NCBI GenBank assembly: GCA_015296085.1 | Contig: DVDT01000003.1 | Coordinates: forward strand, 1 to 64,000 | DNA: 64,000 bases | Direction: 5' to 3' | Origin: Trichormus sp. M33_DOE_039 | Lineage (GTDB): Bacteria > Cyanobacteriota > Cyanobacteriia > Cyanobacteriales > Nostocaceae | Shown: positions 1-64,000 of the stretch, piece after piece | Layout of the letters: each line of letters opens with the position of its first letter | Numbering within the stretch: position 1 is the stretch's first letter | Notes under the pieces: generated by a model | The model's input: the letters and a program-made list of their open reading frames with translations, nothing else | Told to the model about the DNA's origin: nothing | Database searches by the model: none | Translations under genes and position numbers: made by a program

Positions 1-101
1 CTTGTAATCAGCCTGTCATCTCACAAAAGTTCTTTGATTGCCTGATTCTTTACTCCTCAAGCTTTTAATTCCGCTTACCACCTCAAAATCAGCGAACGGA
101 C

Positions 102-400
102 AGTTCAAAGATAGATGAACGAGGATAAAATACTCGTCAACGGAGTTCAAAGATAGATAAACGAGTATCAAAGACTCGTCAACGGAGTTCAAAGATAGAT
201 GAACGAGTATCAAAGACTCATCGACGGAGTTCAAAGATAGATGAACGAGGATAAAAGACTCGTCAACGGAGTTCAAAGATAGATGAACGAGTATCAAAGA
301 CTCGTCAACGGAGTTCAAAGATAGATGAACGAGTATCAAAGACTCATCGACGGAGTTCAAAGATAGATGAACGAGTATCAAAGACTCGTTAACGGAGTTC
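102..400. repeat. 42-bp tandem repeat array (7 units plus a partial)
   Basis: Seven units of 42 bp plus a partial eighth start at positions 102, 144, 186 and so on to 396. Most units contain a small hairpin (ACGAGT, 7-nt loop, ACTCGT). Units 1-3 and 4-6 share the same variants: GAGGATAAAA in units 1 and 4, CATCGAC in units 3 and 6. The array therefore grew by a 126-bp higher-order duplication. Because 42 is divisible by 3, one minus-strand frame stays open and encodes a 14-residue repeat, but there is no ribosome binding site or family resemblance to support a gene. It lies directly downstream of the WD40 gene. Confidence 0.95.
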
Positions 401-414
401 AGAACTAGATTAAT

Positions 415-2190
415 CTAACTCCTCTGCCAAATTTTGATGGTTTTATCCAAACTACCGCTTACCAAGATATCGCCGGAACTGGTAAAAGTCAGGGATGTGA
501 CAATATCGGTGTGACCTGTAAAGGTCGCCAATAACTCGCCAGAGTCAAAATGCCATAATTTGATAGTTTGATCAGCACTGCTACTAGCAATAATTTGTTC
601 ATCGGGACTAAGCGCGATCGCATACACTTTATCTGTATGTCCCTTGAGAGTACGAATTAATTTCCCACTCTCCAAATGCCAAATCTTAATTGTCTGATCC
701 CAACTACCACTCACCAGCCATTGAGCATCTTTACTAATTGCTAAAGCGCGGACAATGTGACCATGACCCATGAGAGTATGCAAGGGTTCTTTGTCTTTGA
801 CATTCTTACTATTCCAAGGTTCGGAAGTCTGCCAGACTTTGATTTTACGATAACTGCCCGTTACTAAAGTTTGCCCGTCACGACTCAAAACCAAAGAATG
901 TGCAGCCGTATCATCTAACGACAAGATGGCTTTTACCTGACGACTCATCAAATCCCAAAACAAGATTTTCCTGTCATCGCCACCAGTAGCTAACATTCGT
1001 CCATCGGGTGTGAAGGCGACGCACCGCACCACACCATGATGTTTGTGCAGAATATCAATTAAATCTAATGCGCCTGTGTGCCACATTTTAATTGTGGAGT
1101 CTGCACCGCCGCTAACTAACATCTGTCCGTCTGCACTAAAAGCTAGGGAACTCACCTCATCAATGAGTCCAGACAAAACCCAAGGATATTCTGACAAAGT
1201 ATCAATTAAATCGCCCTTGCTTAAATCCCATAACTTCGTTTCTCCATGACTACCACTGGCTAAAATTGGTGTCATCATGCCGTTGTCATGCTTAGAATTA
1301 AACGCTAGACAATTAATCCCTTTAGTATGTCCTCTTAAGGTCTGCCAACATTCCCAATCACCAATAATTTCTTTTTTAGGATGGTCTGATGGTACAGTCT
1401 GAATTGTTTCGGGGATAGTTCTCTCAATCACTATAGGTAAGGTATCTTTCTGCACATCTTTTTTGACAGATAGTGATTCTAAATACCAACTTAACCCCCC
1501 TGCATACAACAAGTTACTAGGAGTAACGAACAATTTTGGTTCTGTTAATCCGACTTGATGGCTTGGTAAAAAGCCAGCAATGACAGCTTGTTTTTCGTAA
1601 CCTAACTTTCCTGTCGATGGATAAAACAAACACAGAAAAATTAATACTTGGTGATTTAACAAATCATCTTGAGTGACTGACCACCGAATTTTATCTTTCT
1701 TAATACCATTAAAACTTTCACCATCAGCAACATAAACTTGCACACTTAATTTCGGGTTATCTGTAAGCAAGTAAGTAAACTTACTCTCACCGCGCAAGTT
1801 CCCTTCATCATCTAGTAACATATTCTGCACAGTGTCTTGGGGAATTTTCTTCAGTAGCTTCCCTAGCCGTGTGCTAATAATGCGATCGACAATTTGCTCG
1901 CGCAAGATATAATCTTGGGCTTGCTGCTGAAAATATGTGGGAAAAGGGATCGTCCAGTCAGGGGGTTCGGGATACTCAGGCGGTATGGGAGGCGGATTCT
2001 TCGCCAGGATTTCGGCTTGTTGGCGAGAAAATTCGATAATTTTTGCCAAAGCCTCACCACAAAATGCCATCACTTCGCTGTGACACCCTCTCACCTGACT
2101 TTCTAATAAAGACAAATCGTAGGTTTTGGGTTTTTTCACACGTTGAAGGAAGTCAGCCTGTTGAGCTTTGAGTAAGCTAATCCAATCCAT
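415..2190 (-). CDS. WD40 repeat protein with novel N-terminal domain
   Basis: The C-terminal half holds about seven WD40 repeats, recognisable by GH...LAFS.DG..L.SGS.D.TIK.W blocks ending in IKIW, KLWH and similar. That is enough for one seven-bladed propeller, a protein-interaction platform. The first ~290 residues carry a helical stretch and a proline-rich segment (PPPIPPEYPEPPDW) and match nothing I recognise. I chose the ATG at 2190, nine codons inside the longest frame, because it has an AGGA six bases upstream whereas the ATG at 2217 has none. No enzymatic domain is visible. The propeller assignment is firm; the cellular role is unknown. The 42-bp repeat array follows the stop codon closely. 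Confidence 0.9.
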   Translation of the reverse strand: MDWISLLKAQQADFLQRVKKPKTYDLSLLESQVRGCHSEVMAFCGEALAKIIEFSRQQAEILAKNPPPIPPEYPEPPDWTIPFPTYFQQQAQDYILREQIVDRIISTRLGKLLKKIPQDTVQNMLLDDEGNLRGESKFTYLLTDNPKLSVQVYVADGESFNGIKKDKIRWSVTQDDLLNHQVLIFLCLFYPSTGKLGYEKQAVIAGFLPSHQVGLTEPKLFVTPSNLLYAGGLSWYLESLSVKKDVQKDTLPIVIERTIPETIQTVPSDHPKKEIIGDWECWQTLRGHTKGINCLAFNSKHDNGMMTPILASGSHGETKLWDLSKGDLIDTLSEYPWVLSGLIDEVSSLAFSADGQMLVSGGADSTIKMWHTGALDLIDILHKHHGVVRCVAFTPDGRMLATGGDDRKILFWDLMSRQVKAILSLDDTAAHSLVLSRDGQTLVTGSYRKIKVWQTSEPWNSKNVKDKEPLHTLMGHGHIVRALAISKDAQWLVSGSWDQTIKIWHLESGKLIRTLKGHTDKVYAIALSPDEQIIASSSADQTIKLWHFDSGELLATFTGHTDIVTSLTFTSSGDILVSGSLDKTIKIWQRS

Positions 2191-2591
2191 CTGCATTCCT
2201 GCGGCACAATGTTGCATACTTAGGGTAAGCTATACCAATGCAATGACTCAAGTTTATAACTTCTAGTTAATTAAAAATTCCGTAATCCTCGCAGTCTAAT
2301 AGAACACAATCAAAGGCATAATTCGCAGAGAGTATCCAACACAACAGTATTGAAACCCTTGATTGAGAATATGACTGAAGTATTAAGAATTTAAATGATG
2401 TCCGACAATTCTAACTAATCTTAACAATGAGATACTGTTGCCCTAGAAACAGTTAAATTTCTAAACAAGAGTATTATGGGAGAGGGTTAAACAGCCTCAA
2501 CTCCAGCCGATAATTTAAAAGTAGCTCAGTGTTACAAAAGCTAATAGTTATGTTGGTAATTTTTGTAATCCAGTATACATATTAGTAAATC
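2191..2591. other. AT-rich gap, nothing recognised
   Basis: This gap lies between the WD40 gene and the small membrane-protein gene, both on the minus strand. I see no tRNA, repeat or convincing small gene. It should hold the WD40 promoter. Confidence 0.5.
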
Positions 2592-2957
2592 TTAAGTTTT
2601 AGTTTCTGGAGTAGAAGATTGAGTGGGGACATTATAAATATTGCTCGCTTCTAATTTTTGAATTTTGGTGTGCAAATCCAACTCATCACTACTAACTATT
2701 GTTTCTAAATTGGCTATTCTTTGCTCTAATTTCTCTATACGTTGTGCTGGAAAAGAATGAGATGGTGATTTTTGATCATCATTGCGCCACACAGCCACTG
2801 TACTAAAAGCTGCACCAGCGATCGCCGCTAAAGGTAAAATAGGGCCACTACGAGTCACAGCTGAAAGCGGAATACAAATTGCGAAAATACCAGCGGTCAT
2901 TCCCCAAATTTTAGAGGTAGCAGCAACCCTGGCATCTTCTCGTGATTTTTTAGTCAT
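2592..2957 (-). CDS. small membrane protein with C-terminal coiled coil
   Basis: The 121-residue product has a basic N-terminus (MTKKSREDARV). Two hydrophobic stretches follow at about residues 16-34 and 39-56. After them comes a heptad-like segment (RIEKLEQRIANLETIV) predicted to form a short coiled coil, and then a Ser/Thr-rich tail. This suggests two membrane passes with a soluble coiled-coil tail. No family is recognised. Codon use and a clean stop support a real gene. Its neighbours give no functional clue. Confidence 0.7.
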   Translation of the reverse strand: MTKKSREDARVAATSKIWGMTAGIFAICIPLSAVTRSGPILPLAAIAGAAFSTVAVWRNDDQKSPSHSFPAQRIEKLEQRIANLETIVSSDELDLHTKIQKLEASNIYNVPTQSSTPETKT

Positions 2958-3176
2958 AAATTTTGCCCAGAGGATTCACCTAACTAGATTCGCACAATCC
3001 CTGCTGAAAATGCCTCCCGCATTTGGGTTAAGTATAAATACTCTTCGACCTCTGATACAATCCTTGAGGCGTGATTAATTCTCAATCAGGTTTGAAACAG
3101 AATCCGACAGAGACGCGCTGCCAAAAACTAGTTATGTCTGGCTTTCCTAATTTTGAATCTTAAATTTTGAATAGGT

Positions 3177-3854
3177 ATGACAAGTACATCTCACATTTTC
3201 CTCGTAGGTGCGAGTCGTGGTGTTGGTAGAGAAATTGCCAATTACTTGCGTAATCAAAATATTTCAGTCACAGCATTGCTGAGAAACGAAACATCCCGTG
3301 CTGAGTTAGAAGCCATAGGCGTTGAGGTAGTTTTAGGAGATGCCTTAAATGTGGATGATTTAGAAAAGGCAATGATTACAGAACAACCCACTTATGCTGT
3401 TATCAGTACGTTAGGCGGGTTGCCTTCAGACGCGGAAAAACCAGATTATTTAGGGAATAAAAATCTCATTGACACCGCCATTAAAGCAGGCGTAGAGAAA
3501 TTTATTTTGGTGACTTCCATTGGAACTGGTAATAGTGTTGGTGCTTTGTCTCCTCAAGCTTTAAATGCACTGCAATCAGTTTTGGTCGAAAAAGACAAAG
3601 CAGAACAACATTTAATTGCTAGCGGACTCACCTACACTATTGTCCGTCCTGGTGGGCTGAAATCAGAGCCAGCTACTGGTAATGCGGTGTTAACAGAAGA
3701 TACGCGCATTGTTGGAAGTATTCAACGTGCAGATGTGGCAGCATTAGTTTGTCGCTGCTTAAGTTCTGAAAGTGCGAATAATAAGATTCTGTCAGCAATA
3801 GATAAGAATATGTTGTTTACACAAGTGGACTTTGTTGAGTTTCGTTTAGATTAA
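3177..3854 (+). CDS. atypical SDR / NmrA-like NAD(P)-binding protein
   Basis: The 225-residue protein starts with a beta strand and a Rossmann dinucleotide loop (VGASRGVGRE). It continues with the LLRN and GDALNVDDLEKAM segments typical of extended/atypical short-chain dehydrogenases that recognise NADP(H). The later segments FILVTSIGTGNS and YTIVRPGGL match the NAD(P)-binding 'SDR a5' group, in which the classical YxxxK catalytic pair is often replaced. Here no YxxxK follows the TSIG strand, so a redox-sensing or chaperone-like role is as likely as catalysis. Length is normal for the group. Substrate cannot be inferred. Confidence 0.85.
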   Translation: MTSTSHIFLVGASRGVGREIANYLRNQNISVTALLRNETSRAELEAIGVEVVLGDALNVDDLEKAMITEQPTYAVISTLGGLPSDAEKPDYLGNKNLIDTAIKAGVEKFILVTSIGTGNSVGALSPQALNALQSVLVEKDKAEQHLIASGLTYTIVRPGGLKSEPATGNAVLTEDTRIVGSIQRADVAALVCRCLSSESANNKILSAIDKNMLFTQVDFVEFRLD

Positions 3855-3925
3855 TCAGGGAATTGGGAATTGGGCATAGGAAGTAAAAGGAAAAATTTTC
3901 TCTTACCTGTTAACTTTCTTGTTCC

Positions 3926-4363
3926 CTATTCTCCTGATATTTGCAAAAAGATGCTTCTTTTGCGTGGGCCATCTAATTCAAAGAATAATACTGATTGCCA
4001 AGTTCCTAGGGCTAAATGGCTGTCAACAATGGGGATAACTTCACTGGTAGTCAGCATAATTGCCATGAGGTGGGAGTGAGCATTCATTGGCTCGTCTTCT
4101 GGGACAACTCTTAAATGTAGGTCGTTATGTAAGTAACGGTCTGTTTCTGGTGCGAGTTTATTTAAAAATACTTTGATATCTTCTAATAGTCTCTCTTCGT
4201 CTTCATTAATTGCTAAAGCTGTGGTGGTATGTCTAGAAAATATTAATACTTGACCATTTTTTATATTAGTTTCCGCAAGAAACTCTTTGATTTGGGGTGT
4301 AATGTTATAGATATTAATCCCTGTGGCAGTTTCGACTTCAATGATTTTATTAATAATGGACAT
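3926..4363 (-). CDS. YjbQ/UPF0047 family protein
   Basis: The 145-residue protein matches the YjbQ family in size and in its signature: FSRHTTTALAINEDE near residue 43, then HNDLHLRV and a second histidine block (NAHSHLMAIML). It ends with LALGTWQSVLFFELDGPRKR. The conserved histidines form a putative metal or phosphate site. Family members have weak thiamine-phosphate synthase activity in some bacteria, but the physiological function is unsettled. It is convergent with the SDR gene and sits just downstream of the aminotransferase gene on the same strand. Confidence 0.9.
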   Translation of the reverse strand: MSIINKIIEVETATGINIYNITPQIKEFLAETNIKNGQVLIFSRHTTTALAINEDEERLLEDIKVFLNKLAPETDRYLHNDLHLRVVPEDEPMNAHSHLMAIMLTTSEVIPIVDSHLALGTWQSVLFFELDGPRKRSIFLQISGE

Positions 4364-4404
4364 AAGCTAAAAACTGAAAATTCAATAGTGCGGTTTTTAT
4401 TTTC

Positions 4405-5580
4405 TCATTTTGCAGTCACTAAGATAGTTTTTAAACCATTAACTAATCTTGCCATCCCTGCTTGTACAGTATCTTTTTGCAATGCACCATAGGCAACTCG
4501 CAAATAACAGCCATTTTCCATACCAAACGTTGTGCCAGGAATGACGGCAATTTGATGTTCTTGAATCAGTCTTTTGACTAATGTAAAAGCATCTATTTGG
4601 GTATGTACTTTGAGGAAAAAATAAAACGCACCGTCAGCAGGAGTGATGGTGCATAAGCCTTGTAGCTGTTCGAGATATTCTAAAACTATTTGCCGTACTT
4701 GAGCGATCGCACCAATATTTTCCTGTAAATACTCGTCTTTTGCTTGCAATGCTCCCAAGGCCGCATATTGAGACACTACTGGCGGACAAATCAAAATCGT
4801 ATCCTGGACTTTTTTAATCGCCACCAGCAGGTGTTTCGGTATCACCATATAGCCAATACGCCAACTCGCAAAACCATAAGCTTTGGAAAGACTAAACAGA
4901 GAAATTGTGTATTCACTACTGCCAGCAAATGATGCGGGAGAAGTATGTTTTACACCGTCATAAGTAAAATATTCATATGCTTCATCGCTGATGTGATAAA
5001 TCTGGCGATCGCGACAAAGTTGATTAACTTGACGCAATAATTTTTCACAATAAACTACACCAGTAGGATTATTAGGCGAAATGGTGACAACTGCCCGTGT
5101 TTTAGCTGTAATAGCTTGAGCGATCGCATCGAGTTGCAATTGATAATTTTCATCTGTTTCTACTAACACCACACGACAACCAGCCATCGTAATCGCCATC
5201 TCATGGTTGAAGTAATAAGGCGTATTCAAAATAATTTCATCCCCAGGGGAAGTAATGGCAAGAATAGCATTCATAAATGCCATATTGCTTCCTGCCGTGA
5301 CGACGATGCAATTTTCTGTATTAATTTCAATCTGATTAAATGCTAATAATTTTTGTGCCAATGCCGTCAATAAAGGTGGAATGCCCTCCACAGCCTTATA
5401 CAAATTATTAGTACTTTCACCTAAAAATTGCGGTAAAAGTTCTATAGCTTCCGGTGGTGGACTATAAGAAACCACACCCTGTCCCAAAGAAATAGTCCCT
5501 GGAGAATTTTTAATTAATTCCCCAACCACAGGAATAATTGGCGACTGTACCGCCTGCATTCGCGAGATGAATTGATTCAT
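4405..5580 (-). CDS. PLP-dependent class I/II aminotransferase
   Basis: The 391-residue protein has the fold-type I aminotransferase pattern: SLGQGVVSYSPP near the N-terminus, GSNMAFMNAI for the phosphate-binding turn, SPNNPTG, and DEAYEYF for the pyridine-contacting Asp. The Schiff-base lysine is in SLSKAYGFASWRIGY, and the carboxylate-binding Arg is in YLRVAYG near the C-terminus. All catalytic residues are present. Substrate specificity (aspartate, aromatic or other) cannot be read from sequence here. It probably shares a transcript with the yjbQ-like gene 41 bp downstream. Confidence 0.93.
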   Translation of the reverse strand: MNQFISRMQAVQSPIIPVVGELIKNSPGTISLGQGVVSYSPPPEAIELLPQFLGESTNNLYKAVEGIPPLLTALAQKLLAFNQIEINTENCIVVTAGSNMAFMNAILAITSPGDEIILNTPYYFNHEMAITMAGCRVVLVETDENYQLQLDAIAQAITAKTRAVVTISPNNPTGVVYCEKLLRQVNQLCRDRQIYHISDEAYEYFTYDGVKHTSPASFAGSSEYTISLFSLSKAYGFASWRIGYMVIPKHLLVAIKKVQDTILICPPVVSQYAALGALQAKDEYLQENIGAIAQVRQIVLEYLEQLQGLCTITPADGAFYFFLKVHTQIDAFTLVKRLIQEHQIAVIPGTTFGMENGCYLRVAYGALQKDTVQAGMARLVNGLKTILVTAK

Positions 5581-5618
5581 TAGTCAATAGTCATTAGTGA
5601 TTGGTTTTATACCCCCTG

Positions 5619-5662
5619 CTCCCCAATCCCCAGTCCCCAATCCCCAATCTCCAATCCCCAGT
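5619..5662. repeat. heptamer short tandem repeat (CCCCAAT/CCCCAGT)
   Basis: Six successive seven-base units of the form CCCCAAT or CCCCAGT, with one substitution, lie upstream of the aminotransferase start. This is the STRR type common in Nostocales intergenic DNA. Confidence 0.85.
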
Positions 5663-5781
5663 ATTTCCTCAGAATATTTGCAGTTATAGCTAGGTCACAC
5701 AAATATTTTTAAAGAATTTTGATAATTTGCCCCTCTGTTTGGTATTTCTGAAAAAGTCATGACATTTTGGAGTATCGCTCT

Positions 5782-5916
5782 ATGGCTAAAGTTAAAAGTC
5801 CCGCAGTTGCAAACTCAGGTGCTAAACCCCCCTATACTTTCCGTACAGGTTGGGCATTATTGTTACTAGCTGTTAACTTTTTGGTAGCAGCTTACTACTT
5901 CCACATCATTGACTAG
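5782..5916 (+). CDS. psaX: photosystem I subunit PsaX
   Basis: This 44-residue reading frame has a short polar N-terminus and one membrane span. Its core, YTFRTGWALLLLAVNFLVAAYYF, closely matches what I recall of thermophilic PsaX (FRTFWAVLLLAINFLVAAYYF). PsaX is a peripheral single-helix subunit of the cyanobacterial photosystem I trimer and helps coordinate antenna chlorophyll. It is known in Thermosynechococcus and some filamentous strains. The gene is monocistronic, with a 200-bp upstream gap. Identification rests on recalled sequence rather than a search. Confidence 0.85.
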   Translation: MAKVKSPAVANSGAKPPYTFRTGWALLLLAVNFLVAAYYFHIID

Positions 5917-5988
5917 TTAGCTTGGGTATGGGGGATAGGGAATGGGGCATGGATAAATCAACAATGCCCAATGATGGCACTTGATTTT

Positions 5989-6114
5989 CTAGGAGCGTCG
6001 CTAAGGCTACGCTCCTAGAGTCACCCAAAGGGCTTGCCGCAGGCATCTAAAGTTTGGGGTAGACCCCTTCTCTACGAAACGCGCTCCACGAACGCGGAGT
6101 GTGTCGTAGAGAAG
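5989..6114. repeat. palindromic dispersed repeat elements
   Basis: Two hairpins sit side by side downstream of psaX. The first has 9-bp arms (CTAGGAGCG at 5989-5997 and its complement at 6010-6018). The second has 11-bp arms (CTTCTCTACGA at 6067-6077 and its complement at 6104-6114) with an inner inverted pair. Between them lies a 20-mer at 6029-6048 that recurs exactly at 33978-33997. They look like fragments of Nostoc-type dispersed repeats. Confidence 0.8.
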
Positions 6115-6155
6115 ACCGCAATGCCTCTCCGATGCCCAAAAGCTGATAGTGTTAC

Positions 6156-7022
6156 TCACATCGTGCCTTTGAACAAACCTTTGGGACGAATGAGTAACAC
6201 TAAAATCATGATTAATAGGGCAATACCTTGCTTATACTGTGAACCCAGCCAAGGAGTACTAACTTCCTGCACGATACCAATGATAAAAGCTGCGGCGATC
6301 GCGCCGTAAGGATTCCCAATCCCTCCCAAAATGACCGAAGCGAATAAGGGTAGAATCAAAAACCATCCCATATTGGGGCGTACAGCCGTCAATAAGCCAT
6401 ACATACTGCCACCAAAAGATGTGAGTGAACCAGCAATGATCCAAGTCCATAAGACGACTTGATCCACATCAATCCCCGAAACTTTGGCTAAATCTAAATC
6501 ATCAGCTACAGCCCGCATCGCCTTGCCAATTTTCGTATTTTGCAATAGATAATGCAAAGCCAAAATTATCAACACCGCTAAACCCAAAACCAACAGTTGA
6601 TTTTGCGTGACTCTGACACCAAAAATATCTAAAGCGGGAGTAATCGGTAAATCATAATTTTGATTCTTACCACCCCAAATTAAAATCACGCCATTACGTA
6701 AAAATAAAGCCAAGCCAATGGAAATGATAATAAGTGTTGTGGAAGTAGCACGGATAGAGCGCATTCTTGACCACAATAATTTTTCTGATAACACCATCGC
6801 TAAGACTGTAACTACTGCTGCCACAATCATAGACAGCCAAATATTCACCCCAAAGGTATTTATAAATAGCGTCAAATAAGCTCCTAAAGTTAAAAAGTCA
6901 CCATGAGCAAAATTTGACAACCGTAAAATCCCGTAAGTGAGTGTCAGTCCAACTGAGCCTAAAGCAATAATGCTCCCTACAGCAATACCATTGACGATAA
7001 GTTGAATAATTTGTGTAACCAT
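6156..7022 (-). CDS. natD: LivH-type amino-acid ABC permease (NatD-like)
   Basis: The 288-residue membrane protein belongs to the LivH branch of branched-chain amino-acid ABC permeases. Signs are GIAVGSIIALGSVGLTLTYGILRLSNFAHGDFLTLGAY at the N-terminus, the EAA-like region GKAMRAVADDLDLAKVSGID around residues 165-185, and about eight hydrophobic spans. In Anabaena the N-I neutral amino-acid permease has its LivH subunit (NatD) encoded apart from natA/B/C. The lack of other nat genes here fits that arrangement, so NatD is my inference. It would work with a LivM-type partner, two ATPases and a periplasmic binding protein encoded elsewhere. Confidence 0.8.
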   Translation of the reverse strand: MVTQIIQLIVNGIAVGSIIALGSVGLTLTYGILRLSNFAHGDFLTLGAYLTLFINTFGVNIWLSMIVAAVVTVLAMVLSEKLLWSRMRSIRATSTTLIIISIGLALFLRNGVILIWGGKNQNYDLPITPALDIFGVRVTQNQLLVLGLAVLIILALHYLLQNTKIGKAMRAVADDLDLAKVSGIDVDQVVLWTWIIAGSLTSFGGSMYGLLTAVRPNMGWFLILPLFASVILGGIGNPYGAIAAAFIIGIVQEVSTPWLGSQYKQGIALLIMILVLLIRPKGLFKGTM

Positions 7023-7213
7023 CAGTTTTTATCTAAAAAAGTCAGCTAATATTCATTTGTAGTGGTTGATATCAAATAATGTTTTTGGCTATACGGTGAT
7101 GATCGACACTAATAAGTTATGATTTATCGACATCAGAGAATTGTGAGCTAATATACATAGAATCCTGTTCGCAATTTTTGCGTAATTAAACTTGTCCAAC
7201 GGTCTGGTTGACC

Positions 7214-9007
7214 ATGCAGCAGTATTCAAGCTTACCAGAACACAACTCACAGGTAGATGCCACAATCCAAAGACTTCGAGCTGAGTTATGGCTGGAGAGC
7301 CGCTTGAACCAGCTACAAAGTCGCCTACATGATTGTCTGCTAGCTGTTGTTACGGGTTGCTCCCCAAGCAACAACCCAGAAGCAGAAATCTGGCAAACTG
7401 TGGCAGATGAAATTGGCATGGCTTTAAAAAATAGTGCGGTAACTATTGTTATTTGCCTACCGCAAGACACAGTTGGTAAAGTTTACTATATTTCTTGCCC
7501 ACTATCTGTTGATTCCCAGCCCTCTGTAGCGGAATTAACGCTCAAGGGTGGTAAGAAACTGCGTTTGGAATTACAAACAGCAATTAAACTTCAAGATTTA
7601 CAAGATTTAGCGACTCAACAACCCCCTCAAGCTTGGCAATTATCCGAAGTATCATCTGGGGTGATGGGATGGTTACTTCTGGCTACGGTCAAATCTAACT
7701 CACAAGCTAAAATTGTCATAGATGCACAAGAGCAACTTACTCAGCAATTTATAGATAAAGCAACCAAGCACTGTATTCAAGCATTAGTTCACTGCAAAAA
7801 GTTACAAGCTTTAGAACAGCGATCGCAGCACTTTTGCGATTCTAATCAAGAATTAAAGCGAACAAATCAACTCAAAAACCAGTTTTTAGCTAACACCAGC
7901 CACGAAATTCGCACACCACTCAGTTCAATTATTGGTTTTACCCACTTACTGTTAGCTCAAGGCTACGATCCCACCAGAGAACGCCATCGAGAGTATTTAA
8001 ATATCATTCAATCCAGTGGTAAACATCTACTAGCTTTAATTAACGATATTTTGGATCTGTCTAAAATTGAAGCTAATCAGTTAGAAGTGCAATGGGAAAA
8101 AGTCGATGTCCCGGAATTGTGTCGTAATGTTCTGACTCTAGTCAAAGAAAAAGCCAGCAATAAGGGGTTGAAATTAGTTTTAGAAATAGATGTTGAAGTC
8201 ACAAACTTGATAGCTGATCCTTTACGGCTCAAGCAAATGCTCTTAAATTTGCTGTTTAACGCTTTAAAATTTACTAGCAAAGGCATTGTAGGTTTAAAAG
8301 TGACACAACAAAATTCATTAGTGCATTTTACAGTTTGGGATACAGGTACTGGCATACCCAAAGAACACCAAGCTTTACTGTTTCAACCTTATTACCAAAT
8401 TCCTCATTCTTCCTCTAGCCAAAATGAAGGTACTGGCTTGGGTTTAGCTGTAACTCAAAAACTGGCAGCAATTCATCATGGTTATGTAGAGGTAGAATCA
8501 GAAGTTGATAGTGGTTCTCGTTTTACAATCACTTTGCCTCTAAAACCAATAGCAGCAGTTTTACCTACAGAAATTGAAGAGGATGAACCACCAGTATATT
8601 TACAGCCTTTACCCATAAATCCCAGCAATTGCAGAGAAATTTTACTAGTAGAGAATGATGTACCTAATGCTGAAATGATGCAAATTCATCTAGCTAAGTT
8701 AGGCTATCAAGTGACTTGGGTGATAAATGAGGCTGAAATGTGGAATGCACTTACCCAGAAACAGCCAGCTGTTATCTTAATGGATATACGCTTACCCGAT
8801 AGCAATGGTCTGAATTTGATCCAACAGTTACGAGCGAAACCACAATACCAGAAAATTCCCGTCATTGCCCAAACCGCAATGGCCATGAAAGGCGATCGCG
8901 AAATCTGCCTAACAGCGGGATTCAATGAATATATTTCTAAGCCCATTGACTTATCAATGTTGGCCGATTTAGTAGCAAAATACAGTCAGGTAGAAGGTGA
9001 CGGGTGA
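7214..9007 (+). CDS. hybrid sensor histidine kinase with C-terminal receiver
   Basis: The soluble protein of ~597 residues has an N-terminal sensory region of ~200 residues that could be a divergent GAF fold. A HisKA domain follows with its phospho-accepting His near residue 230 (SHEIRTPLSSIIGF). The HATPase domain has the N box (LLFNALKFTSKG), G1 (DTGTGIPKE) and G2 (GTGLGLAV). A receiver domain carries its Asp near residue 524 (LMDIRLPD) and the conserved Lys (YISKPI). No membrane span is visible, so it senses a cytoplasmic signal. I use the ATG at 7214; an in-frame TTG at 7208 is the alternative. It is divergent from the natD-like gene across 191 bp. Confidence 0.92.
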   Translation: MQQYSSLPEHNSQVDATIQRLRAELWLESRLNQLQSRLHDCLLAVVTGCSPSNNPEAEIWQTVADEIGMALKNSAVTIVICLPQDTVGKVYYISCPLSVDSQPSVAELTLKGGKKLRLELQTAIKLQDLQDLATQQPPQAWQLSEVSSGVMGWLLLATVKSNSQAKIVIDAQEQLTQQFIDKATKHCIQALVHCKKLQALEQRSQHFCDSNQELKRTNQLKNQFLANTSHEIRTPLSSIIGFTHLLLAQGYDPTRERHREYLNIIQSSGKHLLALINDILDLSKIEANQLEVQWEKVDVPELCRNVLTLVKEKASNKGLKLVLEIDVEVTNLIADPLRLKQMLLNLLFNALKFTSKGIVGLKVTQQNSLVHFTVWDTGTGIPKEHQALLFQPYYQIPHSSSSQNEGTGLGLAVTQKLAAIHHGYVEVESEVDSGSRFTITLPLKPIAAVLPTEIEEDEPPVYLQPLPINPSNCREILLVENDVPNAEMMQIHLAKLGYQVTWVINEAEMWNALTQKQPAVILMDIRLPDSNGLNLIQQLRAKPQYQKIPVIAQTAMAMKGDREICLTAGFNEYISKPIDLSMLADLVAKYSQVEGDG

Positions 9008-9082
9008 TAGGTGACAGGGGAGACAAAGCAGATAAAGTAAAATTTGCTACTATCTCTAATGCCCATTGACTAATGATTATTA

Positions 9083-9907
9083 ATGATGATGCTGACAGAA
9101 AAACTAGAGAAACTAAAAGCTTTATTTGCAGAGATGGGACAAGCTTTGATTGCCTACTCTGGGGGTGTTGATAGCACTTTGGTAGCTAAAATTGCTTATG
9201 ATGTTTTAGGCGATCGCGCTTTGGCTGTGACGGCTGTTTCACCCTCGCTGCTACCAGAAGAACTAGAAGATGCGAAAATTCAAGCCGCAACTATTGGGAT
9301 TCCTCACAAAATCATCCAAACCCATGAAATGGAAAATCCCAACTACACTGCTAACCCCGTGAATCGTTGTTATTTTTGCAAGAGTGAACTACACGACAAC
9401 CTCAAACCTTTGGCTTTAGAGTTGGGCTATCCCTATGTAGTGGATGGGGTGAATGCTGATGATTTGCATGATTATCGCCCAGGAATCCAAGCCGCTAAAG
9501 AACGAGGTGCGCGATCGCCTTTAGCGGAAGTTAGGGTAACAAAGTTAGAAGTCCGACAACTTTCTCAACAACTAGGTTTACCCTGGTGGGATAAACCAGC
9601 CCAACCTTGTCTGAGTTCCCGTTTTCCCTATGGCGAGGAAATTACCGTAGCTAAATTACAGCGTGTCGGTAGAGCAGAAATTCACCTGCGGAAATTAGGC
9701 TGGCAAAATTTGCGTGTCCGTTCCGAAGGCGACACAGCACGCATTGAACTACCACCAGAAAAAATTAAAGATTTCGTTCTGATGACAGATTTACAATCTG
9801 TAGTCGCCGCCTTCCAAGAATTTGGATTTATTTATGTCACTTTAGATTTAGAAGGCTATCGCAGTGGCAAATTAAACCAAGTCCTCAATCAAACGCTCAG
9901 TGCGTGA
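9083..9907 (+). CDS. larE: ATP-dependent sulfur transferase LarE
   Basis: The 274-residue protein has the PP-loop SGGVDST near residue 24 for AMP transfer and matches LarE along its length. LarE sulfurates pyridinium-3,5-biscarboxylate mononucleotide while building the nickel-pincer cofactor. Three cysteines stand out: CYFC near residues 96-99 and the CLSSR cysteine near residue 176, the position of the sacrificial cysteine in lactobacillar LarE. This three-cysteine set is the pattern of [4Fe-4S]-type LarE enzymes, which use the cluster rather than sacrificing a residue. No larB or larC is nearby. Three ATGs lie in tandem at the start. Confidence 0.9.
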   Translation: MMMLTEKLEKLKALFAEMGQALIAYSGGVDSTLVAKIAYDVLGDRALAVTAVSPSLLPEELEDAKIQAATIGIPHKIIQTHEMENPNYTANPVNRCYFCKSELHDNLKPLALELGYPYVVDGVNADDLHDYRPGIQAAKERGARSPLAEVRVTKLEVRQLSQQLGLPWWDKPAQPCLSSRFPYGEEITVAKLQRVGRAEIHLRKLGWQNLRVRSEGDTARIELPPEKIKDFVLMTDLQSVVAAFQEFGFIYVTLDLEGYRSGKLNQVLNQTLSA

Positions 9908-9971
9908 TTGAGAATTGGGCATTGGGTATGGTAACAAATTTTACTTTGTCTCCCTTGTTTCCCTACTTCTC

Positions 9972-10334
9972 TTAGATAGTCTCCGCCTCTACAGAGACTA
10001 AAATACAACCGTTAATCTTCCAGGAATCATCCCATTGCTTTTCCATAAAATATAAAGCTCGCAGGGGCATACCGTCCGGTGCTAGCAATAATACTGGCTG
10101 AGTAATATTGTCTTGAATAGTGGTGATTTTCTCAAAAAATACTGAACGTGGACGGTAAACAGCTGGGTAACTCATACTTACCATCCGCATAAAGTTTTCT
10201 GCGGTTTGGAATTGCTCTTTAATTCCAGGACTAGCAAGAGAGAAAGCAACTTGAGCATCATCTTTTTGAAATGCTTCTAGTTGTCTTTCTATAACGGAGC
10301 GTATAGCAATAAAATCGTTATCGGTAGCTTCCAT
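9972..10334 (-). CDS. DUF4864 domain protein
   Basis: The 120-residue soluble protein has the DUF4864 layout. It starts with helices (AIRSVIERQLEAFQKDDAQVAFSLASPGIKEQF), then AENFMRMV and YPAVYRPRSV, and ends with beta strands including ALYFMEKQWDDSWKINGCILV. The fold resembles NTF2-like barrels. Function is unknown. It lies 28 bp upstream of the SGNH hydrolase stop on the opposite side of its gene, so the two minus-strand genes may be co-transcribed, hydrolase first. Confidence 0.8.
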   Translation of the reverse strand: MEATDNDFIAIRSVIERQLEAFQKDDAQVAFSLASPGIKEQFQTAENFMRMVSMSYPAVYRPRSVFFEKITTIQDNITQPVLLLAPDGMPLRALYFMEKQWDDSWKINGCILVSVEAETI

Positions 10335-10362
10335 AAATCTGCAATTTGATCACTAGGGATGC

Positions 10363-11499
10363 TCAGTTTTTTGTTTGAGAAAGTTTGAACTCTACTTGTT
10401 GGAGGGCAAATCGCCAAACATCGTAACCATCTGGAGACAAATGTATGCCATCGGTGGTTAAATCAGAGCGCAAATTGCCATCAGCATCCGTAAACCAATT
10501 ATGTATATTTAAGTAATTCACTCCTTCTTGTTTAGCAATCTGAGCAATTTTGGTGTTGAGATGGCGAATACGACTATTAGATATTGTTGATACGTGAGCT
10601 GGTAGAATAGATTGCACGAATATCTGAGCTTTGGGGTGATTTTGTCGTAAACTACGCATCATCCGGCGGTGATTTTGCAAGATAGTTTCGTCCCTAACAC
10701 TTTTTCTCAAATCGTTAATCCCAGCCATGATGTAGATTGCTTCTGGGCGAGTTTGTGAAAAGGCGGCTAATCGTTTGACTATTCCACCAGAAGTATCTCC
10801 AGATATGCCTTGATTCAGCCATAATTTACCAGTAGGCAGCTTTGCTCTGGGAAACCACAGGCTTAAGGAGTCACCGACTAAGATACTGAGACGATTTTTA
10901 CCTTGACCTTGGGCGATCGCTTTGGCTTCTAAAGCCAGTAAACTTTTCCAGTCCTCATAAGTTAATTGCTGTTTTCCTCTTGATTCCCCTAATCCTGGAT
11001 CGATATCTGTGCGGGTATAAATTTGACCTGTCTTGAGTGCTGCCAGTCTTTGATAGTAAAGTTGATTGCCAGAGGTTAGCAGTAAGTTAATCGGTTGATG
11101 ACTAGGATTGAATAAAGAATCTAGTGATATTGGCAAATCTGGATTAGTCAAATCCTCACTAGACAGTTTTTTCTCACTAGCTCTTGGTTCTGAAGCCTCT
11201 GAAGTGGGTAAAATTTGGCTGCTCAATTCTGGGAAAGAGAGATTTAGTAGCTGAGAGACAGGTTTTTTACTGAGTTTTGGTTGTAAACTTTCTCCTAGTT
11301 GCGATACTTGATTGCTAAATTCTGGATTTGACACATTACGTGTGAGGAGATATTGTGCATCTGTTATGGTTTGGGAATCTGGTTTTGTACTCAACTGAGA
11401 GTCATGTTGTTCCGGCAAAATCGACAATTGTGGAAAAGCTGATGCCGGTATTGCCAATCCTGTTAACAAGCCTGCTGCCAACAGATAAGAATCCCTCAT
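10363..11499 (-). CDS. secreted SGNH/GDSL hydrolase
   Basis: The 378-residue protein has a signal peptide (hydrophobic LLAAGLLTGLAIPASAF at residues 6-22). A Ser-rich, low-complexity linker runs to about residue 150, and an SGNH domain follows. Catalytic blocks are visible: VGDSLSLWFP (Ser, block I), NQGISGDTSGG (Gly, block II), MAGINDLRK (Asn, block III) and DGIHLSPDGYDVW (Asp/His, block V). It should be an exported esterase, lipase or peptidoglycan/polysaccharide deacetylase; the substrate is unknown. It is a paralogue of the gene at 17720-18541, sharing the same block spellings. Confidence 0.9.
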   Translation of the reverse strand: MRDSYLLAAGLLTGLAIPASAFPQLSILPEQHDSQLSTKPDSQTITDAQYLLTRNVSNPEFSNQVSQLGESLQPKLSKKPVSQLLNLSFPELSSQILPTSEASEPRASEKKLSSEDLTNPDLPISLDSLFNPSHQPINLLLTSGNQLYYQRLAALKTGQIYTRTDIDPGLGESRGKQQLTYEDWKSLLALEAKAIAQGQGKNRLSILVGDSLSLWFPRAKLPTGKLWLNQGISGDTSGGIVKRLAAFSQTRPEAIYIMAGINDLRKSVRDETILQNHRRMMRSLRQNHPKAQIFVQSILPAHVSTISNSRIRHLNTKIAQIAKQEGVNYLNIHNWFTDADGNLRSDLTTDGIHLSPDGYDVWRFALQQVEFKLSQTKN

Positions 11500-11927
11500 C
11501 GCTGTTTCTCTCCTCTCATTACTGCTTTTCCCTTTGACAGTCTTAATTGTCCGTATTCAGGAAATTTTACGGTGGTTAAAATATCATTCTTATGTATTAT
11601 GTATATTTCTGTAAACCAGGTTAACGATATTATCTTTGACAATTTACAAATTCTTTAAAGCTTATCTTTTCTAGTATATAGACGAGATAGAGTTAACCCT
11701 GATATTCAGCTTCAGAAATAGCATATCTAAATGTATAAATAATCCTAGATAATATTTCTTATGTTTAATTATTAATTGAATGTATTAATTAATACTATAT
11801 ACTTAAAATTTTGCATTAAAACATTTAGTTATGTGTTCTGACATATTTAAATTCAATTATATTGATGAATAAGCTAGTAAGAAGTGCTAAGATTTAGGCG
11901 AAGTAATTGATTTTTCCCTGTAATTTT
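11500..11927. other. AT-rich divergent intergenic region
   Basis: This gap separates the SGNH hydrolase (minus) from a small plus-strand gene. It is very AT-rich from 11580 to 11900, and I see no gene or clear operator in it. It presumably carries both promoters. Confidence 0.5.
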
Positions 11928-12122
11928 GTGGCTAGAGCTAGTACAGCAATTGGTGTCAGTCCAATTATTAAAGAAATAGTGCAGAAACAAGCACATTCCA
12001 CCCGATTAACTCTAAAAGAGGTAATCCTCATGGGAATGTTAGCAATAGATAAGCTTGATGATCAAAGTCGTCAAGAATTAGCAGATCAAGTCCATCAAAT
12101 GCAAGTAAATGGTGAAATCTGA
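11928..12122 (+). CDS. small hypothetical protein
   Basis: From a GTG at 11928 this frame encodes 64 residues: ARASTAIGVSPIIKEIVQKQ, LTLKEVILMGMLAIDKL and a charged C-terminus. The composition is helical and the repeated I/L spacing looks like a small DNA-binding or antitoxin-like protein, but no family is recognised. A TTG at 11907 in the same frame is an alternative start. Neither start has a clear ribosome binding site. It stands alone between divergent and convergent neighbours. Confidence 0.5.
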   Translation: MARASTAIGVSPIIKEIVQKQAHSTRLTLKEVILMGMLAIDKLDDQSRQELADQVHQMQVNGEI

Positions 12123-12172
12123 ATCTGCTTTCTAAAGTTAATAGTCCCCATTACCCAGTCAATATCACAGCC

Positions 12173-12310
12173 AGAATTTATAATCAGAATCGACAAGTCA
12201 GAATCAAGCATGATTTAATATTCGATTTCCAACATTTTAATAAAACAAGAGTTTCCTAAATTCTTGTTTCACCACTCATGCTTAATTTTGACTTCTGATT
12301 TCTAAATTCT
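12173..12310. repeat. imperfect long inverted repeat (hairpin element)
   Basis: Two ~37-bp arms, from AGAATTTA at 12173 and ending TAAATTCT at 12310, are largely complementary, with one 7-base insertion and a few mismatches. A second inner hairpin (AAACAAGA / TCTTGTTT) lies between them. The element fills the gap before the methyltransferase stop and resembles a small non-autonomous palindromic element. Confidence 0.6.
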
Positions 12311-12353
12311 TGCTCATACATAAAATTCCCCCTATTGACTGATTGACTATTAA

Positions 12354-13271
12354 CTAATCACCAAATCGATAACGACTTCCCATAACATAATCTTGATTTA
12401 TCTCGAATGAAATCCATCGGCGTTGTAAAGTTTCAGCAACAAAACCAGTCGTGTTAGAACCTGCAAACGGATCTAGGACTAAATCGCCTTCATCAGTCAA
12501 AAACTTGATGAAAAATTCAGCAAACCCTTGGGGAAATCTTGCTGGATGAGGTTTAACTCCGGCTGCTTTACAGCGTCGTAAATAAGCACTATTAGACTCA
12601 GTGTTGGCAATTTCTAGCAAATTCGGTGGAATTGCGCCTTGGTTATCTTTTTGAAATTTCTCAGAAATCTCGTGTCCACTTGGACGCATTTGAGCTTTAT
12701 AGCCGTTTTTGAGTAACTGCTTCATGCTGTGGCTATAGGGCTTTAAGACTTTTCTGTTATCTGCTTTGGGGTTGGGTGTTTTAGACAACCACCAAACAAC
12801 ATTCACCGCATCTTTGACACGTACTCTTCTGATTGTTACCCATTCTGCTGGGGTGGGTAGTCGTGCTGGATTGTAATGATAGAAATCTTGCGCGAGGAAA
12901 AAGCCGACTTCTTTGCATAGTCTGACTAGAAGTTCGTACTGGTAAATACTGCGCGTAGGATTACCAGGAAGATAAGCACCGCCTAAATCTAAAACGAATG
13001 AACCATTGTCAGTCAAAACTCGTTTAAATTGAACGGCGAAAGGTAAAAACCATTCAATATATTTTTCTGCGCTGGCGTTACCGTATTCCTTTTGGCGTGT
13101 TAAAGCAAATGGTGGCGAAGTGAGAATTAAGTTAATACTGCTGTCTGGGATAGTCGTAATGATTTCCAGACTATCACCTAAATAGGCTTGTCCGTATTGT
13201 TGTGTGTAATAGGGCGAAAAGTCGATAATTGTTCTGGTTGTTGTTTGTTGCGAATTAAATTGCTGTCTCAA
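12354..13271 (-). CDS. orphan beta-class DNA methyltransferase (N4C or N6A)
   Basis: The 305-residue protein has catalytic motif IV (LTSPPFALTRQKEYGN) near residue 51, before the AdoMet motif I (DPFAGSNTTGFVAETLQRRWISFEIN) near residue 265. This permuted order defines beta-class amino-methyltransferases. The SPPF spelling is typical of N4-cytosine enzymes but is not decisive against N6-adenine. A target-recognition region lies between the motifs. No restriction endonuclease gene is adjacent, so it appears solitary, as with several Anabaena methyltransferases. It follows cynS by 13 bp on the same strand, which suggests a shared transcript. Confidence 0.9.
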   Translation of the reverse strand: MRQQFNSQQTTTRTIIDFSPYYTQQYGQAYLGDSLEIITTIPDSSINLILTSPPFALTRQKEYGNASAEKYIEWFLPFAVQFKRVLTDNGSFVLDLGGAYLPGNPTRSIYQYELLVRLCKEVGFFLAQDFYHYNPARLPTPAEWVTIRRVRVKDAVNVVWWLSKTPNPKADNRKVLKPYSHSMKQLLKNGYKAQMRPSGHEISEKFQKDNQGAIPPNLLEIANTESNSAYLRRCKAAGVKPHPARFPQGFAEFFIKFLTDEGDLVLDPFAGSNTTGFVAETLQRRWISFEINQDYVMGSRYRFGD

Positions 13272-13284
13272 AAGTCTTTATAGA

Positions 13285-13725
13285 CTACCATTTTTTGTAA
13301 GGTAAGAATTTACCGGACATAGTGAGTTTAACCCGATCGCCTTTAGGATCTGCTTCTTTTTCCACATCCATAGTAAAGTCTATAGCACTCATAATCCCGT
13401 CGCCAAACTTTTCCTGAATCACTTCCTTGAGGGGAAAACCGTATACCTGCATAATCTCATAGAAACGATAAATCAGAGGATCAGTCGGAACAACTGGCCC
13501 CAAGCCTTTGACTGGGTATGCAGTTAACTCTTGAATATAGATAGGTGCTAAGTCTAGTGCGTCTATGATTAACTTAGCCTCTTGTTCGGAAGCACTAGCT
13601 TGACGGTAGAAGACAGCAGCAATCCAGACTTCATCCCGACCCAAAATCTTTTCTAAGTCTGCAAAGCTGATTCCTTTCTCTTTTTTGGCTGCGAGTAACG
13701 TTTGTGTAATTTCGGGGATAGACAT
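13285..13725 (-). CDS. cynS: cyanate hydratase (cyanase)
   Basis: Cyanase converts cyanate and bicarbonate to ammonia and CO2. From the ATG at 13725 the protein is 146 residues, the standard cyanase length. The N-terminal helix bundle ([42 protein letters not shown]) is followed by the catalytic half. That half shows the [32 protein letters not shown] signature with the conserved Arg, Glu and Ser. A longer frame starting at 13773 exists but exceeds family length. The methyltransferase gene follows 13 bp downstream. In cyanobacteria cyanase is usually nitrogen-regulated; I found no perfect GTA-N8-TAC upstream. Confidence 0.95.
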
Positions 13726-13893
13726 AAAATCGGTTCTTGAAATACTTCGTACTGATGTTTCTTGACAGATCACTTAATCAAGCATTTGTCAAGTTCTAAG
13801 CAACTGGGAATACAGTAGTAATAGTATATATTGCTCCAAAGCACTCTAGAAATAAATAATAAGTTTTACTACAGATAAAGGAGTTTTATACAA

Positions 13894-14103
13894 ATTATAA
13901 ATACCAAAATTAATGCTTTCCCTGCTGTCGATTATGTACCTCTAGAATTACAAGAGGAATTAATTGCTATGCAAGAATTAAATATTGAAAATTTATTAAT
14001 TATTGCTCAAAGTCGAATTTCATAAAAGTAACAAGAACTGCATCATCATACTCGGATAGTAACAGAAGAGGGATATACGGAAAACCGCACAGTTATTTCG
14101 TAA
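13894..14103 (+). pseudogene. decayed small gene with two in-frame stops
   Basis: A strong AAGGAG sits at 13878-13883 but no ATG, GTG or TTG follows at proper spacing; ATA at 13888 and ATT at 13894 are in frame. The frame then reads plausibly coding (FPAVDYVPLELQEELIAMQE, then LLIIAQSRIS). It meets TAA-AAG-TAA at 14023-14031 and continues in the same frame as QELHHHTRIVTEEGYTENR to a TAA at 14101. I read this as a small gene inactivated by loss of its start and two nonsense codons. Its end overlaps the convergent lipB stop. The family is not recognised. Confidence 0.45.
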
Positions 14104-14770
14104 TTGGAAGGATAAATTCAATACCAAATACTTCCGTAAAAGCTGTGATGATATGACTGCGGACTTCTTCGCAGGTAATTCCAGGAATCCATTCGGCTAA
14201 ACTACCTACAGGTTTATCTGCAATACCGCAGGGAACAATACGCCCAAAGCCTGTCATGTCGGGACATACATTTAAAGCAAAACCGTGCATAGTAATCCAA
14301 CGGCTAACTTTAATCCCGATCGCTGCAACTTTACGCCCTTCTAACCATACTCCAGTTAAAGGCGGGATGCGATCGCCTGTTAACTCATAAACCGCTAAGA
14401 CGCGAATAATCACTTCTTCTAATTGCCGCAAGTACCAATGTAAATCTTTACAATAACGTTGCAGATTTAAAATTGGATATCCCACTAATTGTCCAGGACA
14501 ATGGTAAGTTACCTCGCCGCCACGTTCAGTTTTATACACCTCAAACTGATTTTGCGTAATCTCAAATTTGAGAAATTCAGCATTACTACCTTGTCCCAAA
14601 GTGTAGACAGGGGGATGTTCTAGCAAGATTAACACATCATCTAAATCGGGATTGTGAATCCGCTCAGTGAGGAGTGACTTTTGCCATTCATGAGCTGTTA
14701 AGTATGGTGTCAGTCCTTGGTTATATAACAAACAATAGTTTACTTTCGCTGAATTATTACTACGGCTCAT
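14093..14770 (-). CDS. lipB: octanoyltransferase LipB
   Basis: LipB transfers octanoyl from acyl carrier protein to lipoyl domains, the first step of lipoate synthesis. The protein shows [13 protein letters not shown], the [22 protein letters not shown] signature around residues 80-105, and the catalytic lysine in [20 protein letters not shown]. The catalytic cysteine is in VPCGI. Length (~225 residues) is normal. I chose the second Met (14770) because the product then begins MSRSNN; the ATG at 14782 is an alternative. LipA is not nearby. Confidence 0.95.
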
Positions 14771-14782
14771 AGCGGATATCAA

Positions 14783-15411
14783 CTGTGTTAATCACTAAAT
14801 ATATTTCAACTTCTAGGAATATGTTCAACAATTGTCAAGCTATGCAAAGGATTTTAAAGGAACATCAAGGGAATCATCTTTGGGAAAAACAAAGTGCTAG
14901 TTTGAATATATAGACACAAAGGTGTTAGGAGGAATTCTCTACAAGAAGCATCACGCCAAGAGAACAGGAACGAATGTAATGGCTGATGAATTTCATATTT
15001 TTTTACATCTGAAGGACTTGTGTATTCCACTAAAAGCAAACAAATCTCCTTTAACAAAAAACAAGTAACTACTATCGGTTGTGTAAAGTTTGTCTTGATG
15101 CGTCTGGTAGTCAAAACAGCTATTCATTAGGCTACCTTAATTAAGAAAATAGGGCGACTATCTAATTGTCTGGCAATCAGTTAGAGCGATCGCCTAAGTT
15201 GGGACAAGCTAATCGCACAACATCGAGGAGCAGAGTCAAGGATATACATGAGTATAACTATATAGATGCAAAAAACTGAGATCAAACAGACTAAAAGCAC
15301 ATTTAAATATTTCTCAACAGGTGCTGGTGCAGTGACATAACCTACCGCAATCTCTTTTCATATCAAGACGACATCACATTAAATATTGAGCTATCGAGCG
15401 GGAGAGTTTAC
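14783..15411. promoter_or_regulatory. long region upstream of lrtA, probable long 5' leader
   Basis: No gene is convincing in this 629-bp gap; an 86-codon minus-strand frame inside it lacks any recognisable features. The lrtA start is preceded by GGGAGAG at 15400-15406. In Synechococcus the lrtA mRNA has a leader of a few hundred bases that controls stability in light and dark. The last ~290 bp here are a candidate for the same, but this is inference from the family. Confidence 0.4.
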
Positions 15412-16065
15412 ATGAAGCTTGTCATCCACGGCAAAAATATTGAAATCACCGATGCGATTCGAGAATATGTGCATCAAAAAATTGAAAAAGCTGTTAGTCA
15501 CTTTCAGAACATCACCAACGAAGTGGATGTCCACCTTAGCGTAGCTCGCAATCCCCGAATTAACCCTAAACAAGCGGCTGAAGTCACTATATATGCAAAT
15601 GGTAGTGTCATCCGCGCCGAGGAAAGCAGCGAAAACTTGTACGCTAGTATTGATTTAGTTGCAGATAAAATTGCTAGACAACTGCGAAAATATAAAGAAA
15701 GAAAACAAGACAAGAAAACTCAAGCTCAACCCACTAACGAAGTAGTTGTACCACAACCGGTAGTTGCAGATTTAATCGGCGATCGCACTCCCGAACTCCC
15801 CCAAGAAGTTGTCCGTACCAAATATTTTTCCATGCCACCGATGACGCTAGAAGAAGCTTTAGAGCAACTGCAATTAGTGGGACATGATTTTTATATGTTC
15901 CGCAATGCTGACAGTGGTGAGATTAACGTCATTTATGAACGCAATCATGGCGGTTATGGCGTGATTCAACCCCGTAATAATAACGGCCATACCCATCATA
16001 CCAACGGTAAAAATGGTAAGGTAGCGGCTAATATGTCCATATCAGAAAAATCTCACAGTAGATAA
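15412..16065 (+). CDS. lrtA: long ribosome hibernation factor LrtA/HPF
   Basis: The 217-residue protein has an N-terminal S30AE domain ([60 protein letters not shown]). A variable linker follows. The C-terminal dimerisation domain of long HPFs carries [43 protein letters not shown]. It dimerises 70S ribosomes into inactive 100S particles. In cyanobacteria it is the light-repressed transcript product, induced in the dark. It is followed by a clear terminator hairpin. Confidence 0.95.
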
Positions 16066-16071
16066 ATTGAC

Positions 16072-16130
16072 AATCTCCCGACTACCAAATGATGCGATAA
16101 CTGATTTTGGCAAACGGTCGGGAGATTTTT
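16072..16130 (+). terminator. Rho-independent terminator of lrtA
   Basis: Perfect 11-bp arms (AATCTCCCGAC at 16072-16082 and its complement at 16117-16127) are followed by a T run. It begins six bases after the lrtA stop codon. The loop of 34 bases is long. Confidence 0.8.
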
Positions 16131-16142
16131 ACGATTCCGCTT

Positions 16143-16320
16143 TTACGACTCTATTGAATTTAACCAAGTTTCTAAATCTGCAATTGCCTGAAAATCTAAG
16201 AGTGCTTCTCCCAGATTTTCTAATTTTTCTAAGGAGAGAGTTTTTATCCGTTTTCGGAGTGGTTGAGATAATTCTCCCACACGACGATATCAGAGACTTA
16301 AATATTGCTGCTAAATATTG
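16143..16320 (-). pseudogene. remnant of an Rpn-family nuclease gene (DUF4351 end)
   Basis: On the minus strand the frame ending at the TAA at 16143 reads RRVGELSQPLRKRIKTLS, then LEKLENLGEALLDF and LETWLNS. This aligns with the C-terminus of the intact Rpn/DUF4351 protein at 40913-41821 (TRRIGDIAPELQERVRGLSS, LEDLAEALLDF, LVTWLQQQ). Just upstream the frame hits a stop, and the matching segment (IFKSLIS against IIQRLLT) continues in another frame. The rest of the gene is absent. This is a truncated, frameshifted relic between the lrtA terminator and ispH. Confidence 0.7.
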
Positions 16321-16379
16321 AGCAAGTGCCGAAGTGTTGGGTAATTTTGATATTACTCAGAACTTGGCACTCATTGTAG

Positions 16380-17588
16380 TTAAGACACCGCCGCAGTCGC
16401 CTTGAGAGCGAAAATCTTCTGAATTACATCTTCTACCACCTTATCAGGTGTGGAAGCACCAGAAGTAACCCCAACAACAATTTCGCCTTCTGGTAGCCAG
16501 TTTTCTGTAATTACCAAATCGCCAGTTAATTGCCGATGTTCAATTGAATTTCTAGATTTAATTCGCTCCACACAATCAATATGATATGAAGGCAGTCCTC
16601 TTTGTTGAGCAATTTGTTGTAATTGCGTTGTATTTGAAGAATTAAAACCACCAATTACGACCATAAAATCTAATTTGTGTTCCACTAATTCCAACATCGC
16701 ATCTTGGCGTTCTTGGGTAGCATCACAAATGGTATTGAAGCTTTGGAAATGTTGATTTAATTCAGTCGGGCCATATTTCTGCATCATAGTACGCTCAAAC
16801 AGTTTACCAATCTGCTCGGTTTCACCTTTGAGCATGGTGGTTTGATTAGCAATACCTACACGTTCTAAATCTTGATCTGGGTCAAATCCAGCTGAACAAG
16901 CTTTGGCAAATTTTTGTAAAAATTCTTGGCGATCGCCACCATGTAAAATGTAGTCAGCTACATATTGGGCTTCTTTTAAATTAAGAACGATTAAATACTT
17001 CCCAGCAAAGGAACTAGTGGCTACAGTTTCCTCGTGCTTGTATTTACCGTGAATAATTGAGGTATAGTCACCTTTTTTATGCTTTTCGACGGTATTCCAA
17101 ACTTTAGATACCCAAGGGCAGGTTGTATCGACAATTTTACAGCCTTTCTCATTGAGTAGCTGCATTTCTTGGACGCTAGCCCCAAAAGCAGGTAATATCA
17201 CTACATCTTGATCACCAACCACAGAGAAGTCTTTTTGAGTGCCATCCACAGGGATGAACCCAACTTGCATTTCCTGCATGCGTTGATTTACAGAAGGGTT
17301 GTGGATAATTTCGTTAGTAATCCAGATGCGTTCTGTTGGGAAGTGCTTACGGGTTTCATAAGCCATCGCCACAGCCCGTTCCACACCCCAGCAAAATCCA
17401 AAAGCTTGAGCCAAGCGGATAGTAACATCGCCTCTTTGCAAAGTGTAATTGCGATCGCGAATTTCTTGAATTAAGCTACTTTGATACTCAGATTGCAATT
17501 GGGTAGCAACTTCAGCCTGATGACCAAACCCCTTGCGGTTGTAATTCTCTGAATGATGCAGTGAACGCTTAAAAGCTTTTGTATCCAT
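16380..17588 (-). CDS. ispH: 4-hydroxy-3-methylbut-2-enyl diphosphate reductase
   Basis: IspH (LytB) catalyses the last MEP-pathway step, giving IPP and DMAPP. The 402-residue length is that of the cyanobacterial/plastid type. The three cluster cysteines are in [22 protein letters not shown] and [13 protein letters not shown]. The catalytic region [14 protein letters not shown] and the C-terminal [18 protein letters not shown] are also present. It takes electrons from ferredoxin. It is monocistronic and reads away from the second SGNH hydrolase gene. Confidence 0.97.
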
Positions 17589-17719
17589 AATGTATTATTT
17601 TGTTGATGTCTCCTCTTTAATGATTTTCTCGTGCCAAGACGCAATTGAGAAAGTAAAAAGATAAATGAAGTCAGAAGTTGGAAGCTAATTTATCCCCAGG
17701 CTTTCCCTGTCCCCAGTCC

Positions 17720-18541
17720 CTAATCCCCAGTCCCCACTTTTTGCTGATAAATCTGCAACGCGGTGCGCCAAACTAGATAGCCTGCGGGATTGAGATGTAA
17801 GCCATCGGTAGTTAATTCTGGGCGGAGATTACCTTGCTTATCAGCAAACAAGGGATATAAATCTAGATATTCAACCTTTTCTTTGATGGCGATGCTTTGT
17901 AACTGCTGATTCAACTGCTGAATTCGACTATTGGGAATTGCCAGTAATTTCTCTCTTCCTTCCCAAGTTGAGGCTGCACCCCCGTGCGGCAAAATTGATT
18001 GGATAAAGATTTTGGTTTGGGGATGAGTTTTTCGTAGGTAAATCATCATTTGCCGTTGGTTATCTAAAATGACCTGATCATTTACCCCCCGAATCAAGTC
18101 ATTAATACCAATCATCACAAAAATGGTCTCTGGCTGTGTCTTGTCAAATAAATTTAGTCTTTTCAATAATCCATTGCTGGTTTCACCTGAAATTGCTTGA
18201 TTGAGCCAATTTCTATCTTGGGGTAATAATTCCCCAGGAAACCACAGACTCAAAGAATCTCCTGCTAAAATGCTCAATTTCGGGGGAGGTTGTTGGGCAG
18301 CGACTTGGGCTTCTTGCTTGAGAATATCTACCCATTGCTGATAGCTGAGTTGATGGCGGGGGCCTAACTCTGGGGTAGCGGATGGAGATTGATTGACTGG
18401 AACTGGAGGTGGCACATTACTGGAAATGGCGGTCAATCCCTGCTGTCGCCAAATCAGCAGAATGACCGCCAACATCAGGATGCCGTTGGTTGCCAGTAAA
18501 AAAAACGCCCAGACCGGAAAGGTTTTTGCAGTAGTGGACAC
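17720..18541 (-). CDS. membrane-anchored SGNH/GDSL hydrolase
   Basis: The 273-residue protein starts at a GTG and has an N-terminal hydrophobic anchor (VWAFFLLATNGILMLAVILLIW, residues 10-31). A Pro-rich linker leads to an SGNH domain with blocks AGDSLSLWFPGE, NQAISGETSNG, MIGINDLIRG and DGLHLNPAGYLVW. The spellings match the paralogue at 10363-11499, but here the domain is tethered rather than secreted and the linker is short. It is probably a periplasmic-face esterase or deacetylase; the substrate is unknown. Confidence 0.9.
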   Translation of the reverse strand: MSTTAKTFPVWAFFLLATNGILMLAVILLIWRQQGLTAISSNVPPPVPVNQSPSATPELGPRHQLSYQQWVDILKQEAQVAAQQPPPKLSILAGDSLSLWFPGELLPQDRNWLNQAISGETSNGLLKRLNLFDKTQPETIFVMIGINDLIRGVNDQVILDNQRQMMIYLRKTHPQTKIFIQSILPHGGAASTWEGREKLLAIPNSRIQQLNQQLQSIAIKEKVEYLDLYPLFADKQGNLRPELTTDGLHLNPAGYLVWRTALQIYQQKVGTGD

Positions 18542-18729
18542 GACTAGCGAAATCTTCCAATGATTTGACTCAGATTGTAAATCGCTAGTTAGATAATCGC
18601 ACTATTTTACTCAGTATTAAGTACTGATACGGGGAGTAAGAAGTAGAGAGAAAAGTGCAAAAACTTAGTAGAAAAAAGGCTTACAGCCAGATCAACTCCA
18701 CTAAGAATGAAAAAAAGTTTTTCCTCTTC

Positions 18730-18761
18730 TACACCCTTACACCCCCACACCCCTACACCCT
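18730..18761. repeat. short tandem repeat (ACACCCYT type)
   Basis: Four near-identical units of ACACCCTT, ACACCCCC and ACACCCCT sit downstream of the amt stop. The same octamer type occurs at 26190-26220, 37735-37770, 60785-60828 and inside the STAND gene. Confidence 0.8.
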
Positions 18762-18777
18762 TGTTTCTTAAAAGCAA

Positions 18778-20196
18778 TTACTTGGTTATATTGATACCAT
18801 CACTAAACTCAGAGTTATAACCTTCTTCTCCGTGTTCATTGATATCCAAACCTTGGTATTCGGCTTCCTCTTTGACTCTTAACCCCACAGTAACGTCAAT
18901 AATTTTGAGAATTATCCAAGTTCCAGCCGCTGCAATCACGTAAGCAATCATAATTGCGGCCAGTTCTACCCCTAATTCCCCGAAATTACCCCGCAAGACT
19001 CCATCCTTACCGGCTGAGTTGACTTCAGCAGTGGCAAAGATAGCTGTCAAAATTGCGCCAACAGTCCCACCCACACCATGTACAGGATAGGTATCTAAAG
19101 CATCATCAACATTTAGCTTGTGCTTGAAACTCACTGCATAGAAACACACAAAAGAGGTGATAAAGCCAATCAAAATCGCCGATAATGGTACAACGAAACC
19201 TGCAGCTGGTGTGATACCCACTAAACCAGCAACTGCACCTGTTGCTGCACCAACTGCTGTTGGTTTACCGCGTAAAGTTGCTTCCAAAATCAACCACATC
19301 AAAGCCCCAGCTGCGGCAGCTGTGTTAGTGGCAACAAAAGCTGTAGTAGCTACGTTGGTGACTAAATTACCAGAAGTCCCACTAGCTACAGATAAAGCAC
19401 TACCCGCATTAAAGCCGAACCAACCAAACCAGAGTAAACCAGCACCTAGTAAGATAAATGGTACGTTGTGAGGAGGACTGAGGCGGTCGGGGTGAGTTTT
19501 GCGCGGCCCTAGGACGATAGCAGCAACCAGCGCAGACACACCGGAACTGATATGAACAACCGTACCGCCAGCAAAGTCCAGTGCGCCTAGACCACCGTAC
19601 AAACCCAAGAAACCACCTTTAGCCCAAACCATGTGGGCTAGGGGAGTGTAAATCAAGGTTGACCACAACAAGACAAACAGACAATAAGCACGAAAACTCA
19701 TCCGTTCGGCGATCGCACCAGAAATCAACGCCGGGGTGATAATAGCAAACATGGCTTGATAAATCATGTATGCTTGATGGGGAATCGTCGCCGCATAGGA
19801 AACTACCTCTGTCGGATTTGACCCTTTAAGATAGTCAGTAGTTTCTAACCCCACACCGTTTAAACCGAACCATTGTAAACCGCCAATAAACGGCAAGCCA
19901 GGTGCAAAGGATAGACTATAACCCCATAACACCCAGGTGACTCCGACAATCGCCATCAATACAAAACTCATCATTAATGTATTGAGGATATTGCGCGATC
20001 GCACAAAGCCTCCATAGAAAAACGCCAATCCTGGTGTCATCAACAACACTAATGCTGATGATATCAGGATAAATGCTGTATCTCCAGTATCGGCAGTTGC
20101 AGCATTTGCTGGCGTTTGGGCAAAGGCATGACCCATGAGAGGCCCTGCCAAAATTAGTAGGGTAACAACCCCAATCACTAGAAATTTCTTGATCAC
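18778..20196 (-). CDS. amt: Amt/MEP/Rh ammonium transporter (third amt)
   Basis: A signal peptide (IKKFLVIGVVTLLILAGPLMGHAFAQ) precedes an eleven-span Amt fold. The twin pore histidines are in GGTVVHISSG and YPVHGVGGTVGA. LTPGLAFFYGGFVRSRN and the FGWFGFNAGSAL gate are typical. Amt proteins import ammonium under limitation. I prefer the GTG at 20196 because it gives a clean signal peptide; the longest frame starts with TTG at 20226. A GTA-N8-TAC site lies upstream. In Anabaena three amt genes are contiguous; here the other two lie 7 kb upstream, beyond the RiPP cluster. Confidence 0.93.
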   Translation of the reverse strand: MIKKFLVIGVVTLLILAGPLMGHAFAQTPANAATADTGDTAFILISSALVLLMTPGLAFFYGGFVRSRNILNTLMMSFVLMAIVGVTWVLWGYSLSFAPGLPFIGGLQWFGLNGVGLETTDYLKGSNPTEVVSYAATIPHQAYMIYQAMFAIITPALISGAIAERMSFRAYCLFVLLWSTLIYTPLAHMVWAKGGFLGLYGGLGALDFAGGTVVHISSGVSALVAAIVLGPRKTHPDRLSPPHNVPFILLGAGLLWFGWFGFNAGSALSVASGTSGNLVTNVATTAFVATNTAAAAGALMWLILEATLRGKPTAVGAATGAVAGLVGITPAAGFVVPLSAILIGFITSFVCFYAVSFKHKLNVDDALDTYPVHGVGGTVGAILTAIFATAEVNSAGKDGVLRGNFGELGVELAAIMIAYVIAAAGTWIILKIIDVTVGLRVKEEAEYQGLDINEHGEEGYNSEFSDGINITK

Positions 20197-20233
20197 GTCT
20201 TTTTGTCTTTTTCCCTTGAACAGCAATAGCCTT

Positions 20234-20247
20234 GTATACTTGGTTAC
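20234..20247 (-). promoter_or_regulatory. possible NtcA site (GTA-N8-TAC)
   Basis: GTAACCAAGTATAC on the minus strand is a perfect NtcA consensus palindrome, upstream of an ammonium transporter gene where NtcA control is expected. It is only 8-40 bases from the possible start codons, and no TAN3T box lies about 22 bases downstream. It may therefore be a chance match or a non-activating site. Confidence 0.3.
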
Positions 20248-20446
20248 ATTTGATTACTTTTTGCTGTAAATTTTTGTCGTCCAGGTTACTTGGATTTAGA
20301 TTTCGGGAAATTTTAACAAAAAAATAATACTATCGATAGATGAAATCTATGGAACTAGTATGTAATTTTTAGTTCTCAATACTTAATCCTCTACCAAAAA
20401 AAATTGGGTACAAGAGAAGCAATCTTCAAAAACTCTGTAATATTTA

Positions 20447-22267
20447 TTACTCAGTAATTCCATACTGTTGAATCTGCATATTCCACAGGGCGGTGTACTC
20501 CCCGTCATGCTGTAAAAGTTTCTGATGAGTGCCATCCTCAATCAATCGACCAGCTTTGAGGACTAAAATTCTCTGAGCCATTCGCACAGAAGCTAGCCGA
20601 TGGGTAATCAAAATGGTAGTCTTGCCTTCAGCTAGTTCCACAAATCGTAGATAAAGCTCATATTCGCTGCGGGGGTCAAGTGCGGCTGTTGGTTCATCTA
20701 ACAGTAATATCTGAGCTTCCTGACGCACAAAAGCACGAGCTAGGGCTAACTTCTGCCATTCACCACCAGATAGTTCTGTACCGCTAAACTGCTTACCCAG
20801 AGGTGTGTCTTCTCCTGTGGGAAATTGTGCTACTAGTCTGACTACATCGGCTTTTTCTATGGCATATCTGAGTAAATCTCGATGTTCTAGTGCTTGAAGG
20901 TTGCTTAAAGCGATATTTTCTCCGAGGGTGAGGGCGTAGCGACCAAAATCTTGAAACACTCCTGCTATTTGCTGTCGCCACTTTTCTAGGTTTAAATGTT
21001 TCAGGTCTATGCCATCGACTAGAATCCTGCCTTTGGTGGGGTCGTATAACCTAGTCAGTAACTTTACCAGAGTAGTTTTTCCTGCACCATTTTCTCCCAC
21101 AATGGCTACTGTTTCACCTGGGTGCAGAGTAAAAGAAATATTTTTGACAGCCCATCCCTGAGCGTCTGGGTAGCGAAAGTAAACGTTTTCAAAAGTAATA
21201 CCAGAACGAATGGGGTTTGGGGTTTTCTCTCCAGGCACAGTTAATAACATGGGGCTTGTGCTGTCGAGAAAATTGAAGAATTGCTGCATATATAAGACAT
21301 TTTCTAGCAATTCCAGTCCATTACCGACAAACCCGGCAAGGTTTTGTTGGAAGTAAGTTAAAGACTGGACAAATAACAAGACACTACCTGGACTCAATTC
21401 CCCTCTAAAGGCTTTCTGGACAACCCAGTAAAAAGCAAAACCATTACCTAGGGTACTTAAAACAGCTAAACTAGATGACCAAAAAGCTTGTTTACCCCGC
21501 AAATGACGCATAGAGTTGTGTAAAGAGTGGAATGCTTGCAGATATCGCTCAATAAAAAACGAACCTAGCTGGAATAGTCGAGTTTCCTTCGCGTAGGTAT
21601 CAGTCAACATGACTGATGTGTAATACTTCATTCTGCGAGCTTGGGGGCTATTTTCAAACAGAGTCAGCCAAATTGCTTTGCCATATTGAGCAGACACAAC
21701 TACCTGGGGTATAGTGGCGATCGCAATCACTAAGGGAATCCAAAAGGCTAGGGGAATCAATAAACCCACCATCACCACCAAGGTCACAAAAGAGCGACCT
21801 AATTCCACTAAATTTTCCAATAAATTCAACGGTTGATAGCTAACTTGCTCTTGCAACAGCTGTAACTCATCATAAAATTCAGCATCTTCAAAACGGCTCA
21901 GGTCGGGTAAAGTATCAGCTTTACGCATCAACATCAAGCTCATGTGAGCTGTTAATTTATCATTGAGGTTTCCCTGAAGTGCTGTTCGCCAAGGGTCGAG
22001 GAGTGTTTCTAATAATAAAGCACCCACCCATCCCGCAACTAGGGGTAGTACGATATTCCAGCCTAATGCTCTCCCAGAGGATAACTCTGCTGTTACTGTA
22101 TCTATGACTAATTTGGTAATCCAAACACTTACAGCAGGTAAAAACCCCTGCAACAAAATCACAACCATCAAGACTAAAATTTCCTGTGGTGCGGCTGTCC
22201 ATACCAAGGGAAGAGAACGAAATAAAGCCTTAGCGTAAACCTCCAACCAACCTCTTAGTTCGCCCAT
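20447..22267 (-). CDS. ABC exporter, fused membrane and ATPase domains
   Basis: The 606-residue half-transporter has a six-helix membrane domain (residues ~20-320) and an ATPase domain. The latter shows Walker A GENGAGKTT, the Q loop in GVFQDFG, signature LSGGEWQKLALARA, Walker B ILLLDEPTAALD and switch His in ITHR. There is no N-terminal C39 peptidase domain, so it cannot trim a leader itself. It is divergent from the RiPP precursor gene across a 720-bp gap and reads towards the third amt gene. I infer that it exports the RiPP product. Confidence 0.9.
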   Translation of the reverse strand: MGELRGWLEVYAKALFRSLPLVWTAAPQEILVLMVVILLQGFLPAVSVWITKLVIDTVTAELSSGRALGWNIVLPLVAGWVGALLLETLLDPWRTALQGNLNDKLTAHMSLMLMRKADTLPDLSRFEDAEFYDELQLLQEQVSYQPLNLLENLVELGRSFVTLVVMVGLLIPLAFWIPLVIAIATIPQVVVSAQYGKAIWLTLFENSPQARRMKYYTSVMLTDTYAKETRLFQLGSFFIERYLQAFHSLHNSMRHLRGKQAFWSSSLAVLSTLGNGFAFYWVVQKAFRGELSPGSVLLFVQSLTYFQQNLAGFVGNGLELLENVLYMQQFFNFLDSTSPMLLTVPGEKTPNPIRSGITFENVYFRYPDAQGWAVKNISFTLHPGETVAIVGENGAGKTTLVKLLTRLYDPTKGRILVDGIDLKHLNLEKWRQQIAGVFQDFGRYALTLGENIALSNLQALEHRDLLRYAIEKADVVRLVAQFPTGEDTPLGKQFSGTELSGGEWQKLALARAFVRQEAQILLLDEPTAALDPRSEYELYLRFVELAEGKTTILITHRLASVRMAQRILVLKAGRLIEDGTHQKLLQHDGEYTALWNMQIQQYGITE

Positions 22268-22987
22268 TCATTACAACCTGTTTGTTATTTAGTGTTGGTA
22301 AAATAGTTTGCCGTTGTTAATAGTTTTCTCGGAGTAGTCTTTTCTAATTAATAGCTATATTTTTGAGATTTTTGGAATTTCCTACTAAAATTCACTATCT
22401 TATGAATAGCAATCACTATTCATACCTATATTCAATTACACTGATTATTTTCCATTTTTATAAGGATTGAAGATAACTACAATTTGACTAATTCATCTAC
22501 AACCTTAGTATCATCAAGAATAAAAAAAATACTCCTGAAGACATAATAATTAAGACAATAAGTAATTACTTCGGAAAGAATAAAAAGCCTAAGAAGAAGA
22601 TATCGTGGATATTGTTGAAGAACTCAAATAATTGAAAATCAAAGTAACTTCTTGAGGTCAAAAGCAACAGTTGGCTCTGAGGAATCAAGCTTTGGGAGAT
22701 TTAAATCCTAGAGATAGCATACTGTCTAGCACACGCAGTTAGCTTTGATTTTTGTGGACTAGTAATACTGTGAATAGCGAGATGAGAGTTCTCTGTTAAT
22801 GGGATTAATCACATAATGATAGTTCGGACTTTACTGTGCTTTTCTTAGGGAGTAATTTCTGTCTATTTCTCTTACATATCCAGTGATCAAACTCTGTAAC
22901 AGATGGGCATACTTATCACTATTCGCTGTGAAGAATGCAGATGTTCAAATAGTCCAGATTAGTTTAGGTTACAAGGAGTAAATGATA
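22268..22987. promoter_or_regulatory. divergent region between exporter and RiPP precursor
   Basis: This AT-rich 720-bp gap should hold both promoters of the RiPP locus. An open stretch without a normal start codon (22470-22630) reads lysine-rich nonsense, and I do not call it a gene. The precursor start is preceded by AAGGAG at 22973-22978. Confidence 0.45.
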
Positions 22988-23320
22988 ATGTTTACCGAAA
23001 CAAAATTGCTCGAAAAAACTATAGAAATGCGTTTGGCAGACAGCGACGATAAACTTGAACAAGTCCTGCTTTCAGATGCAGAAATGGCAGCTTGGGAAAA
23101 ATTAGCAATTCAAGGAGTAGTTGCTCCCATTATAGGTAACTGCGGTCGATGTTTCGGTTGTGGTCGATGCTTCGGTTGTGGTCGATGTTTCGGTTGTGGT
23201 CGATGTTCCGGTTGTGGTCGATGTGGCCGATGTGGTGGCTGCGGTAAATGTCATGGGTGCGGTATTGGTTCAGCATCAAGTGTAATTGATGAAGATTCTG
23301 AGATGGGATTCGGATACTAA
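22988..23320 (+). CDS. Cys-rich TOMM (thiazole/oxazole) precursor peptide
   Basis: About 50 leader residues (acidic, amphipathic, with LEKTIEMRLADSDDKLEQVL and AWEKLAIQGVVAPIIG) precede a core built of CGRCFG hexapeptides. Three exact copies are followed by degenerate units CGRCSG, CGR, CGG and CGKCHG. The core holds 14 cysteines, nearly all next to glycine, and ends with the non-Cys tail GIGSASSVIDEDSEMGFGY. Cys-Gly pairs are ideal for heterocyclisation by the YcaO enzyme encoded downstream. I use the ATG at 22988, nine bases after AAGGAG; the ATG at 22982 is three bases from it. The mature product could carry many thiazoles. Confidence 0.9.
   Translation: MFTETKLLEKTIEMRLADSDDKLEQVLLSDAEMAAWEKLAIQGVVAPIIGNCGRCFGCGRCFGCGRCFGCGRCSGCGRCGRCGGCGKCHGCGIGSASSVIDEDSEMGFGY
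23141..23224 (+). repeat. 18-bp tandem repeat encoding the RiPP core
   Basis: Units of 18 bp (TGYGGTCGATGTTTCGGT and variants) start at 23141, 23159, 23177 and 23195, with a 12-bp partial at 23213. Each codes for CGRCFG, or CGRCSG in the fourth. Nearly all differences are silent, so the core has expanded by recent slippage or unequal exchange while keeping its peptide. Confidence 0.95.
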
Positions 23321-23529
23321 AAATACGGCTTTGTAGCTAGCTGCAAAATTTCAAACTGTTGCTTTTGTCCATTTTTTTCAACTACTGTCGTCGTAGGAAG
23401 TGAGTTTGTTAATAAGCATATAAAATTTCACTATGGCATCAGTAGTAACGTAGCGATCGCACAGAAATTAATATTAACCAAATCAGATCATTTTTTCTCC
23501 CAAAATATTCTTCTCAAGAACAGTTTTAC

Positions 23530-23552
23530 AGGTGGCGGTTGATGCGCCACCT
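23530..23552 (+). terminator. hairpin between precursor and modification genes
   Basis: The 8-bp arms AGGTGGCG and CGCCACCT enclose a 7-base loop 67 bp before the ThiF-like gene. No T run follows, so it is more likely an mRNA processing or stability element, or a leaky attenuator, than a full terminator. Such an element would allow precursor transcripts to outnumber those of the enzymes. Confidence 0.5.
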
Positions 23553-23618
23553 AATAACAACAACACTTTTTCTTCCCCTAAACCCCTGTTTATTGAAAGC
23601 TTGGGATAAGAAAAACCT

Positions 23619-24746
23619 ATGAAATTAAATGACAATCAACGGTTACGCTTACTAGAGCATCTTTTGATTCAGGTTATGCCTTCAGATGCCGATAAAGACA
23701 GAGAAACGATGATCTTCAACACAACGCGACGGACTTTGAAAGTAGATGGTCAAGCACTGCAAGATGTAGAAAGAATTGTTTTTCCTTTACTAGATGGTAC
23801 GCACACAATAGGCGAAATACGTACGGCTGTCTGGGAACAAATTACAGATTCCTCTTTAGATCAATGTTTAGCATTTTTGATGGAAAATCGCTTAGTTGAA
23901 GAATATCGAGACGACACATTTGATTTAGAGAGTCGCGCTCAATTGCTGCCTCAACTTGGCCTCTACCATGAACTGGGTTTTCAGCAACAAGATGCTCAAG
24001 AGCGTTTAGCCAATGCTCGCATCGCAATTTTTGGACTAGGAGGCTCAGGTCTTGTAGCAGCAGTCAATCTAGCGGCTTGTGGTATTGGATTTCTCCGTCT
24101 ATGTGACAGTATTTCTACATCTCCCTATGATTCCATAATGATGGCAAATTGGGGATTTAGTGAATTTGGTAATTTTCGGGCTGAGGAAACAGCTCGACAG
24201 ATTGCAGCCATAGGGGGAGTGACTACAACCGAGGCTATTACGGATACTTTGACTGATGATGAAACAGTGACAGCTTTGCTGGATGATGTTGATTTAGCCA
24301 TTGTCGCCACCGATGCAGTCCCAGTTAATTTAGCCTATCGCCTCAACCGACTTTGTTTAAAGATGCAATGTCCATTACTCCCTGGGGGAGCTTTTGGGAT
24401 TGAAGGGACTGTCGGCCCTTTAGTTGTGGGTAATGATAGTCCCTGTTATCTCTGCTATCGAATGCGGTCTATAGCTTGTGCTAAGTTACCGGAAGCAGAA
24501 CTGCAACTAGAAAGATTTTTAGATCGCGATCGCCGGTCTCAACCCCAACTGCGAGAAAATTTGCCTATAGGTCACACGTTAGTTGGTAGTTACTTAGTGC
24601 TTGATGCTCTGAAAATGTTACTTGGCCTACCAATTGCCACTGACGGGAAATTACTGCATTTAGATTTAATCACCACCAAATTGACTCACAATGTTGTCCT
24701 TAAAAAGCCTGGTTGTCCTCATTGTTCTTCCATTCGCAATTCTTAA
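23619..24746 (+). CDS. TOMM leader-binding RRE-ThiF protein (cyclodehydratase partner)
   Basis: The 375-residue protein has an N-terminal winged-helix region of ~110 residues resembling the RiPP recognition element (IVFPLLDGTHTIGEIRTAV, LDQCLAFLMENRLVEEY). An E1/ThiF-like domain follows with the nucleotide loop ARIAIFGLGGSGLVAAVNLAA. Two cysteine pairs (CYLC and CPHC) form the structural zinc site. In TOMM pathways this 'C' protein binds the leader peptide and activates the YcaO enzyme. It starts 298 bp after the precursor stop and ends 3 bp before the YcaO gene, so the two are translationally linked. Confidence 0.92.
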   Translation: MKLNDNQRLRLLEHLLIQVMPSDADKDRETMIFNTTRRTLKVDGQALQDVERIVFPLLDGTHTIGEIRTAVWEQITDSSLDQCLAFLMENRLVEEYRDDTFDLESRAQLLPQLGLYHELGFQQQDAQERLANARIAIFGLGGSGLVAAVNLAACGIGFLRLCDSISTSPYDSIMMANWGFSEFGNFRAEETARQIAAIGGVTTTEAITDTLTDDETVTALLDDVDLAIVATDAVPVNLAYRLNRLCLKMQCPLLPGGAFGIEGTVGPLVVGNDSPCYLCYRMRSIACAKLPEAELQLERFLDRDRRSQPQLRENLPIGHTLVGSYLVLDALKMLLGLPIATDGKLLHLDLITTKLTHNVVLKKPGCPHCSSIRNS

Positions 24747-24749
24747 ATA

Positions 24750-26060
24750 ATGAACGCAACAGTTGCTAGTCCACGCTGGCGGGATTTGGTCAGTCCCCAT
24801 ACTGGCATCATTCAGAAATTGGAGAGATTAAGCAAGCCCTATACAGAGTTTGAACTGCCTGTCTTGTGGCAAGTGGAACTTTCGCATTTCAATATCTATA
24901 AATCCCCAGATGATCTGCGTTACGGTGTAGGCAAAGGTATGACTGACGAACAAGCTATTGTCGGTGCTGTCGGCGAAGCTTTAGAGCGTTATTGTGGGAG
25001 CATCGTTGATCGCAGACAAATAATTGTCAGTAATTACGAAAATTTAGCTGAAGGGGCTGTTCCTCCACAAGTTTTTTTCTCGTTTTCGCAACAGCAATAC
25101 TCTGACCCCAATTTTCCTTTTCCTACTTTTGACCCGAAAATGCAGACTTCCTGGGTTACAGCTTGGAATCTGCGTACTCAAAAGCAAGTTCTGCTCCCAG
25201 CCGCCTCAGTGTATCTCAATTTTTGTAGTCATCAATTAGGGGATTCTATATTACCTGTGACGACTAACGGCATGGCGAGTGGCCCATCTGTAGAGTTTGC
25301 GGCCTATAGGGGTTTGTGTGAGTTGATTGAACGTGATGCTTTCATGATTACATGGTTAAACCGTCTTCCAGCCCCCCGCATTGATTTCCATCATAAACCG
25401 GGCATTGAAACTGCGATCACTCGTAACTATGCCAGATTTGGGATAGAGTTGATAGCATTTGACCTCACCACAGACACTCAAGTACCAGTGATTGCAGCCT
25501 TGGCAATTGACCGTTCTGGTCAAAGTCCCGCCCTTGTCACTGGCTTAGGATGTGACTTAGATGGTGCAACAGCCTTTCGCAAAGCCATCTTTGAAGTTTG
25601 CCAAGCTCGTCCCCACGATATCAGTCGTATGACAATCGGAGATGGTGCAAATCTTCATCAATATCAAGATATCCAGGATTTAAAGGATCACAGTGCTTTC
25701 TTTTACGCAACCACAAAACTGGGGGAATTAGATTTTCTACTGCACCATGATCAACGACGCAATATTGAAGATTTACCGATATATGCTGACCACACGGAAG
25801 TAGAAAAATTACAATCAGTAGTCACAAAACTCAATCAAGTTGGTGCTGAAGCTTATTTAGTAGATGTAACCACCCCAGACATTGTACCACTCGGTTTTCG
25901 AGTAGTACGGACGTTAGCTAGTGAATTAGTGCCAATATATTTTGGTTACGGTCAAGAACCCCTTGGAACTCGGCGTTTGTTTGAAGTTCCAGAACGTCTA
26001 GGCTATGGTAGCCGACGTACTCCAGATGACCTGAATCCTTGCCCACATCCTCTTGATTAG
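24750..26060 (+). CDS. YcaO-type TOMM cyclodehydratase
   Basis: The 436-residue YcaO protein uses ATP to activate amide carbonyls and close Cys/Ser/Thr side chains to azolines. ATP-binding segments are visible: GAVGEALERYCG near residue 80 and the helix EFAAYRGLCELIERDAFMITW near residue 190, both with the expected Glu/Arg pattern. The extreme C-terminus reads DDLNPCPHPLD, containing the PxPxP motif that marks azoline-forming YcaOs and is required for catalysis. It is separate from the ThiF partner, not fused. A MITE lies between its stop and the dehydrogenase gene. Confidence 0.94.
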   Translation: MNATVASPRWRDLVSPHTGIIQKLERLSKPYTEFELPVLWQVELSHFNIYKSPDDLRYGVGKGMTDEQAIVGAVGEALERYCGSIVDRRQIIVSNYENLAEGAVPPQVFFSFSQQQYSDPNFPFPTFDPKMQTSWVTAWNLRTQKQVLLPAASVYLNFCSHQLGDSILPVTTNGMASGPSVEFAAYRGLCELIERDAFMITWLNRLPAPRIDFHHKPGIETAITRNYARFGIELIAFDLTTDTQVPVIAALAIDRSGQSPALVTGLGCDLDGATAFRKAIFEVCQARPHDISRMTIGDGANLHQYQDIQDLKDHSAFFYATTKLGELDFLLHHDQRRNIEDLPIYADHTEVEKLQSVVTKLNQVGAEAYLVDVTTPDIVPLGFRVVRTLASELVPIYFGYGQEPLGTRRLFEVPERLGYGSRRTPDDLNPCPHPLD

Positions 26061-26120
26061 AGGCAGGAAGCAGGGAAGACAGGGGGAGTAGGAAAACAAA
26101 AGCCACACCCAGTCCCCAGT

Positions 26121-26268
26121 CTGAAAGGTGTAGGTTTTTAATAGAGCAGTGAGTGATGACTATCAAACCAACGACAGAATGATATTTTCATCCACCCTTA
26201 CACCCCTACACCCCTACACCCTAAAACAGTGTCTTATAGACAAAGCGTAAAAAACCTACACCTGTGAG
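26121..26268 (+). mobile_element. MITE copy 1 (148 bp)
   Basis: The element is bounded by inverted ends, CTGAAAGGTGTAGGTTTTT on the left and AAAAACCTACACCTGTGAG on the right. Inside are the blocks AGAGCAGTGAGTGATGACTA, a CACCCCTACACC tandem repeat and AAAACAGTGTCTTATAG. The same blocks occur at 31078-31372 and, inverted, at 53586-53741. It has no coding capacity. It sits between the YcaO and SagB-type genes. Confidence 0.85.
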
Positions 26269-26294
26269 CAGTCCCCAATCCCTCTACATTAACT

Positions 26295-27029
26295 ATGTAC
26301 AAAGTCAACGAGCCTTTAGAGTTACCCCTGCTTTACCATTTAAATTCCCCACCACCGGAAGCTTACGCACAGCCAGTTCCAGCTAGTGAAATGCGCTATA
26401 TGCCAGATGCTCCTGTTGTGGAATTGCCACCCGCACCACGGGATAACCACCTTGCTAGTCTGTTGAGCAGACGCTGTTCAGTGCGAGCCTTTAAAAATAC
26501 GGAAATATCGCAGATTGTACTGGCACAGTTACTGGATGCCGCTTGTGGGATAAATGGGGTGCGTCAGGTGGAAGGTTATACCTATGAGGGGCGAAATTCA
26601 CCTTCTGCTGGTGGACTGTATCCGATTGAAATGTTTGTATCTATACAGGCAGTAACAGGTTTATCTGCGGGGTTATATCACTATGAGCCACGTGGTCATG
26701 GACTACATTGGGTGAATGAGACTGTACCCAGTGAATTTATTGCACCTTTATTACAGCAGGACTATATTACTCACGCCAATGCTTTGTTTATTCTGACTGG
26801 TGTGTTCATGCGATCGCTCTATAAATATGGTACACGTGGCTACCGCTTTGTCTTGTTTGAAGCTGGTCATCAGGCTGAAAATATCTGCCTAATGGCTGTA
26901 GAGTTGGGACTTGGTAGTCTTTGTCTAGGCGGATTTCAAGATACCAGTGTCAATCAGATTTTGGGTATTGATGGCCAGCGTCATGCCGCACTTTATTGCG
27001 TTGCTGTTGGCACAGCAGCTCATTATTAA
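26295..27029 (+). CDS. SagB/ThcOx-type FMN azoline dehydrogenase
   Basis: The 244-residue nitroreductase-fold protein oxidises azolines to aromatic thiazoles/oxazoles. It has an SRRCSVRAFKN FMN-phosphate loop, the RNSPSAGGLYPIE signature, and MRSLYKYGTRGYRFVLFEAGHQAENICLMA. The Lys-Tyr pair of that last segment matches the catalytic pair described for azoline oxidases. Length is typical of SagB-type enzymes. It is the last gene of the RiPP cluster, 234 bp after the YcaO gene because of the intervening MITE, so it may have its own promoter or read through. Confidence 0.92.
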   Translation: MYKVNEPLELPLLYHLNSPPPEAYAQPVPASEMRYMPDAPVVELPPAPRDNHLASLLSRRCSVRAFKNTEISQIVLAQLLDAACGINGVRQVEGYTYEGRNSPSAGGLYPIEMFVSIQAVTGLSAGLYHYEPRGHGLHWVNETVPSEFIAPLLQQDYITHANALFILTGVFMRSLYKYGTRGYRFVLFEAGHQAENICLMAVELGLGSLCLGGFQDTSVNQILGIDGQRHAALYCVAVGTAAHY

Positions 27030-27049
27030 ATGAGATTGTATACGGAAAA

Positions 27050-27090
27050 ACCCGCCACCTGTCTACACAGAAACAGTTTTCGTGGCGGGT
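27050..27090 (-). terminator. terminator hairpin between dehydrogenase and amt
   Basis: The 9-bp arms ACCCGCCAC and GTGGCGGGT frame a 23-base loop. On the minus strand the stem runs into TTTTT, so it should end transcription of the amt gene at 27190. It may also help end the convergent RiPP transcript. Confidence 0.7.
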
Positions 27091-27189
27091 CTTGATGCAA
27101 ACCAGATATACAGATTCAAAAGTGCTACACAGAAACAAACTATCTAGATTTCTGGGTTTGAACCTTTGATCTGATTTTGAAGCTTAGGT

Positions 27190-28767
27190 TTAAATTTTGC
27201 TCTCACCAGAAGAGTAGCCACCAAATTCACCACCTTCTGTGAATCCACTAGGACTAGCTTCTTTGAGGAATCCACTATAGGCTTCCATGCCATGTTCACC
27301 AATATCCAAACCTTCCATTTCTTCTTCTCTGGTGACTCTAATACCCAAGGTAGCTTTCAGTATTGCCCAAATGATGGTGCTGAGAAGTACAGTCATACCA
27401 CCGACAGAAATCACGCCTAAAAACTGGATGCCTAACTGTCCTACACCACCACCAGCAAATAAACCCTTGGCAGGGCCAAGTCCCTCACCATACCAAGAAT
27501 AAACACCAGGGCCAACAGACCATAGACCAACAGCAAGAGTTCCCCAGATACCGCACACCAAGTGAACAGAAGTAGCACCTACGGGGTCATCAATACCGAG
27601 TTTGTCAAAGAAGGGGACAGCAAAAACTACTAATACCCCAGCAATTAAACCAATAATGAGAGAACTAGGAATGCTGACGTAAGCACAAGATGCTGTAATC
27701 CCTACCAACCCTGCCAGAATACCGTTGATAATCATTGACAGGTCGGGTTTACCTAAGTACCACCAAGCTGTAACAGTTGCCGCAATTCCACCAGCTGCAC
27801 CTGCCATGTTGGTTGTTAAAGCAATGTGAGTAATGGCATTGGGATCAGCCGCCATTACAGAACCGGGGTTAAAACCAAACCAACCTAACCACAGAATCAA
27901 ACAGCCCAAAGTGGCAATACTCATGTTGTGACCAGGTAAGGCTACAACTTTTCCATCTTGGTATTTACCAATCCGAGGGCCAAGAAAGGCTGCTCCCATT
28001 AAGGCTGCCCAACCACCTGCTGAGTGAACAACTGTAGAGCCAGCAAAATCCCAAAAACCCTGTTTGTATAACCAACCACCGCCCCAAATCCAGTGTCCGG
28101 TAATGGGGTAGGCAATACCTACGAGTAAAAGGCTGAAAATTAAAAAGTCAACAAACTTGATTCTTTCTGCTACTGCACCAGAAACAATTGTGGCTGCTGT
28201 TCCCGCGAACACTAATTGGAACAAAAATTTAGCAGCTAAAGGTACACCAGCCCAGTTTAAAGCACTAAATATACCTTGATATTCTTTTGCAGTGGCGGGA
28301 CTGTTATCTGCTCCTCCTAAGAAGAACCCACTTAGCCCAATAAAATCATTGCCGTCGCCAAACATTAAGCCAAAACCAATTGCCCAAAAAGCAACGGTAG
28401 CGAGAGCAAACACAATTAAGTTTTTGGCAAGAACGTTAACAGCATTTTTCTGGCGACAGAAGCCGGTTTCTAACATACAAAAACCAGCGTTCATGAAGAA
28501 TACCAAAAACGCAGCGATCGCTACCCAAAGAGTGTCTAGGGCAACTTTTAATTCTGCTGTTGTTGGCCCAGCAGCCGGGGTTTGGGCTACTGCCACATAA
28601 CCCCACCCCAATACAATCAAACATGCTAAAGGTAAGCAAGCTTGCCAACTGGGAGACAGTTGCTTAACTAAATTAAATAAGTTGTTTTTTGAGTTAAATT
28701 TTGGGCTTTTAGCGGAATTTCTTGCAGAAAATCGCCTATTTTTGATTTTTGCTTTATGTTTGTACAT
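27190..28767 (-). CDS. amt: Amt/MEP/Rh ammonium transporter (second amt)
   Basis: The protein has a long basic N-terminal extension, then a signal-like hydrophobic segment ending AVAQTPA, then the Amt core. Pore residues are in [19 protein letters not shown] and [18 protein letters not shown] (the twin histidines). [25 protein letters not shown] is the conserved first-span region. The ATG at 28767 gives 525 residues; the longest frame adds 27 residues of poor composition. The C-terminal tail ([21 protein letters not shown]) resembles the GlnK-interacting tail. By position it corresponds to the middle gene of the Anabaena amt cluster. Confidence 0.93.
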
Positions 28768-29162
28768 GGGTTGAAATAACGTCCTCCAAACTATCCTTGA
28801 TAGGAAGAAACAGATTGAGCAAAAACTCGCGCCCGCACTGCAAACCAATGGGTTTGATGTCTTTCCTTGAGACCACTGAATTGGTCAACAAAAAACTCAA
28901 ATAATTTATTTAGAAGTTTAGGAAACTAATGACACCTCTGTAAATATTTTTGCAGATATCCTTAAAAATTTATGATGTAATTTCTGCAACAGTCAAGTAT
29001 TCTTCATTCAATCTTTAATCACGAAAAACATCACTAAAGATGGCGATCGCTTGATTTTGTCAAGCTAATCTCCATAAAGGATAAAGACAGAAATTAATCA
29101 TAAATTTGTGCCACACATTACTACTATTTGTTGACTTTTGTCAATCAATTAGTTTAACGACT
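28768..29162. promoter_or_regulatory. gap between first and second amt genes
   Basis: No gene is seen. A degenerate NtcA-like site, GCA-N8-TAC on the minus strand (28940-28953), lies ~175 bp upstream of the second amt start with a TAAACT box about 19 bases on. It departs from consensus at one base of the first half-site. Confidence 0.3.
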
Positions 29163-30632
29163 TTACTCATTCTCAAAGGTACTAACATCTGAACTTTTAG
29201 GATAATCTTTTTTATCTTCTACCAATTTTTCTACTGAATAAACATCAGGCCAAACCGATGCACCATGTTCATACACATCAATTCCTAAGCGATCGCCTTC
29301 TGGATGAACCCGCAAGCGTCCCATTGCTCTGAGACTACCAAACATCAAAAAGCTAAAGGCAACTGTAAAGACTGCGATCGCCACTACCCCTAAAAGTTGT
29401 ATACCAAGTAGTTCAATCCCACCTCCTAACAATAGACCCGCTTTTTTGTTCAAAGTCAGTTCGGCTTGTCCCAAAAAACCTATAGAAAGACTACCCATCA
29501 TGCCGTTAATTCCATGCACGGAAAAGGCAGAAACCGGGTCATCAATTTGCAGTGATTCAATGAGGTTAATGCCCGTAACTAACAAAATCCCAGCCGTTAA
29601 TCCAATCAATACAGCCGCCCAAGGTGCTACATAAGCACAAGCAGCTGTAATTGCTACTAATCCACTTAATGCACCGTTCAGACAGTAATCTAGATGCCAC
29701 TTACTAGTGCGGATATACTGATAAATGATTGCTGCTAATGCTGCTGCACCACCTGCCAGCGTAGTATTAACTGTCACCAACCCAATCAATCCGGTATTAC
29801 TTGCTCCAAGGGTTGAACCAGAGTTAAATCCATACCAACCAAACCACAGAATCATTGTTCCCAAAGTTGCCAAACCTAAGTTATGGGCTGGTGGTGGCGA
29901 TCCCCAAGGTGGACGACCAGGGCGAGGCCCCAACAGATATGCCCCCACTAGGGCCGTCCAACCCCCTACACAATGGACAACAGAACTACCAGCAAAGTCG
30001 TGATAACTGAGTTTGGATAACCAACCCTCAACATTCCAAGCCCAATGGACAATAATTGGGTAACTGAACGCGCCCATGACTGAACTGTAAATTAAGTTAC
30101 CAATGAAGTCAGTTCGCCCCAGCATCGACCCAGTAGTGATGGTACTAGCTGTTGCAGCAAAAGCAAATTGGAAAAAAAACAAAGTATAGTTGTTGATAGC
30201 AGCTGTAGAGCCAGGCACATCCATTGGATAAACGCCATCGCTGTTAGGTAACTGGCTCAAAAAGAACGTATCTATTCCTAACAAACCCCCAGCACTTGTA
30301 CCATAAGCAATACCGAATCCTACTGCCCACCAAACCAAAATGGTGACAGCAGCATCAATAAAATTCTCTATTAAGGCGTTAACTACACCTTTTTGCTGGG
30401 AAAAACCAGCTTCTAACATAGCAAAGCCAGCTTGCATAAAGAAGACTAAAAACCCCGTGATTAGCACCCAGATAGTGTCTATGGAGACTTGAAGTTTAGT
30501 TATCGTTTCTGCTCCAGCGGGCAAATTGGCACTACCGGCTGCTTGTACAACTGTAGGGGCAAAAACTGCCAATACCATTGAACCGATCGCTAGCACGATT
30601 ATGCGTTGCCAAGGTCGAATACGCTTATTCAT
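29163..30632 (-). CDS. amt: Amt/MEP/Rh ammonium transporter (first amt)
   Basis: The 489-residue protein has a signal peptide (IIVLAIGSMVLAVFAPTVVQAAG) followed by eleven predicted spans. Diagnostic segments are FLVFFMQAGFAMLEAGFSQQKGVVN, DFAGSSVVHCVGGWTALVGA, ILWFGWYGFNSGSTL and AFSVHGINGMMGSLSIGF, with both pore histidines present. The tail has the LGIDVYEHG motif common to cyanobacterial Amts. It is first in transcription order, 395 bp before the second amt gene. I cannot say which copy is the main high-affinity transporter. Confidence 0.93.
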   Translation of the reverse strand: MNKRIRPWQRIIVLAIGSMVLAVFAPTVVQAAGSANLPAGAETITKLQVSIDTIWVLITGFLVFFMQAGFAMLEAGFSQQKGVVNALIENFIDAAVTILVWWAVGFGIAYGTSAGGLLGIDTFFLSQLPNSDGVYPMDVPGSTAAINNYTLFFFQFAFAATASTITTGSMLGRTDFIGNLIYSSVMGAFSYPIIVHWAWNVEGWLSKLSYHDFAGSSVVHCVGGWTALVGAYLLGPRPGRPPWGSPPPAHNLGLATLGTMILWFGWYGFNSGSTLGASNTGLIGLVTVNTTLAGGAAALAAIIYQYIRTSKWHLDYCLNGALSGLVAITAACAYVAPWAAVLIGLTAGILLVTGINLIESLQIDDPVSAFSVHGINGMMGSLSIGFLGQAELTLNKKAGLLLGGGIELLGIQLLGVVAIAVFTVAFSFLMFGSLRAMGRLRVHPEGDRLGIDVYEHGASVWPDVYSVEKLVEDKKDYPKSSDVSTFENE

Positions 30633-31077
30633 TAGCTCATTAGTTCCTGCTTGAAAAGCGATGATTGATCATGGTAGCAGACTGATCAAAACTCATTGAT
30701 TTTGATCAGCAAATCTAGCGATCTAGTTTTACCTAAACCTAAATATATTTTTTTATTTTCACCATTGCACCCATTTATATAGAACACAGAACAGAGATAA
30801 AGCACAATTTACAGAAAATGATTTATTCACGAATAAATTGCATTTATAGTGTTTTAATTACAACATTAATTCTGTATTCTAGAATACATTTTTATTTTCT
30901 GATAAGAGAATTTAAATATAATTCTGCTCTATTAATCAAGCAAAACCTTTATCAATAGACTAATTACTCATATCCACTGACAAGTAAATACAATTTATTA
31001 ATTTTATATACGAAATTTTAATAATTATTAAAATTTACATTTAAGGCCTTGGGCATAGGTGATGGGGCATGGGGAAT
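30633..31077. other. AT-rich region upstream of the first amt gene
   Basis: The gap is strongly AT-rich from 30730 to 31045. Inverted copies of TGATCA-type words occur at 30668-30710. I found no perfect NtcA site and no gene. Confidence 0.4.
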
Positions 31078-31372
31078 CTGACAGGTGTAGGTTTTTAATA
31101 GAGCAGTGAATGATGACTATCAAACCAACGACATAATCATATTTTCATCCACCCCTACACACGGCAGTTTGCTCAAGTCGGGAAACCCCTTCGGGTTCAC
31201 CAATGCAGCTTATGCCGGGAAAACCTTTCGGCAGTTGCTAATGGGGGAAACCCCCATTAGCAACTGCCTCACCACCGCAAGTGGTTCACCGCCCACGCAA
31301 CTGCCTTCCCTACACCCTTGCACCCTAAAACAGTGTCTTATAGGAAAAGCGTAAAAAACCTATACCTGTGAG
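31078..31372 (+). mobile_element. MITE copy 2 with nested palindromic element
   Basis: The outer ends (CTGACAGGTGTAGGTTTTT and AAAAACCTATACCTGTGAG) and internal blocks match MITE copy 1. Its CACCCCTACAC tract is interrupted at about 31161-31305 by another element that begins GGCAGTTTGC and ends GCAACTGCC. Inside that insert is a perfect 18-bp stem with a 3-base loop (31230-31247 pairing with 31251-31268). The order of insertion is therefore MITE first, palindromic element second. Confidence 0.85.
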
Positions 31373-31454
31373 GCATTGGGAATAGGGTATTGGGAATGAA
31401 TAGGAGATTAGACCTTGTATTTTCTGTCTCTATCCCTGCTTTCTTCAATTCACC

Positions 31455-31961
31455 TTACCCCGGTAGCTTCTTCTTCAAGGCCTCCAAACCAGACCAACGG
31501 CTATCAACAGGCTTATCTAAACTCTCATCAGCAGAACTAAGAATGCCTGGACAATTTAAATCGCACAACTGACGCTGAGGTAATTCCAAGCACATCTGCT
31601 CATACAACCATTCACTAGGATAAAAATAACCAGTCGGTGATATGGTTTCCACTAAATCTTCCATAGCCACTTCCCTTTCTAAAGGCAAGTCTTGCTCTTG
31701 ATTTGCTGCTTCATCCAACCAGATGACTTCTTGAGCATTCACCACTAAACGGTGATTGTACTGTTGTAAGCAACGATTACAGGTACAGGTAATAATAGCT
31801 TCTACCTGAGCTGACACATCCAGATAATTACCATGATGCTGCACGCAAACGCGACCGCGAACTGGTGTCAATGTATCTAGCCCAGGCAGAAATTCTTTAA
31901 CTTGAATTTCCTCTGTACGCTCCGGGGCTTTAGTTAGCTGCGGAATAAAAATTGCGTCCAT
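31455..31961 (-). CDS. yceD: DUF177/YceD family protein
   Basis: The 168-residue protein has the DUF177 signature: an N-terminal strand region (FLPGLDTLTPVRGRVCVQHHGNYLDVSAQVEA), a CTCNRCLQQY zinc-like cysteine cluster, and a C-terminal CDLNCPG motif. Bacterial relatives affect 23S rRNA accumulation, and in plants a homologue is needed for plastid 23S processing. It ends the ribosome/membrane biogenesis block that starts at rpmH, separated from jag by 110 bp. Confidence 0.85.
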   Translation of the reverse strand: MDAIFIPQLTKAPERTEEIQVKEFLPGLDTLTPVRGRVCVQHHGNYLDVSAQVEAIITCTCNRCLQQYNHRLVVNAQEVIWLDEAANQEQDLPLEREVAMEDLVETISPTGYFYPSEWLYEQMCLELPQRQLCDLNCPGILSSADESLDKPVDSRWSGLEALKKKLPG

Positions 31962-32071
31962 AGGATTTGTGCAACATCATCACTAAAATTTATGCTGATC
32001 ATCATCAATCTTGCTGACAATCCCTATATAGTTTAGCTCTTAGAAACAAAGAATATTCTGTACTAGTCTAG

Positions 32072-32593
32072 CTAGTCATGGTTCAATCCTGCGGGACGAA
32101 CAACCAAATGCCGATGTGGTTCTTTGCCGCGACTAAATGTTTCTAAATCAGTCAAATCCTGGAATAAGGTATGCACGAAACGCCGTTCTGCAGAACTTAG
32201 CGATCTAATTTCCACTTCTTGACCTGTGGAGCGCACTTGCAAGGCTGCTGCTTCTGCTATTGCTTGGATTTCAGCTTGTCTTCTGACTCTATAGCCATTC
32301 AGTTCTACAGTGTAAGAAGCTTGCCCTGCCTCGGATTGGTTGATGTTCAGAGTCGAATTAGCCAAATATTGAATTGCATCTAGTACAGAGCCATCAGCAC
32401 CAATAAAAAGGCTAATTTGCTCTGGGGTGAGATTGGTTTCGTCAATTGTTAACCAGTAACTATCTATTGCTGGGGAATCTTCTTCTAGAGAATGGGCAGT
32501 TTCTACACTAGCTCGAATCTCAGTTGATATCCCAGTGAGTTCAAGCAGTGATTTTAGCCACTGCTGACCTCGCTGCATGGGAATATTGCTCAT
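32072..32593 (-). CDS. jag: Jag/KhpB-type RNA-binding protein (KH + R3H)
   Basis: The 173-residue protein has a KH-like region in the middle (LFIGADGSVLDAIQYLANSTLNI, with a GxxG-type loop) and a C-terminal R3H domain (LSSAERRFVHTLFQDLTDLETFSRGKEPHRHLVVRPA). The N-terminal Jag domain is reduced. Jag/KhpB proteins bind RNA and are commonly encoded next to yidC, as here, where the gene starts 3 bp after the yidC stop. Confidence 0.9.
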   Translation of the reverse strand: MSNIPMQRGQQWLKSLLELTGISTEIRASVETAHSLEEDSPAIDSYWLTIDETNLTPEQISLFIGADGSVLDAIQYLANSTLNINQSEAGQASYTVELNGYRVRRQAEIQAIAEAAALQVRSTGQEVEIRSLSSAERRFVHTLFQDLTDLETFSRGKEPHRHLVVRPAGLNHD

Positions 32594-32596
32594 CTA

Positions 32597-33739
32597 CTAA
32601 CCTGCGGTCTTTTTCTTGGAACTTTTTGGCTCAAAAGGTAATGTCTTTTGTGCCGCCACCTCTTGTTTTTCCTGAGTTTCTACAATTTTTTGTAGCTCCT
32701 CTGGTAAGGGTTCGCGGGAGAGGATGTAGGTTTGGAGGGTTTGGAAGATATTCCCAATCACCATGTACATCAACACCCCAGCAGGTAAGGGGAAGAACAA
32801 GAACATCCCAGAAAAAATGACAGGGGTGATTTTGTTGACTGTATCTTGGTTTGGGTTGCCACCACTGGAGTTCTGCCCGGAGAGCATTTGGCTGACGTAG
32901 AGGCTGATACCAAAAAAGATAATCATCGCCACAATATCCCAGTGGACTGTACCGTCGGGATCTATTGCACCCACTCGGCCCAAGGCATCAATGAACAGGA
33001 ATCCTTTATCGGCTGCTAATCCAGGGATTGTACCTTGAATGGTGACATCACCTGGCTGGAGGGCTTCTATATTGCCTTCAGCATCGATTTTGATCCTGTC
33101 TTCTCCTTTAGTAATTTTCCATTCGGGGATTAACTTACTGTCTGGGTGTTCTGCCAGTAGTGCTTGGAATGGCTTACCTTCAACGGTTTGATATTGAATC
33201 TTGGTGTTTTCGCCTACTGTTAATTTGTTGCCGCTAGGGAGAATAGCAGTAACTTTGACGTGTTCCCCATCAGCAACATAAATGTTCTGAGGAGGGGTAG
33301 CAAAGGCTTGGGGTTGAATTCGTTCGATTTGTTCAGAGGGGAAGACTTGCAGGTTAACAGAATAGTTAACTCCAGCAAACGGCGAACCCCGTAAGGTGGC
33401 AAACAATGCCAATAGGACTGGCATTTGCAGCAAGAGTGGCAAACATCCCGCTAAGGGGTTGCCGAATTCTTTCTGCACGTTCATCATTTCTTCTTGCTGC
33501 TTTTGCGGGTCGTCCTTATAACGCTCTTTAACTTCTGCCATCCGCTTTTGCATCAGAGGTTGTACAATTCGCATCCGCCGCATACTGCGAATTGAACCAG
33601 CACTCAGGGGGTAGAGCGCGAAGCGGATTATCAATGTCAAGGCAACGATCGCCAATCCATAGCTAGGCACAATACTATAGAACAAGTCTATGATTGGCAG
33701 CATTACGTTGTTTGAGAGAAACCCGATACCAAAATCCAT
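32597..33739 (-). CDS. yidC: YidC/Oxa1 membrane protein insertase
   Basis: The protein (380 residues) is the short cyanobacterial/Alb3 type without a large N-terminal periplasmic domain. The first span is followed by the hydrophilic groove region ([68 protein letters not shown]). A lumen-exposed insert of ~150 residues comes before the last spans ([30 protein letters not shown]). It inserts thylakoid and plasma-membrane proteins, alone or with SecYEG. Confidence 0.95.
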
Positions 33740-34052
33740 TATTCTGAATTCAACCTGAGTTACTGTAAATTGATCTGAATCTAATTTATCTAAAAAAGGG
33801 GGAGTAGGGAGTAGTGTTGTGACTGTGTTGAGTGTTGACTGTGGGAAAATTTCACTGTTCCTCAGCAGTTACTCCAATTGGGGAGAAGTCAGAGAGGAGC
33901 TTTCCTCCATAGACGCTTTAGTGGTGAAACAGTCCTGTAGGCGGGTTTCCTCCCACGTCAGGAACTGTTAAACCCGGAGGGCTTGCCGCAGGCATCTGAA
34001 CTTCGGAACAAAGCTCAATATCGTCCTGCTCTCTATTCCCTGTTTCTCTTTT
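33740..34052. repeat. intergenic dispersed repeat between PH-domain gene and yidC
   Basis: The gap holds a repeat with inverted GCGGGTTT / AAACCCGG words, followed at 33978-33997 by the same 20-mer found at 6029-6048. It splits the rpmH-to-yidC gene block. Confidence 0.7.
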
Positions 34053-34436
34053 CTACTGAGCCGTATATTGAGGATTTTTAGTAGCAACTCTTTCATTGAT
34101 GTAGTCATAAACTTCACGAAAATTGGGAATTGCCCGCATTTCTAAACGACTACCATTTCTTAAGGTGACTACCATGTCTCCCCAAATCCCAACTCCACGG
34201 GGAACTTTGACAATTTTGACAATTTCTGAATAAATTACGTCAGAGCGATCGCGTCCCATCCAGCCACCCATCACAGATATTCTGCGATCAGTAATGCGGT
34301 AACGCAACCACAAGGCTCTGACTATTGCACCAACTGTCAGTGGTATACCAACAACAGTAAAGCCAATCAGGATATTTAAAATTAAATCCCCAATGTGGGG
34401 GCCGCCTTCATAATAAACTTCTTCACGAATGCCCAT
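34053..34436 (-). CDS. PH-domain membrane protein (bPH2-like)
   Basis: The 127-residue protein has one or two hydrophobic segments (IGDLILNILIGFTVVGIPLTVGAIVRAL) followed by a bacterial PH fold (RYRITDRRISVMGGWMGRDRSDVIYSEIVKIVKV, then the MVVTLRNGSRLEMRAIPN strands). In cyanobacteria such genes usually sit between rnpA and yidC. It overlaps the rnpA 3' end by 14 bp, indicating translational coupling. Function is unknown. Confidence 0.88.
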   Translation of the reverse strand: MGIREEVYYEGGPHIGDLILNILIGFTVVGIPLTVGAIVRALWLRYRITDRRISVMGGWMGRDRSDVIYSEIVKIVKVPRGVGIWGDMVVTLRNGSRLEMRAIPNFREVYDYINERVATKNPQYTAQ

Positions 34437-34845
34437 TTAATACCTCAGTTTGTGCCAACAACTGCTCTAATTCTTGCAGAAATTGTTGGCTTCCGCACTC
34501 ATATCCTGCTGCTGTTGGTTTAACAATTAACACCAATTTCCATCCTGGTGCTATTTTTGGCAATAGTTGCTGCAATGCGGCAGTAATTTGACGTTTGATG
34601 CGGTTACGCACCACTGCTTTTTTACTGACTTTAGTGCTGACTGAGATGCCAATTTTCGTACTGGTGAGATGTTGACACCCAGTTTTTACAGAATTTTTAG
34701 GGGCAGTAGCCAAAGAAGATTCTTTGGCAGATAGCGGTTTTAAAGCCCTCAACGTCAAATGGGAGCTATATCGCCGCATTCCTTCGCGGAAAACTGCCTG
34801 AAAATCTTGGCGGGATTTTAATCGATATGCTTTAGGCAAGGCCAC
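34423..34845 (-). CDS. rnpA: ribonuclease P protein subunit
   Basis: The 140-residue basic protein has an N-terminal LPKAYRLKSRQDFQAVFREG. The signature RNR-type motif is spelled SKKAVVRNRIKRQITAAL and is followed by LVLIVKPTAAGYECGSQQFLQELEQLL. It supports RNase P RNA in trimming tRNA 5' ends. An insertion of ~15 residues lies between the first strand and the rest. It follows rpmH by 23 bp in the usual order. Confidence 0.93.
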   Translation of the reverse strand: MALPKAYRLKSRQDFQAVFREGMRRYSSHLTLRALKPLSAKESSLATAPKNSVKTGCQHLTSTKIGISVSTKVSKKAVVRNRIKRQITAALQQLLPKIAPGWKLVLIVKPTAAGYECGSQQFLQELEQLLAQTEVLNGHS

Positions 34846-34868
34846 AGCTTTTTTACGCTTAAAATACC

Positions 34869-35003
34869 CTACACGGTCAACCGATGCCGTCCTTTTCTTC
34901 TTCTAGCTCTAATGACGTTTCTACCATCAGGGGTCTGCATCCTAGCACGAAAGCCAGAGGTTCTTTTTCTCTTGCGGTTAGTCCCACCCAGGGTTCTTTG
35001 CAT
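34869..35003 (-). CDS. rpmH: 50S ribosomal protein L34
   Basis: The 44-residue Arg/Lys-rich protein reads [17 protein letters not shown], then [27 protein letters not shown]. This is L34 of the cyanobacterial spelling (TLGGT in place of TYQPS). An AAAGGAGA precedes the ATG at proper spacing. It opens the conserved rpmH-rnpA block. Confidence 0.97.
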
Positions 35004-35174
35004 ACTATGTCTCCTTTTAGGTGATTTTTATAAAAAGCCACAATCTAACACTATATCATAGTCATTAGTCCATAGTCATTATTCAACCATTCATAGTCAA
35101 GAATCAAGCGTGTCGGAGGATACACGAGATTCAGCTTCATAACTATTGACTCTTGACCTTTGACTGTTGACTAG

Positions 35175-35690
35175 TTAGCTAATAGTCAAAATCCACGACC
35201 CAATGTAACGCAGTAAGGGAACATCTCCTGGGGAGAGAATTTGACAGTTGAAATAATACGTACCACCGAAAGCAGGATTTCTGACGTTAGATAAGACTAA
35301 CTCGACTCTACTACCTGCTGGTACTGGTTCTGCGGGGAAAATCTCGATTAAACCGCTTTCTTTATTCCATTTAACTTCAGATATCGCTACTTTTTTGTCT
35401 CTGACTCTGACTTCAATCTTTTTAGGGTCAAAAGAGCCTTTATAGTAGTTAGGATAGGTAACAGCAAATTGAGCAACCGCCAATTTCATCTTGTCCGCGG
35501 GAATACGGAGTATATATCTATCTGTACTATTAGTCTGTCCACCAAAATCCAAGCGGAAAGGCAGCTGGTTTTCCCGTTTAACGCCACTAAACAGTACAAA
35601 TCCCTGTCCACCGCTTTGTGCTGATACCATAGCTGGTAATCCAGTGAGTACACAGCCTGTTAAAGCTAAAACGGAAAGTAAACGGCGCAT
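35175..35690 (-). CDS. exported DUF2808 protein
   Basis: A signal peptide (MRRLLSVLALTGCVLTGLPAMVSAQ) leads into a DUF2808 domain: FRLDFGGQ, YILRIPADKMKLAVAQFAVTYP, KIEVRVRD, and GSRVELVLSNVRNPAFGGTYYFNCQILSPGDVPLLRYIGSW. These are cyanobacterial periplasmic or lumenal beta-rich proteins of unknown role. I chose the inner ATG at 35690 because GGAGGAG lies about nine bases upstream; the outer ATG at 35708 overlaps that site. Confidence 0.88.
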   Translation of the reverse strand: MRRLLSVLALTGCVLTGLPAMVSAQSGGQGFVLFSGVKRENQLPFRLDFGGQTNSTDRYILRIPADKMKLAVAQFAVTYPNYYKGSFDPKKIEVRVRDKKVAISEVKWNKESGLIEIFPAEPVPAGSRVELVLSNVRNPAFGGTYYFNCQILSPGDVPLLRYIGSWILTIS

Positions 35691-36516
35691 AATTTTTAAC
35701 TCCTCCACCAGAGAATGGTCTGTAATTCAGATTTTTTGTAACTAAACTTTACTATTTACTTGGTCACAACAGACGGAATGGAGCGACAAAAGTGCCTGAC
35801 TCAGTTCGAGGCTAGGAACTTGAGGCAAGTCATTTTTTACTTAAAATCCGGGACGAACTTAGGCCCCACAAAGCTAACATTACTGACTACTCTGTTTGAG
35901 TACTATCTCATTTACCCGCAAGTCTCATAACTAAACAGCAAAATTTATCTTAATTGGGGTTGTTTTCTGGATTCTAACCTTTAACTCCTTATAAACACTG
36001 TAGAGATTTGATTGTGTTGCTAAATATGTATAAGTGTATCTTAATTTAGGCTTTTTGTTATAAAAATTGAGCGATGTAATTAGCGATCGCCTGTTAAGTT
36101 GGGATAAGTTGAATAAAATAGGCTCGCATATTATCCATCACCATTAAACAACTATTGCCAAAAACCAACCTCGACAATTAAGTAATTACTTGAATATTAC
36201 GAGATGTAATCAAAAATAGAATTAAAGACTTGAGATCCCTAAAAAAAACTAAAGACATAGATATAAAATTGAATATTAAAATTAAGATTTGCACTAAGTA
36301 AAGCAATTAGTATCTGTCAGCAAAAGTTAAGATTTGTCAGGATTAAAGTGGAGCTTGATCTGGCATAAAGGTACGAAATACAGGGAATTTAAACGTTCTA
36401 TCCCCACAAAAAAGCCACCACTAATGGTTGAAAGCAGTGGCTATGAGTTAAATCCATAGTTAATTGCAACAGTTGCGGATTGTGCAGAGATTAGGTATTT
36501 ATCTCCAGGAGATTTC
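35691..36516. other. long gap upstream of pntAA
   Basis: No protein gene is convincing in these 826 bp. The first ~150 bp are less AT-rich than the rest. A hairpin at 36408-36442 (separate entry) points to a minus-strand transcript. The pntAA start has a CAGGAG nearby. Confidence 0.45.
36408..36442 (-). terminator. terminator-like hairpin reading on the minus strand
   Basis: On the minus strand AGCCAC and GTGGCT pair around an 18-base loop and run into TTTTTT (36413 down to 36408). No minus-strand gene lies upstream on that strand, so it would end an antisense or small non-coding RNA started inside or before pntAA. Confidence 0.45.
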
Positions 36517-37674
36517 ATGAGAATAGCAGTTGCTAAAGAAATAGAAGTTTGTGAACGGCGTGTAGCATTAAATCCTGATACCGTTGGGCGGTTAGTTAAA
36601 CAAGGTTTGGAAGTTTGGGTAGAAGCAGGTGCTGGAGAGAGATCATTTTTTAGTGATGCTGCTTACACGGCAGCAGGAGCTAAAATTATTGATAATTCTG
36701 ACCAATTATGGGGCGAAGCAGATATTTTATTGAAAGTTAGCCCACCCCAAGAACGGGAAGATGGGCGGGCAGAAACTGACTTGATGCGGGAAGGAGCAGT
36801 GTTAATTAGCTTCCTCAATCCTTTGGGAAATCCCGTAGTAGCACAGCAATTAGCCAATCGGCGGGTAACAGCTTTGAGTATGGAGTTGATCCCCCGCACT
36901 ACGAGGGCGCAAAGTATGGATGCTTTGTCTTCTCAGGCTTCCTTGGCGGGTTATAAATCAGTCTTAATTGCCGCAGCTGCATTACCAAAATATTTCCCGA
37001 TGCTGACAACAGCGGCTGGTACAATTGCCCCTGCGAAAGTGTTTATTATGGGGGCTGGTGTCGCAGGATTGCAAGCGATCGCCACCGCTAGACGTTTGGG
37101 CGCAGTAGTAGAAGCCTTTGATATTCGTCCGGCTGTGAAAGAAGAAGTACAAAGTTTAGGAGCAAAATTCGTTGAAGTGCAGCTAGAAGAAGAAACAACC
37201 GCCGCCGGTGGTTACGCCAAGGAAATCTCCGAAGCCAGCAAACAACGCACCCAAGAAGTTGTCGCCGAACATATCAAAAATTCAGATGTGGTGATTACCA
37301 CCGCCCAAGTACCAGGAAGAAAAGCACCACTGCTAGTCACAGCCGAAATGGTGGCACAGATGAAACCCGGTTCAGTAATCGTAGATTTAGCCGCTGAACA
37401 AGGTGGTAACTGTGCTTGCACCGATCCCGGTAAAGATATTGTCTGGAATGGTGTAACCATTATCGGCCCGATCAATCTTCCTTCATCAATGCCAGTTCAC
37501 GCCAGCCAACTGTATGCCAAGAACTTAACATCTTTGTTGCAACTGCTGATTAAAGACAAAGCGTTAAATGTAGACTTTGCTGACGACATCATCGATGCAG
37601 CCTGCATTACCCACGCTGGGGAAATTCGTAATCAGCGCGTCAAGGATGCGCTACAAGATGCAGTACTGAGGTAA
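36517..37674 (+). CDS. pntA: NAD(P) transhydrogenase alpha-1 subunit
   Basis: The 385-residue soluble NAD(H)-binding domain I shows MRIAVAKEIEVCERRVALNPDTV, the RTTRAQSMDALSSQASLAGYK signature near residue 129, and the Rossmann loop GAGVAGLQAIATARRLGAVVEAFDIR. GPINLPSSMPVHASQLYAKN is near the end. Together with PntAB and PntB it couples hydride transfer between NADH and NADP+ to proton flow in the thylakoid membrane, supplying NADPH under mixotrophy. The three-gene split is usual in cyanobacteria. Confidence 0.96.
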   Translation: MRIAVAKEIEVCERRVALNPDTVGRLVKQGLEVWVEAGAGERSFFSDAAYTAAGAKIIDNSDQLWGEADILLKVSPPQEREDGRAETDLMREGAVLISFLNPLGNPVVAQQLANRRVTALSMELIPRTTRAQSMDALSSQASLAGYKSVLIAAAALPKYFPMLTTAAGTIAPAKVFIMGAGVAGLQAIATARRLGAVVEAFDIRPAVKEEVQSLGAKFVEVQLEEETTAAGGYAKEISEASKQRTQEVVAEHIKNSDVVITTAQVPGRKAPLLVTAEMVAQMKPGSVIVDLAAEQGGNCACTDPGKDIVWNGVTIIGPINLPSSMPVHASQLYAKNLTSLLQLLIKDKALNVDFADDIIDAACITHAGEIRNQRVKDALQDAVLR

Positions 37675-37734
37675 TGGAGACTGGGGATTGGAGACTGGGG
37701 ATGGATTATGAACTCATTCCCTTACATCTCCCAA

Positions 37735-37770
37735 CCCTTACACCCTTACACCCCTATACCCCCATACCCT
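37735..37770. repeat. short tandem repeat in the pnt operon gap
   Basis: Successive ACACCCTT, ACACCCTT, ACACCCCT and ATACCCCC-type octamers lie between the first and second pnt genes. They lengthen the spacer to 115 bp. Confidence 0.8.
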
Positions 37771-37789
37771 CAAAAATCAGGAGATTTCA

Positions 37790-38083
37790 ATGACAGAGGC
37801 ATTAATTGCGGCTTTGTTTGTATTCGTGTTGGCATCTTTCATTGGCTTTGAAGTTATCAATAAAATCCCACCAACTTTACATACTCCCCTCATGTCAGGC
37901 TCAAACGCCATTTCGGGGATTGCTGTGATTGGGGCGATCGTAGCAGCTGGAGAAAGAAACACCAATTTATCTGTATTTCTCGGTTTAATTGCTGTGGTAC
38001 TGGCAACAGTTAACGTTGTTGGTGGCTTTCTCGTCACTGACAGAATGTTGCAAATGTTCAAGAAAAAGGAGATTAAAGCGTGA
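37790..38083 (+). CDS. pntAB: NAD(P) transhydrogenase alpha-2 (membrane) subunit
   Basis: The 97-residue protein has three hydrophobic spans (LIAALFVFVLASFIGFEVI, then SGSNAISGIAVIGAIVAAG, then FLGLIAVVLATVNVVGGFLV) and the conserved LHTPLMSGSNAISGI loop. It forms half of the proton channel with PntB. AGGAG lies just before its ATG. Its stop overlaps the GTG start of pntB. Confidence 0.95.
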   Translation: MTEALIAALFVFVLASFIGFEVINKIPPTLHTPLMSGSNAISGIAVIGAIVAAGERNTNLSVFLGLIAVVLATVNVVGGFLVTDRMLQMFKKKEIKA

Positions 38084-39486
38084 GCGACTTTTTACCAACT
38101 GGGATTCAGCTGACGTACTTAGTCGCTGCGTCTTTATTTATTTTGGGTTTGAAAAAACTGGGTTCTCCCGCCACTGCACGCAACGGTAATGTGATTGCGG
38201 CTGTGGGGATGCTGCTGGCAATTGTCGCCACCATGCTAGACCAGCACGTATTGAACTATGAGATGATTTTGTTAGGCTTGGCGATTGGTTCAGCAATTGG
38301 TGCGATCGCCGCCTACAAAGTCCAGATGACAGAAATGCCCCAAATGGTGGGCTTGCTCAATGGTTTAGGTGGATTGGCTTCAGCATTAGTCGCAGTTGCC
38401 GAATTTTGGCGGTTTTTGGATACTGGCTCACCTGTACCCCTAGATATCAACATTTCCATGTTATTGGATGTGTTAATTGGTGGTGTCACCTTCACAGGTA
38501 GTTTTCTCGCCTTCGCTAAATTGCAGGGATTAATTAGCGGTTCGCCAATTACATTTCCGCTACAGCAACCATTCAACCTGCTTTTGTTGGGTGCTTATGT
38601 AGCAGGTAGTGCCTACTTAGTCATCACACCAGATAGCTTACCTGTATTCTTAGCAGTCGTTGCCGTATCCCTAGTTTTGGGTGTGATGTTTGTCATCCCC
38701 ATTGGCGGGGGAGATATGCCCGTAGTCATTTCGCTGTTGAACTCCTTATCAGGTATCGCGGCGGCGGCGGCGGGTTTTGTGGTGATGAACAATATGTTAA
38801 TCATCGCCGGCGCATTGGTAGGGGCTTCCGGTATTATTCTGACCGAAATCATGTGTAAAGCCATGAACCGTTCCCTTTTCAGCGTGCTGTTCAGCGCGTT
38901 TGGTTCGGGAGGTTCTAGTGCGGCTGGTGGTGCGGCGGCTGGCGCAACAGATCAAACCGTTCATAGCATCGATCCCGAAGAAGGGGCGATGATGTTGGGT
39001 TACGCCCGTTCTGTGGTAATTGTTCCTGGTTATGGGATGGCTGTAGCCCAAGCACAACACAGTGTAAGAGAATTGGCAGATCAACTAGAACGCATGGGTG
39101 TTGATGTTAAGTATGCCATTCACCCTGTTGCTGGCAGAATGCCCGGACACATGAATGTGTTGTTAGCTGAGGCGAATGTGCCGTACACCCAGTTGTATGA
39201 CATGGAAGATATTAACCCTCAGTTTGAACAGGCAGATGTAGCTTTAGTTATTGGGGCAAATGACGTAGTAAATCCGGCAGCGCGTAGTGATAGCAATAGC
39301 CCAATTTACGGTATGCCGATTTTGGAAGTTGATCGAGCGAAACACACCATTGTTATTAAGCGCGGGATGAGTGCAGGTTTTGCTGGTGTAGATAATGAGT
39401 TATTCTACAAAGATAAAACCACTATGCTTTTTGGTAGTGCGAAAGATATGGTGTCGAAGTTAGTTTCAGAAGTGAAGCAACTTTAG
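38080..39486 (+). CDS. pntB: NAD(P) transhydrogenase beta subunit
   Basis: The 468-residue protein has about nine membrane spans and a C-terminal NADP(H) domain: IVPGYGMAVAQAQHSVRELADQLE, HPVAGRMPGHMNVLLAEA, VALVIGANDVVNPAARSDSNSPIYGMPILEVDRA and IVIKRGMSAGFAGVDNELFY. All signature loops of domain III are intact. It starts at GTG within the last codons of pntAB (4-bp overlap), so translation is coupled. Confidence 0.96.
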   Translation: MSDFLPTGIQLTYLVAASLFILGLKKLGSPATARNGNVIAAVGMLLAIVATMLDQHVLNYEMILLGLAIGSAIGAIAAYKVQMTEMPQMVGLLNGLGGLASALVAVAEFWRFLDTGSPVPLDINISMLLDVLIGGVTFTGSFLAFAKLQGLISGSPITFPLQQPFNLLLLGAYVAGSAYLVITPDSLPVFLAVVAVSLVLGVMFVIPIGGGDMPVVISLLNSLSGIAAAAAGFVVMNNMLIIAGALVGASGIILTEIMCKAMNRSLFSVLFSAFGSGGSSAAGGAAAGATDQTVHSIDPEEGAMMLGYARSVVIVPGYGMAVAQAQHSVRELADQLERMGVDVKYAIHPVAGRMPGHMNVLLAEANVPYTQLYDMEDINPQFEQADVALVIGANDVVNPAARSDSNSPIYGMPILEVDRAKHTIVIKRGMSAGFAGVDNELFYKDKTTMLFGSAKDMVSKLVSEVKQL

Positions 39487-39512
39487 GGAATTCAGAATAA
39501 TTTCTAGGTTTG

Positions 39513-39551
39513 CTTGCCTTGGGGGTGTGATGCTTCTGAGGCAAGTTTTTT
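39513..39551 (+). terminator. Rho-independent terminator of the pnt operon
   Basis: CTTGCCT (39513-39519) and AGGCAAG (39539-39545) pair and are followed by TTTTTT. It starts 27 bp after the pntB stop. Confidence 0.85.
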
Positions 39552-39663
39552 GGATTTGCTTCACGCAAAGGCGCAAAGACGCAAAGGAAATAAATAATTA
39601 ATAGAGTTGATCAGTGTTAATATGTAAAATTTTCTACTTAACCTTTTAATGGAAGGTTAAATT

Positions 39664-40668
39664 TTAAGCATCTTCGTCAAGACGCTGTAAAAATTCATTC
39701 CATCTAGACTTAAGTGCTGACTGGCTTGGTTTATATTTAGAGCATCTAAGTTTTCTACCCTCCAATTTTTGATAACCAGTTTCCATGACTTTTGGATGAA
39801 ACTTCACTTCTAGAGAGTCTGGGTTAATACCCAATAAATTAAGATCAAATAAAGTATGTAAATCTGCACGTAATAAAAGTCCATTATCTGGATGATTATC
39901 ATGCTCACCACGATATGGTGAGATATGAGCAGCTTCTAAAACATCAAGTAGTTTAATCCCAGTAATCATACATTTGTCGCCATAGCGTTGACGCAACGAG
40001 TTTCTAAATGCGGACTGTCCACGACGTTCCTTTATTTGCTGAAATGCAGTTTCCCGCCTATCTTCTTCTGTAAGAACATACTCAGGAGCTTCTTCACCTT
40101 GGAGATATTCAAAACCATTTTTTTTATTAAGCAGATTAGCAACGATAGGTGCGTTCTTGAGTAAAGTTATTTTAATTTGCTCTAAGTCAATTGACTTAAT
40201 AGACATCTGTCCTTTTTGTAGGCAGGCTTGTTTTAAAATATCAATGCTAACTGCACCTTTTGCCACTATAAATGTATTACCATAATGTGCCGTGAATATT
40301 TCACCTTCTCTAGCTTTTATTAGACCTTCATCGAAGTCATGACCACATTTATAACAATGAAATTTAGGTTTTTTTTTATCTCGTTCATTGAATTTAGTTT
40401 TATTACATGAAGGACAAAGTAATAGGTTTATTATTCCTTGATAGCTGTTAATTATTTCAATAATAGCGATACCAAGAAGTTGTTTTTTATCACGTATTAA
40501 AACGAAATCACCTTCAGTTACCTGAAGATGGTTCTGCACAAGACTGTTGTACTCATACTTTCTAGTAAATTCATCATTGTAACCAAAATTACCAGCGTGT
40601 TTTCGCTTATCATCACTTATTACTAACCAGGCTCTAGGTGTTCTATGCTCAGAAGTTAGGTTTTCCAT
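39664..40668 (-). CDS. HNH endonuclease with N-terminal PUA/EVE-like and zinc-ribbon regions
   Basis: Three parts are visible in 334 residues. Residues 10-75 (AWLVISDDKRKHAGNFGYNDEF, then GDFVLIRDKKQLLGIAIIEII) look like a PUA/EVE-type fold. Residues 83-110 hold a zinc ribbon (CPSC and CYKC). The C-terminal ~130 residues are an HNH_2 nuclease (YGDKCMITGIKLLDVLEAAHISPYRGEHDNHPDNGLLLRADLHTLFDLNLL) with AAHI and the HxxxxD/N pattern. Such fusions are often modification-dependent restriction enzymes. No methyltransferase is adjacent. The HNH call is firm; the type IV restriction role is inference. Confidence 0.85.
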   Translation of the reverse strand: MENLTSEHRTPRAWLVISDDKRKHAGNFGYNDEFTRKYEYNSLVQNHLQVTEGDFVLIRDKKQLLGIAIIEIINSYQGIINLLLCPSCNKTKFNERDKKKPKFHCYKCGHDFDEGLIKAREGEIFTAHYGNTFIVAKGAVSIDILKQACLQKGQMSIKSIDLEQIKITLLKNAPIVANLLNKKNGFEYLQGEEAPEYVLTEEDRRETAFQQIKERRGQSAFRNSLRQRYGDKCMITGIKLLDVLEAAHISPYRGEHDNHPDNGLLLRADLHTLFDLNLLGINPDSLEVKFHPKVMETGYQKLEGRKLRCSKYKPSQSALKSRWNEFLQRLDEDA

Positions 40669-40912
40669 TGGAAAATTTTTATTTTAGTGATCGTTATTAT
40701 TAGAGTCCCCAAAATAAGAGGAAATTTAACATTAGCTACATACTAATTTGGAGACTAAAATTTAACCTATTAAAATTGTTGCAACATCTCGCAGAATGAG
40801 ATCGCCTCTTCTCTTGTCCCTTCTGCGTGGGATACAAACAGCGATCGCACTTAACCTAAACAGCTATTTGGGCTGCGCCTATGCTTATCAGTGACATGAT
40901 ATAAATTTAATC

Positions 40913-41821
40913 ATGATAGACCACGATCGCCTGTTTAAAGAACTATTAACTACCTTCTTCTGGGAGTTCATCGATTTATTCTTCCCAGAGATAACCGCTT
41001 ATCTGGAAAGGGACACTATCAGCTTCATTGATAAAGAAATATTTACCGATATTACTGCTGGCGAAAAATATGAAACTGATTTAATAGTAAAAGCCAGATT
41101 TAGAGAGCAAGAATCGTTTTTCCTAGTACATCTAGAACATCAAGCTTATTATCAAGAAGCATTTGATTTGCGGATGTATCGCTACTTTGCCAGATTGTAC
41201 GAAAAATACGCCCTGCCAGTCTATCCTATTGCCTTATTTTCTTACGATCGCCCCAAAAAAGCCGAATCAAATTTTCATCAGGTAGCATTTCCCAATAAGC
41301 TAGTCTTGCAATTCAACTATGATGTTATTCAGTTAAATCGCTTGAATTGGCGAGAATACTTGCAACAACAAAATCCCGTAGCTAGTGCGCTGATGGCTAA
41401 AATGAACATAGCACCACAAGACCGTCCCAGAGTAAAATCTGAGTGTCTACGTCTTTTAGCTACATTGCAGTTAGATCCAGCACGAATGCAGTTAATTTCT
41501 GGGTTTATTGACACTTACCTACGCCTAAATGCCCAAGAAACAGAAATTTTCCAAGCTGAAATTGCACAATTTGAACCAACTCAACAAGAGGTAGTTATGC
41601 AGATCGTTACTAGTTGGATGGAGGAAGGGATACAACAAGGGCTGCAACAAGGAGAATTGAAAATAATCCAGCGTCTATTGACAAGACGAATTGGTGATAT
41701 TGCTCCTGAATTACAAGAGCGAGTGCGGGGATTATCTTCAACTCAGTTAGAGGATTTAGCTGAAGCATTACTAGATTTTTCTAATGAAGCTGATTTAGTA
41801 ACTTGGTTGCAACAGCAGTAA
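40913..41821 (+). CDS. Rpn-family recombination-promoting nuclease, DUF4351 C-terminus
   Basis: The 302-residue protein starts MIDHDRLFKELLTTFFWEFIDLFFPE. It then has a PD-(D/E)XK-like nuclease core (ETDLIVKARFREQESFFLVHLEHQAYYQEAFDLRMYRYFARLYEKY). The C-terminus is a DUF4351 segment (IIQRLLTRRIGDIAPELQERVRGLSSTQLEDLAEALLDF). Related Rpn proteins cut DNA and increase RecA-independent recombination; the family is often mis-labelled transposase. The relic at 16143-16320 is a damaged relative. It is monocistronic and looks intact. Confidence 0.9.
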   Translation: MIDHDRLFKELLTTFFWEFIDLFFPEITAYLERDTISFIDKEIFTDITAGEKYETDLIVKARFREQESFFLVHLEHQAYYQEAFDLRMYRYFARLYEKYALPVYPIALFSYDRPKKAESNFHQVAFPNKLVLQFNYDVIQLNRLNWREYLQQQNPVASALMAKMNIAPQDRPRVKSECLRLLATLQLDPARMQLISGFIDTYLRLNAQETEIFQAEIAQFEPTQQEVVMQIVTSWMEEGIQQGLQQGELKIIQRLLTRRIGDIAPELQERVRGLSSTQLEDLAEALLDFSNEADLVTWLQQQ

Positions 41822-42085
41822 GATTGTATTTCACCATGCGATCGCTCTCTTTATTAAGAGATACTTGATAAAGTAAACCTTAAATTGTAGTGGACTGTTT
41901 CAGCTAAAATGTTGCAATAGATTCTTGATAAAGTTGAGGTTTTTTAATTTGTAGAGATAGTCAAACTGTGTTTGTGATAGCTAAACATCCTGTGGCTTTT
42001 GGTGTAACTAATAAATATTTCTATAGCATTGGGAGAGCGATCGCTGCTAAAATTTGAAAGCATCGTATAAAGATAACGCAGCTTA

Positions 42086-42158
42086 TGGAGAATAGGGAAC
42101 TCGAATCCCTGACCTCTGCGGTGCGATCGCAGCGCTCTACCAACTGAGCTAATTCCCC
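42086..42158 (-). tRNA. tRNA-Ala (anticodon CGC)
   Basis: The 73-nt gene has a 7-bp acceptor stem (GGGGAAT with ATTCTCC, one G-T pair), D arm GCTCAGTTGGTAGAGC, and T arm with GATTCGAGTC. The anticodon stem-loop CTGCG-ATCGCAC-CGCAG places CGC at positions 34-36. CCA is not encoded. The anticodon arm contains a perfect GCGATCGC (HIP1) octamer. Confidence 0.93.
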
Positions 42159-42205
42159 TGATAGGATTGAGTTGATCACTCAACGCTTCACTACTGTACA
42201 ATATT

Positions 42206-42934
42206 TTAACATTCAGTCATGGTTGGCTGGTATTGTTTCCCAGAAAATACTTGTTGTACTCGTTCTAGTTCCAACTCTGTCAGATAATCTACTGTCCAGC
42301 TACAACAGCGGTGGAGTATCTGAAAAGGGTAGGTATTGGCTACACCTAATACTTGTATCTGCGCGTGTTTTGCAGCTTGGATACCTGCGGGGGTATCTTC
42401 AATAGCCAAGCATTCTTGGGGTTGCAGATTTAAATCAGGATATTCTTGATTAAGGCGTGTAAGTGCAAGTAAATAACCATCTGGTTGGGGTTTACTGGTG
42501 GTGATGTCATCTCCGGCGATGATCACTGTAAAATACTCTGCTAACTTGGCTCGCTCTAATACCAGTTGAATTTCTTGATGTAGCGCACCACTAACTATAG
42601 CTAATTTGAGATGTTGGGAGCGTACCTGATATATTAAGTCTTCCACGCCTGGATATATGGGCAATTTTTCCAGTTTCTCTAGTTCCAGCGCGTAGGCTTC
42701 GGCTTTGCGGTGTAGTAACTGAGTTAAATATTCCTCGCTCACGACTCTACCACGATTGGCGAGTAATTCTTGAAAACAAGCGCGATCGCTGCGACCTAAT
42801 GAAGCCTGACGCTCTTTTAATTTCTGGGGTTGCAGATTTTCTTGAACCAGAATTTCATCTATCAATTGTAGGTGGATGCGCTCGTCGTTGATGATTACGC
42901 CATTAAAATCAAACAAAATTGCCTTTAAACTCAT
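42206..42934 (-). CDS. HAD-superfamily hydrolase (IA, phosphoglucomutase-like)
   Basis: The 242-residue protein has a Rossmannoid HAD core with a helical cap at residues ~15-90. Motif I is ILFDFNGVI, motif II LAIVSGA, motif III includes TSKPQPDGYLLAL, and motif IV is CLAIEDTPAGIQAAKHA. The usual DxD of motif I is DxN here: the nucleophile Asp is present but the acid/base Asp is Asn. That could slow phosphatase turnover or indicate a different reaction. It overlaps the preceding methyltransferase stop by 4 bp, so the two are co-translated. Confidence 0.9.
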   Translation of the reverse strand: MSLKAILFDFNGVIINDERIHLQLIDEILVQENLQPQKLKERQASLGRSDRACFQELLANRGRVVSEEYLTQLLHRKAEAYALELEKLEKLPIYPGVEDLIYQVRSQHLKLAIVSGALHQEIQLVLERAKLAEYFTVIIAGDDITTSKPQPDGYLLALTRLNQEYPDLNLQPQECLAIEDTPAGIQAAKHAQIQVLGVANTYPFQILHRCCSWTVDYLTELELERVQQVFSGKQYQPTMTEC

Positions 42935-43836
42935 GCCGTTATGCCAAAAGCTGGAGACTCTAGACCCTCCAAATTATTATTATCTATTGCTGGTATATAT
43001 TGTCTGACTTTTGCTTGAGTAGTTGGATCTGTTACAGGAATGGGTTTGACACCGCTAGTTACTTGATGTATCCACCACAAATCTTCGGTTCGCACCGCCT
43101 CAAAGCCCACCGCACCCATCCGCGCATCTACACTATCCCCAGCATATTCTCGAATATAAGGCTCTTCAAACACATTATTGAGCCAATCTAACTGACGCAG
43201 AGTTTTCTGGTTTCCATCGAGAATTAATACTTGTCCACCAGCTACCAATAACCGGAAGCATTCTTGAAGGATGATTTGGGATACTACAACTGGCGTTTCG
43301 TGAAATAGTAAAGCAGCCGTCACCAAATCAAATGAAGCATCGGGGAAACTAGTGTGTACGGCGTTCCCATGTCGCCAAATGATATCAAAACCGCCACTTT
43401 TGGCTTTATCTTCGGCTCTCACCAGCATATAAGGCGATAAGTCCAAACCGATAACTTCAGCTTGAGGAAAAGCTTGCTTTAACATCACAGTTGTAGAACC
43501 TGTACCACAACCTAAGTCAAGTATGCGTCGAGGTTGTTTGACCTTGACTGTATCAATTAAAGCTTGACGTACCCAAGTTTCATTCGGTGGTAGAACATAT
43601 TCGGTAATGGGGTCATAGGAGACAGCCGCACTAGGGTTAAGATACCCCCCTTCGATACCGTGAAAGTTTTGGTTACTGTAGTACGCAGGAATTATCACAT
43701 CACCACGTCGAAACTTATCGCCTTCTTTCTCCCAGTCGATACTTTTGGCGTAACGCTGCAATTTTTCCTCATCAATAAAAAAACGGACTACAGGCGATAA
43801 AAAGCTTTCCCAGAGAGTATTTTGACGTACCACCAT
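42931..43836 (-). CDS. class I SAM-dependent methyltransferase
   Basis: The 301-residue protein has the AdoMet loop ILDLGCGTGSTTVML near residue 108, VIGLDLSPYMLVRAEDKA (acidic motif II), and FDLVTAALLFHETP. An N-terminal extension of ~100 residues includes AVSYDPITEYVLPPNETWVRQALIDT. The substrate is unknown. It forms an operon with the HAD gene and is divergent from rtcB across a 200-bp gap with a perfect palindrome. Confidence 0.88.
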   Translation of the reverse strand: MVVRQNTLWESFLSPVVRFFIDEEKLQRYAKSIDWEKEGDKFRRGDVIIPAYYSNQNFHGIEGGYLNPSAAVSYDPITEYVLPPNETWVRQALIDTVKVKQPRRILDLGCGTGSTTVMLKQAFPQAEVIGLDLSPYMLVRAEDKAKSGGFDIIWRHGNAVHTSFPDASFDLVTAALLFHETPVVVSQIILQECFRLLVAGGQVLILDGNQKTLRQLDWLNNVFEEPYIREYAGDSVDARMGAVGFEAVRTEDLWWIHQVTSGVKPIPVTDPTTQAKVRQYIPAIDNNNLEGLESPAFGITA

Positions 43837-43944
43837 AGGTTTGATTCAGGCTGAGTCATGGTCTTTACAAATTGTAGTGTATTCAGCAAACGTCTGGTTT
43901 TTTGGCAGACTTAGCTTGCTAGCGTTGAGTTGACACTCAAATAC

Positions 43945-43970
43945 TTATATACTACAAATGTAGTATATAA
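43945..43970. promoter_or_regulatory. perfect 12+12 bp palindrome upstream of rtcB (BlaI/CopY-like operator)
   Basis: The arm TTATATACTACA is followed by a 2-base spacer AA and then its exact complement. The core ACTACA-N2-TGTAGT resembles operators of the BlaI/MecI/CopY winged-helix repressors (TACA-N2-TGTA). A weaker related word, TTACAAATTGTAGTG, lies at 43865-43879. The site is 67 bp before the rtcB ATG and 109 bp before the divergent methyltransferase start. Confidence 0.6.
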
Positions 43971-44036
43971 AGCCTAGCAACCTAAAAATGGGAAATCATT
44001 CTTCCCTATGTTTTATTCCTTACTTCCTCTAAAAAA

Positions 44037-45218
44037 ATGCCCTACGAAGAATTAGAAGTCAATACACCAGCACCCGTTTTGTCCTGGGCAAATCACTCAT
44101 TGGGTACAGAAGAAACCAAGATGGCTAAGAATGTGGCATCACTACCTTTTGTATTTAAACACGTAGCATTAATGCCAGATGTTCATTTAGGAAAAGGTGC
44201 TTTAGTTGGTTCTGTAATTGCTACAAAAGAAGCCATTATTCCTGCTGCTGTCGGAGTGGATATTGGTTGCGGAATGAGTGCTATTAAAACCCCGTTTAAT
44301 GGTGAAAGATTAGAAGGGAAACTTAAGAAAATTCGTCTTGATATTGAGGCAGCAATACCTACTGGTTTTCATGAAAATAAAGATGTCGAAAAATCTGTAG
44401 CTAACTGGCAACATTGGCGAGATTTTAAAGACTTGCATCGTGGTGTGCAGAATTTGCAAAGTAAAGCAATGAAACAAATGGGTTCTCTCGGTGGTGGAAA
44501 CCATTTTATTGAAGTTTGCTTAGATACAGATAACCAAGTTTGGCTAATGTTACATTCCGGTTCACGGAACATTGGTAATAATCTCGCGCAATGTCATATT
44601 AATACAGCTAAGGAATTAGCAAAGATGGCAGGAAATAATTTACCTGACCCTGATTTGGCTCATTTTATCGCTGGTACAGCAGAATTCCAAGCCTACTGGC
44701 ATGATTTACAATGGGCGCAAGAATATGCACGTTTTAACCGCGATGTGATGATGGTGCGTTTCCAGCACATTATTGAGAAACATCTAGCGGGAGGAAAGCC
44801 AACTAAACCTCTATTAGAGGTAAATTGCCATCATAATTATGCCGAAAAAGAAGTACATTTTGGCGAAGATGTGTATGTCACTCGTAAAGGTGCAGTCCGC
44901 GCCGATACGGAAGATTATGGAATTATTCCTGGTTCAATGGGAGCGAAATCTTTCATTGTCAAAGGTAAAGGTAATGTACATAGTTTTTGTTCTTGCTCTC
45001 ATGGTGCGGGTCGTTTATTGTCGAGAAATAAAGCCAAAAATGTCTATACTCTTGATGATTTAATTGAACAAACAAAAGGTGTAGAATGCCGCAAAGATCA
45101 AGATGTTTTAGATGAAATTCCTGGTGCTTATAAGCCGATAGATGAGGTTATGAACAATCAAGCAGATTTGGTGGAAGTTGTAGCGACACTCAAGCAAGTT
45201 GTGTGTGTAAAAGGTTAA
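44037..45218 (+). CDS. rtcB: RtcB-family RNA ligase
   Basis: The 393-residue protein has the RtcB metal and GTP sites: MPDVHLGKGALVGSVIATKEAIIPAAVGVDIGCGMSA, GSLGGGNHFIEVC, HSGSRNIGN, NCHHNYAEKEVHF, IIPGSMGAKSFIVKGKG, and the guanylylated histidine in CSCSHGAGRLLSR. RtcB joins 2',3'-cyclic phosphate ends to 5'-OH RNA ends in repair and tRNA maturation. No archease or RtcA gene is adjacent. The palindromic operator upstream suggests stress-dependent repression. Confidence 0.94.
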   Translation: MPYEELEVNTPAPVLSWANHSLGTEETKMAKNVASLPFVFKHVALMPDVHLGKGALVGSVIATKEAIIPAAVGVDIGCGMSAIKTPFNGERLEGKLKKIRLDIEAAIPTGFHENKDVEKSVANWQHWRDFKDLHRGVQNLQSKAMKQMGSLGGGNHFIEVCLDTDNQVWLMLHSGSRNIGNNLAQCHINTAKELAKMAGNNLPDPDLAHFIAGTAEFQAYWHDLQWAQEYARFNRDVMMVRFQHIIEKHLAGGKPTKPLLEVNCHHNYAEKEVHFGEDVYVTRKGAVRADTEDYGIIPGSMGAKSFIVKGKGNVHSFCSCSHGAGRLLSRNKAKNVYTLDDLIEQTKGVECRKDQDVLDEIPGAYKPIDEVMNNQADLVEVVATLKQVVCVKG

Positions 45219-45229
45219 TTTTTATTTTT

Positions 45230-45287
45230 GTAGTGAGAGACTATAGCCCTCATTTTCATATTAAAAAAGGGCTATAGTCCTCACTAC
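45230..45287. terminator. long bidirectional terminator between rtcB and GH57
   Basis: Arms of about 20 bp (from GTAGTGAGAGACTATAGCCCT at 45230 and its near-exact complement ending 45287, one bulge) form a stem between two convergent genes. A-rich and T-rich stretches border it. The sequence resembles a dispersed Nostoc repeat reused as a terminator. Confidence 0.8.
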
Positions 45288-45290
45288 AAA

Positions 45291-47525
45291 CTAAGGTACT
45301 TCAATGGGAATTAAAGCATTTTCTGGTAAATATTTTTTGTAACATCCTTCATCAGCCAGGACTAAAACCAAGCGCAAAGGATAATCTGGGGGGACTTGTA
45401 AATCTGCCCAAGGTACTGCTAATTCTAAACAAGTTTCTACAGCAACTTGAGCGCGACTGCTACGGGGATGCCATTGATAATTTTCTCCAGATTCCCGGAA
45501 TTGTACTGACTGGGTGAGTAAGTTAATTTCTAAGTGATGGTGATACAGGTAATTGAGGGGGGCTGTATCTGGTACATCTGCTAAAGGAATGGGGCTATTG
45601 TGCATTGTTCTATCTGGATAGAACCACAACAAATTTAACTCTGTGGGTAAATCTTTTCCTGGTGCAGAACCATTTTTAAAGTCTAAGCGCAAGTAAAAAT
45701 TTAGGTGATCAACCCCATACCATAGACGCTGAATGGCACTGCTGACGTGCATTGTTCCTCTTGCGCCACCAATTTCTATCCGTCCGGCTTTGTTCCAGTC
45801 TTGTTCGTCACCTCTACCGTCGATCACAGGATGAATGAAGCTTTGTGGAGAATGGTCAGCCGACGCTTCGTGAAGTTCTACTGGGTGTTTGAGATATGGG
45901 GGTATTGGTTCATTTAACGCTTTGTAGATACCGCATAGATGTTCACGAAATAATTGGTCGAAGATGGCATCTTGATTGGAGGAATGTCCTTCGCCAAACC
46001 ACCAAAACCAATCAGAACCTTCAGCTGCATATAAAGCTTCCCAAGCTTCAGGGTTATTTTCTTCTGTCGCTTCGGGGTGGCTGGCTAGCATTGCCCTGGC
46101 TGCGGTGAGGTAGTCCCAAGCGCGGTTTTTGGCGGGGTCGCCAATCCAAGTAGTAAAGCTACCATCTACCCATGAACCGCTATGCAGTTGTTCTCCGGGA
46201 ATGGTGGCTGTGGGTGGGAATTGTTGGAGGAATTCGGAGACGGTAACGAGTTTAATATGAGGTTCGTTGCTTAAGCTTTGATATAAGGCTTCTAGGAAGG
46301 GTTTACCGTCTTGGGGGTAAAATTCCCAGCAGTTTTCGCCATCTAAAGCAATGGTAACTAGCCAAGGTTGTTCACTGGGGCGTTCTCGTTGCATTTTGGC
46401 GATCGCCTGCAAATGTCCTACTAAATCAGCCGCAGCTTGTTTGGCTGGCATTGCGCTATAGGTAAAGCCAATTAAATCTGATAATCTATGGTCGCGGAAG
46501 ACTATAGCTAAATCCCCAGCTGGAGTTGTTAGACGGTAAGGTTTATACATCAATTCTGGTTCTTTGACATTTCCCGCCCCATCCCGATGGAAGAAGTGTT
46601 TCAATGTCCAACCCAAAACAGCTTCATCTGAGCAAATCCAATTAAATCCCTGTTTGACAATATACGGTAAAATTGCCGGACTTACTGACTGTTCGGAAGG
46701 CCATAAACCTCTGGGTTCTTGTCCAAATCTATCTGTATATAATTCCCAAGCTTTACGCAGGTGACGGGGAATATCTTCAGCCCACTGAAAGCGGTACTCT
46801 GGCAAAGTCATATTTGGCACTGCGACTCGTCCAGAATTAGTATCAGCAAGTAGAGGCAGAATTGGGTGGGTGTATGGTGTGGTGGTAACTTCCAATTGCC
46901 CAGATGCTTGCATCTTACGGTGTTGGGGGATGATGCGGCTGAGGATGTCGCGCTGTTTGGAGTAAATACGCTGGCGATCGCTTAATGTAAAGTTACGTCC
47001 CTGCTTTAACCAAGCGGCAATTTCAGCATCATCCCAAAACAAAGGGTCGATCCACGCTAAATTATGCCATGCCAGCAAATCACCATACTCAGCTAATCCC
47101 CAATGAGCTAAACACCAAGCCTGTCCTTGTTCTTGCCTTTGGTAATACAACTCGGCATAGCGGGGGTGGGGGTCAATTAGAGTATGGTGATTCGCATCAA
47201 AAAAGTGTTGAATGATAAATTCTTTTTGTGCCTGAGTCAGCTGTTCTGTTGGTGTTAAGCTGGCTGTAAGGTAAGGATCAAAGGCAGTACCAGCAATATA
47301 ATCTTCTAGTTGCAAGATTAAAGATGGTACTAAATTCACCGTTTGGTGTAATTTAGGGTATTTTTCCAGAATTAACACCAAATCCAAGTAATCTTTTGTA
47401 CCATGCAGACGTACCCAAGGCAGACGGTATTGCTGACTTGAAGATGCTGAAACGCCGCTGTTAGGAGACTTGTACAGCGGCTGATGTTGATGCCAAATAA
47501 AGGCTACATAAAGTGGGTGAGACAT
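45291..47525 (-). CDS. glycoside hydrolase family 57 protein
   Basis: The 744-residue protein begins with the GH57 motif FIWHQHQPLYK, followed by LPWVRLHGTKDYLDL. It has later family motifs (GLWPSEQSVSPAILPYIVKQGFNWICSDEAVLG with the candidate nucleophile Glu/acidic residues, LVTIALDGENCWEFY, and a C-terminal GSDWFWWFGEGH). A beta-rich domain follows from residue ~560. GH57 enzymes act on alpha-glucans (amylase, amylopullulanase, branching enzyme). The precise activity here is not clear. It is probably involved in glycogen metabolism. Confidence 0.9.
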   Translation of the reverse strand: MSHPLYVAFIWHQHQPLYKSPNSGVSASSSQQYRLPWVRLHGTKDYLDLVLILEKYPKLHQTVNLVPSLILQLEDYIAGTAFDPYLTASLTPTEQLTQAQKEFIIQHFFDANHHTLIDPHPRYAELYYQRQEQGQAWCLAHWGLAEYGDLLAWHNLAWIDPLFWDDAEIAAWLKQGRNFTLSDRQRIYSKQRDILSRIIPQHRKMQASGQLEVTTTPYTHPILPLLADTNSGRVAVPNMTLPEYRFQWAEDIPRHLRKAWELYTDRFGQEPRGLWPSEQSVSPAILPYIVKQGFNWICSDEAVLGWTLKHFFHRDGAGNVKEPELMYKPYRLTTPAGDLAIVFRDHRLSDLIGFTYSAMPAKQAAADLVGHLQAIAKMQRERPSEQPWLVTIALDGENCWEFYPQDGKPFLEALYQSLSNEPHIKLVTVSEFLQQFPPTATIPGEQLHSGSWVDGSFTTWIGDPAKNRAWDYLTAARAMLASHPEATEENNPEAWEALYAAEGSDWFWWFGEGHSSNQDAIFDQLFREHLCGIYKALNEPIPPYLKHPVELHEASADHSPQSFIHPVIDGRGDEQDWNKAGRIEIGGARGTMHVSSAIQRLWYGVDHLNFYLRLDFKNGSAPGKDLPTELNLLWFYPDRTMHNSPIPLADVPDTAPLNYLYHHHLEINLLTQSVQFRESGENYQWHPRSSRAQVAVETCLELAVPWADLQVPPDYPLRLVLVLADEGCYKKYLPENALIPIEVP

Positions 47526-47636
47526 GGGAACTGATTAAGGATTTGGAACTGGGTAATAATGATAAATTATGAATGATTTCAACTGCGTATTCATAATTCA
47601 TTCAAAACACAGTCCCATTTCCCCAATATTATGCCT

Positions 47637-47867
47637 TTAGAGGATTTGTTCAACTTCGGCAATTTCGGGAATCATTTCCCGCAGACGACGTTCCAAACCC
47701 ATTCTCAGCGTCATAGTGGAACTGGGACAAGAACCGCAAGCACCTTGCAGGCGCAGTTTGACAATAGGCCCATCGAGTTCTACGAGTTCCACATTGCCAC
47801 CATCAGACATTAGATAAGGACGCATTTCATCCAAAACTTTTTCAACGTTTTCAACTGTTAATTCCAT
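47637..47867 (-). CDS. nfuA: NifU C-terminal-like (Nfu) iron-sulfur carrier
   Basis: The 76-residue protein is a stand-alone Nfu domain: [45 protein letters not shown] and IAEVEQIL. The CxxC pair holds a [4Fe-4S] cluster bridged between two subunits for delivery to apoproteins, including photosystem I in cyanobacteria. An inverted repeat (TTTGTAGTAG / CTACTACAAA, 47910-47938) lies in its upstream region. Confidence 0.92.
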
Positions 47868-48443
47868 CGTGTGATCCCTAGTAAGTTAACAATGGTGATA
47901 AGGAATTATTTTGTAGTAGTGCTAAAGTCTACTACAAACACATGCTCCAAAGTGTTATCTTTTGGACTTATTAAATCGATCCTAGATCCAATTGCCGCTA
48001 GATCGTCTTTCTATCCAGAGTTTAGCGAATTCTGAATCAGACTGCTGAAGGTGGAGTCATGAGTCATTTGGTGCTGCAACTTTTAGGCTGCGTATGGTGC
48101 TGTGACACTTTTGGTATGTGGGATCTGTTAATTTGAATCTTTTCGCCGCTTTGAACGAAGCGATCGCGGTTGTAGTTAATGTGATTAATCATCTGTGAAG
48201 ATTTTGCAGAAGTCACCCCAACCTTGCGGTCGGGGCTACTTTTGCTACACCCCTTGCACTAAATAAATAATACCAGTATTAGAGTGATTATGGTTGCCAA
48301 ATTGGCAAAAATTCGTTTTTGAGTCAGTAATTATTAGTAATTTCAGCGTTAGGCTTACTTTCAGTAAAGTAGTATACTTTACTCGGTTCTTTTGAGCTTG
48401 CTCACAAAGAGCAGCTGACAATTAACAACTTTGTAGATGTATT
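47868..48443. other. 576-bp divergent gap with palindromes
   Basis: The gap separates the Nfu gene (minus) from the cNMP-fold gene (plus). It holds the 10-bp hairpin at 47910-47938 and the palindrome at 48363-48383 (separate entry). A 25-codon frame at 48059-48136 has a possible GGTGGAG site but no recognisable product, so I do not call it. Confidence 0.5.
48363..48383. promoter_or_regulatory. palindrome upstream of cNMP-fold gene
   Basis: The 9-bp arms AGTAAAGTA and TACTTTACT are separated by GTA. The site is 60 bp upstream of the ATG at 48444, a plausible operator position. No regulator family is suggested by the sequence. Confidence 0.45.
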
Positions 48444-48812
48444 ATGTCAAATCCTGTAATTACAGTCGGTATCTTTCAAAAACAATCTGATCCTCAAGTC
48501 TTCCCAGTCGGCCAAGTCATTTTTGCAGACGGAGACCCCGGCGAGTATATGTATGGCATTGTGGAAGGAGAGATAGAACTATTAGTCAATGGTAAAGTTG
48601 TCGAAACCATTGGGGCTGGTGATGTATTTGGGACTGGTGTACTAGTAGGTGTGAAACATAGAACCTATACAGCGATCGCTAAAACAGACTGCACATTAGC
48701 TTACTTAGATGAAAAAAGATTTCTCTTTGCTGTCCAAGAAACACCTATGTTTGCGCTCATGGTGATTAAAAATTATTCAGAACGCTTAACTCGGTTACAG
48801 CATTTGGTCTGA
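48444..48812 (+). CDS. stand-alone cyclic-nucleotide-binding-fold protein
   Basis: The 122-residue protein is a single cNMP-binding beta barrel (FPVGQVIFADGDPGEYMYGIVEGEIELLVNGKVVETIGAGDVFGTGVLVGVKHRTYTAIAKTDCTLAYLDEKRFLF) with a short C-terminal helix and no DNA-binding domain. The phosphate-binding cassette normally has FGE...RxA; here it reads FGTGVLVGVKHRTYTA, with the Glu replaced by Thr. cAMP binding is therefore doubtful. It may act through protein contacts. Confidence 0.85.
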   Translation: MSNPVITVGIFQKQSDPQVFPVGQVIFADGDPGEYMYGIVEGEIELLVNGKVVETIGAGDVFGTGVLVGVKHRTYTAIAKTDCTLAYLDEKRFLFAVQETPMFALMVIKNYSERLTRLQHLV

Positions 48813-48869
48813 ATTAGTTAGGAAATAGGGAATAGAGATAAAGGAGGCGAGGAAGACTAACTCATATCC

Positions 48870-48894
48870 CATGCCCAATGCCCAATGCCCAATC
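48870..48894. repeat. heptamer short tandem repeat (TGCCCAA)
   Basis: Three perfect TGCCCAA units and a partial lie just after the tocopherol methyltransferase stop codon (its 3' side on the minus strand). Confidence 0.8.
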
Positions 48895-48899
48895 CTCGT

Positions 48900-49742
48900 T
48901 TACTTATTTCCACACAACAACCCAAACTTAATTAACCCCCGCTCATAGCCACGACGCATCAACCCTAGCGATAATGCACCTTGAATTGTCGTCCAACCGG
49001 CACGCAGTAAACCGAATATAGCTTGGGGAGTAATGGCGGAATCTATAACTACATTCCAAAATGGGGCAACAGCCTGCGACCAGTCAGCGGTGCGAATATT
49101 ATTTAATGGCAGTTGACGAGCGATCGCTTCATACTCTGGCAAAGAAATGACATAGGGTAGACAATACACTCGATAGATATCCTCTAAATGATTTTGTTCA
49201 TCTGCTGAAAGAGGTAGTTTATCAGTAGAGCGATGACACCAAGTCACCATAATCAGAGTACCACCAGGTTTCAAAACCCTGTAGCACTCTTGCATAAACT
49301 TGGTTTTATCTGGCATGTGTTCACCACTTTCTAGCGACCACACCAAGTCAAAAGTATTATCCTCAAAAGGCATTGCTTGAGCATCAGCCACTAAAAACTG
49401 GCTATTGTGACTCAACTTGCCTTCTTTAGCCCGTTCTGTAGCTCTAGCGGCTTGTACTGGACTCAATGTAATACCCGTAGCCCTAGCATTAAACTTTGCT
49501 GCTAAGTATAGAGAACTACCACCAATACCACAGCCCACATCTAAAATACTGTCTGCTGTCTCTACCCCTGCCCAACTCAACAGTTCTTCAATTAAATCAA
49601 TTTGCGCTTGACGACGGTCTTTTGTTTCCCTCCCGTCTACACCGTAATAGCCGTGGTGCATATGCTCGCCCCAAATTTGCTCCCACAGACCAGAAGAAGC
49701 ATCGTAAAATTGCTGAATTCGCTGGTAAAGTGTTGCACTCAT
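48900..49742 (-). CDS. gamma-tocopherol methyltransferase-like enzyme
   Basis: The 280-residue AdoMet enzyme begins YQRIQQFYDASSGLWEQIWGEHMHHGYYG, the start shared by cyanobacterial and plant gamma-tocopherol methyltransferases. It continues with SILDVGCGIGGSSLYLAAKF, VADAQAMPFEDNTFDLVWSLESGEHMPDK and LKPGGTLIMVTWCHR. The reaction would be gamma- to alpha-tocopherol, a lipid antioxidant. Related enzymes methylate other prenylquinones, so the exact substrate is probable rather than certain. No transit peptide is present. Confidence 0.88.
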   Translation of the reverse strand: MSATLYQRIQQFYDASSGLWEQIWGEHMHHGYYGVDGRETKDRRQAQIDLIEELLSWAGVETADSILDVGCGIGGSSLYLAAKFNARATGITLSPVQAARATERAKEGKLSHNSQFLVADAQAMPFEDNTFDLVWSLESGEHMPDKTKFMQECYRVLKPGGTLIMVTWCHRSTDKLPLSADEQNHLEDIYRVYCLPYVISLPEYEAIARQLPLNNIRTADWSQAVAPFWNVVIDSAITPQAIFGLLRAGWTTIQGALSLGLMRRGYERGLIKFGLLCGNK

Positions 49743-49986
49743 GAATCAACCAGTGTTAAGAAAAAGCAGAAATTAAAAAAATATATTCGTAGGCTACCAT
49801 GTGTGCTTTTAATTAAATAAGAAAGTTTTTGTTTCTTGGCAGGGTGGAGTTTATAAACCCTCACAGGAAAAACTTACTAAGTTCCTGTCTTATTGGCACA
49901 GTAGCAAGTATCAGATTACATAATTTTGCATAATTTTGAATTTTGTAGCTTGCTTTCCATAGGGTATTTTGAAGTTTGAATCGTTT

Positions 49987-51321
49987 ATGACTGCTTCTCG
50001 CACTATTTGTTTAGGATTTCTGGCTGTCATCACCGTCGGAGCTATCTTATTGATGATGCCTTTTTCCACTAGTAATGGTAGCTGGAATGATCCGATTGTG
50101 GCATTGTTTACTTCAACCTCAGCAGTTTGCGTAACTGGGTTATCGGTAGTTGATCCTGGTACTTATTTTTCTTTTTGGGGTCAGTTGTTGATTGCACTAC
50201 TAGTGCAAATTGGTGGCTTGGGCTATATGACAACCACCACTTTTTTAATTCTATTAATTGGACGTAGATTTGACCTCAGACAAAAAATTGCCATTCAACA
50301 AGCTTTAGACAGACCAGGAATGAGTGGTAGCGCGCAAGTTATTCGCTCAATTATTGCCACAACGTTGATTTTTGAAATCACCGGAGTATTTTTACTTCTA
50401 TTCGCATTTGTTCCGAAATACGGGTGGACTCAAGGGTTGTGGTTAGCAATTTTTCATAGTGTTAATTCTTGGAATAATGCTGGCTTTAGCCTATTTAAAG
50501 ATAATTTAATTGGCTATCAGTCATCTGTCATAGTGGTATTTACAGTCACAGGTTTAATCATCTTTGGAGGGATAGGTTATCAGGTAATTTTAGAAATGTA
50601 TATGTGGTTGCGCGATCGCTTCCTCAAAAAAAAGGCTACTTTAGTCTTTTCTCTAGACTTTAAGGTAGCAACTAGCACAACTTTAATCCTGTTAGGTTTG
50701 GGAACAATTGCTTTTTTATGTATAGAAATTAGAAATCCCGCAACTTTCGGCTCTCAAAGCTTGAGTAACCAGTTATTGTTAGCTTGGTTTCAATCAGTTA
50801 CGCCCAGAACTGCTGGTTTTAACACCATAGACATCAGCAAAATGACAACTGCTGGTTTATTTATTACTATCGCATTGATGTTTCTGGGTGCTAGTCCCGG
50901 AGGGACAGGTGGTGGCATCAAAACTACAACAATCAGAGTATTAACTAGCTGCACTAAAGCGATCTTGCAAGGTAAAGAGGAAGTCTTGTTATATGAGAGA
51001 AAAATAGCAATTCCTCTCATTTTAAAAGCTGTTGGTGTACTAGTAGGTTCTGTAGCTACAGTGATTTTGTCCACTATTTTAATAGCTCTGACAGATCCCA
51101 AGCTTGAATTTATTCAAATTTTGTTTGAAGTGGTATCAGCATTTGCAACAGTAGGACTTTCCACTGGCATTACAGCTAGCGTTTCCCCAGCAGCCAAAAT
51201 AATTTTAATTATCACTATGTATATAGGTAGAGTTGGGGTTTTATTGCTGATGTCATCTATATTAGGAGACCCCAAACCTACTAGAATCCACTATCCCGAA
51301 GAAAACTTACTCGTGGGTTAG
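49987..51321 (+). CDS. ktrB: KtrB/TrkH-type potassium (sodium) transporter
   Basis: The ~444-residue protein has four repeats of the M1-P-M2 fold. Selectivity-filter segments are visible as TSTSAVCVTGLSV, HSVNSWNNAGFS, QSVTPRTAGFNTI and VSAFATVGLSTGI, each with the critical Gly. KtrB takes up K+ with KtrA as its nucleotide-sensing ring, important in osmotic stress. I use the ATG at 49987; a TTG 18 bases upstream extends the frame. ktrA follows on the same strand after 186 bp. Confidence 0.94.
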   Translation: MTASRTICLGFLAVITVGAILLMMPFSTSNGSWNDPIVALFTSTSAVCVTGLSVVDPGTYFSFWGQLLIALLVQIGGLGYMTTTTFLILLIGRRFDLRQKIAIQQALDRPGMSGSAQVIRSIIATTLIFEITGVFLLLFAFVPKYGWTQGLWLAIFHSVNSWNNAGFSLFKDNLIGYQSSVIVVFTVTGLIIFGGIGYQVILEMYMWLRDRFLKKKATLVFSLDFKVATSTTLILLGLGTIAFLCIEIRNPATFGSQSLSNQLLLAWFQSVTPRTAGFNTIDISKMTTAGLFITIALMFLGASPGGTGGGIKTTTIRVLTSCTKAILQGKEEVLLYERKIAIPLILKAVGVLVGSVATVILSTILIALTDPKLEFIQILFEVVSAFATVGLSTGITASVSPAAKIILIITMYIGRVGVLLLMSSILGDPKPTRIHYPEENLLVG

Positions 51322-51385
51322 TTATGAGGGAACGTAAAGGTGTAAGGGTTGAGGGAGATATGAGAGATAACTGTCAATTTTTGAT

Positions 51386-51407
51386 TAATGACTAATGACT
51401 AATGACT
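51386..51407. repeat. heptamer short tandem repeat (TAATGAC)
   Basis: Three perfect TAATGAC units lie between ktrB and ktrA. Confidence 0.85.
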
Positions 51408-51507
51408 ACTGATAATATGTAAAAGAACAGGCAAAAAATCCAACTTTTTAATTAGTCATTCTAACATTTTTGCCCTCAATACAGGGATTGCTCATAAGGA
51501 TTACATT

Positions 51508-52203
51508 GTGAATCTTTCATCATTAGGTTTTTTTCGCAGTTTACGTAGAGATAACAACCAATTCGCCGTAATTGGTTTAGGTCGTTTTGGCCGTTCTGTT
51601 TGCTCAACACTGCATAAATTAGGCTACCAGGTGTTAGCAACAGATATTGATGAAAAACGCGTCTCAGCAGCATTGACTGAAGATATAGTCGGTCATGCTT
51701 TACAATTGGACTCTACTGAGCCAGCTGCTCTGAAAGAAGCAGGAATATATGAATTTGATACCGTAATTATCGCCATTGGCAACTATGTTCAGGAAAGTAT
51801 CATCACAACTCTCAATGTCAAAGAATGTGGTGTACCTCACGTAGTTGCTAAGGCTTCCAGTGAAGTCCACTACAAGTTATTAAAGCGTGTAGGGGCTGAT
51901 CATGTTGTCTTTCCTGAATATGAAGCAGGTTGTGCTTTAGCACGTACACTGACTAAGCCATCTATCTTAGACAGATTTGACCTTGATCCAGATAATAGTA
52001 TTGTCGAAGTAATTGTCCCCGATGAATTTCACGGTAAAACTATTGCAGAACTCCAACTGCGTAATCGTTATGGTTTAAATTTGTTAGCTGTGAGTCATGA
52101 TGGTAAATTTCAAATTAATCCTGACCCCTATAAGCGTTTAGAACGGGGTTCAGCAATGGTGGTGATTGGTTGTAATAAAGATATTAATCGTTTGCCAATT
52201 TAA
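51508..52203 (+). CDS. ktrA: KtrA/TrkA-type potassium channel regulatory subunit
   Basis: The 231-residue cytosolic protein has an RCK_N Rossmann fold (FAVIGLGRFGRSVCSTLHKLGYQVLATDID, dinucleotide loop GLGRFG) and an RCK_C domain (VIVPDEFHGKTIAELQLRNRYGLNLLAVSHDGK). It binds ATP/ADP or NAD(H) and gates KtrB. It starts at GTG with AAGGA eight bases before. It forms a pair with the upstream ktrB. Confidence 0.94.
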   Translation: MNLSSLGFFRSLRRDNNQFAVIGLGRFGRSVCSTLHKLGYQVLATDIDEKRVSAALTEDIVGHALQLDSTEPAALKEAGIYEFDTVIIAIGNYVQESIITTLNVKECGVPHVVAKASSEVHYKLLKRVGADHVVFPEYEAGCALARTLTKPSILDRFDLDPDNSIVEVIVPDEFHGKTIAELQLRNRYGLNLLAVSHDGKFQINPDPYKRLERGSAMVVIGCNKDINRLPI

Positions 52204-52218
52204 AAATCTAAAACTCAA

Positions 52219-52244
52219 TAGAGACGCGATATATCGCGTCTCTA
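52219..52244. terminator. perfect 26-bp palindrome between ktrA and TPR gene
   Basis: TAGAGACGCGATA and its exact complement abut with no loop, 16 bp after the ktrA stop and 7 bp before the convergent TPR gene stop. It is a familiar Nostoc dispersed repeat (GAGACGCGAT type) placed where a bidirectional terminator would be. Confidence 0.75.
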
Positions 52245-52250
52245 CAAACC

Positions 52251-53441
52251 TTAAACTTTGCCATTACCACCAGCTTGCTCTGGTGTAGAACCAGGAAAGA
52301 CTGGTTTAAATAGGGGTTGTTCAGATGATACGGATGTATCAATGGAATTAACCGATTGAGTTGGCTGTTGTGAATTAGATTCTGTAGCGTTGTTGGTTGG
52401 GTTCGGTGTCTGCTGGGAATTAGATGCTTGTTGCTGTTGGAGTTTTTGTTGAGCAATTTTTTGATCAACTTGCTGCATCAGTTGTTCAGCTTTTTGGGCT
52501 TGCTCTAGATTACCTTGTTCTTGATATCGGTTATGAGCGCGTTTTAAGGCACTGCTAGCTTTCTTGAGTTCGCCTTGATTGTATAAAGTTACACCTAAAT
52601 TATAGTAAGCTGAGGCATTTTTGGGATCTTGGCGCACGGCTTGCGTATAAACTGCGATCGCTTCAGTCGTTTGACCTTGAAGTGCCATGAGACTACCCAA
52701 ATTGCTATAAGCTGCACTATTTTTGGGATCTAGTTTCAGAACTTGCTGATAAGCTGCGATCGCTTCTTCCATTTTGCCTGATTCTTGCAGCGCGATCGCT
52801 AAGTTATGGTAAGCGTTGGAATCGCTGCTATCAAAATTAATTGCTTGTTCGTAAGCTGCGATCGCTTCAGCTGTTTGACCTTGTTCGTAGAGTAATAAAC
52901 CCAAATTGTATTGAGTTGCGGCCCTTGTCGGCTCTATTACCAAAGCTTGACGATAAGCTGTTATAGCTGCTTCTTTCTGCCCTTGGCGTTGCAATGCTAG
53001 TCCTAAATTATAGTAAGCTTCTCCTAGATTGGGGTTAATTCTGATTGCTTCACTATATTCCTGTATTGCTACATCCAAGCGATTTTGAATGAGAAAAATA
53101 TTACCAAGATAATTTCTTGCCATACCTAGACTTGCATCTCGCTGTAAGGCTCGACGAAAAGCATATTCTGCACCCGGCCAATCACCACGGTTGTAGCGCG
53201 TTACTCCCTGTTGGTAAAAACTAGCCGCTTCTAAATCTTGAGAAATGGGAGTTTGTGCCATTACCTGACTTGCTGGTAAGTTCACAACTGTCGGTGCAAC
53301 CAACATCACAGCAGCACAGAGAATTCCTAGGGATGGCTTTTGCCAACGAGAATTGCGATCACCTCCAGCGGGGCGTAGCCCATCACAGGTGATGGGAGAC
53401 AAACCGCAGAACCACTGCCTAACAAGATTTTGTTTATACAT
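52251..53441 (-). CDS. exported TPR-repeat protein
   Basis: The 396-residue protein has a hydrophobic signal segment near residues 37-62 (LGILCAAVMLVAPTVVNLPASQVMAQ). At least seven TPR units follow (YNRGDWPGAEYAFRRAL, AYYNLGLALQRQGQKEAAITAYRQAL and so on), then a Gln/Asn-rich tail. TPR solenoids mediate protein contacts; the partner is unknown. The N-terminal ~35 residues are encoded partly by a dispersed repeat (17-mer at 53370-53386 shared with 56284-56300). HIP1 octamers recur at equivalent points of several TPR units (AIAAYEQ codons). Confidence 0.88.
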   Translation of the reverse strand: MYKQNLVRQWFCGLSPITCDGLRPAGGDRNSRWQKPSLGILCAAVMLVAPTVVNLPASQVMAQTPISQDLEAASFYQQGVTRYNRGDWPGAEYAFRRALQRDASLGMARNYLGNIFLIQNRLDVAIQEYSEAIRINPNLGEAYYNLGLALQRQGQKEAAITAYRQALVIEPTRAATQYNLGLLLYEQGQTAEAIAAYEQAINFDSSDSNAYHNLAIALQESGKMEEAIAAYQQVLKLDPKNSAAYSNLGSLMALQGQTTEAIAVYTQAVRQDPKNASAYYNLGVTLYNQGELKKASSALKRAHNRYQEQGNLEQAQKAEQLMQQVDQKIAQQKLQQQQASNSQQTPNPTNNATESNSQQPTQSVNSIDTSVSSEQPLFKPVFPGSTPEQAGGNGKV

Positions 53442-53585
53442 AATGGAATCTCTGTACTAAGGTTTAGATCCTTATAAGTCAGAGTACCCACCACTACATG
53501 AAAAATTAAAAATCGTACAAGAAAAATTTGTGAAAGGGAGTCTATAGTCACCCTGATCTCCCCAATCGCCAAGCCAATCCCTATC

Positions 53586-53741
53586 CTCACAGGTGTAGGT
53601 TTTTTACGCTTTGCCTATAAGACACTGTTTTAGGGTGTAAGGGTATAGGGGTTTAGGGGTGTATGGGTAGATGAAAATATGATTCTGTCGTTGGTTTGAT
53701 AGTCATCACTCATTGCTCTATTAAAAACCTATACCTGTCAG
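53586..53741 (-). mobile_element. MITE copy 3 (156 bp, inverted)
   Basis: Relative to copies 1 and 2 this one is reversed: CTCACAGGTGTAGGTTTTTT begins it and AAAAACCTATACCTGTCAG ends it, with the same internal blocks. The words CAATCCCTATCC flank both sides (53572-53583 and 53742-53753), which might be a target duplication or may only reflect the surrounding CCCTATCC-type repeats. It lies between the TPR gene and queA. Confidence 0.85.
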
Positions 53742-53747
53742 CAATCC

Positions 53748-54890
53748 CTATCCCCCATTCCCCACAACCATTTTCGCTTCTGGCAAAATCAACATGGCAT
53801 CACCAAAGGAATAGAAACGATATTGAGATTCGATCGCCTCTTGGTAGATGTTCAATAACCGTTGTCTACCAATCAACGCGCTGACTAACATCAGCAAGCT
53901 AGAACGGGGGAGGTGAAAGTTAGTAATCAGACCTTCCACGATTCGCCATTGGTAGCCCGGATAAATAAATAAGTTTGTCTTGCCACAGAAAGGCTGTAAA
54001 TTTCCAGAAGCAGCGGCTGCACCTTCTAGGGCGCGGACTACTGTCGTTCCTACAGCAATAATGCGACCCCCGTTTTGTTTGGTGGCGCGAATTTGTTCTA
54101 CTGTATCTGCGGGAACTTCAATCCATTCTTCGTGCATTTGGTGGCTAGCGACATCTTCTACTTCCACAGGGCGAAAAGTTCCCACCCCAACGTGCAGCGT
54201 AATAAAGGCTTGCTTGATACCGCGATCGCCTAACTTAGCAATTAATTCTGGAGTAAAGTGTAACCCAGCCGTCGGAGCTGCGATCGCTCCTGGTTGTTGG
54301 GCATAAACAGTTTGATATTGTTCGTCTGCTGCTTGAGATGCAGTAATGTAAGGTGGAAGTGGGATTTCTCCAAATTTATCTAAAATTTGTACTAAAGTTT
54401 GATTATCTGGGATGTCGAATTGCAATAATCTGCCGCCAGTATCTTTGTCAGTTTCTAGAACGGTAGCAGTGAGCGGGGAACTAGGGAGTGAAGAACTTGG
54501 TTCAAAAAAGATTTTACTGCCTTTTTTAAAGCGTTTTCCGGGCTTAACTAGGGCTAACCAACAGTTATGTTGGCGTTCTTCTAGAAGCAGAATTTCCACT
54601 TCTGCGCCAGTTGATTTTCGCCCATACAGTCGTGCTGGAATGACTTTGGTATTGTTCATAATTAACAAATCTCCAGGGCGTAGGAGATCTGGCAAATCAC
54701 GAAAAATGTGTTGTAATGGTGCTGTTGTGCTACCTGTAGTCTGAGAATTGATCACCAACAAACGAGAACTATCTCTAGGAACAGCTGGATTTTGTGCAAT
54801 CAGTTCTGGAGGGAGTTCATAATCATACCCAGCTAATGAACAATCTAAATTTGTATCTTGATTTGTATCGTTTGTTCCTTGATTAGACAT
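53748..54890 (-). CDS. queA: tRNA preQ1(34) S-adenosylmethionine ribosyltransferase-isomerase
   Basis: QueA makes epoxyqueuosine at tRNA position 34. The 380-residue protein shows the family segments: [91 protein letters not shown] and [17 protein letters not shown]. It ends near AKMVVGNG. Length is normal with a ~10-residue insert ([11 protein letters not shown]). MITE copy 3 sits 6 bp beyond the stop. Confidence 0.96.
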
Positions 54891-55192
54891 TTGATTGTGA
54901 TTAACTTGTAATACTTACTGCTCGTTTGCAATTTCTCTCGTCTAACAAGAGTGATGAGTGCTTAGTCAAGAATCAAGAGTCAACAGTCATGAGGTTGACC
55001 CTTGTCTCCCAATGCCCTATTCCCTATTCCCCATTCCCTTGCCTAGACTACAAGACTTGGTGACAGATACACAACAAAATCGAAATTGGGTAAAACTCCC
55101 CATGCCAAAACGGGGGCTTTTACCCTACCGGGAATATAGGGAATTTAAGAAGATAAATATGTAGGATTGGCTTTGATCCAAAAGCAACCATC
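54891..55192. other. gap upstream of conserved hypothetical gene
   Basis: About 300 bp with short CCCTATTCCC-type repeats at 55010-55040 and a CGGGGGCTTTTACC tract near 55110. I see no gene. It carries the promoters of queA (minus) and the plus-strand gene. Confidence 0.5.
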
Positions 55193-55582
55193 ATGGAATA
55201 CTTGTATTATCTGGCAAACGCCAGCTTGACTCTTAGAGTTGTTCAACACTTGCATGCTAGACCTAGAATCCCTGTTTCATTCGTCACCGTGATTCATCAA
55301 ATAGATGGTTGGGTGGTTAGGATCAAACTAAAAGAGCAAATTTCGCCCCAAGAGGATGGTGATATTCGAGCTTTTCTCAGTGAATTAGGGATTAGCTATG
55401 AGCCACCAATGCGGGTACAAATGGCACTTTGGAGTTTAGAAGCTGGGCAATGCCCTGTAGATGTGATGCGCCGCTATCAAGTCGCGATCGTTTCGCATGG
55501 TAGCCCCGAACGAGAGGAAATTGAGGCTTTCCGGCAACAGTTCGTCCGAGGGTTGGGTTACTGTCCAGAAACTCTGGCGTAA
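55193..55582 (+). CDS. conserved cyanobacterial-type hypothetical protein
   Basis: The 129-residue protein has an N-terminal LYYLANASLTLRVVQHLHARPRIPVSF, strands GWVVRIKLKEQ, and a C-terminal helix-rich half (EREEIEAFRQQFVRGLGYCPETLA). The composition is that of a folded soluble protein, and codon use fits its neighbours. No family or catalytic motif is recognised. It stands alone between divergent queA and a convergent YraN gene. Confidence 0.75.
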   Translation: MEYLYYLANASLTLRVVQHLHARPRIPVSFVTVIHQIDGWVVRIKLKEQISPQEDGDIRAFLSELGISYEPPMRVQMALWSLEAGQCPVDVMRRYQVAIVSHGSPEREEIEAFRQQFVRGLGYCPETLA

Positions 55583-55769
55583 AACCCTATGTATCTAAGG
55601 CTGTTACATAAAATCTGGTAATTGGTCGTTAGGTGATAGAGATATTTCATCCATAACCAATTACCAATCATACGAATTTTAGATTTTAGATTTCGGATTA
55701 AAAACCTTTGGTTACAGACTCTTCCCACAGTTTGAAACAAGGCTACCTATCCCAATTTGATATTACCTC

Positions 55770-56252
55770 TCATCCATCAATCACATCAAAAGCAGCCGGA
55801 ATATATTCTTGTAACTGAAATTGGTAGCCTGCAACTGATGAGATCGCTAAAGCTGGTTGAGCATCTTGGGAATTAATATGTTGTGGTAAGATTGGCTGAT
55901 AACTGACGATCGCCACATCAAATTGACAAGAGTAATTTGTCTTTTCAGGATATTTCGCTAAAAATACCCCAGCAGTGCGGCTGATTTTTGCCTGTTTTTT
56001 AGGGTTTATGGCACTTCTGCCCCAGTTATCCCAATTACCAACACTACGAGTTTTCACTTCTATAAAGGCCAGTGTTGAATCTGGACAGTCTTCTGTTGTC
56101 CCAGGATATTGAGCGATAATGTCAATCTCTCCCCAGCGACAAGAGAAGCGACGTTGTAAAATTAACCAACCTGTAGATTGTAACCATTGAGTTACAAGTT
56201 CTTCTCCTAGGTCGCCGATATCGAGATAATGTGATGGAGGAGGATTCACCAT
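55770..56252 (-). CDS. YraN/UPF0102 family nuclease-like protein
   Basis: The 160-residue protein has the UPF0102 pattern: DLGEELVTQWLQSTGWLILQRRFSCRWGEIDIIAQ, then FIEVKTRS. The GEIDII and EVK residues form the PD-(D/E)XK-type site of Holliday-junction-resolvase-like folds. A ~12-residue insert (GTTEDCPDST) separates the two motifs. Function is unproven. It is divergent from the pentapeptide gene with only 15 bp between starts. Confidence 0.9.
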   Translation of the reverse strand: MVNPPPSHYLDIGDLGEELVTQWLQSTGWLILQRRFSCRWGEIDIIAQYPGTTEDCPDSTLAFIEVKTRSVGNWDNWGRSAINPKKQAKISRTAGVFLAKYPEKTNYSCQFDVAIVSYQPILPQHINSQDAQPALAISSVAGYQFQLQEYIPAAFDVIDG

Positions 56253-56267
56253 TGGCTAAGAATAGTT

Positions 56268-56867
56268 ATGAATTCTAAGTTAAGTGATGGGCTACGCCCC
56301 GTCAGAGGCGATCGCAGATTAGCTTTTATACCCAATTTATTCAGTACTTGCTACGAGTTTAAGTGCCAAAAATATCATCAAATTTTGGCTAGTATACTCA
56401 GTTTATTGCTATGGGGAGTAGTGGGCATCACGACAATTGCCGGTTTTTCTCCTCCAGCTCTAGCATTGGAGTACAACAAAGAAATTTTAATAGAGGCTGA
56501 TTTTTCTGGGCGTGATTTAACAGACTCTAGTTTTACCAAAGCAAATCTGCGCCAAAGTAACTTTAGTAACTCCAATTTGCGGGGTGTGAGTTTCTTTGCT
56601 GCTAATTTAGAGTCGGCGAATATGCAAGGAGCAGACCTGACCAATGCTACCCTAGATTCTGCGCGTCTCATCAAAACTGATTTGACAAATGCAGTTTTGG
56701 AAGGTGCATTTGCAGCTAATGCCAAATTTGACGGTGCAATTATTGACGGAGCAGATTTTACTGATGTGCTGTTGCGTTCAGATGAGCAAAGAAAACTGTG
56801 CAAAGTAGCACAAGGGACTAACCCAACTACTGGACGTGATACGCGGGATACTTTGTATTGTCCTTAG
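56268..56867 (+). CDS. exported pentapeptide-repeat protein
   Basis: The 199-residue protein has a hydrophobic export signal near residues 41-64 (ILASILSLLLWGVVGITTIAGFSPPALAL). It is followed by about 15 pentapeptide units of the A(D/N)LXX type (ADFSGRDLTDSSFTKANLRQSNFSNSNLRG and so on), forming a right-handed beta helix. A C-terminal CKVAQGTNPTTGRDTRDTLYC with two cysteines resembles thylakoid-lumen pentapeptide proteins. The first ~15 codons lie within a dispersed repeat shared with the TPR gene, and no other ATG lies before the signal. Confidence 0.88.
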   Translation: MNSKLSDGLRPVRGDRRLAFIPNLFSTCYEFKCQKYHQILASILSLLLWGVVGITTIAGFSPPALALEYNKEILIEADFSGRDLTDSSFTKANLRQSNFSNSNLRGVSFFAANLESANMQGADLTNATLDSARLIKTDLTNAVLEGAFAANAKFDGAIIDGADFTDVLLRSDEQRKLCKVAQGTNPTTGRDTRDTLYCP

Positions 56868-56896
56868 CTTGAAAGGGTCTGGGGCTGAGAGATATA

Positions 56897-56935
56897 GTTC
56901 ACCGACTTCACCCTTGAAGGGTGAGGTCGGTGAAC
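56897..56935. terminator. bidirectional terminator hairpin
   Basis: Arms GTTCACCGAC and GTCGGTGAAC enclose an inner TCACCCT/AGGGTGA stem with a 4-base loop. It lies between the convergent pentapeptide and SPFH genes. Confidence 0.8.
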
Positions 56936-56947
56936 TGTCACCTACAA

Positions 56948-59038
56948 TTAATCTTTTGGTATATCCACCAAAATTTGGCTAGTACCATTGGTTGGTGATG
57001 TTTGAGATGCTACTGGTTGTGGGTATATAGGTGTGACTTCACCATTTTTATTGGATTGATTCCATAAAATCATGGATAGTAACCCATCAACTAAACCGTT
57101 GGTGCTACCATTGCTGCCCCCAACTAGGATATCGGGAATTAAGCGGACATTGCGATCGCCAATAATCTGCATGAGTTGCATGGCTGTATAACCTTGTGTT
57201 CCCAAGGCTTCTACACCAGTGCGGTAAGTTTCAGCTTTGGCGTTACCTGTGGCGCGAATCCCTTCTGCTTCTGCGATCGCCCGTAGTTTTGTAGACTCTG
57301 CTTCCCCATTCGCTTGTTTAATGTGCGCTTGAGCTTTTAGTTCAGCAATCTGCACGCTTTGCTCTGATTTCACCATTTCTTGTTGAATATCAGCCAAAGC
57401 GGTCTCCCGCACGAGTTGTTGTCGTTGGGTTTGTGCCATTTGCTGCACTTCGTAAGTTTTGCGTTCTTCTTCGGCAATTTTCCGATCTGTTTGAGTCTGC
57501 ATCAAAGATGCTGGTGGCTGAATATCCCCAATTAGAGTATCAATTGCTTGCACATCATAAGCTCGCAAAGCCGCTTTGATATACTCTGATGCTTCAACTT
57601 GCCTTTCACTCCGAGCGTTTAAGAAATCTAGTACAGTGTAATCTTGCGCTGAGTTGCGGAAATAATTACCAATACTTGGTTCTAGAACGTTATCAACCAA
57701 GTTTTGCATTGCACCGACGCGGGAAATTACTTTTGGTGCATCTAACGCGCCGACGTGGATGATTTGCGAAACTTCTAAATCAAAGGCGAAACCGTCTTTA
57801 GAACGTACTGTTAAAGATTCTAAATTTGCATCGTATTTGTGCCTTTCTGTCCGTCCCGACCAGTTTAATACTATGTTAGTAGTCGGCACTAATTCTACTT
57901 TCATAATCCGGGTGTTAATGGGGTGTTTGCCTGGATACAAAGGTTCAACCCACACACCTTTATGCCCAGGATTTACTAAGTTACCGTGGGTAAAAGCTGC
58001 ACCACTGACATCTTCTTGAGCTTTACCGACGAAAGAAATCACCACACCTACATAACCGATGGGAATTTCTGTCATTGGTACTTGCTCAACGTTGACAAAC
58101 CAGGGGTTGAGATTCCAAGAACCAGAAAGCAGAATTTGTTCTTGTAAACCTCTGCGCCCACCACCATCTAAGAATTTCTGCCCGTTTTGGAAGTTATCAT
58201 GCCCTGCAATTACTGCACCAGCAATTTCACCGACGGTAATCGGCATCCCATCTAAGGTAGTGATGATGCCCACTTTATCCGATGCCACAGTATACACACG
58301 TAACTGTTCGGGAGTCATATCGTGAGCAGTGGCGTTGGCAGCCATAATTACTTTAAATAGGGCAGTGTTGATCCTGTATGTACCAGCCGTGATAAATCCC
58401 ATTTGTCGCCCTTTTTCACCCCCTTGGGTGAGGAATTTACGAGCATCCTGGAAATTATCGCAGTTAACTATTTTACCTAGAATTCTTTCTGGTGGAATCG
58501 ATTCACCATCAGCAGCGACGATAACTGCTATTTCACCTTGAGGGACAACAACAACTGCCTCTTTACGTACTGAGTATTGCCAAGGCCAATAGCCCCAATG
58601 CCAGCCAGGTGCTAAGGTGTCTACTTGTAAGCCGGCTTCACCATTCAGGGCAATTAGCTGTCCTGCTGGTAGTCCCCGTCCAGAGATGGCGAATTTTTTA
58701 ACAACGATACCAACTTCACGTTCGCCAATAACTACTAAACCACCAAAGAACAGAGGAACAAAGATAACTAAACCGCCAACCAAGATAACGGGGACAAGCA
58801 CAAAAGGATCAACTGCAGCTGTTTGATATTGTGTGCTGCTGACTTGTAATTGGGTAATAGTTGGCTGAGTCTGCTCTAGTGTAATTGGTGTATTTTCTGG
58901 GAAAGTCGATGTTTTAAGGTTATTAGCTTCAGCAGAGTTAATACTACTAGCTAATGCCAAAGAAGCTATGAATGTAGTTGCAAAACAAGCTAATTTATTT
59001 TTTTTAGTCTTACCAAGGAAAGATGAAAAAGTTTTCAT
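56948..59038 (-). CDS. SPFH/flotillin-like protein with internal duplication
   Basis: The product of ~696 residues has a signal-like N-terminus (LACFATTFIASLALASSINSAEA), a membrane span near residues 85-108, and SPFH-type beta regions. A long Ala/Glu/Gln coiled coil follows (TDRKIAEEERKTYEVQQMAQTQRQQLVRETALADIQQEMVKSEQ), as in flotillins. Two related segments (NCDNFQDARKFLTQGGEKGRQMGF and GHDNFQNGQKFLDGGGRRGLQEQI) show an internal duplication of the early beta region. I chose the ATG at 59038, with GAAGGG upstream; the longest frame uses a TTG at 59059. It is likely a membrane scaffold. Confidence 0.88.
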   Translation of the reverse strand: MKTFSSFLGKTKKNKLACFATTFIASLALASSINSAEANNLKTSTFPENTPITLEQTQPTITQLQVSSTQYQTAAVDPFVLVPVILVGGLVIFVPLFFGGLVVIGEREVGIVVKKFAISGRGLPAGQLIALNGEAGLQVDTLAPGWHWGYWPWQYSVRKEAVVVVPQGEIAVIVAADGESIPPERILGKIVNCDNFQDARKFLTQGGEKGRQMGFITAGTYRINTALFKVIMAANATAHDMTPEQLRVYTVASDKVGIITTLDGMPITVGEIAGAVIAGHDNFQNGQKFLDGGGRRGLQEQILLSGSWNLNPWFVNVEQVPMTEIPIGYVGVVISFVGKAQEDVSGAAFTHGNLVNPGHKGVWVEPLYPGKHPINTRIMKVELVPTTNIVLNWSGRTERHKYDANLESLTVRSKDGFAFDLEVSQIIHVGALDAPKVISRVGAMQNLVDNVLEPSIGNYFRNSAQDYTVLDFLNARSERQVEASEYIKAALRAYDVQAIDTLIGDIQPPASLMQTQTDRKIAEEERKTYEVQQMAQTQRQQLVRETALADIQQEMVKSEQSVQIAELKAQAHIKQANGEAESTKLRAIAEAEGIRATGNAKAETYRTGVEALGTQGYTAMQLMQIIGDRNVRLIPDILVGGSNGSTNGLVDGLLSMILWNQSNKNGEVTPIYPQPVASQTSPTNGTSQILVDIPKD

Positions 59039-59435
59039 AATTTGCGCCCTTCTGGGCAACTAATTATCTAAAGTATCACTTCACTTGGAAGGGCTAGGTT
59101 TTCTTAAACTTAGTGTAATTTTTTAGCTTTGTGCCTATTGAAACTATCAGTTTTGCGTACAAGAAACGGGGATTATCAAACCAAAGGTATAGAACTGAGA
59201 AGCAGGACTATATGGAAGCAACGCCTGATTCGCTAAAATTCTGGGATTAATTCCGAGAAAACCGGGAAAATTACGGCAAAGGAGGGTAAAAAATTTTATT
59301 GTGTTAATTAGAGGTTTTCAGGGCAGCAAAATCAACTGGTGCGGTTTGGTAAAAATAACTATTCTGTTTAAAAATGCCAAAAAGCTTCTTTAATAAGCTT
59401 TCCTGCCTCCTGCTTTCACCAGATTAACAGGACTT
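59039..59435. other. divergent gap between SPFH gene and ATPase gene
   Basis: No gene or strong repeat is seen in these ~400 bp. A GGCAAAGGAGGG stretch lies at 59274-59285, too far upstream to serve the ATPase start. Promoters of both genes should be here. Confidence 0.5.
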
Positions 59436-60788
59436 ATGGCTATAGATTTGCGGGAATTCTTTAAAGCGACAGACCCTAGCCGGACTCTGTTTATTCAAAA
59501 TAGCTCAGATAGTAAGTATTATATTGATTTCTCATCGGTGCGCGGTGGGGATATTATTCAAACGCTCAAGAAAAAAATTACCTTTTTTCAGCCAGATGAA
59601 CCTACCTGCACCTTATTTACTGGACATATTGGCTGTGGGAAATCTACGGAACTGATTAGACTACAGGCAGAGTTAGAAAGTTTAGGCTTTCATGTGGTGT
59701 ATTTTGAGTCTACCGACGACTTAGAAATCACTGATGTCGGTATTGCGGATGTGCTGCTGGCGATCGCTCGCCGCATTAGTCAAAGTCTCGATAAAATTGT
59801 CCTGGAGGATACTAACAAGTTTAATGCTCTGCTGCAAGGTGCATTGCAGTTGCTCAACACCGAGGTGACGGGAGTTAAAGCGAAAGTTCCTGGGGTGGGT
59901 GATGTCGGTTTCAGTGCAGAAAAAGAAAAACTATCGCTGTCTGTAGGTATTGGCGAAATTACAACTAAGATTAAAAGTGATCCGAGACTGCGGGAGAAAA
60001 TCAATCAGTATCTTGCACCGCAGAAAATTCAGCTATTAGAAGCCATCAATCAAGAATTATTGCAGCCGGCGATCGCAAAACTCAAACAGCACGGTAAACA
60101 GGGATTGGTGGTGATTGTCGATAATCTCGACCGCATAGATAATAGTCCCAAGCCTTGGGGAAGACCACAACAGGAATATTTATTTGTAGACCAAGGTGAA
60201 TATCTCACCAAGCTAAATTGTCATGTAGTCTACACTATGCCCCTGTCGCTGAAGTTTTCCAATGATTACGCTACACTCACCCAGCGATTTCACGACGACC
60301 CCAAAGTATTGCCGATGGTGTCTGTACAATATCCTGATGGGAGTATCCATCAAGAGGGGATGGGGTTAATGCAGCAGATGGTTTTAGCCAGAGCCTTTCC
60401 CGACTTAGAAGCAGCAGCACGCCTAGAAAAGATTACCGAGATTTTTGATAGTGTTAGCACCCTAGAGCGTTTATGTATTATGAGTGGTGGTCATGTGCGG
60501 GACTTGCTCAGGCTCTTGAATAGCTGGATTATGGAAGAAATGTCACTTCCCCTGAACCGTAACACTTTAGAGCAAGTCATACGTTCTCGCCGTAATGAAA
60601 TGATGTTGCCAATTTCTAAGTCAGAATGGCAATTACTAAGGGATGTCAAGCAGACGAAAAAAGTCAGTGATGACGACGGATATCAAAAATTAATCCGTAG
60701 CCGCTTTGTCTTTGAATATCGAGAAAGCGGCGAGTCGTGGTTTGATGTCAATCCCATCTTGGCTGAAGCGAGGGAGTTGAATGGTTAG
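59436..60788 (+). CDS. P-loop AAA/STAND-like ATPase
   Basis: The 450-residue protein has Walker A GHIGCGKST near residue 65 and Walker B GLVVIVDNLDRI near residue 228. After that come a sensor-like YTMPLSLKFSND and a C-terminal helical part (MSGGHVRDLLRLLNSWIMEE). The LDRI box and GGHVRDLLRL segment are typical of STAND/AAA regulators of the KAP- or Orc-like type. It is followed after 165 bp by the giant STAND gene on the same strand, and the pairing suggests a two-gene system. No effector domain is visible in this protein. Confidence 0.85.
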   Translation: MAIDLREFFKATDPSRTLFIQNSSDSKYYIDFSSVRGGDIIQTLKKKITFFQPDEPTCTLFTGHIGCGKSTELIRLQAELESLGFHVVYFESTDDLEITDVGIADVLLAIARRISQSLDKIVLEDTNKFNALLQGALQLLNTEVTGVKAKVPGVGDVGFSAEKEKLSLSVGIGEITTKIKSDPRLREKINQYLAPQKIQLLEAINQELLQPAIAKLKQHGKQGLVVIVDNLDRIDNSPKPWGRPQQEYLFVDQGEYLTKLNCHVVYTMPLSLKFSNDYATLTQRFHDDPKVLPMVSVQYPDGSIHQEGMGLMQQMVLARAFPDLEAAARLEKITEIFDSVSTLERLCIMSGGHVRDLLRLLNSWIMEEMSLPLNRNTLEQVIRSRRNEMMLPISKSEWQLLRDVKQTKKVSDDDGYQKLIRSRFVFEYRESGESWFDVNPILAEARELNG

Positions 60789-60931
60789 GGGTGTAGGGGT
60801 ATAAGGGTGTAAGGGTGTAAGGGTGTAGGTTGGGTTGACGTAAGGAAACCCAACACTTTGATTTATATTGAGTTGATGACACAAACCTAAGAATCTAAAT
60901 TTATGTTGGGTTAAGCGTAGCGCAACCCAAC
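60785..60931. repeat. octamer repeat and GTTGGGTT hairpins
   Basis: AAGGGTGT-type octamers run from 60785 to 60828. Two hairpins built on GTTGGGTT / AACCCAAC follow (60829-60854 and 60905-60931). All are of dispersed cyanobacterial types and fill the gap between the ATPase and the STAND gene. Confidence 0.85.
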
Positions 60932-60953
60932 CTACTAGCTACGAGTTAGCTTT

Positions 60954-63900
60954 ATGAGTGAAAATCAATCAGAGGATGATGTATTAAATAGCGATCGCTC
61001 TGTTGCACAATTAGCTTGGGCGATTGAAAATAGCGTGGGACAGTTCAAGCTGATTTTGGCACGGTGTAATTATAGTAAATTGCGCGATCGCTTGCTTACA
61101 AGATTGCAGGAAATCTGCCAAGTTGAAATTCAGGTTTTAGTAGTCCAGCAGTCTCACAGAACTCTGTTCACAGCCATTCACGAAACATTTGGGGAAAATA
61201 TCTCTGGCTGTGTGATGGTAGTCGGCTTGGAAAGTGTGCAGAACTTATCGCAGATGTTAACTTCTGCTAATCAGGTCAGGGAAGAATTTCGTAAACACTT
61301 TAATTTCCCTTTGATAGTGTGGATTGATGATGTAATTTATCAACAATTCATGCAAATTGCCCCAGATTTAGAAAGTTGGGCAATTACTAAAAGCTTTGAA
61401 ATTAACAGCCAAGAATTAACAGATTTTATTATCGCCACTGCTAATCAATGGTTAAATAATCAACTTAACTTAAATTTTTATGACTATCTGAAACTAGAAA
61501 CTGAATTATCAGTTGCACAAAAAGAATTAATAAGCGATTCTCTCGACCCTTCACAAGAAAACCCCTCTCCAAACCTCTCCCCTAAAAGGAGAGAGGCTTA
61601 TCTTATTCCCCCTTCCCTCGTAGGGAAGGGGGTTAGGGGGTTAGGTCAATCCCTTAATTTAGAAATTAATGCCCTTATAGAATCCCTATTAGGTTTAACC
61701 AAGCAAATCAACAATAAAAAAGATGCCGCTATCCAGCATTATCACACAGCATTAACCCTATGGCAGCAAAGCAATAACCTAGAATGGCAGATAAAAATCC
61801 TGGGTGAGAAGGCCTTTTGTGCATATCTCGAAGCAATTAAACAACAAGATAAAAAACATCCAACTTGGCAGGCGACACAGCAATATATTGACGAGTATAT
61901 TAAACTAAGCACTCAAATTAACCGCCCAGATATCATTGCTAATTCTCTTAATAAACTTGGTGATATTCTTCAGGAATTAAGACTTTGGCAACAATTAAAA
62001 ATCTTTGCTCAACAAGCTCTATCTATTCATACAACAAACAACCAACAAAGAGAATCAGCTAGAGATTATGGTTTTTTAGCTGAGGTAGCTTTAGCTGAAA
62101 AAGACTGGAAACAAGCAATATATTTAGTTAAACAAGCATTAGGAATTATCCCGGCAATTCCTAGTGAGTCTTTAGATCCTAGATTGACAAAATCTGTACA
62201 AACTTACGACTTAAATTTATATAAATTTATCTTGAGTCGCGCTCAATATCATTTGGGTAACACTCAAGATGCAATTCGTAACTTAGAAACTGCCAAAGAT
62301 GGGGCAAATCCCCAAGAAGATGTCAGACTCTATATTAATATTCTCAATCAGTTACAGCAATTTTATTTTGAACAGAAACAATATCTCAAAGCTTACAACA
62401 TTAAACAGCAACGACGCTCTATAGAACAACAATTTGGCTTACGGGCTTTTGTTGGCGCAGGGAGATTAGAAGCTAGTAGACAAACATTTGTAGAGACGTT
62501 ACATACAACATCAAATATATCCCCAGAAATTTCTGCCTCTGGTCGTCAATTAGATGTAGAAAGATTACTCGAACGCCTCAACAATGATGATTATAAATTG
62601 ATAGTTATTCATGGTCAGTCTGGAGTTGGTAAAAGTTCCCTTGTTAACGCGGGTTTAGTTCCCGCCTTGCAACAACAATCAATCCGTGGCAAAGATAATC
62701 TAATCATTGTTATGCGCGTTTATACCAACTGGGTGGAGGAGTTGGGACGGTTGTTGGGATTGGGGACTAGGGATTGGGGATTGGGGACTGGGGATGTTGA
62801 TAGTTCAAGTTCAGAAGCTCAAACTTCAGCCTTAGAACAGGAAAGTTCTCACTTAGAACAGGAACATTCCTACTTAGAACAGGAACATTCTTACTTAGAA
62901 CCCGAACATTCTTACTTAGAACAGGAACGTTCTCATTTAGAACCCGAAAGTTCTCACTTAGAACAAGAACGTTCTCATTTAGAACCCGAACACTCTCACT
63001 TAGAACAAGAACATTCTCACTTAGAACAAGAACACTCTCACTCAAACCCCCCTCTTTCCCCTACACCCCCACACCCTTACACCCCTACACCCCTACTTCC
63101 TCACTTAGAACAAGAACACCCTCACTCAAACCCCCCTCTTTCCCCTACACCCCCACACCCTTACACCCCTACACCCCTACTTCCCTCTTCCCTCCTCAAC
63201 TCATTGCGCGAACAAGAACAACGCAACCTCCGCACAGTGCTAGTTTTTGATCAATTTGAAGAATTTTTCTTTGTTTACACTGAACCAGCACAACGTCAGC
63301 AGTTCTTTGAGTTTCTGGGGTCATATCTAGAGGTGCTGTCAGCGAAAGTTATCTTATCCTTGCGGGTTGATTACATTCATTACTTGCTGGAATGTAATGA
63401 TTTGCCTAACTTTAAGATTATTGGTAATGACATTCTCAGTAATAACGTACTTTACAAGTTGGGGAATTTCTCCCCCGACGATACGAAGTCGCTGATTCAG
63501 CGTTTAACTGCAAATACTAGCTTTCGCTTAGAACCTGATTTAGTTGATGCACTGGTAAACGACTTAGCTGGAGAGTTGGGTGAAGTGCGTCCCATTGAGT
63601 TGCAAGTGGTGGGGGCGCAATTGCAAATTGAGAATATCACTACCTTAGAAAAATATCGGCAGTTCGGCACTAAACAAGACTTGGTGCAGCATTATTTAAA
63701 TGAAGTTATTCATGACTGCGGGGAAGAACATCAGCAGTTGGCGGAATTTGTGCTGTTTTTGCTGACTGATGAACAAGGGACGCGTCCTTTAAAGACTCGC
63801 GTGGAGTTAGAACGGGATTTGCAGCAATATTTTTCGCTTAGTGATGTTGAATCTGGGGAGATCCCCCCAACCCCCCTTAAAAAGGGGGGCAATACAATCA

Positions 63901-64000
63901 AAGTCCCCCTTTTTAAGGGGGATTTAGGGGGATCAAATGATTTGCCTATCAACAGTTTAGATTTAGTATTAGAAATTGTCGTCAAATCAGGCTTAGTGGT
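60954..64000 (+). CDS. giant TPR-STAND (nSTAND1-like) NTPase, 3' end outside window
   Basis: One frame stays open from the ATG at 60954 to the window edge (1015 codons, no stop). Residues 1-175 form an unrecognised alpha/beta domain (IQVLVVQQSHRTLFTAIHE, FPLIVWIDDVIYQQF). Residues ~240-520 are TPR-like helices. The NTPase starts near 535, with Walker A HGQSGVGKSSL (553-563) and Walker B TVLVFDQFEEFFF (Asp near 766). A winged-helix-like segment follows (RPIELQVVGAQLQIENITTLEKY). The Walker A to B distance is about 200 residues, twice the usual, because of in-frame repeats. STAND proteins of this kind usually end in WD40 or TPR sensors, presumably beyond the window. Confidence 0.88.
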   Translation, partial: MSENQSEDDVLNSDRSVAQLAWAIENSVGQFKLILARCNYSKLRDRLLTRLQEICQVEIQVLVVQQSHRTLFTAIHETFGENISGCVMVVGLESVQNLSQMLTSANQVREEFRKHFNFPLIVWIDDVIYQQFMQIAPDLESWAITKSFEINSQELTDFIIATANQWLNNQLNLNFYDYLKLETELSVAQKELISDSLDPSQENPSPNLSPKRREAYLIPPSLVGKGVRGLGQSLNLEINALIESLLGLTKQINNKKDAAIQHYHTALTLWQQSNNLEWQIKILGEKAFCAYLEAIKQQDKKHPTWQATQQYIDEYIKLSTQINRPDIIANSLNKLGDILQELRLWQQLKIFAQQALSIHTTNNQQRESARDYGFLAEVALAEKDWKQAIYLVKQALGIIPAIPSESLDPRLTKSVQTYDLNLYKFILSRAQYHLGNTQDAIRNLETAKDGANPQEDVRLYINILNQLQQFYFEQKQYLKAYNIKQQRRSIEQQFGLRAFVGAGRLEASRQTFVETLHTTSNISPEISASGRQLDVERLLERLNNDDYKLIVIHGQSGVGKSSLVNAGLVPALQQQSIRGKDNLIIVMRVYTNWVEELGRLLGLGTRDWGLGTGDVDSSSSEAQTSALEQESSHLEQEHSYLEQEHSYLEPEHSYLEQERSHLEPESSHLEQERSHLEPEHSHLEQEHSHLEQEHSHSNPPLSPTPPHPYTPTPLLPHLEQEHPHSNPPLSPTPPHPYTPTPLLPSSLLNSLREQEQRNLRTVLVFDQFEEFFFVYTEPAQRQQFFEFLGSYLEVLSAKVILSLRVDYIHYLLECNDLPNFKIIGNDILSNNVLYKLGNFSPDDTKSLIQRLTANTSFRLEPDLVDALVNDLAGELGEVRPIELQVVGAQLQIENITTLEKYRQFGTKQDLVQHYLNEVIHDCGEEHQQLAEFVLFLLTDEQGTRPLKTRVELERDLQQYFSLSDVESGEIPPTPLKKGGNTIKVPLFKGDLGGSNDLPINSLDLVLEIVVKSGLV
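61563..61643 (+). repeat. intergenic-type repeat embedded in frame in the STAND gene
   Basis: The stretch has an inner hairpin with 11-bp arms (CCCCCTTCCCT at 61608-61618 and its complement at 61622-61632) and a CTCTCC/GGAGAG pair, as in common Nostoc intergenic repeats. It is read as about 27 Pro/Lys/Gly-rich codons (residues ~204-230) without breaking the frame. Confidence 0.8.
62832..63185 (+). repeat. 21-bp heptad repeats and 84-bp tandem duplication inside STAND gene
   Basis: Ten 21-bp units (62832-63041) each encode a heptad of the LEQEHSH or LEPEHSY type. The tenth unit and the following CCCCTACACC-type tract form an 84-bp block (63018-63101) that is repeated with two substitutions at 63102-63185. 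Both periods are multiples of three, so the reading frame continues into Walker B. Confidence 0.93.
63861..63933 (+). repeat. C/G-rich palindromic repeat embedded in frame in STAND gene
   Basis: The ends ATCCCCC and GGGGGAT are inverted, and two inner hairpins (CCCCCCTT/AAGGGGGG and CCCCCTT/AAGGGGG) fill the interior. This is a frequent intergenic element in Nostocales, here read as coding (residues ~970-994). Confidence 0.8.

Follow-up and report, generated by a model that had tools for sequence, protein, structure and literature searches.

The five genes at positions 20447-27029 of the window (the whole 64,000-nucleotide stretch analysed) form a real, intact and coherent cassette, which in our estimate (probability about 0.85) turns the cysteines of a precursor peptide into thiazoles and exports the resulting linear polythiazole RiPP, the reactions, the number of rings, the cleavage and the export being predicted from the genes. 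The cassette is most likely an intact uncharacterised member of a group that already has a name. The analysis sets the borders of the cassette and, in its precursor, places the start codon and separates leader, core and tail, so that the product of an uncharacterised family can be made and weighed. The hosts are cyanobacteria, several of them named strains.

Gene content, linkage and borders

All five frames are open and lie where the first-pass annotation had placed them. The ABC exporter (20447-22267, minus strand; 606 aa), which combines a transmembrane domain with an ATPase, is divergent from the other four genes, which are all on the plus strand. It matches Pfam ABC_tran with 118.6 bits and ABC_membrane with 18.9 bits, below the cut-off of 28 for the latter, and no C39 peptidase domain was matched in it by the domain search; Walker A and LSGG[EQ] are kept in 33 of its 34 relatives. 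The precursor gene (22988-23320; 110 aa, leader, core and tail) is followed by the gene for the C protein (23619-24746), which has an N-terminal RRE-like domain, then an E1-like ThiF domain, and two CxxC motifs. The C protein scores 48.3 bits against TIGR03882 (cut-off 36.9), its fold model aligns with MccB and PaaA over nearly the whole length, and the paired CxxC is present in 39/39 C proteins. The D protein (24750-26060) is a discrete YcaO cyclodehydratase (TIGR03604, 329.4 bits, cut-off 219.25) with PxPxP near its C-terminus, NPCPHPLD; the motif is kept in 36 of 39 YcaO proteins and is absent in its exact form from three. The B protein (26295-27029) is a SagB-type FMN-dependent dehydrogenase with KYGTRGYR (TIGR03605, 132.3 bits, cut-off 78.4), and KY[GS]xRGYR is kept in all 38 SagB proteins compared. 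In these motif counts L020, L063 and L064 were left out as second genome copies, and the 39 YcaO and C proteins include the distant loci L028-L030.

Two features by which a TOMM, or linear azol(in)e-containing peptide, cluster is recognized were found: a YcaO cyclodehydratase with its partner C protein, each above the family cut-off (TIGR03604, TIGR03882), and a precursor with a leader and a Cys-rich core adjoining the enzymes. Families, motifs and fold model agree with the gene set proposed at first (divergent ABC exporter, precursor, RRE-ThiF, YcaO ending in PxPxP and SagB-type proteins), and together with conservation and co-occurrence they support reading the cassette as an azole-forming RiPP pathway with B, C and D enzymes and an exporter. 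Searches for regulatory elements gave no NtcA-like GTAN8TAC site in up to 260 bp 5' of the precursors, three promoter-like sites against 4.7 in shuffled sequence, one terminator-like site against 0.7, and no match in Rfam.

Scanning of GTDB contigs for the C protein yielded 26 relatives, 23 of them at 69-83% identity and titled as Nostocales genera, the remaining three at 31-34% identity in MAGs titled Pyrinomonadaceae and Terriglobia. Near the C protein in the 23 close loci there is a YcaO in 23, a precursor in 22, a SagB in 22 and an ABC in 21. Contig ends account for three of the four absences (the ABC of L005, the ABC and the precursor of L020), and the genome behind L020, G039, carries a precursor on another contig (G039:C102); the fourth is L006, where no SagB homologue was found within its 17-kb stretch. 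The linkage of the cassette is more than chance. Within the order a C orthologue was found in 22 of 388 genomes, all of one family, and in 15 of 99 nearer relatives (E 1.4e-161 or better). A leader profile, built partly from the genomes that it matched, found the same 15 C-carrying relatives and one weak match (E 0.0025) among 98 searched. No close relatives were seen on plasmids, where none of 48 records reached at least 60% identity (best Paracoccus, 34.6%), or in viral contigs, where 14 pattern matches included no relative by tblastn.

Within the genus of the window's genome 8 of 13 genomes carry the cassette. It lies between two ammonium-transporter (amt) genes, 6514-7078 bp apart, in the window's genome, G007, G009 and G010; in G012 a contig break interrupts the arrangement, which is probably the same. 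The same pair of genes stands only 211-464 bp apart, as an empty site, in six congeners (G002, G003, G004, G005, G006 and G008), one of which, G004, has the cassette elsewhere in the genome; G001 and G011, where the upstream transporter was not found, were left out of this comparison. The empty sites therefore define the insert as the five genes of 20447-27029 with short flanks, in agreement with the 6.6-kb extent proposed earlier, and none of the genes within these borders codes for a protease, an immunity protein or another tailoring enzyme. Other flanking genes vary from locus to locus. A functional link to ammonium transport was considered and rejected, because, within the stretches compared, the amt flank occurs in only 3 of 24 loci (the window, L005 and L019) and six congeners have an amt pair free of the cassette.

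The precursor and the proposed pathway

The start of the precursor at 22988 is favoured over an alternative in-frame ATG at 22982 (112 aa), since a Shine-Dalgarno sequence AAGGAG lies at 22973-22978 on the plus strand and the relatives align from the later start; 30 of 35 precursor genes have AAGGAG in the 20 nt before their start. The leader (22988-23140, plus strand; residues 1-51) has the invariant residues M1, T11, D21, K22, L23 and E32 in 18 leaders, two from Acidobacteriota among them. Judged by codon comparison it is under purifying selection, with a median dN/dS of 0.25 (32 codons, 553 pairs used, 33 saturated). The acidic C-terminal tail (23261-23320, plus strand; 19 residues ending GFGY, then the stop) is held less tightly, with a median of 0.42 (13 codons, 520 pairs used, 70 saturated). 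Both values come from 35 precursors, with L028, L030, L063 and L064 left out.

The core (23141-23260, plus strand; residues 52-91) contains 14 Cys and one Ser, and its DNA is built on an 18-bp unit repeated 4.5 times with 95% matches (23144-23224), so that the length of the core can change by repeats. The multi-cysteine repeat precursor recognized by the first-pass annotation is borne out by both. Across 36 distinct cyanobacterial precursors (counted without L028, L030 and identical copies, with the second L010 precursor, and without those of L099 and several search loci) there are 9-20 Cys each and 538 in total, against 12 Ser/Thr between the first and the last Cys. Gly precedes 420 of the 538 Cys, 424 of 502 spacings equal three, and the tail ends in FG[YNH] in all 36, as FGY in 33. 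If fully modified, a core of up to 20 Cys with almost no Ser/Thr would give a very long all-thiazole chain. In the window's core Cys follows Gly six times, Arg six times, Lys once and Asn once; eight of the 14 thus come after Arg, Lys or Asn, and some may therefore stay open, making partial cyclization possible. The predicted full-length mass is 11545.165 Da, falling to 11264.798 Da with 14 rings (-20.026 Da each).

The regular Cys-Xaa-Xaa spacing (424 of 502) could also bind metal, and the precursor might then be an unmodified Cys-rich metal-binding peptide with the enzymes acting on another substrate. This we regard as very improbable: the linkage with C, D and B is constant, the leader is conserved apart from the core and recurs on precursors with other cores beside C, D and B homologues, and the window's own genome has no unlinked extra precursor, the only other match of the leader profile being at E 0.42. 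Similarly remote is a decaying, inactive cluster, to which the presence of the cassette in only 22 of 388 genomes and the transposase reported to separate C from D in Anabaena sp. 90 (PMC4603692) might point; the five open frames, the kept catalytic and structural motifs, the leader dN/dS of 0.25 and AAGGAG in 30 of 35 precursors all count against it.

In the pathway that we favour, the C protein would hold the leader helix through its RRE domain and present the core to the YcaO protein, which with ATP would cyclize each Cys with the backbone carbonyl before it to form thiazolines. The FMN-dependent SagB protein would oxidize these to thiazoles, up to 14 of them; a protease encoded outside the cassette would cut off the leader, possibly together with the tail, and export would fall to the divergent MsbA-like ABC transporter. 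The scheme is supported by the matches of B, C and D to curated families, the kept motifs, the C-protein fold model, the linkage, the co-occurrence of leader and C orthologue, the dominance of Cys among the cyclizable core residues, the borders and the block exchange described below. Counting against it, the cassette contains no protease gene and 3 of 39 YcaO proteins are without exact PxPxP. Full oxidation is not universal, as L006 has no SagB. The exported polythiazole put forward at first is thus upheld in its enzyme and export gene set, whereas the polythiazole itself is a prediction, with the relative L006 carrying no local dehydrogenase.

Joint exchange of C, D and precursor type

In both the C and the D trees L067 (from G001) and L019 (from G007) are sisters with support of 100/100, apart from the window, L065 and L066. 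The ABC tree, by contrast, places L067 with the window and L066 (99/97) and L019 with L065 (100/99). The C data reject the groupings of the ABC tree with p 8.7e-37 and 1.9e-46, the D data with 4.6e-4 and 1.6e-7, and the ABC data reject those of the C and D trees with 8.7e-8 and 1.4e-27, all of these values being post hoc, because the tested clades were picked after quick trees. The SagB tree carries too little signal (AU p 0.06, 0.36 and 0.24). The tests used 16 rows (15 for SagB) out of the 34-35 in the quick trees; L005 was left out because no ABC is on its contig, and the trees were made without L028-L030, L020, L058, L063 and L064.

The leader variant LEMYL is found only in L067 and L019 among the 35 precursors, and both have divergent cores with Tyr-Cys pairs and 9-10 Cys. 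The conflict between the C and D trees and the ABC tree, taken with the shared LEMYL and core type, implies that the exporter has not shared the history of C, D and the precursor type; the trees show, post hoc, that C and D were swapped jointly, along with the precursor type that fits them. Strains in which precursor, C and D have naturally been exchanged while the exporter followed another history would provide a ready experiment on the partners that set specificity.

The role of the product is the weakest step. Patchy presence, a variable core and an exchanged substrate block lead us to judge a strain-specific antagonistic peptide about an even chance. Somewhat short of that, we place a polythiazole RiPP that is no antagonist but serves its producer as a signal or as an exported peptide with metal or redox activity. 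No immunity gene lies inside the empty-site borders and the Cys spacing is constant while the core varies, as such a role would allow; patchy presence and the exchange of the substrate block resemble rivalry more than housekeeping, an argument that is weak either way.

Named azole-forming systems and the wider leader family

Among the described TOMM groups the closest by description is anabaenasin, an uncharacterised group of 11 species with discrete C and D proteins, a unique C protein, Gly/Cys-rich precursors and Anabaena among the hosts, with D proteins nearest to those of haloazolisin and mobilisin and, in Anabaena sp. 90, C and D separated by a transposase (Cox et al., 2015; PMC4603692, passages on the group). 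The window likewise has discrete C and D proteins and a Gly- and Cys-rich precursor; the C protein of its own kind is a further feature in common, and no feature was found to differ from the cassette in those passages. The window's family is probably anabaenasin, an identity drawn from the published description and not from sequence.

A YcaO is present in 8 of 16 genomes of the genus of G039, to which we take Anabaena sp. 90 to belong; seven carry this YcaO only and the eighth a 772-aa frame. A search by name for Anabaena sp. 90 itself gave no record among the genomes covered. In the literature searched, anabaenasin is named in PMC4603692 alone, and an isolated product of the peptide family was not found there, subscription journals being mostly outside the search. 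Nor is a product of this kind described in the relevant passages of PMC3542288, PMC3140520, PMC7232259, PMC10783134 and PMC11583998. The first-pass annotation had taken the core for an unfamiliar one; this stands in so far as no product was found described in the sources consulted, whereas the group had probably already been named in 2015.

The likeness to heterocycloanthracin and sonorensin noted earlier holds for the core chemistry, as both have Cys-Xaa-Xaa repeats, which in heterocycloanthracin are described as growing and shrinking by units (Haft, 2009; PMC2674419, in part). It does not hold for the leader or the cyclodehydratase type, since the window has discrete C and D proteins and a linked precursor, whereas heterocycloanthracin is described with a fused truncated cyclodehydratase and a separate F protein (PMC4603692, in part). 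Membership was rejected on this type and on TIGR03601, which among four cyanobacterial precursors scanned scored best with the second L010 precursor, at 15.2 bits against a cut-off of 35 and over the core alone; the window's precursor gave no NCBIfam match at E 0.1. With microcin B17 (McbBCD) and the streptolysin S type the cassette shares the division of labour among discrete B, C and D proteins, and its SagB-type protein gives an alignment to McbC (E 5.6e-11). It differs in a leader of its own, a core without Ser/Thr except for the one Ser counted in residues 52-91, and a C protein reaching only 40.4 bits against TIGR03603 (cut-off 187.65). The YcaO protein aligns with LynD of the cyanobactins (LynD, TruD) over residues 9-434 (E 1.2e-27), but these have a fused cyclodehydratase and PatA/PatG-type proteases, and the cassette has neither; with a discrete YcaO and five genes within the borders, none of them a protease, it was not placed among the cyanobactins.

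Outside the cyanobacteria, three Acidobacteriota loci (L028, L029 and L030) and one on a plasmid of Paracoccus denitrificans (L131) have C, D and B homologues (31-35%, 36-40% and 37-40% identity, respectively) together with a precursor-like frame bearing the leader LEMRVAELEDKL. No match to a homologue of the window's ABC was found in L028-L030. In all four a radical-SAM C-methyltransferase gene of TIGR03975 (650.2-779.9 bits, cut-off 281.85) lies between the precursor and C, and the cores differ from the cyanobacterial ones, for example in Cys-Thr-Ile-Arg-Ala repeats. Radical-SAM C-methyltransferase RiPP clusters thus have the leader and the C, D and B homologues in common with the window, whereas the extra TIGR03975 protein and the other cores are theirs only. 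Tentatively, and at odds rather worse than even, one leader with C, D and B may accept unrelated cores across phyla: Cys-Gly repeats in Nostocaceae, and Cys-Thr-Ile-Arg-Ala and others, with the added methyltransferase, in Acidobacteriota and Paracoccus. Precursor, C and D would then move as a specificity block separate from the exporter, and the FG[YNH] tail could be a second, follower-type signal for recognition or processing. A related C protein was found in 2 of 297 genomes of one Acidobacteriota sample, one of the two being the query's own.

Further YcaO genes in the genome of the window

Besides the window cassette, the genome of Trichormus sp. M33_DOE_039 has other clusters of azole type, as indicated by two more YcaO genes encoding proteins of 760 aa (locus L001, G000:C98) and 746 aa (L002, G000:C5), the former of which carries ThiF and YcaO domains on a single chain according to Pfam. 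At a further locus (L004, G000:C64, 1-3347), a gene for a 402-aa YcaO protein adjoins that of a TfuA-like protein (Pfam). TfuA-like and YcaO proteins are paired in this way in RiPP clusters that form thioamides. Adjoining these two genes is a frame of 155 aa that has a Nif11-like appearance, as judged by eye, and gave no match in a Pfam search.

Variation among the related loci

The intergenic gap between the ABC and precursor genes is 3168 bp in the related locus L068 vs. 411-1235 bp at the other measured loci, because three additional frames (2702-4538) separate the two genes in L068. The related cyanobacterial locus L010 has two precursor genes in tandem (6746-7144 and 7300-7632), with cores of unequal length (20 vs. 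12 Cys). In L006, also cyanobacterial (about 9092-13115), there is no SagB homologue downstream of YcaO; the thiazoline stage of its product may be final, or a different oxidase may be used. A RiPP cluster that is unannotated in the table consulted is found on the Paracoccus denitrificans plasmid NZ_CP141053.1 (L131, 3722-9186) and comprises a precursor-like frame, a TIGR03975 radical-SAM protein and homologues of the C, D and B proteins.

Repeat frame at the window edge

At the edge of the window (16-381) lies an open frame built of a repeated 14-residue unit (LILVHLSLNSVDES).
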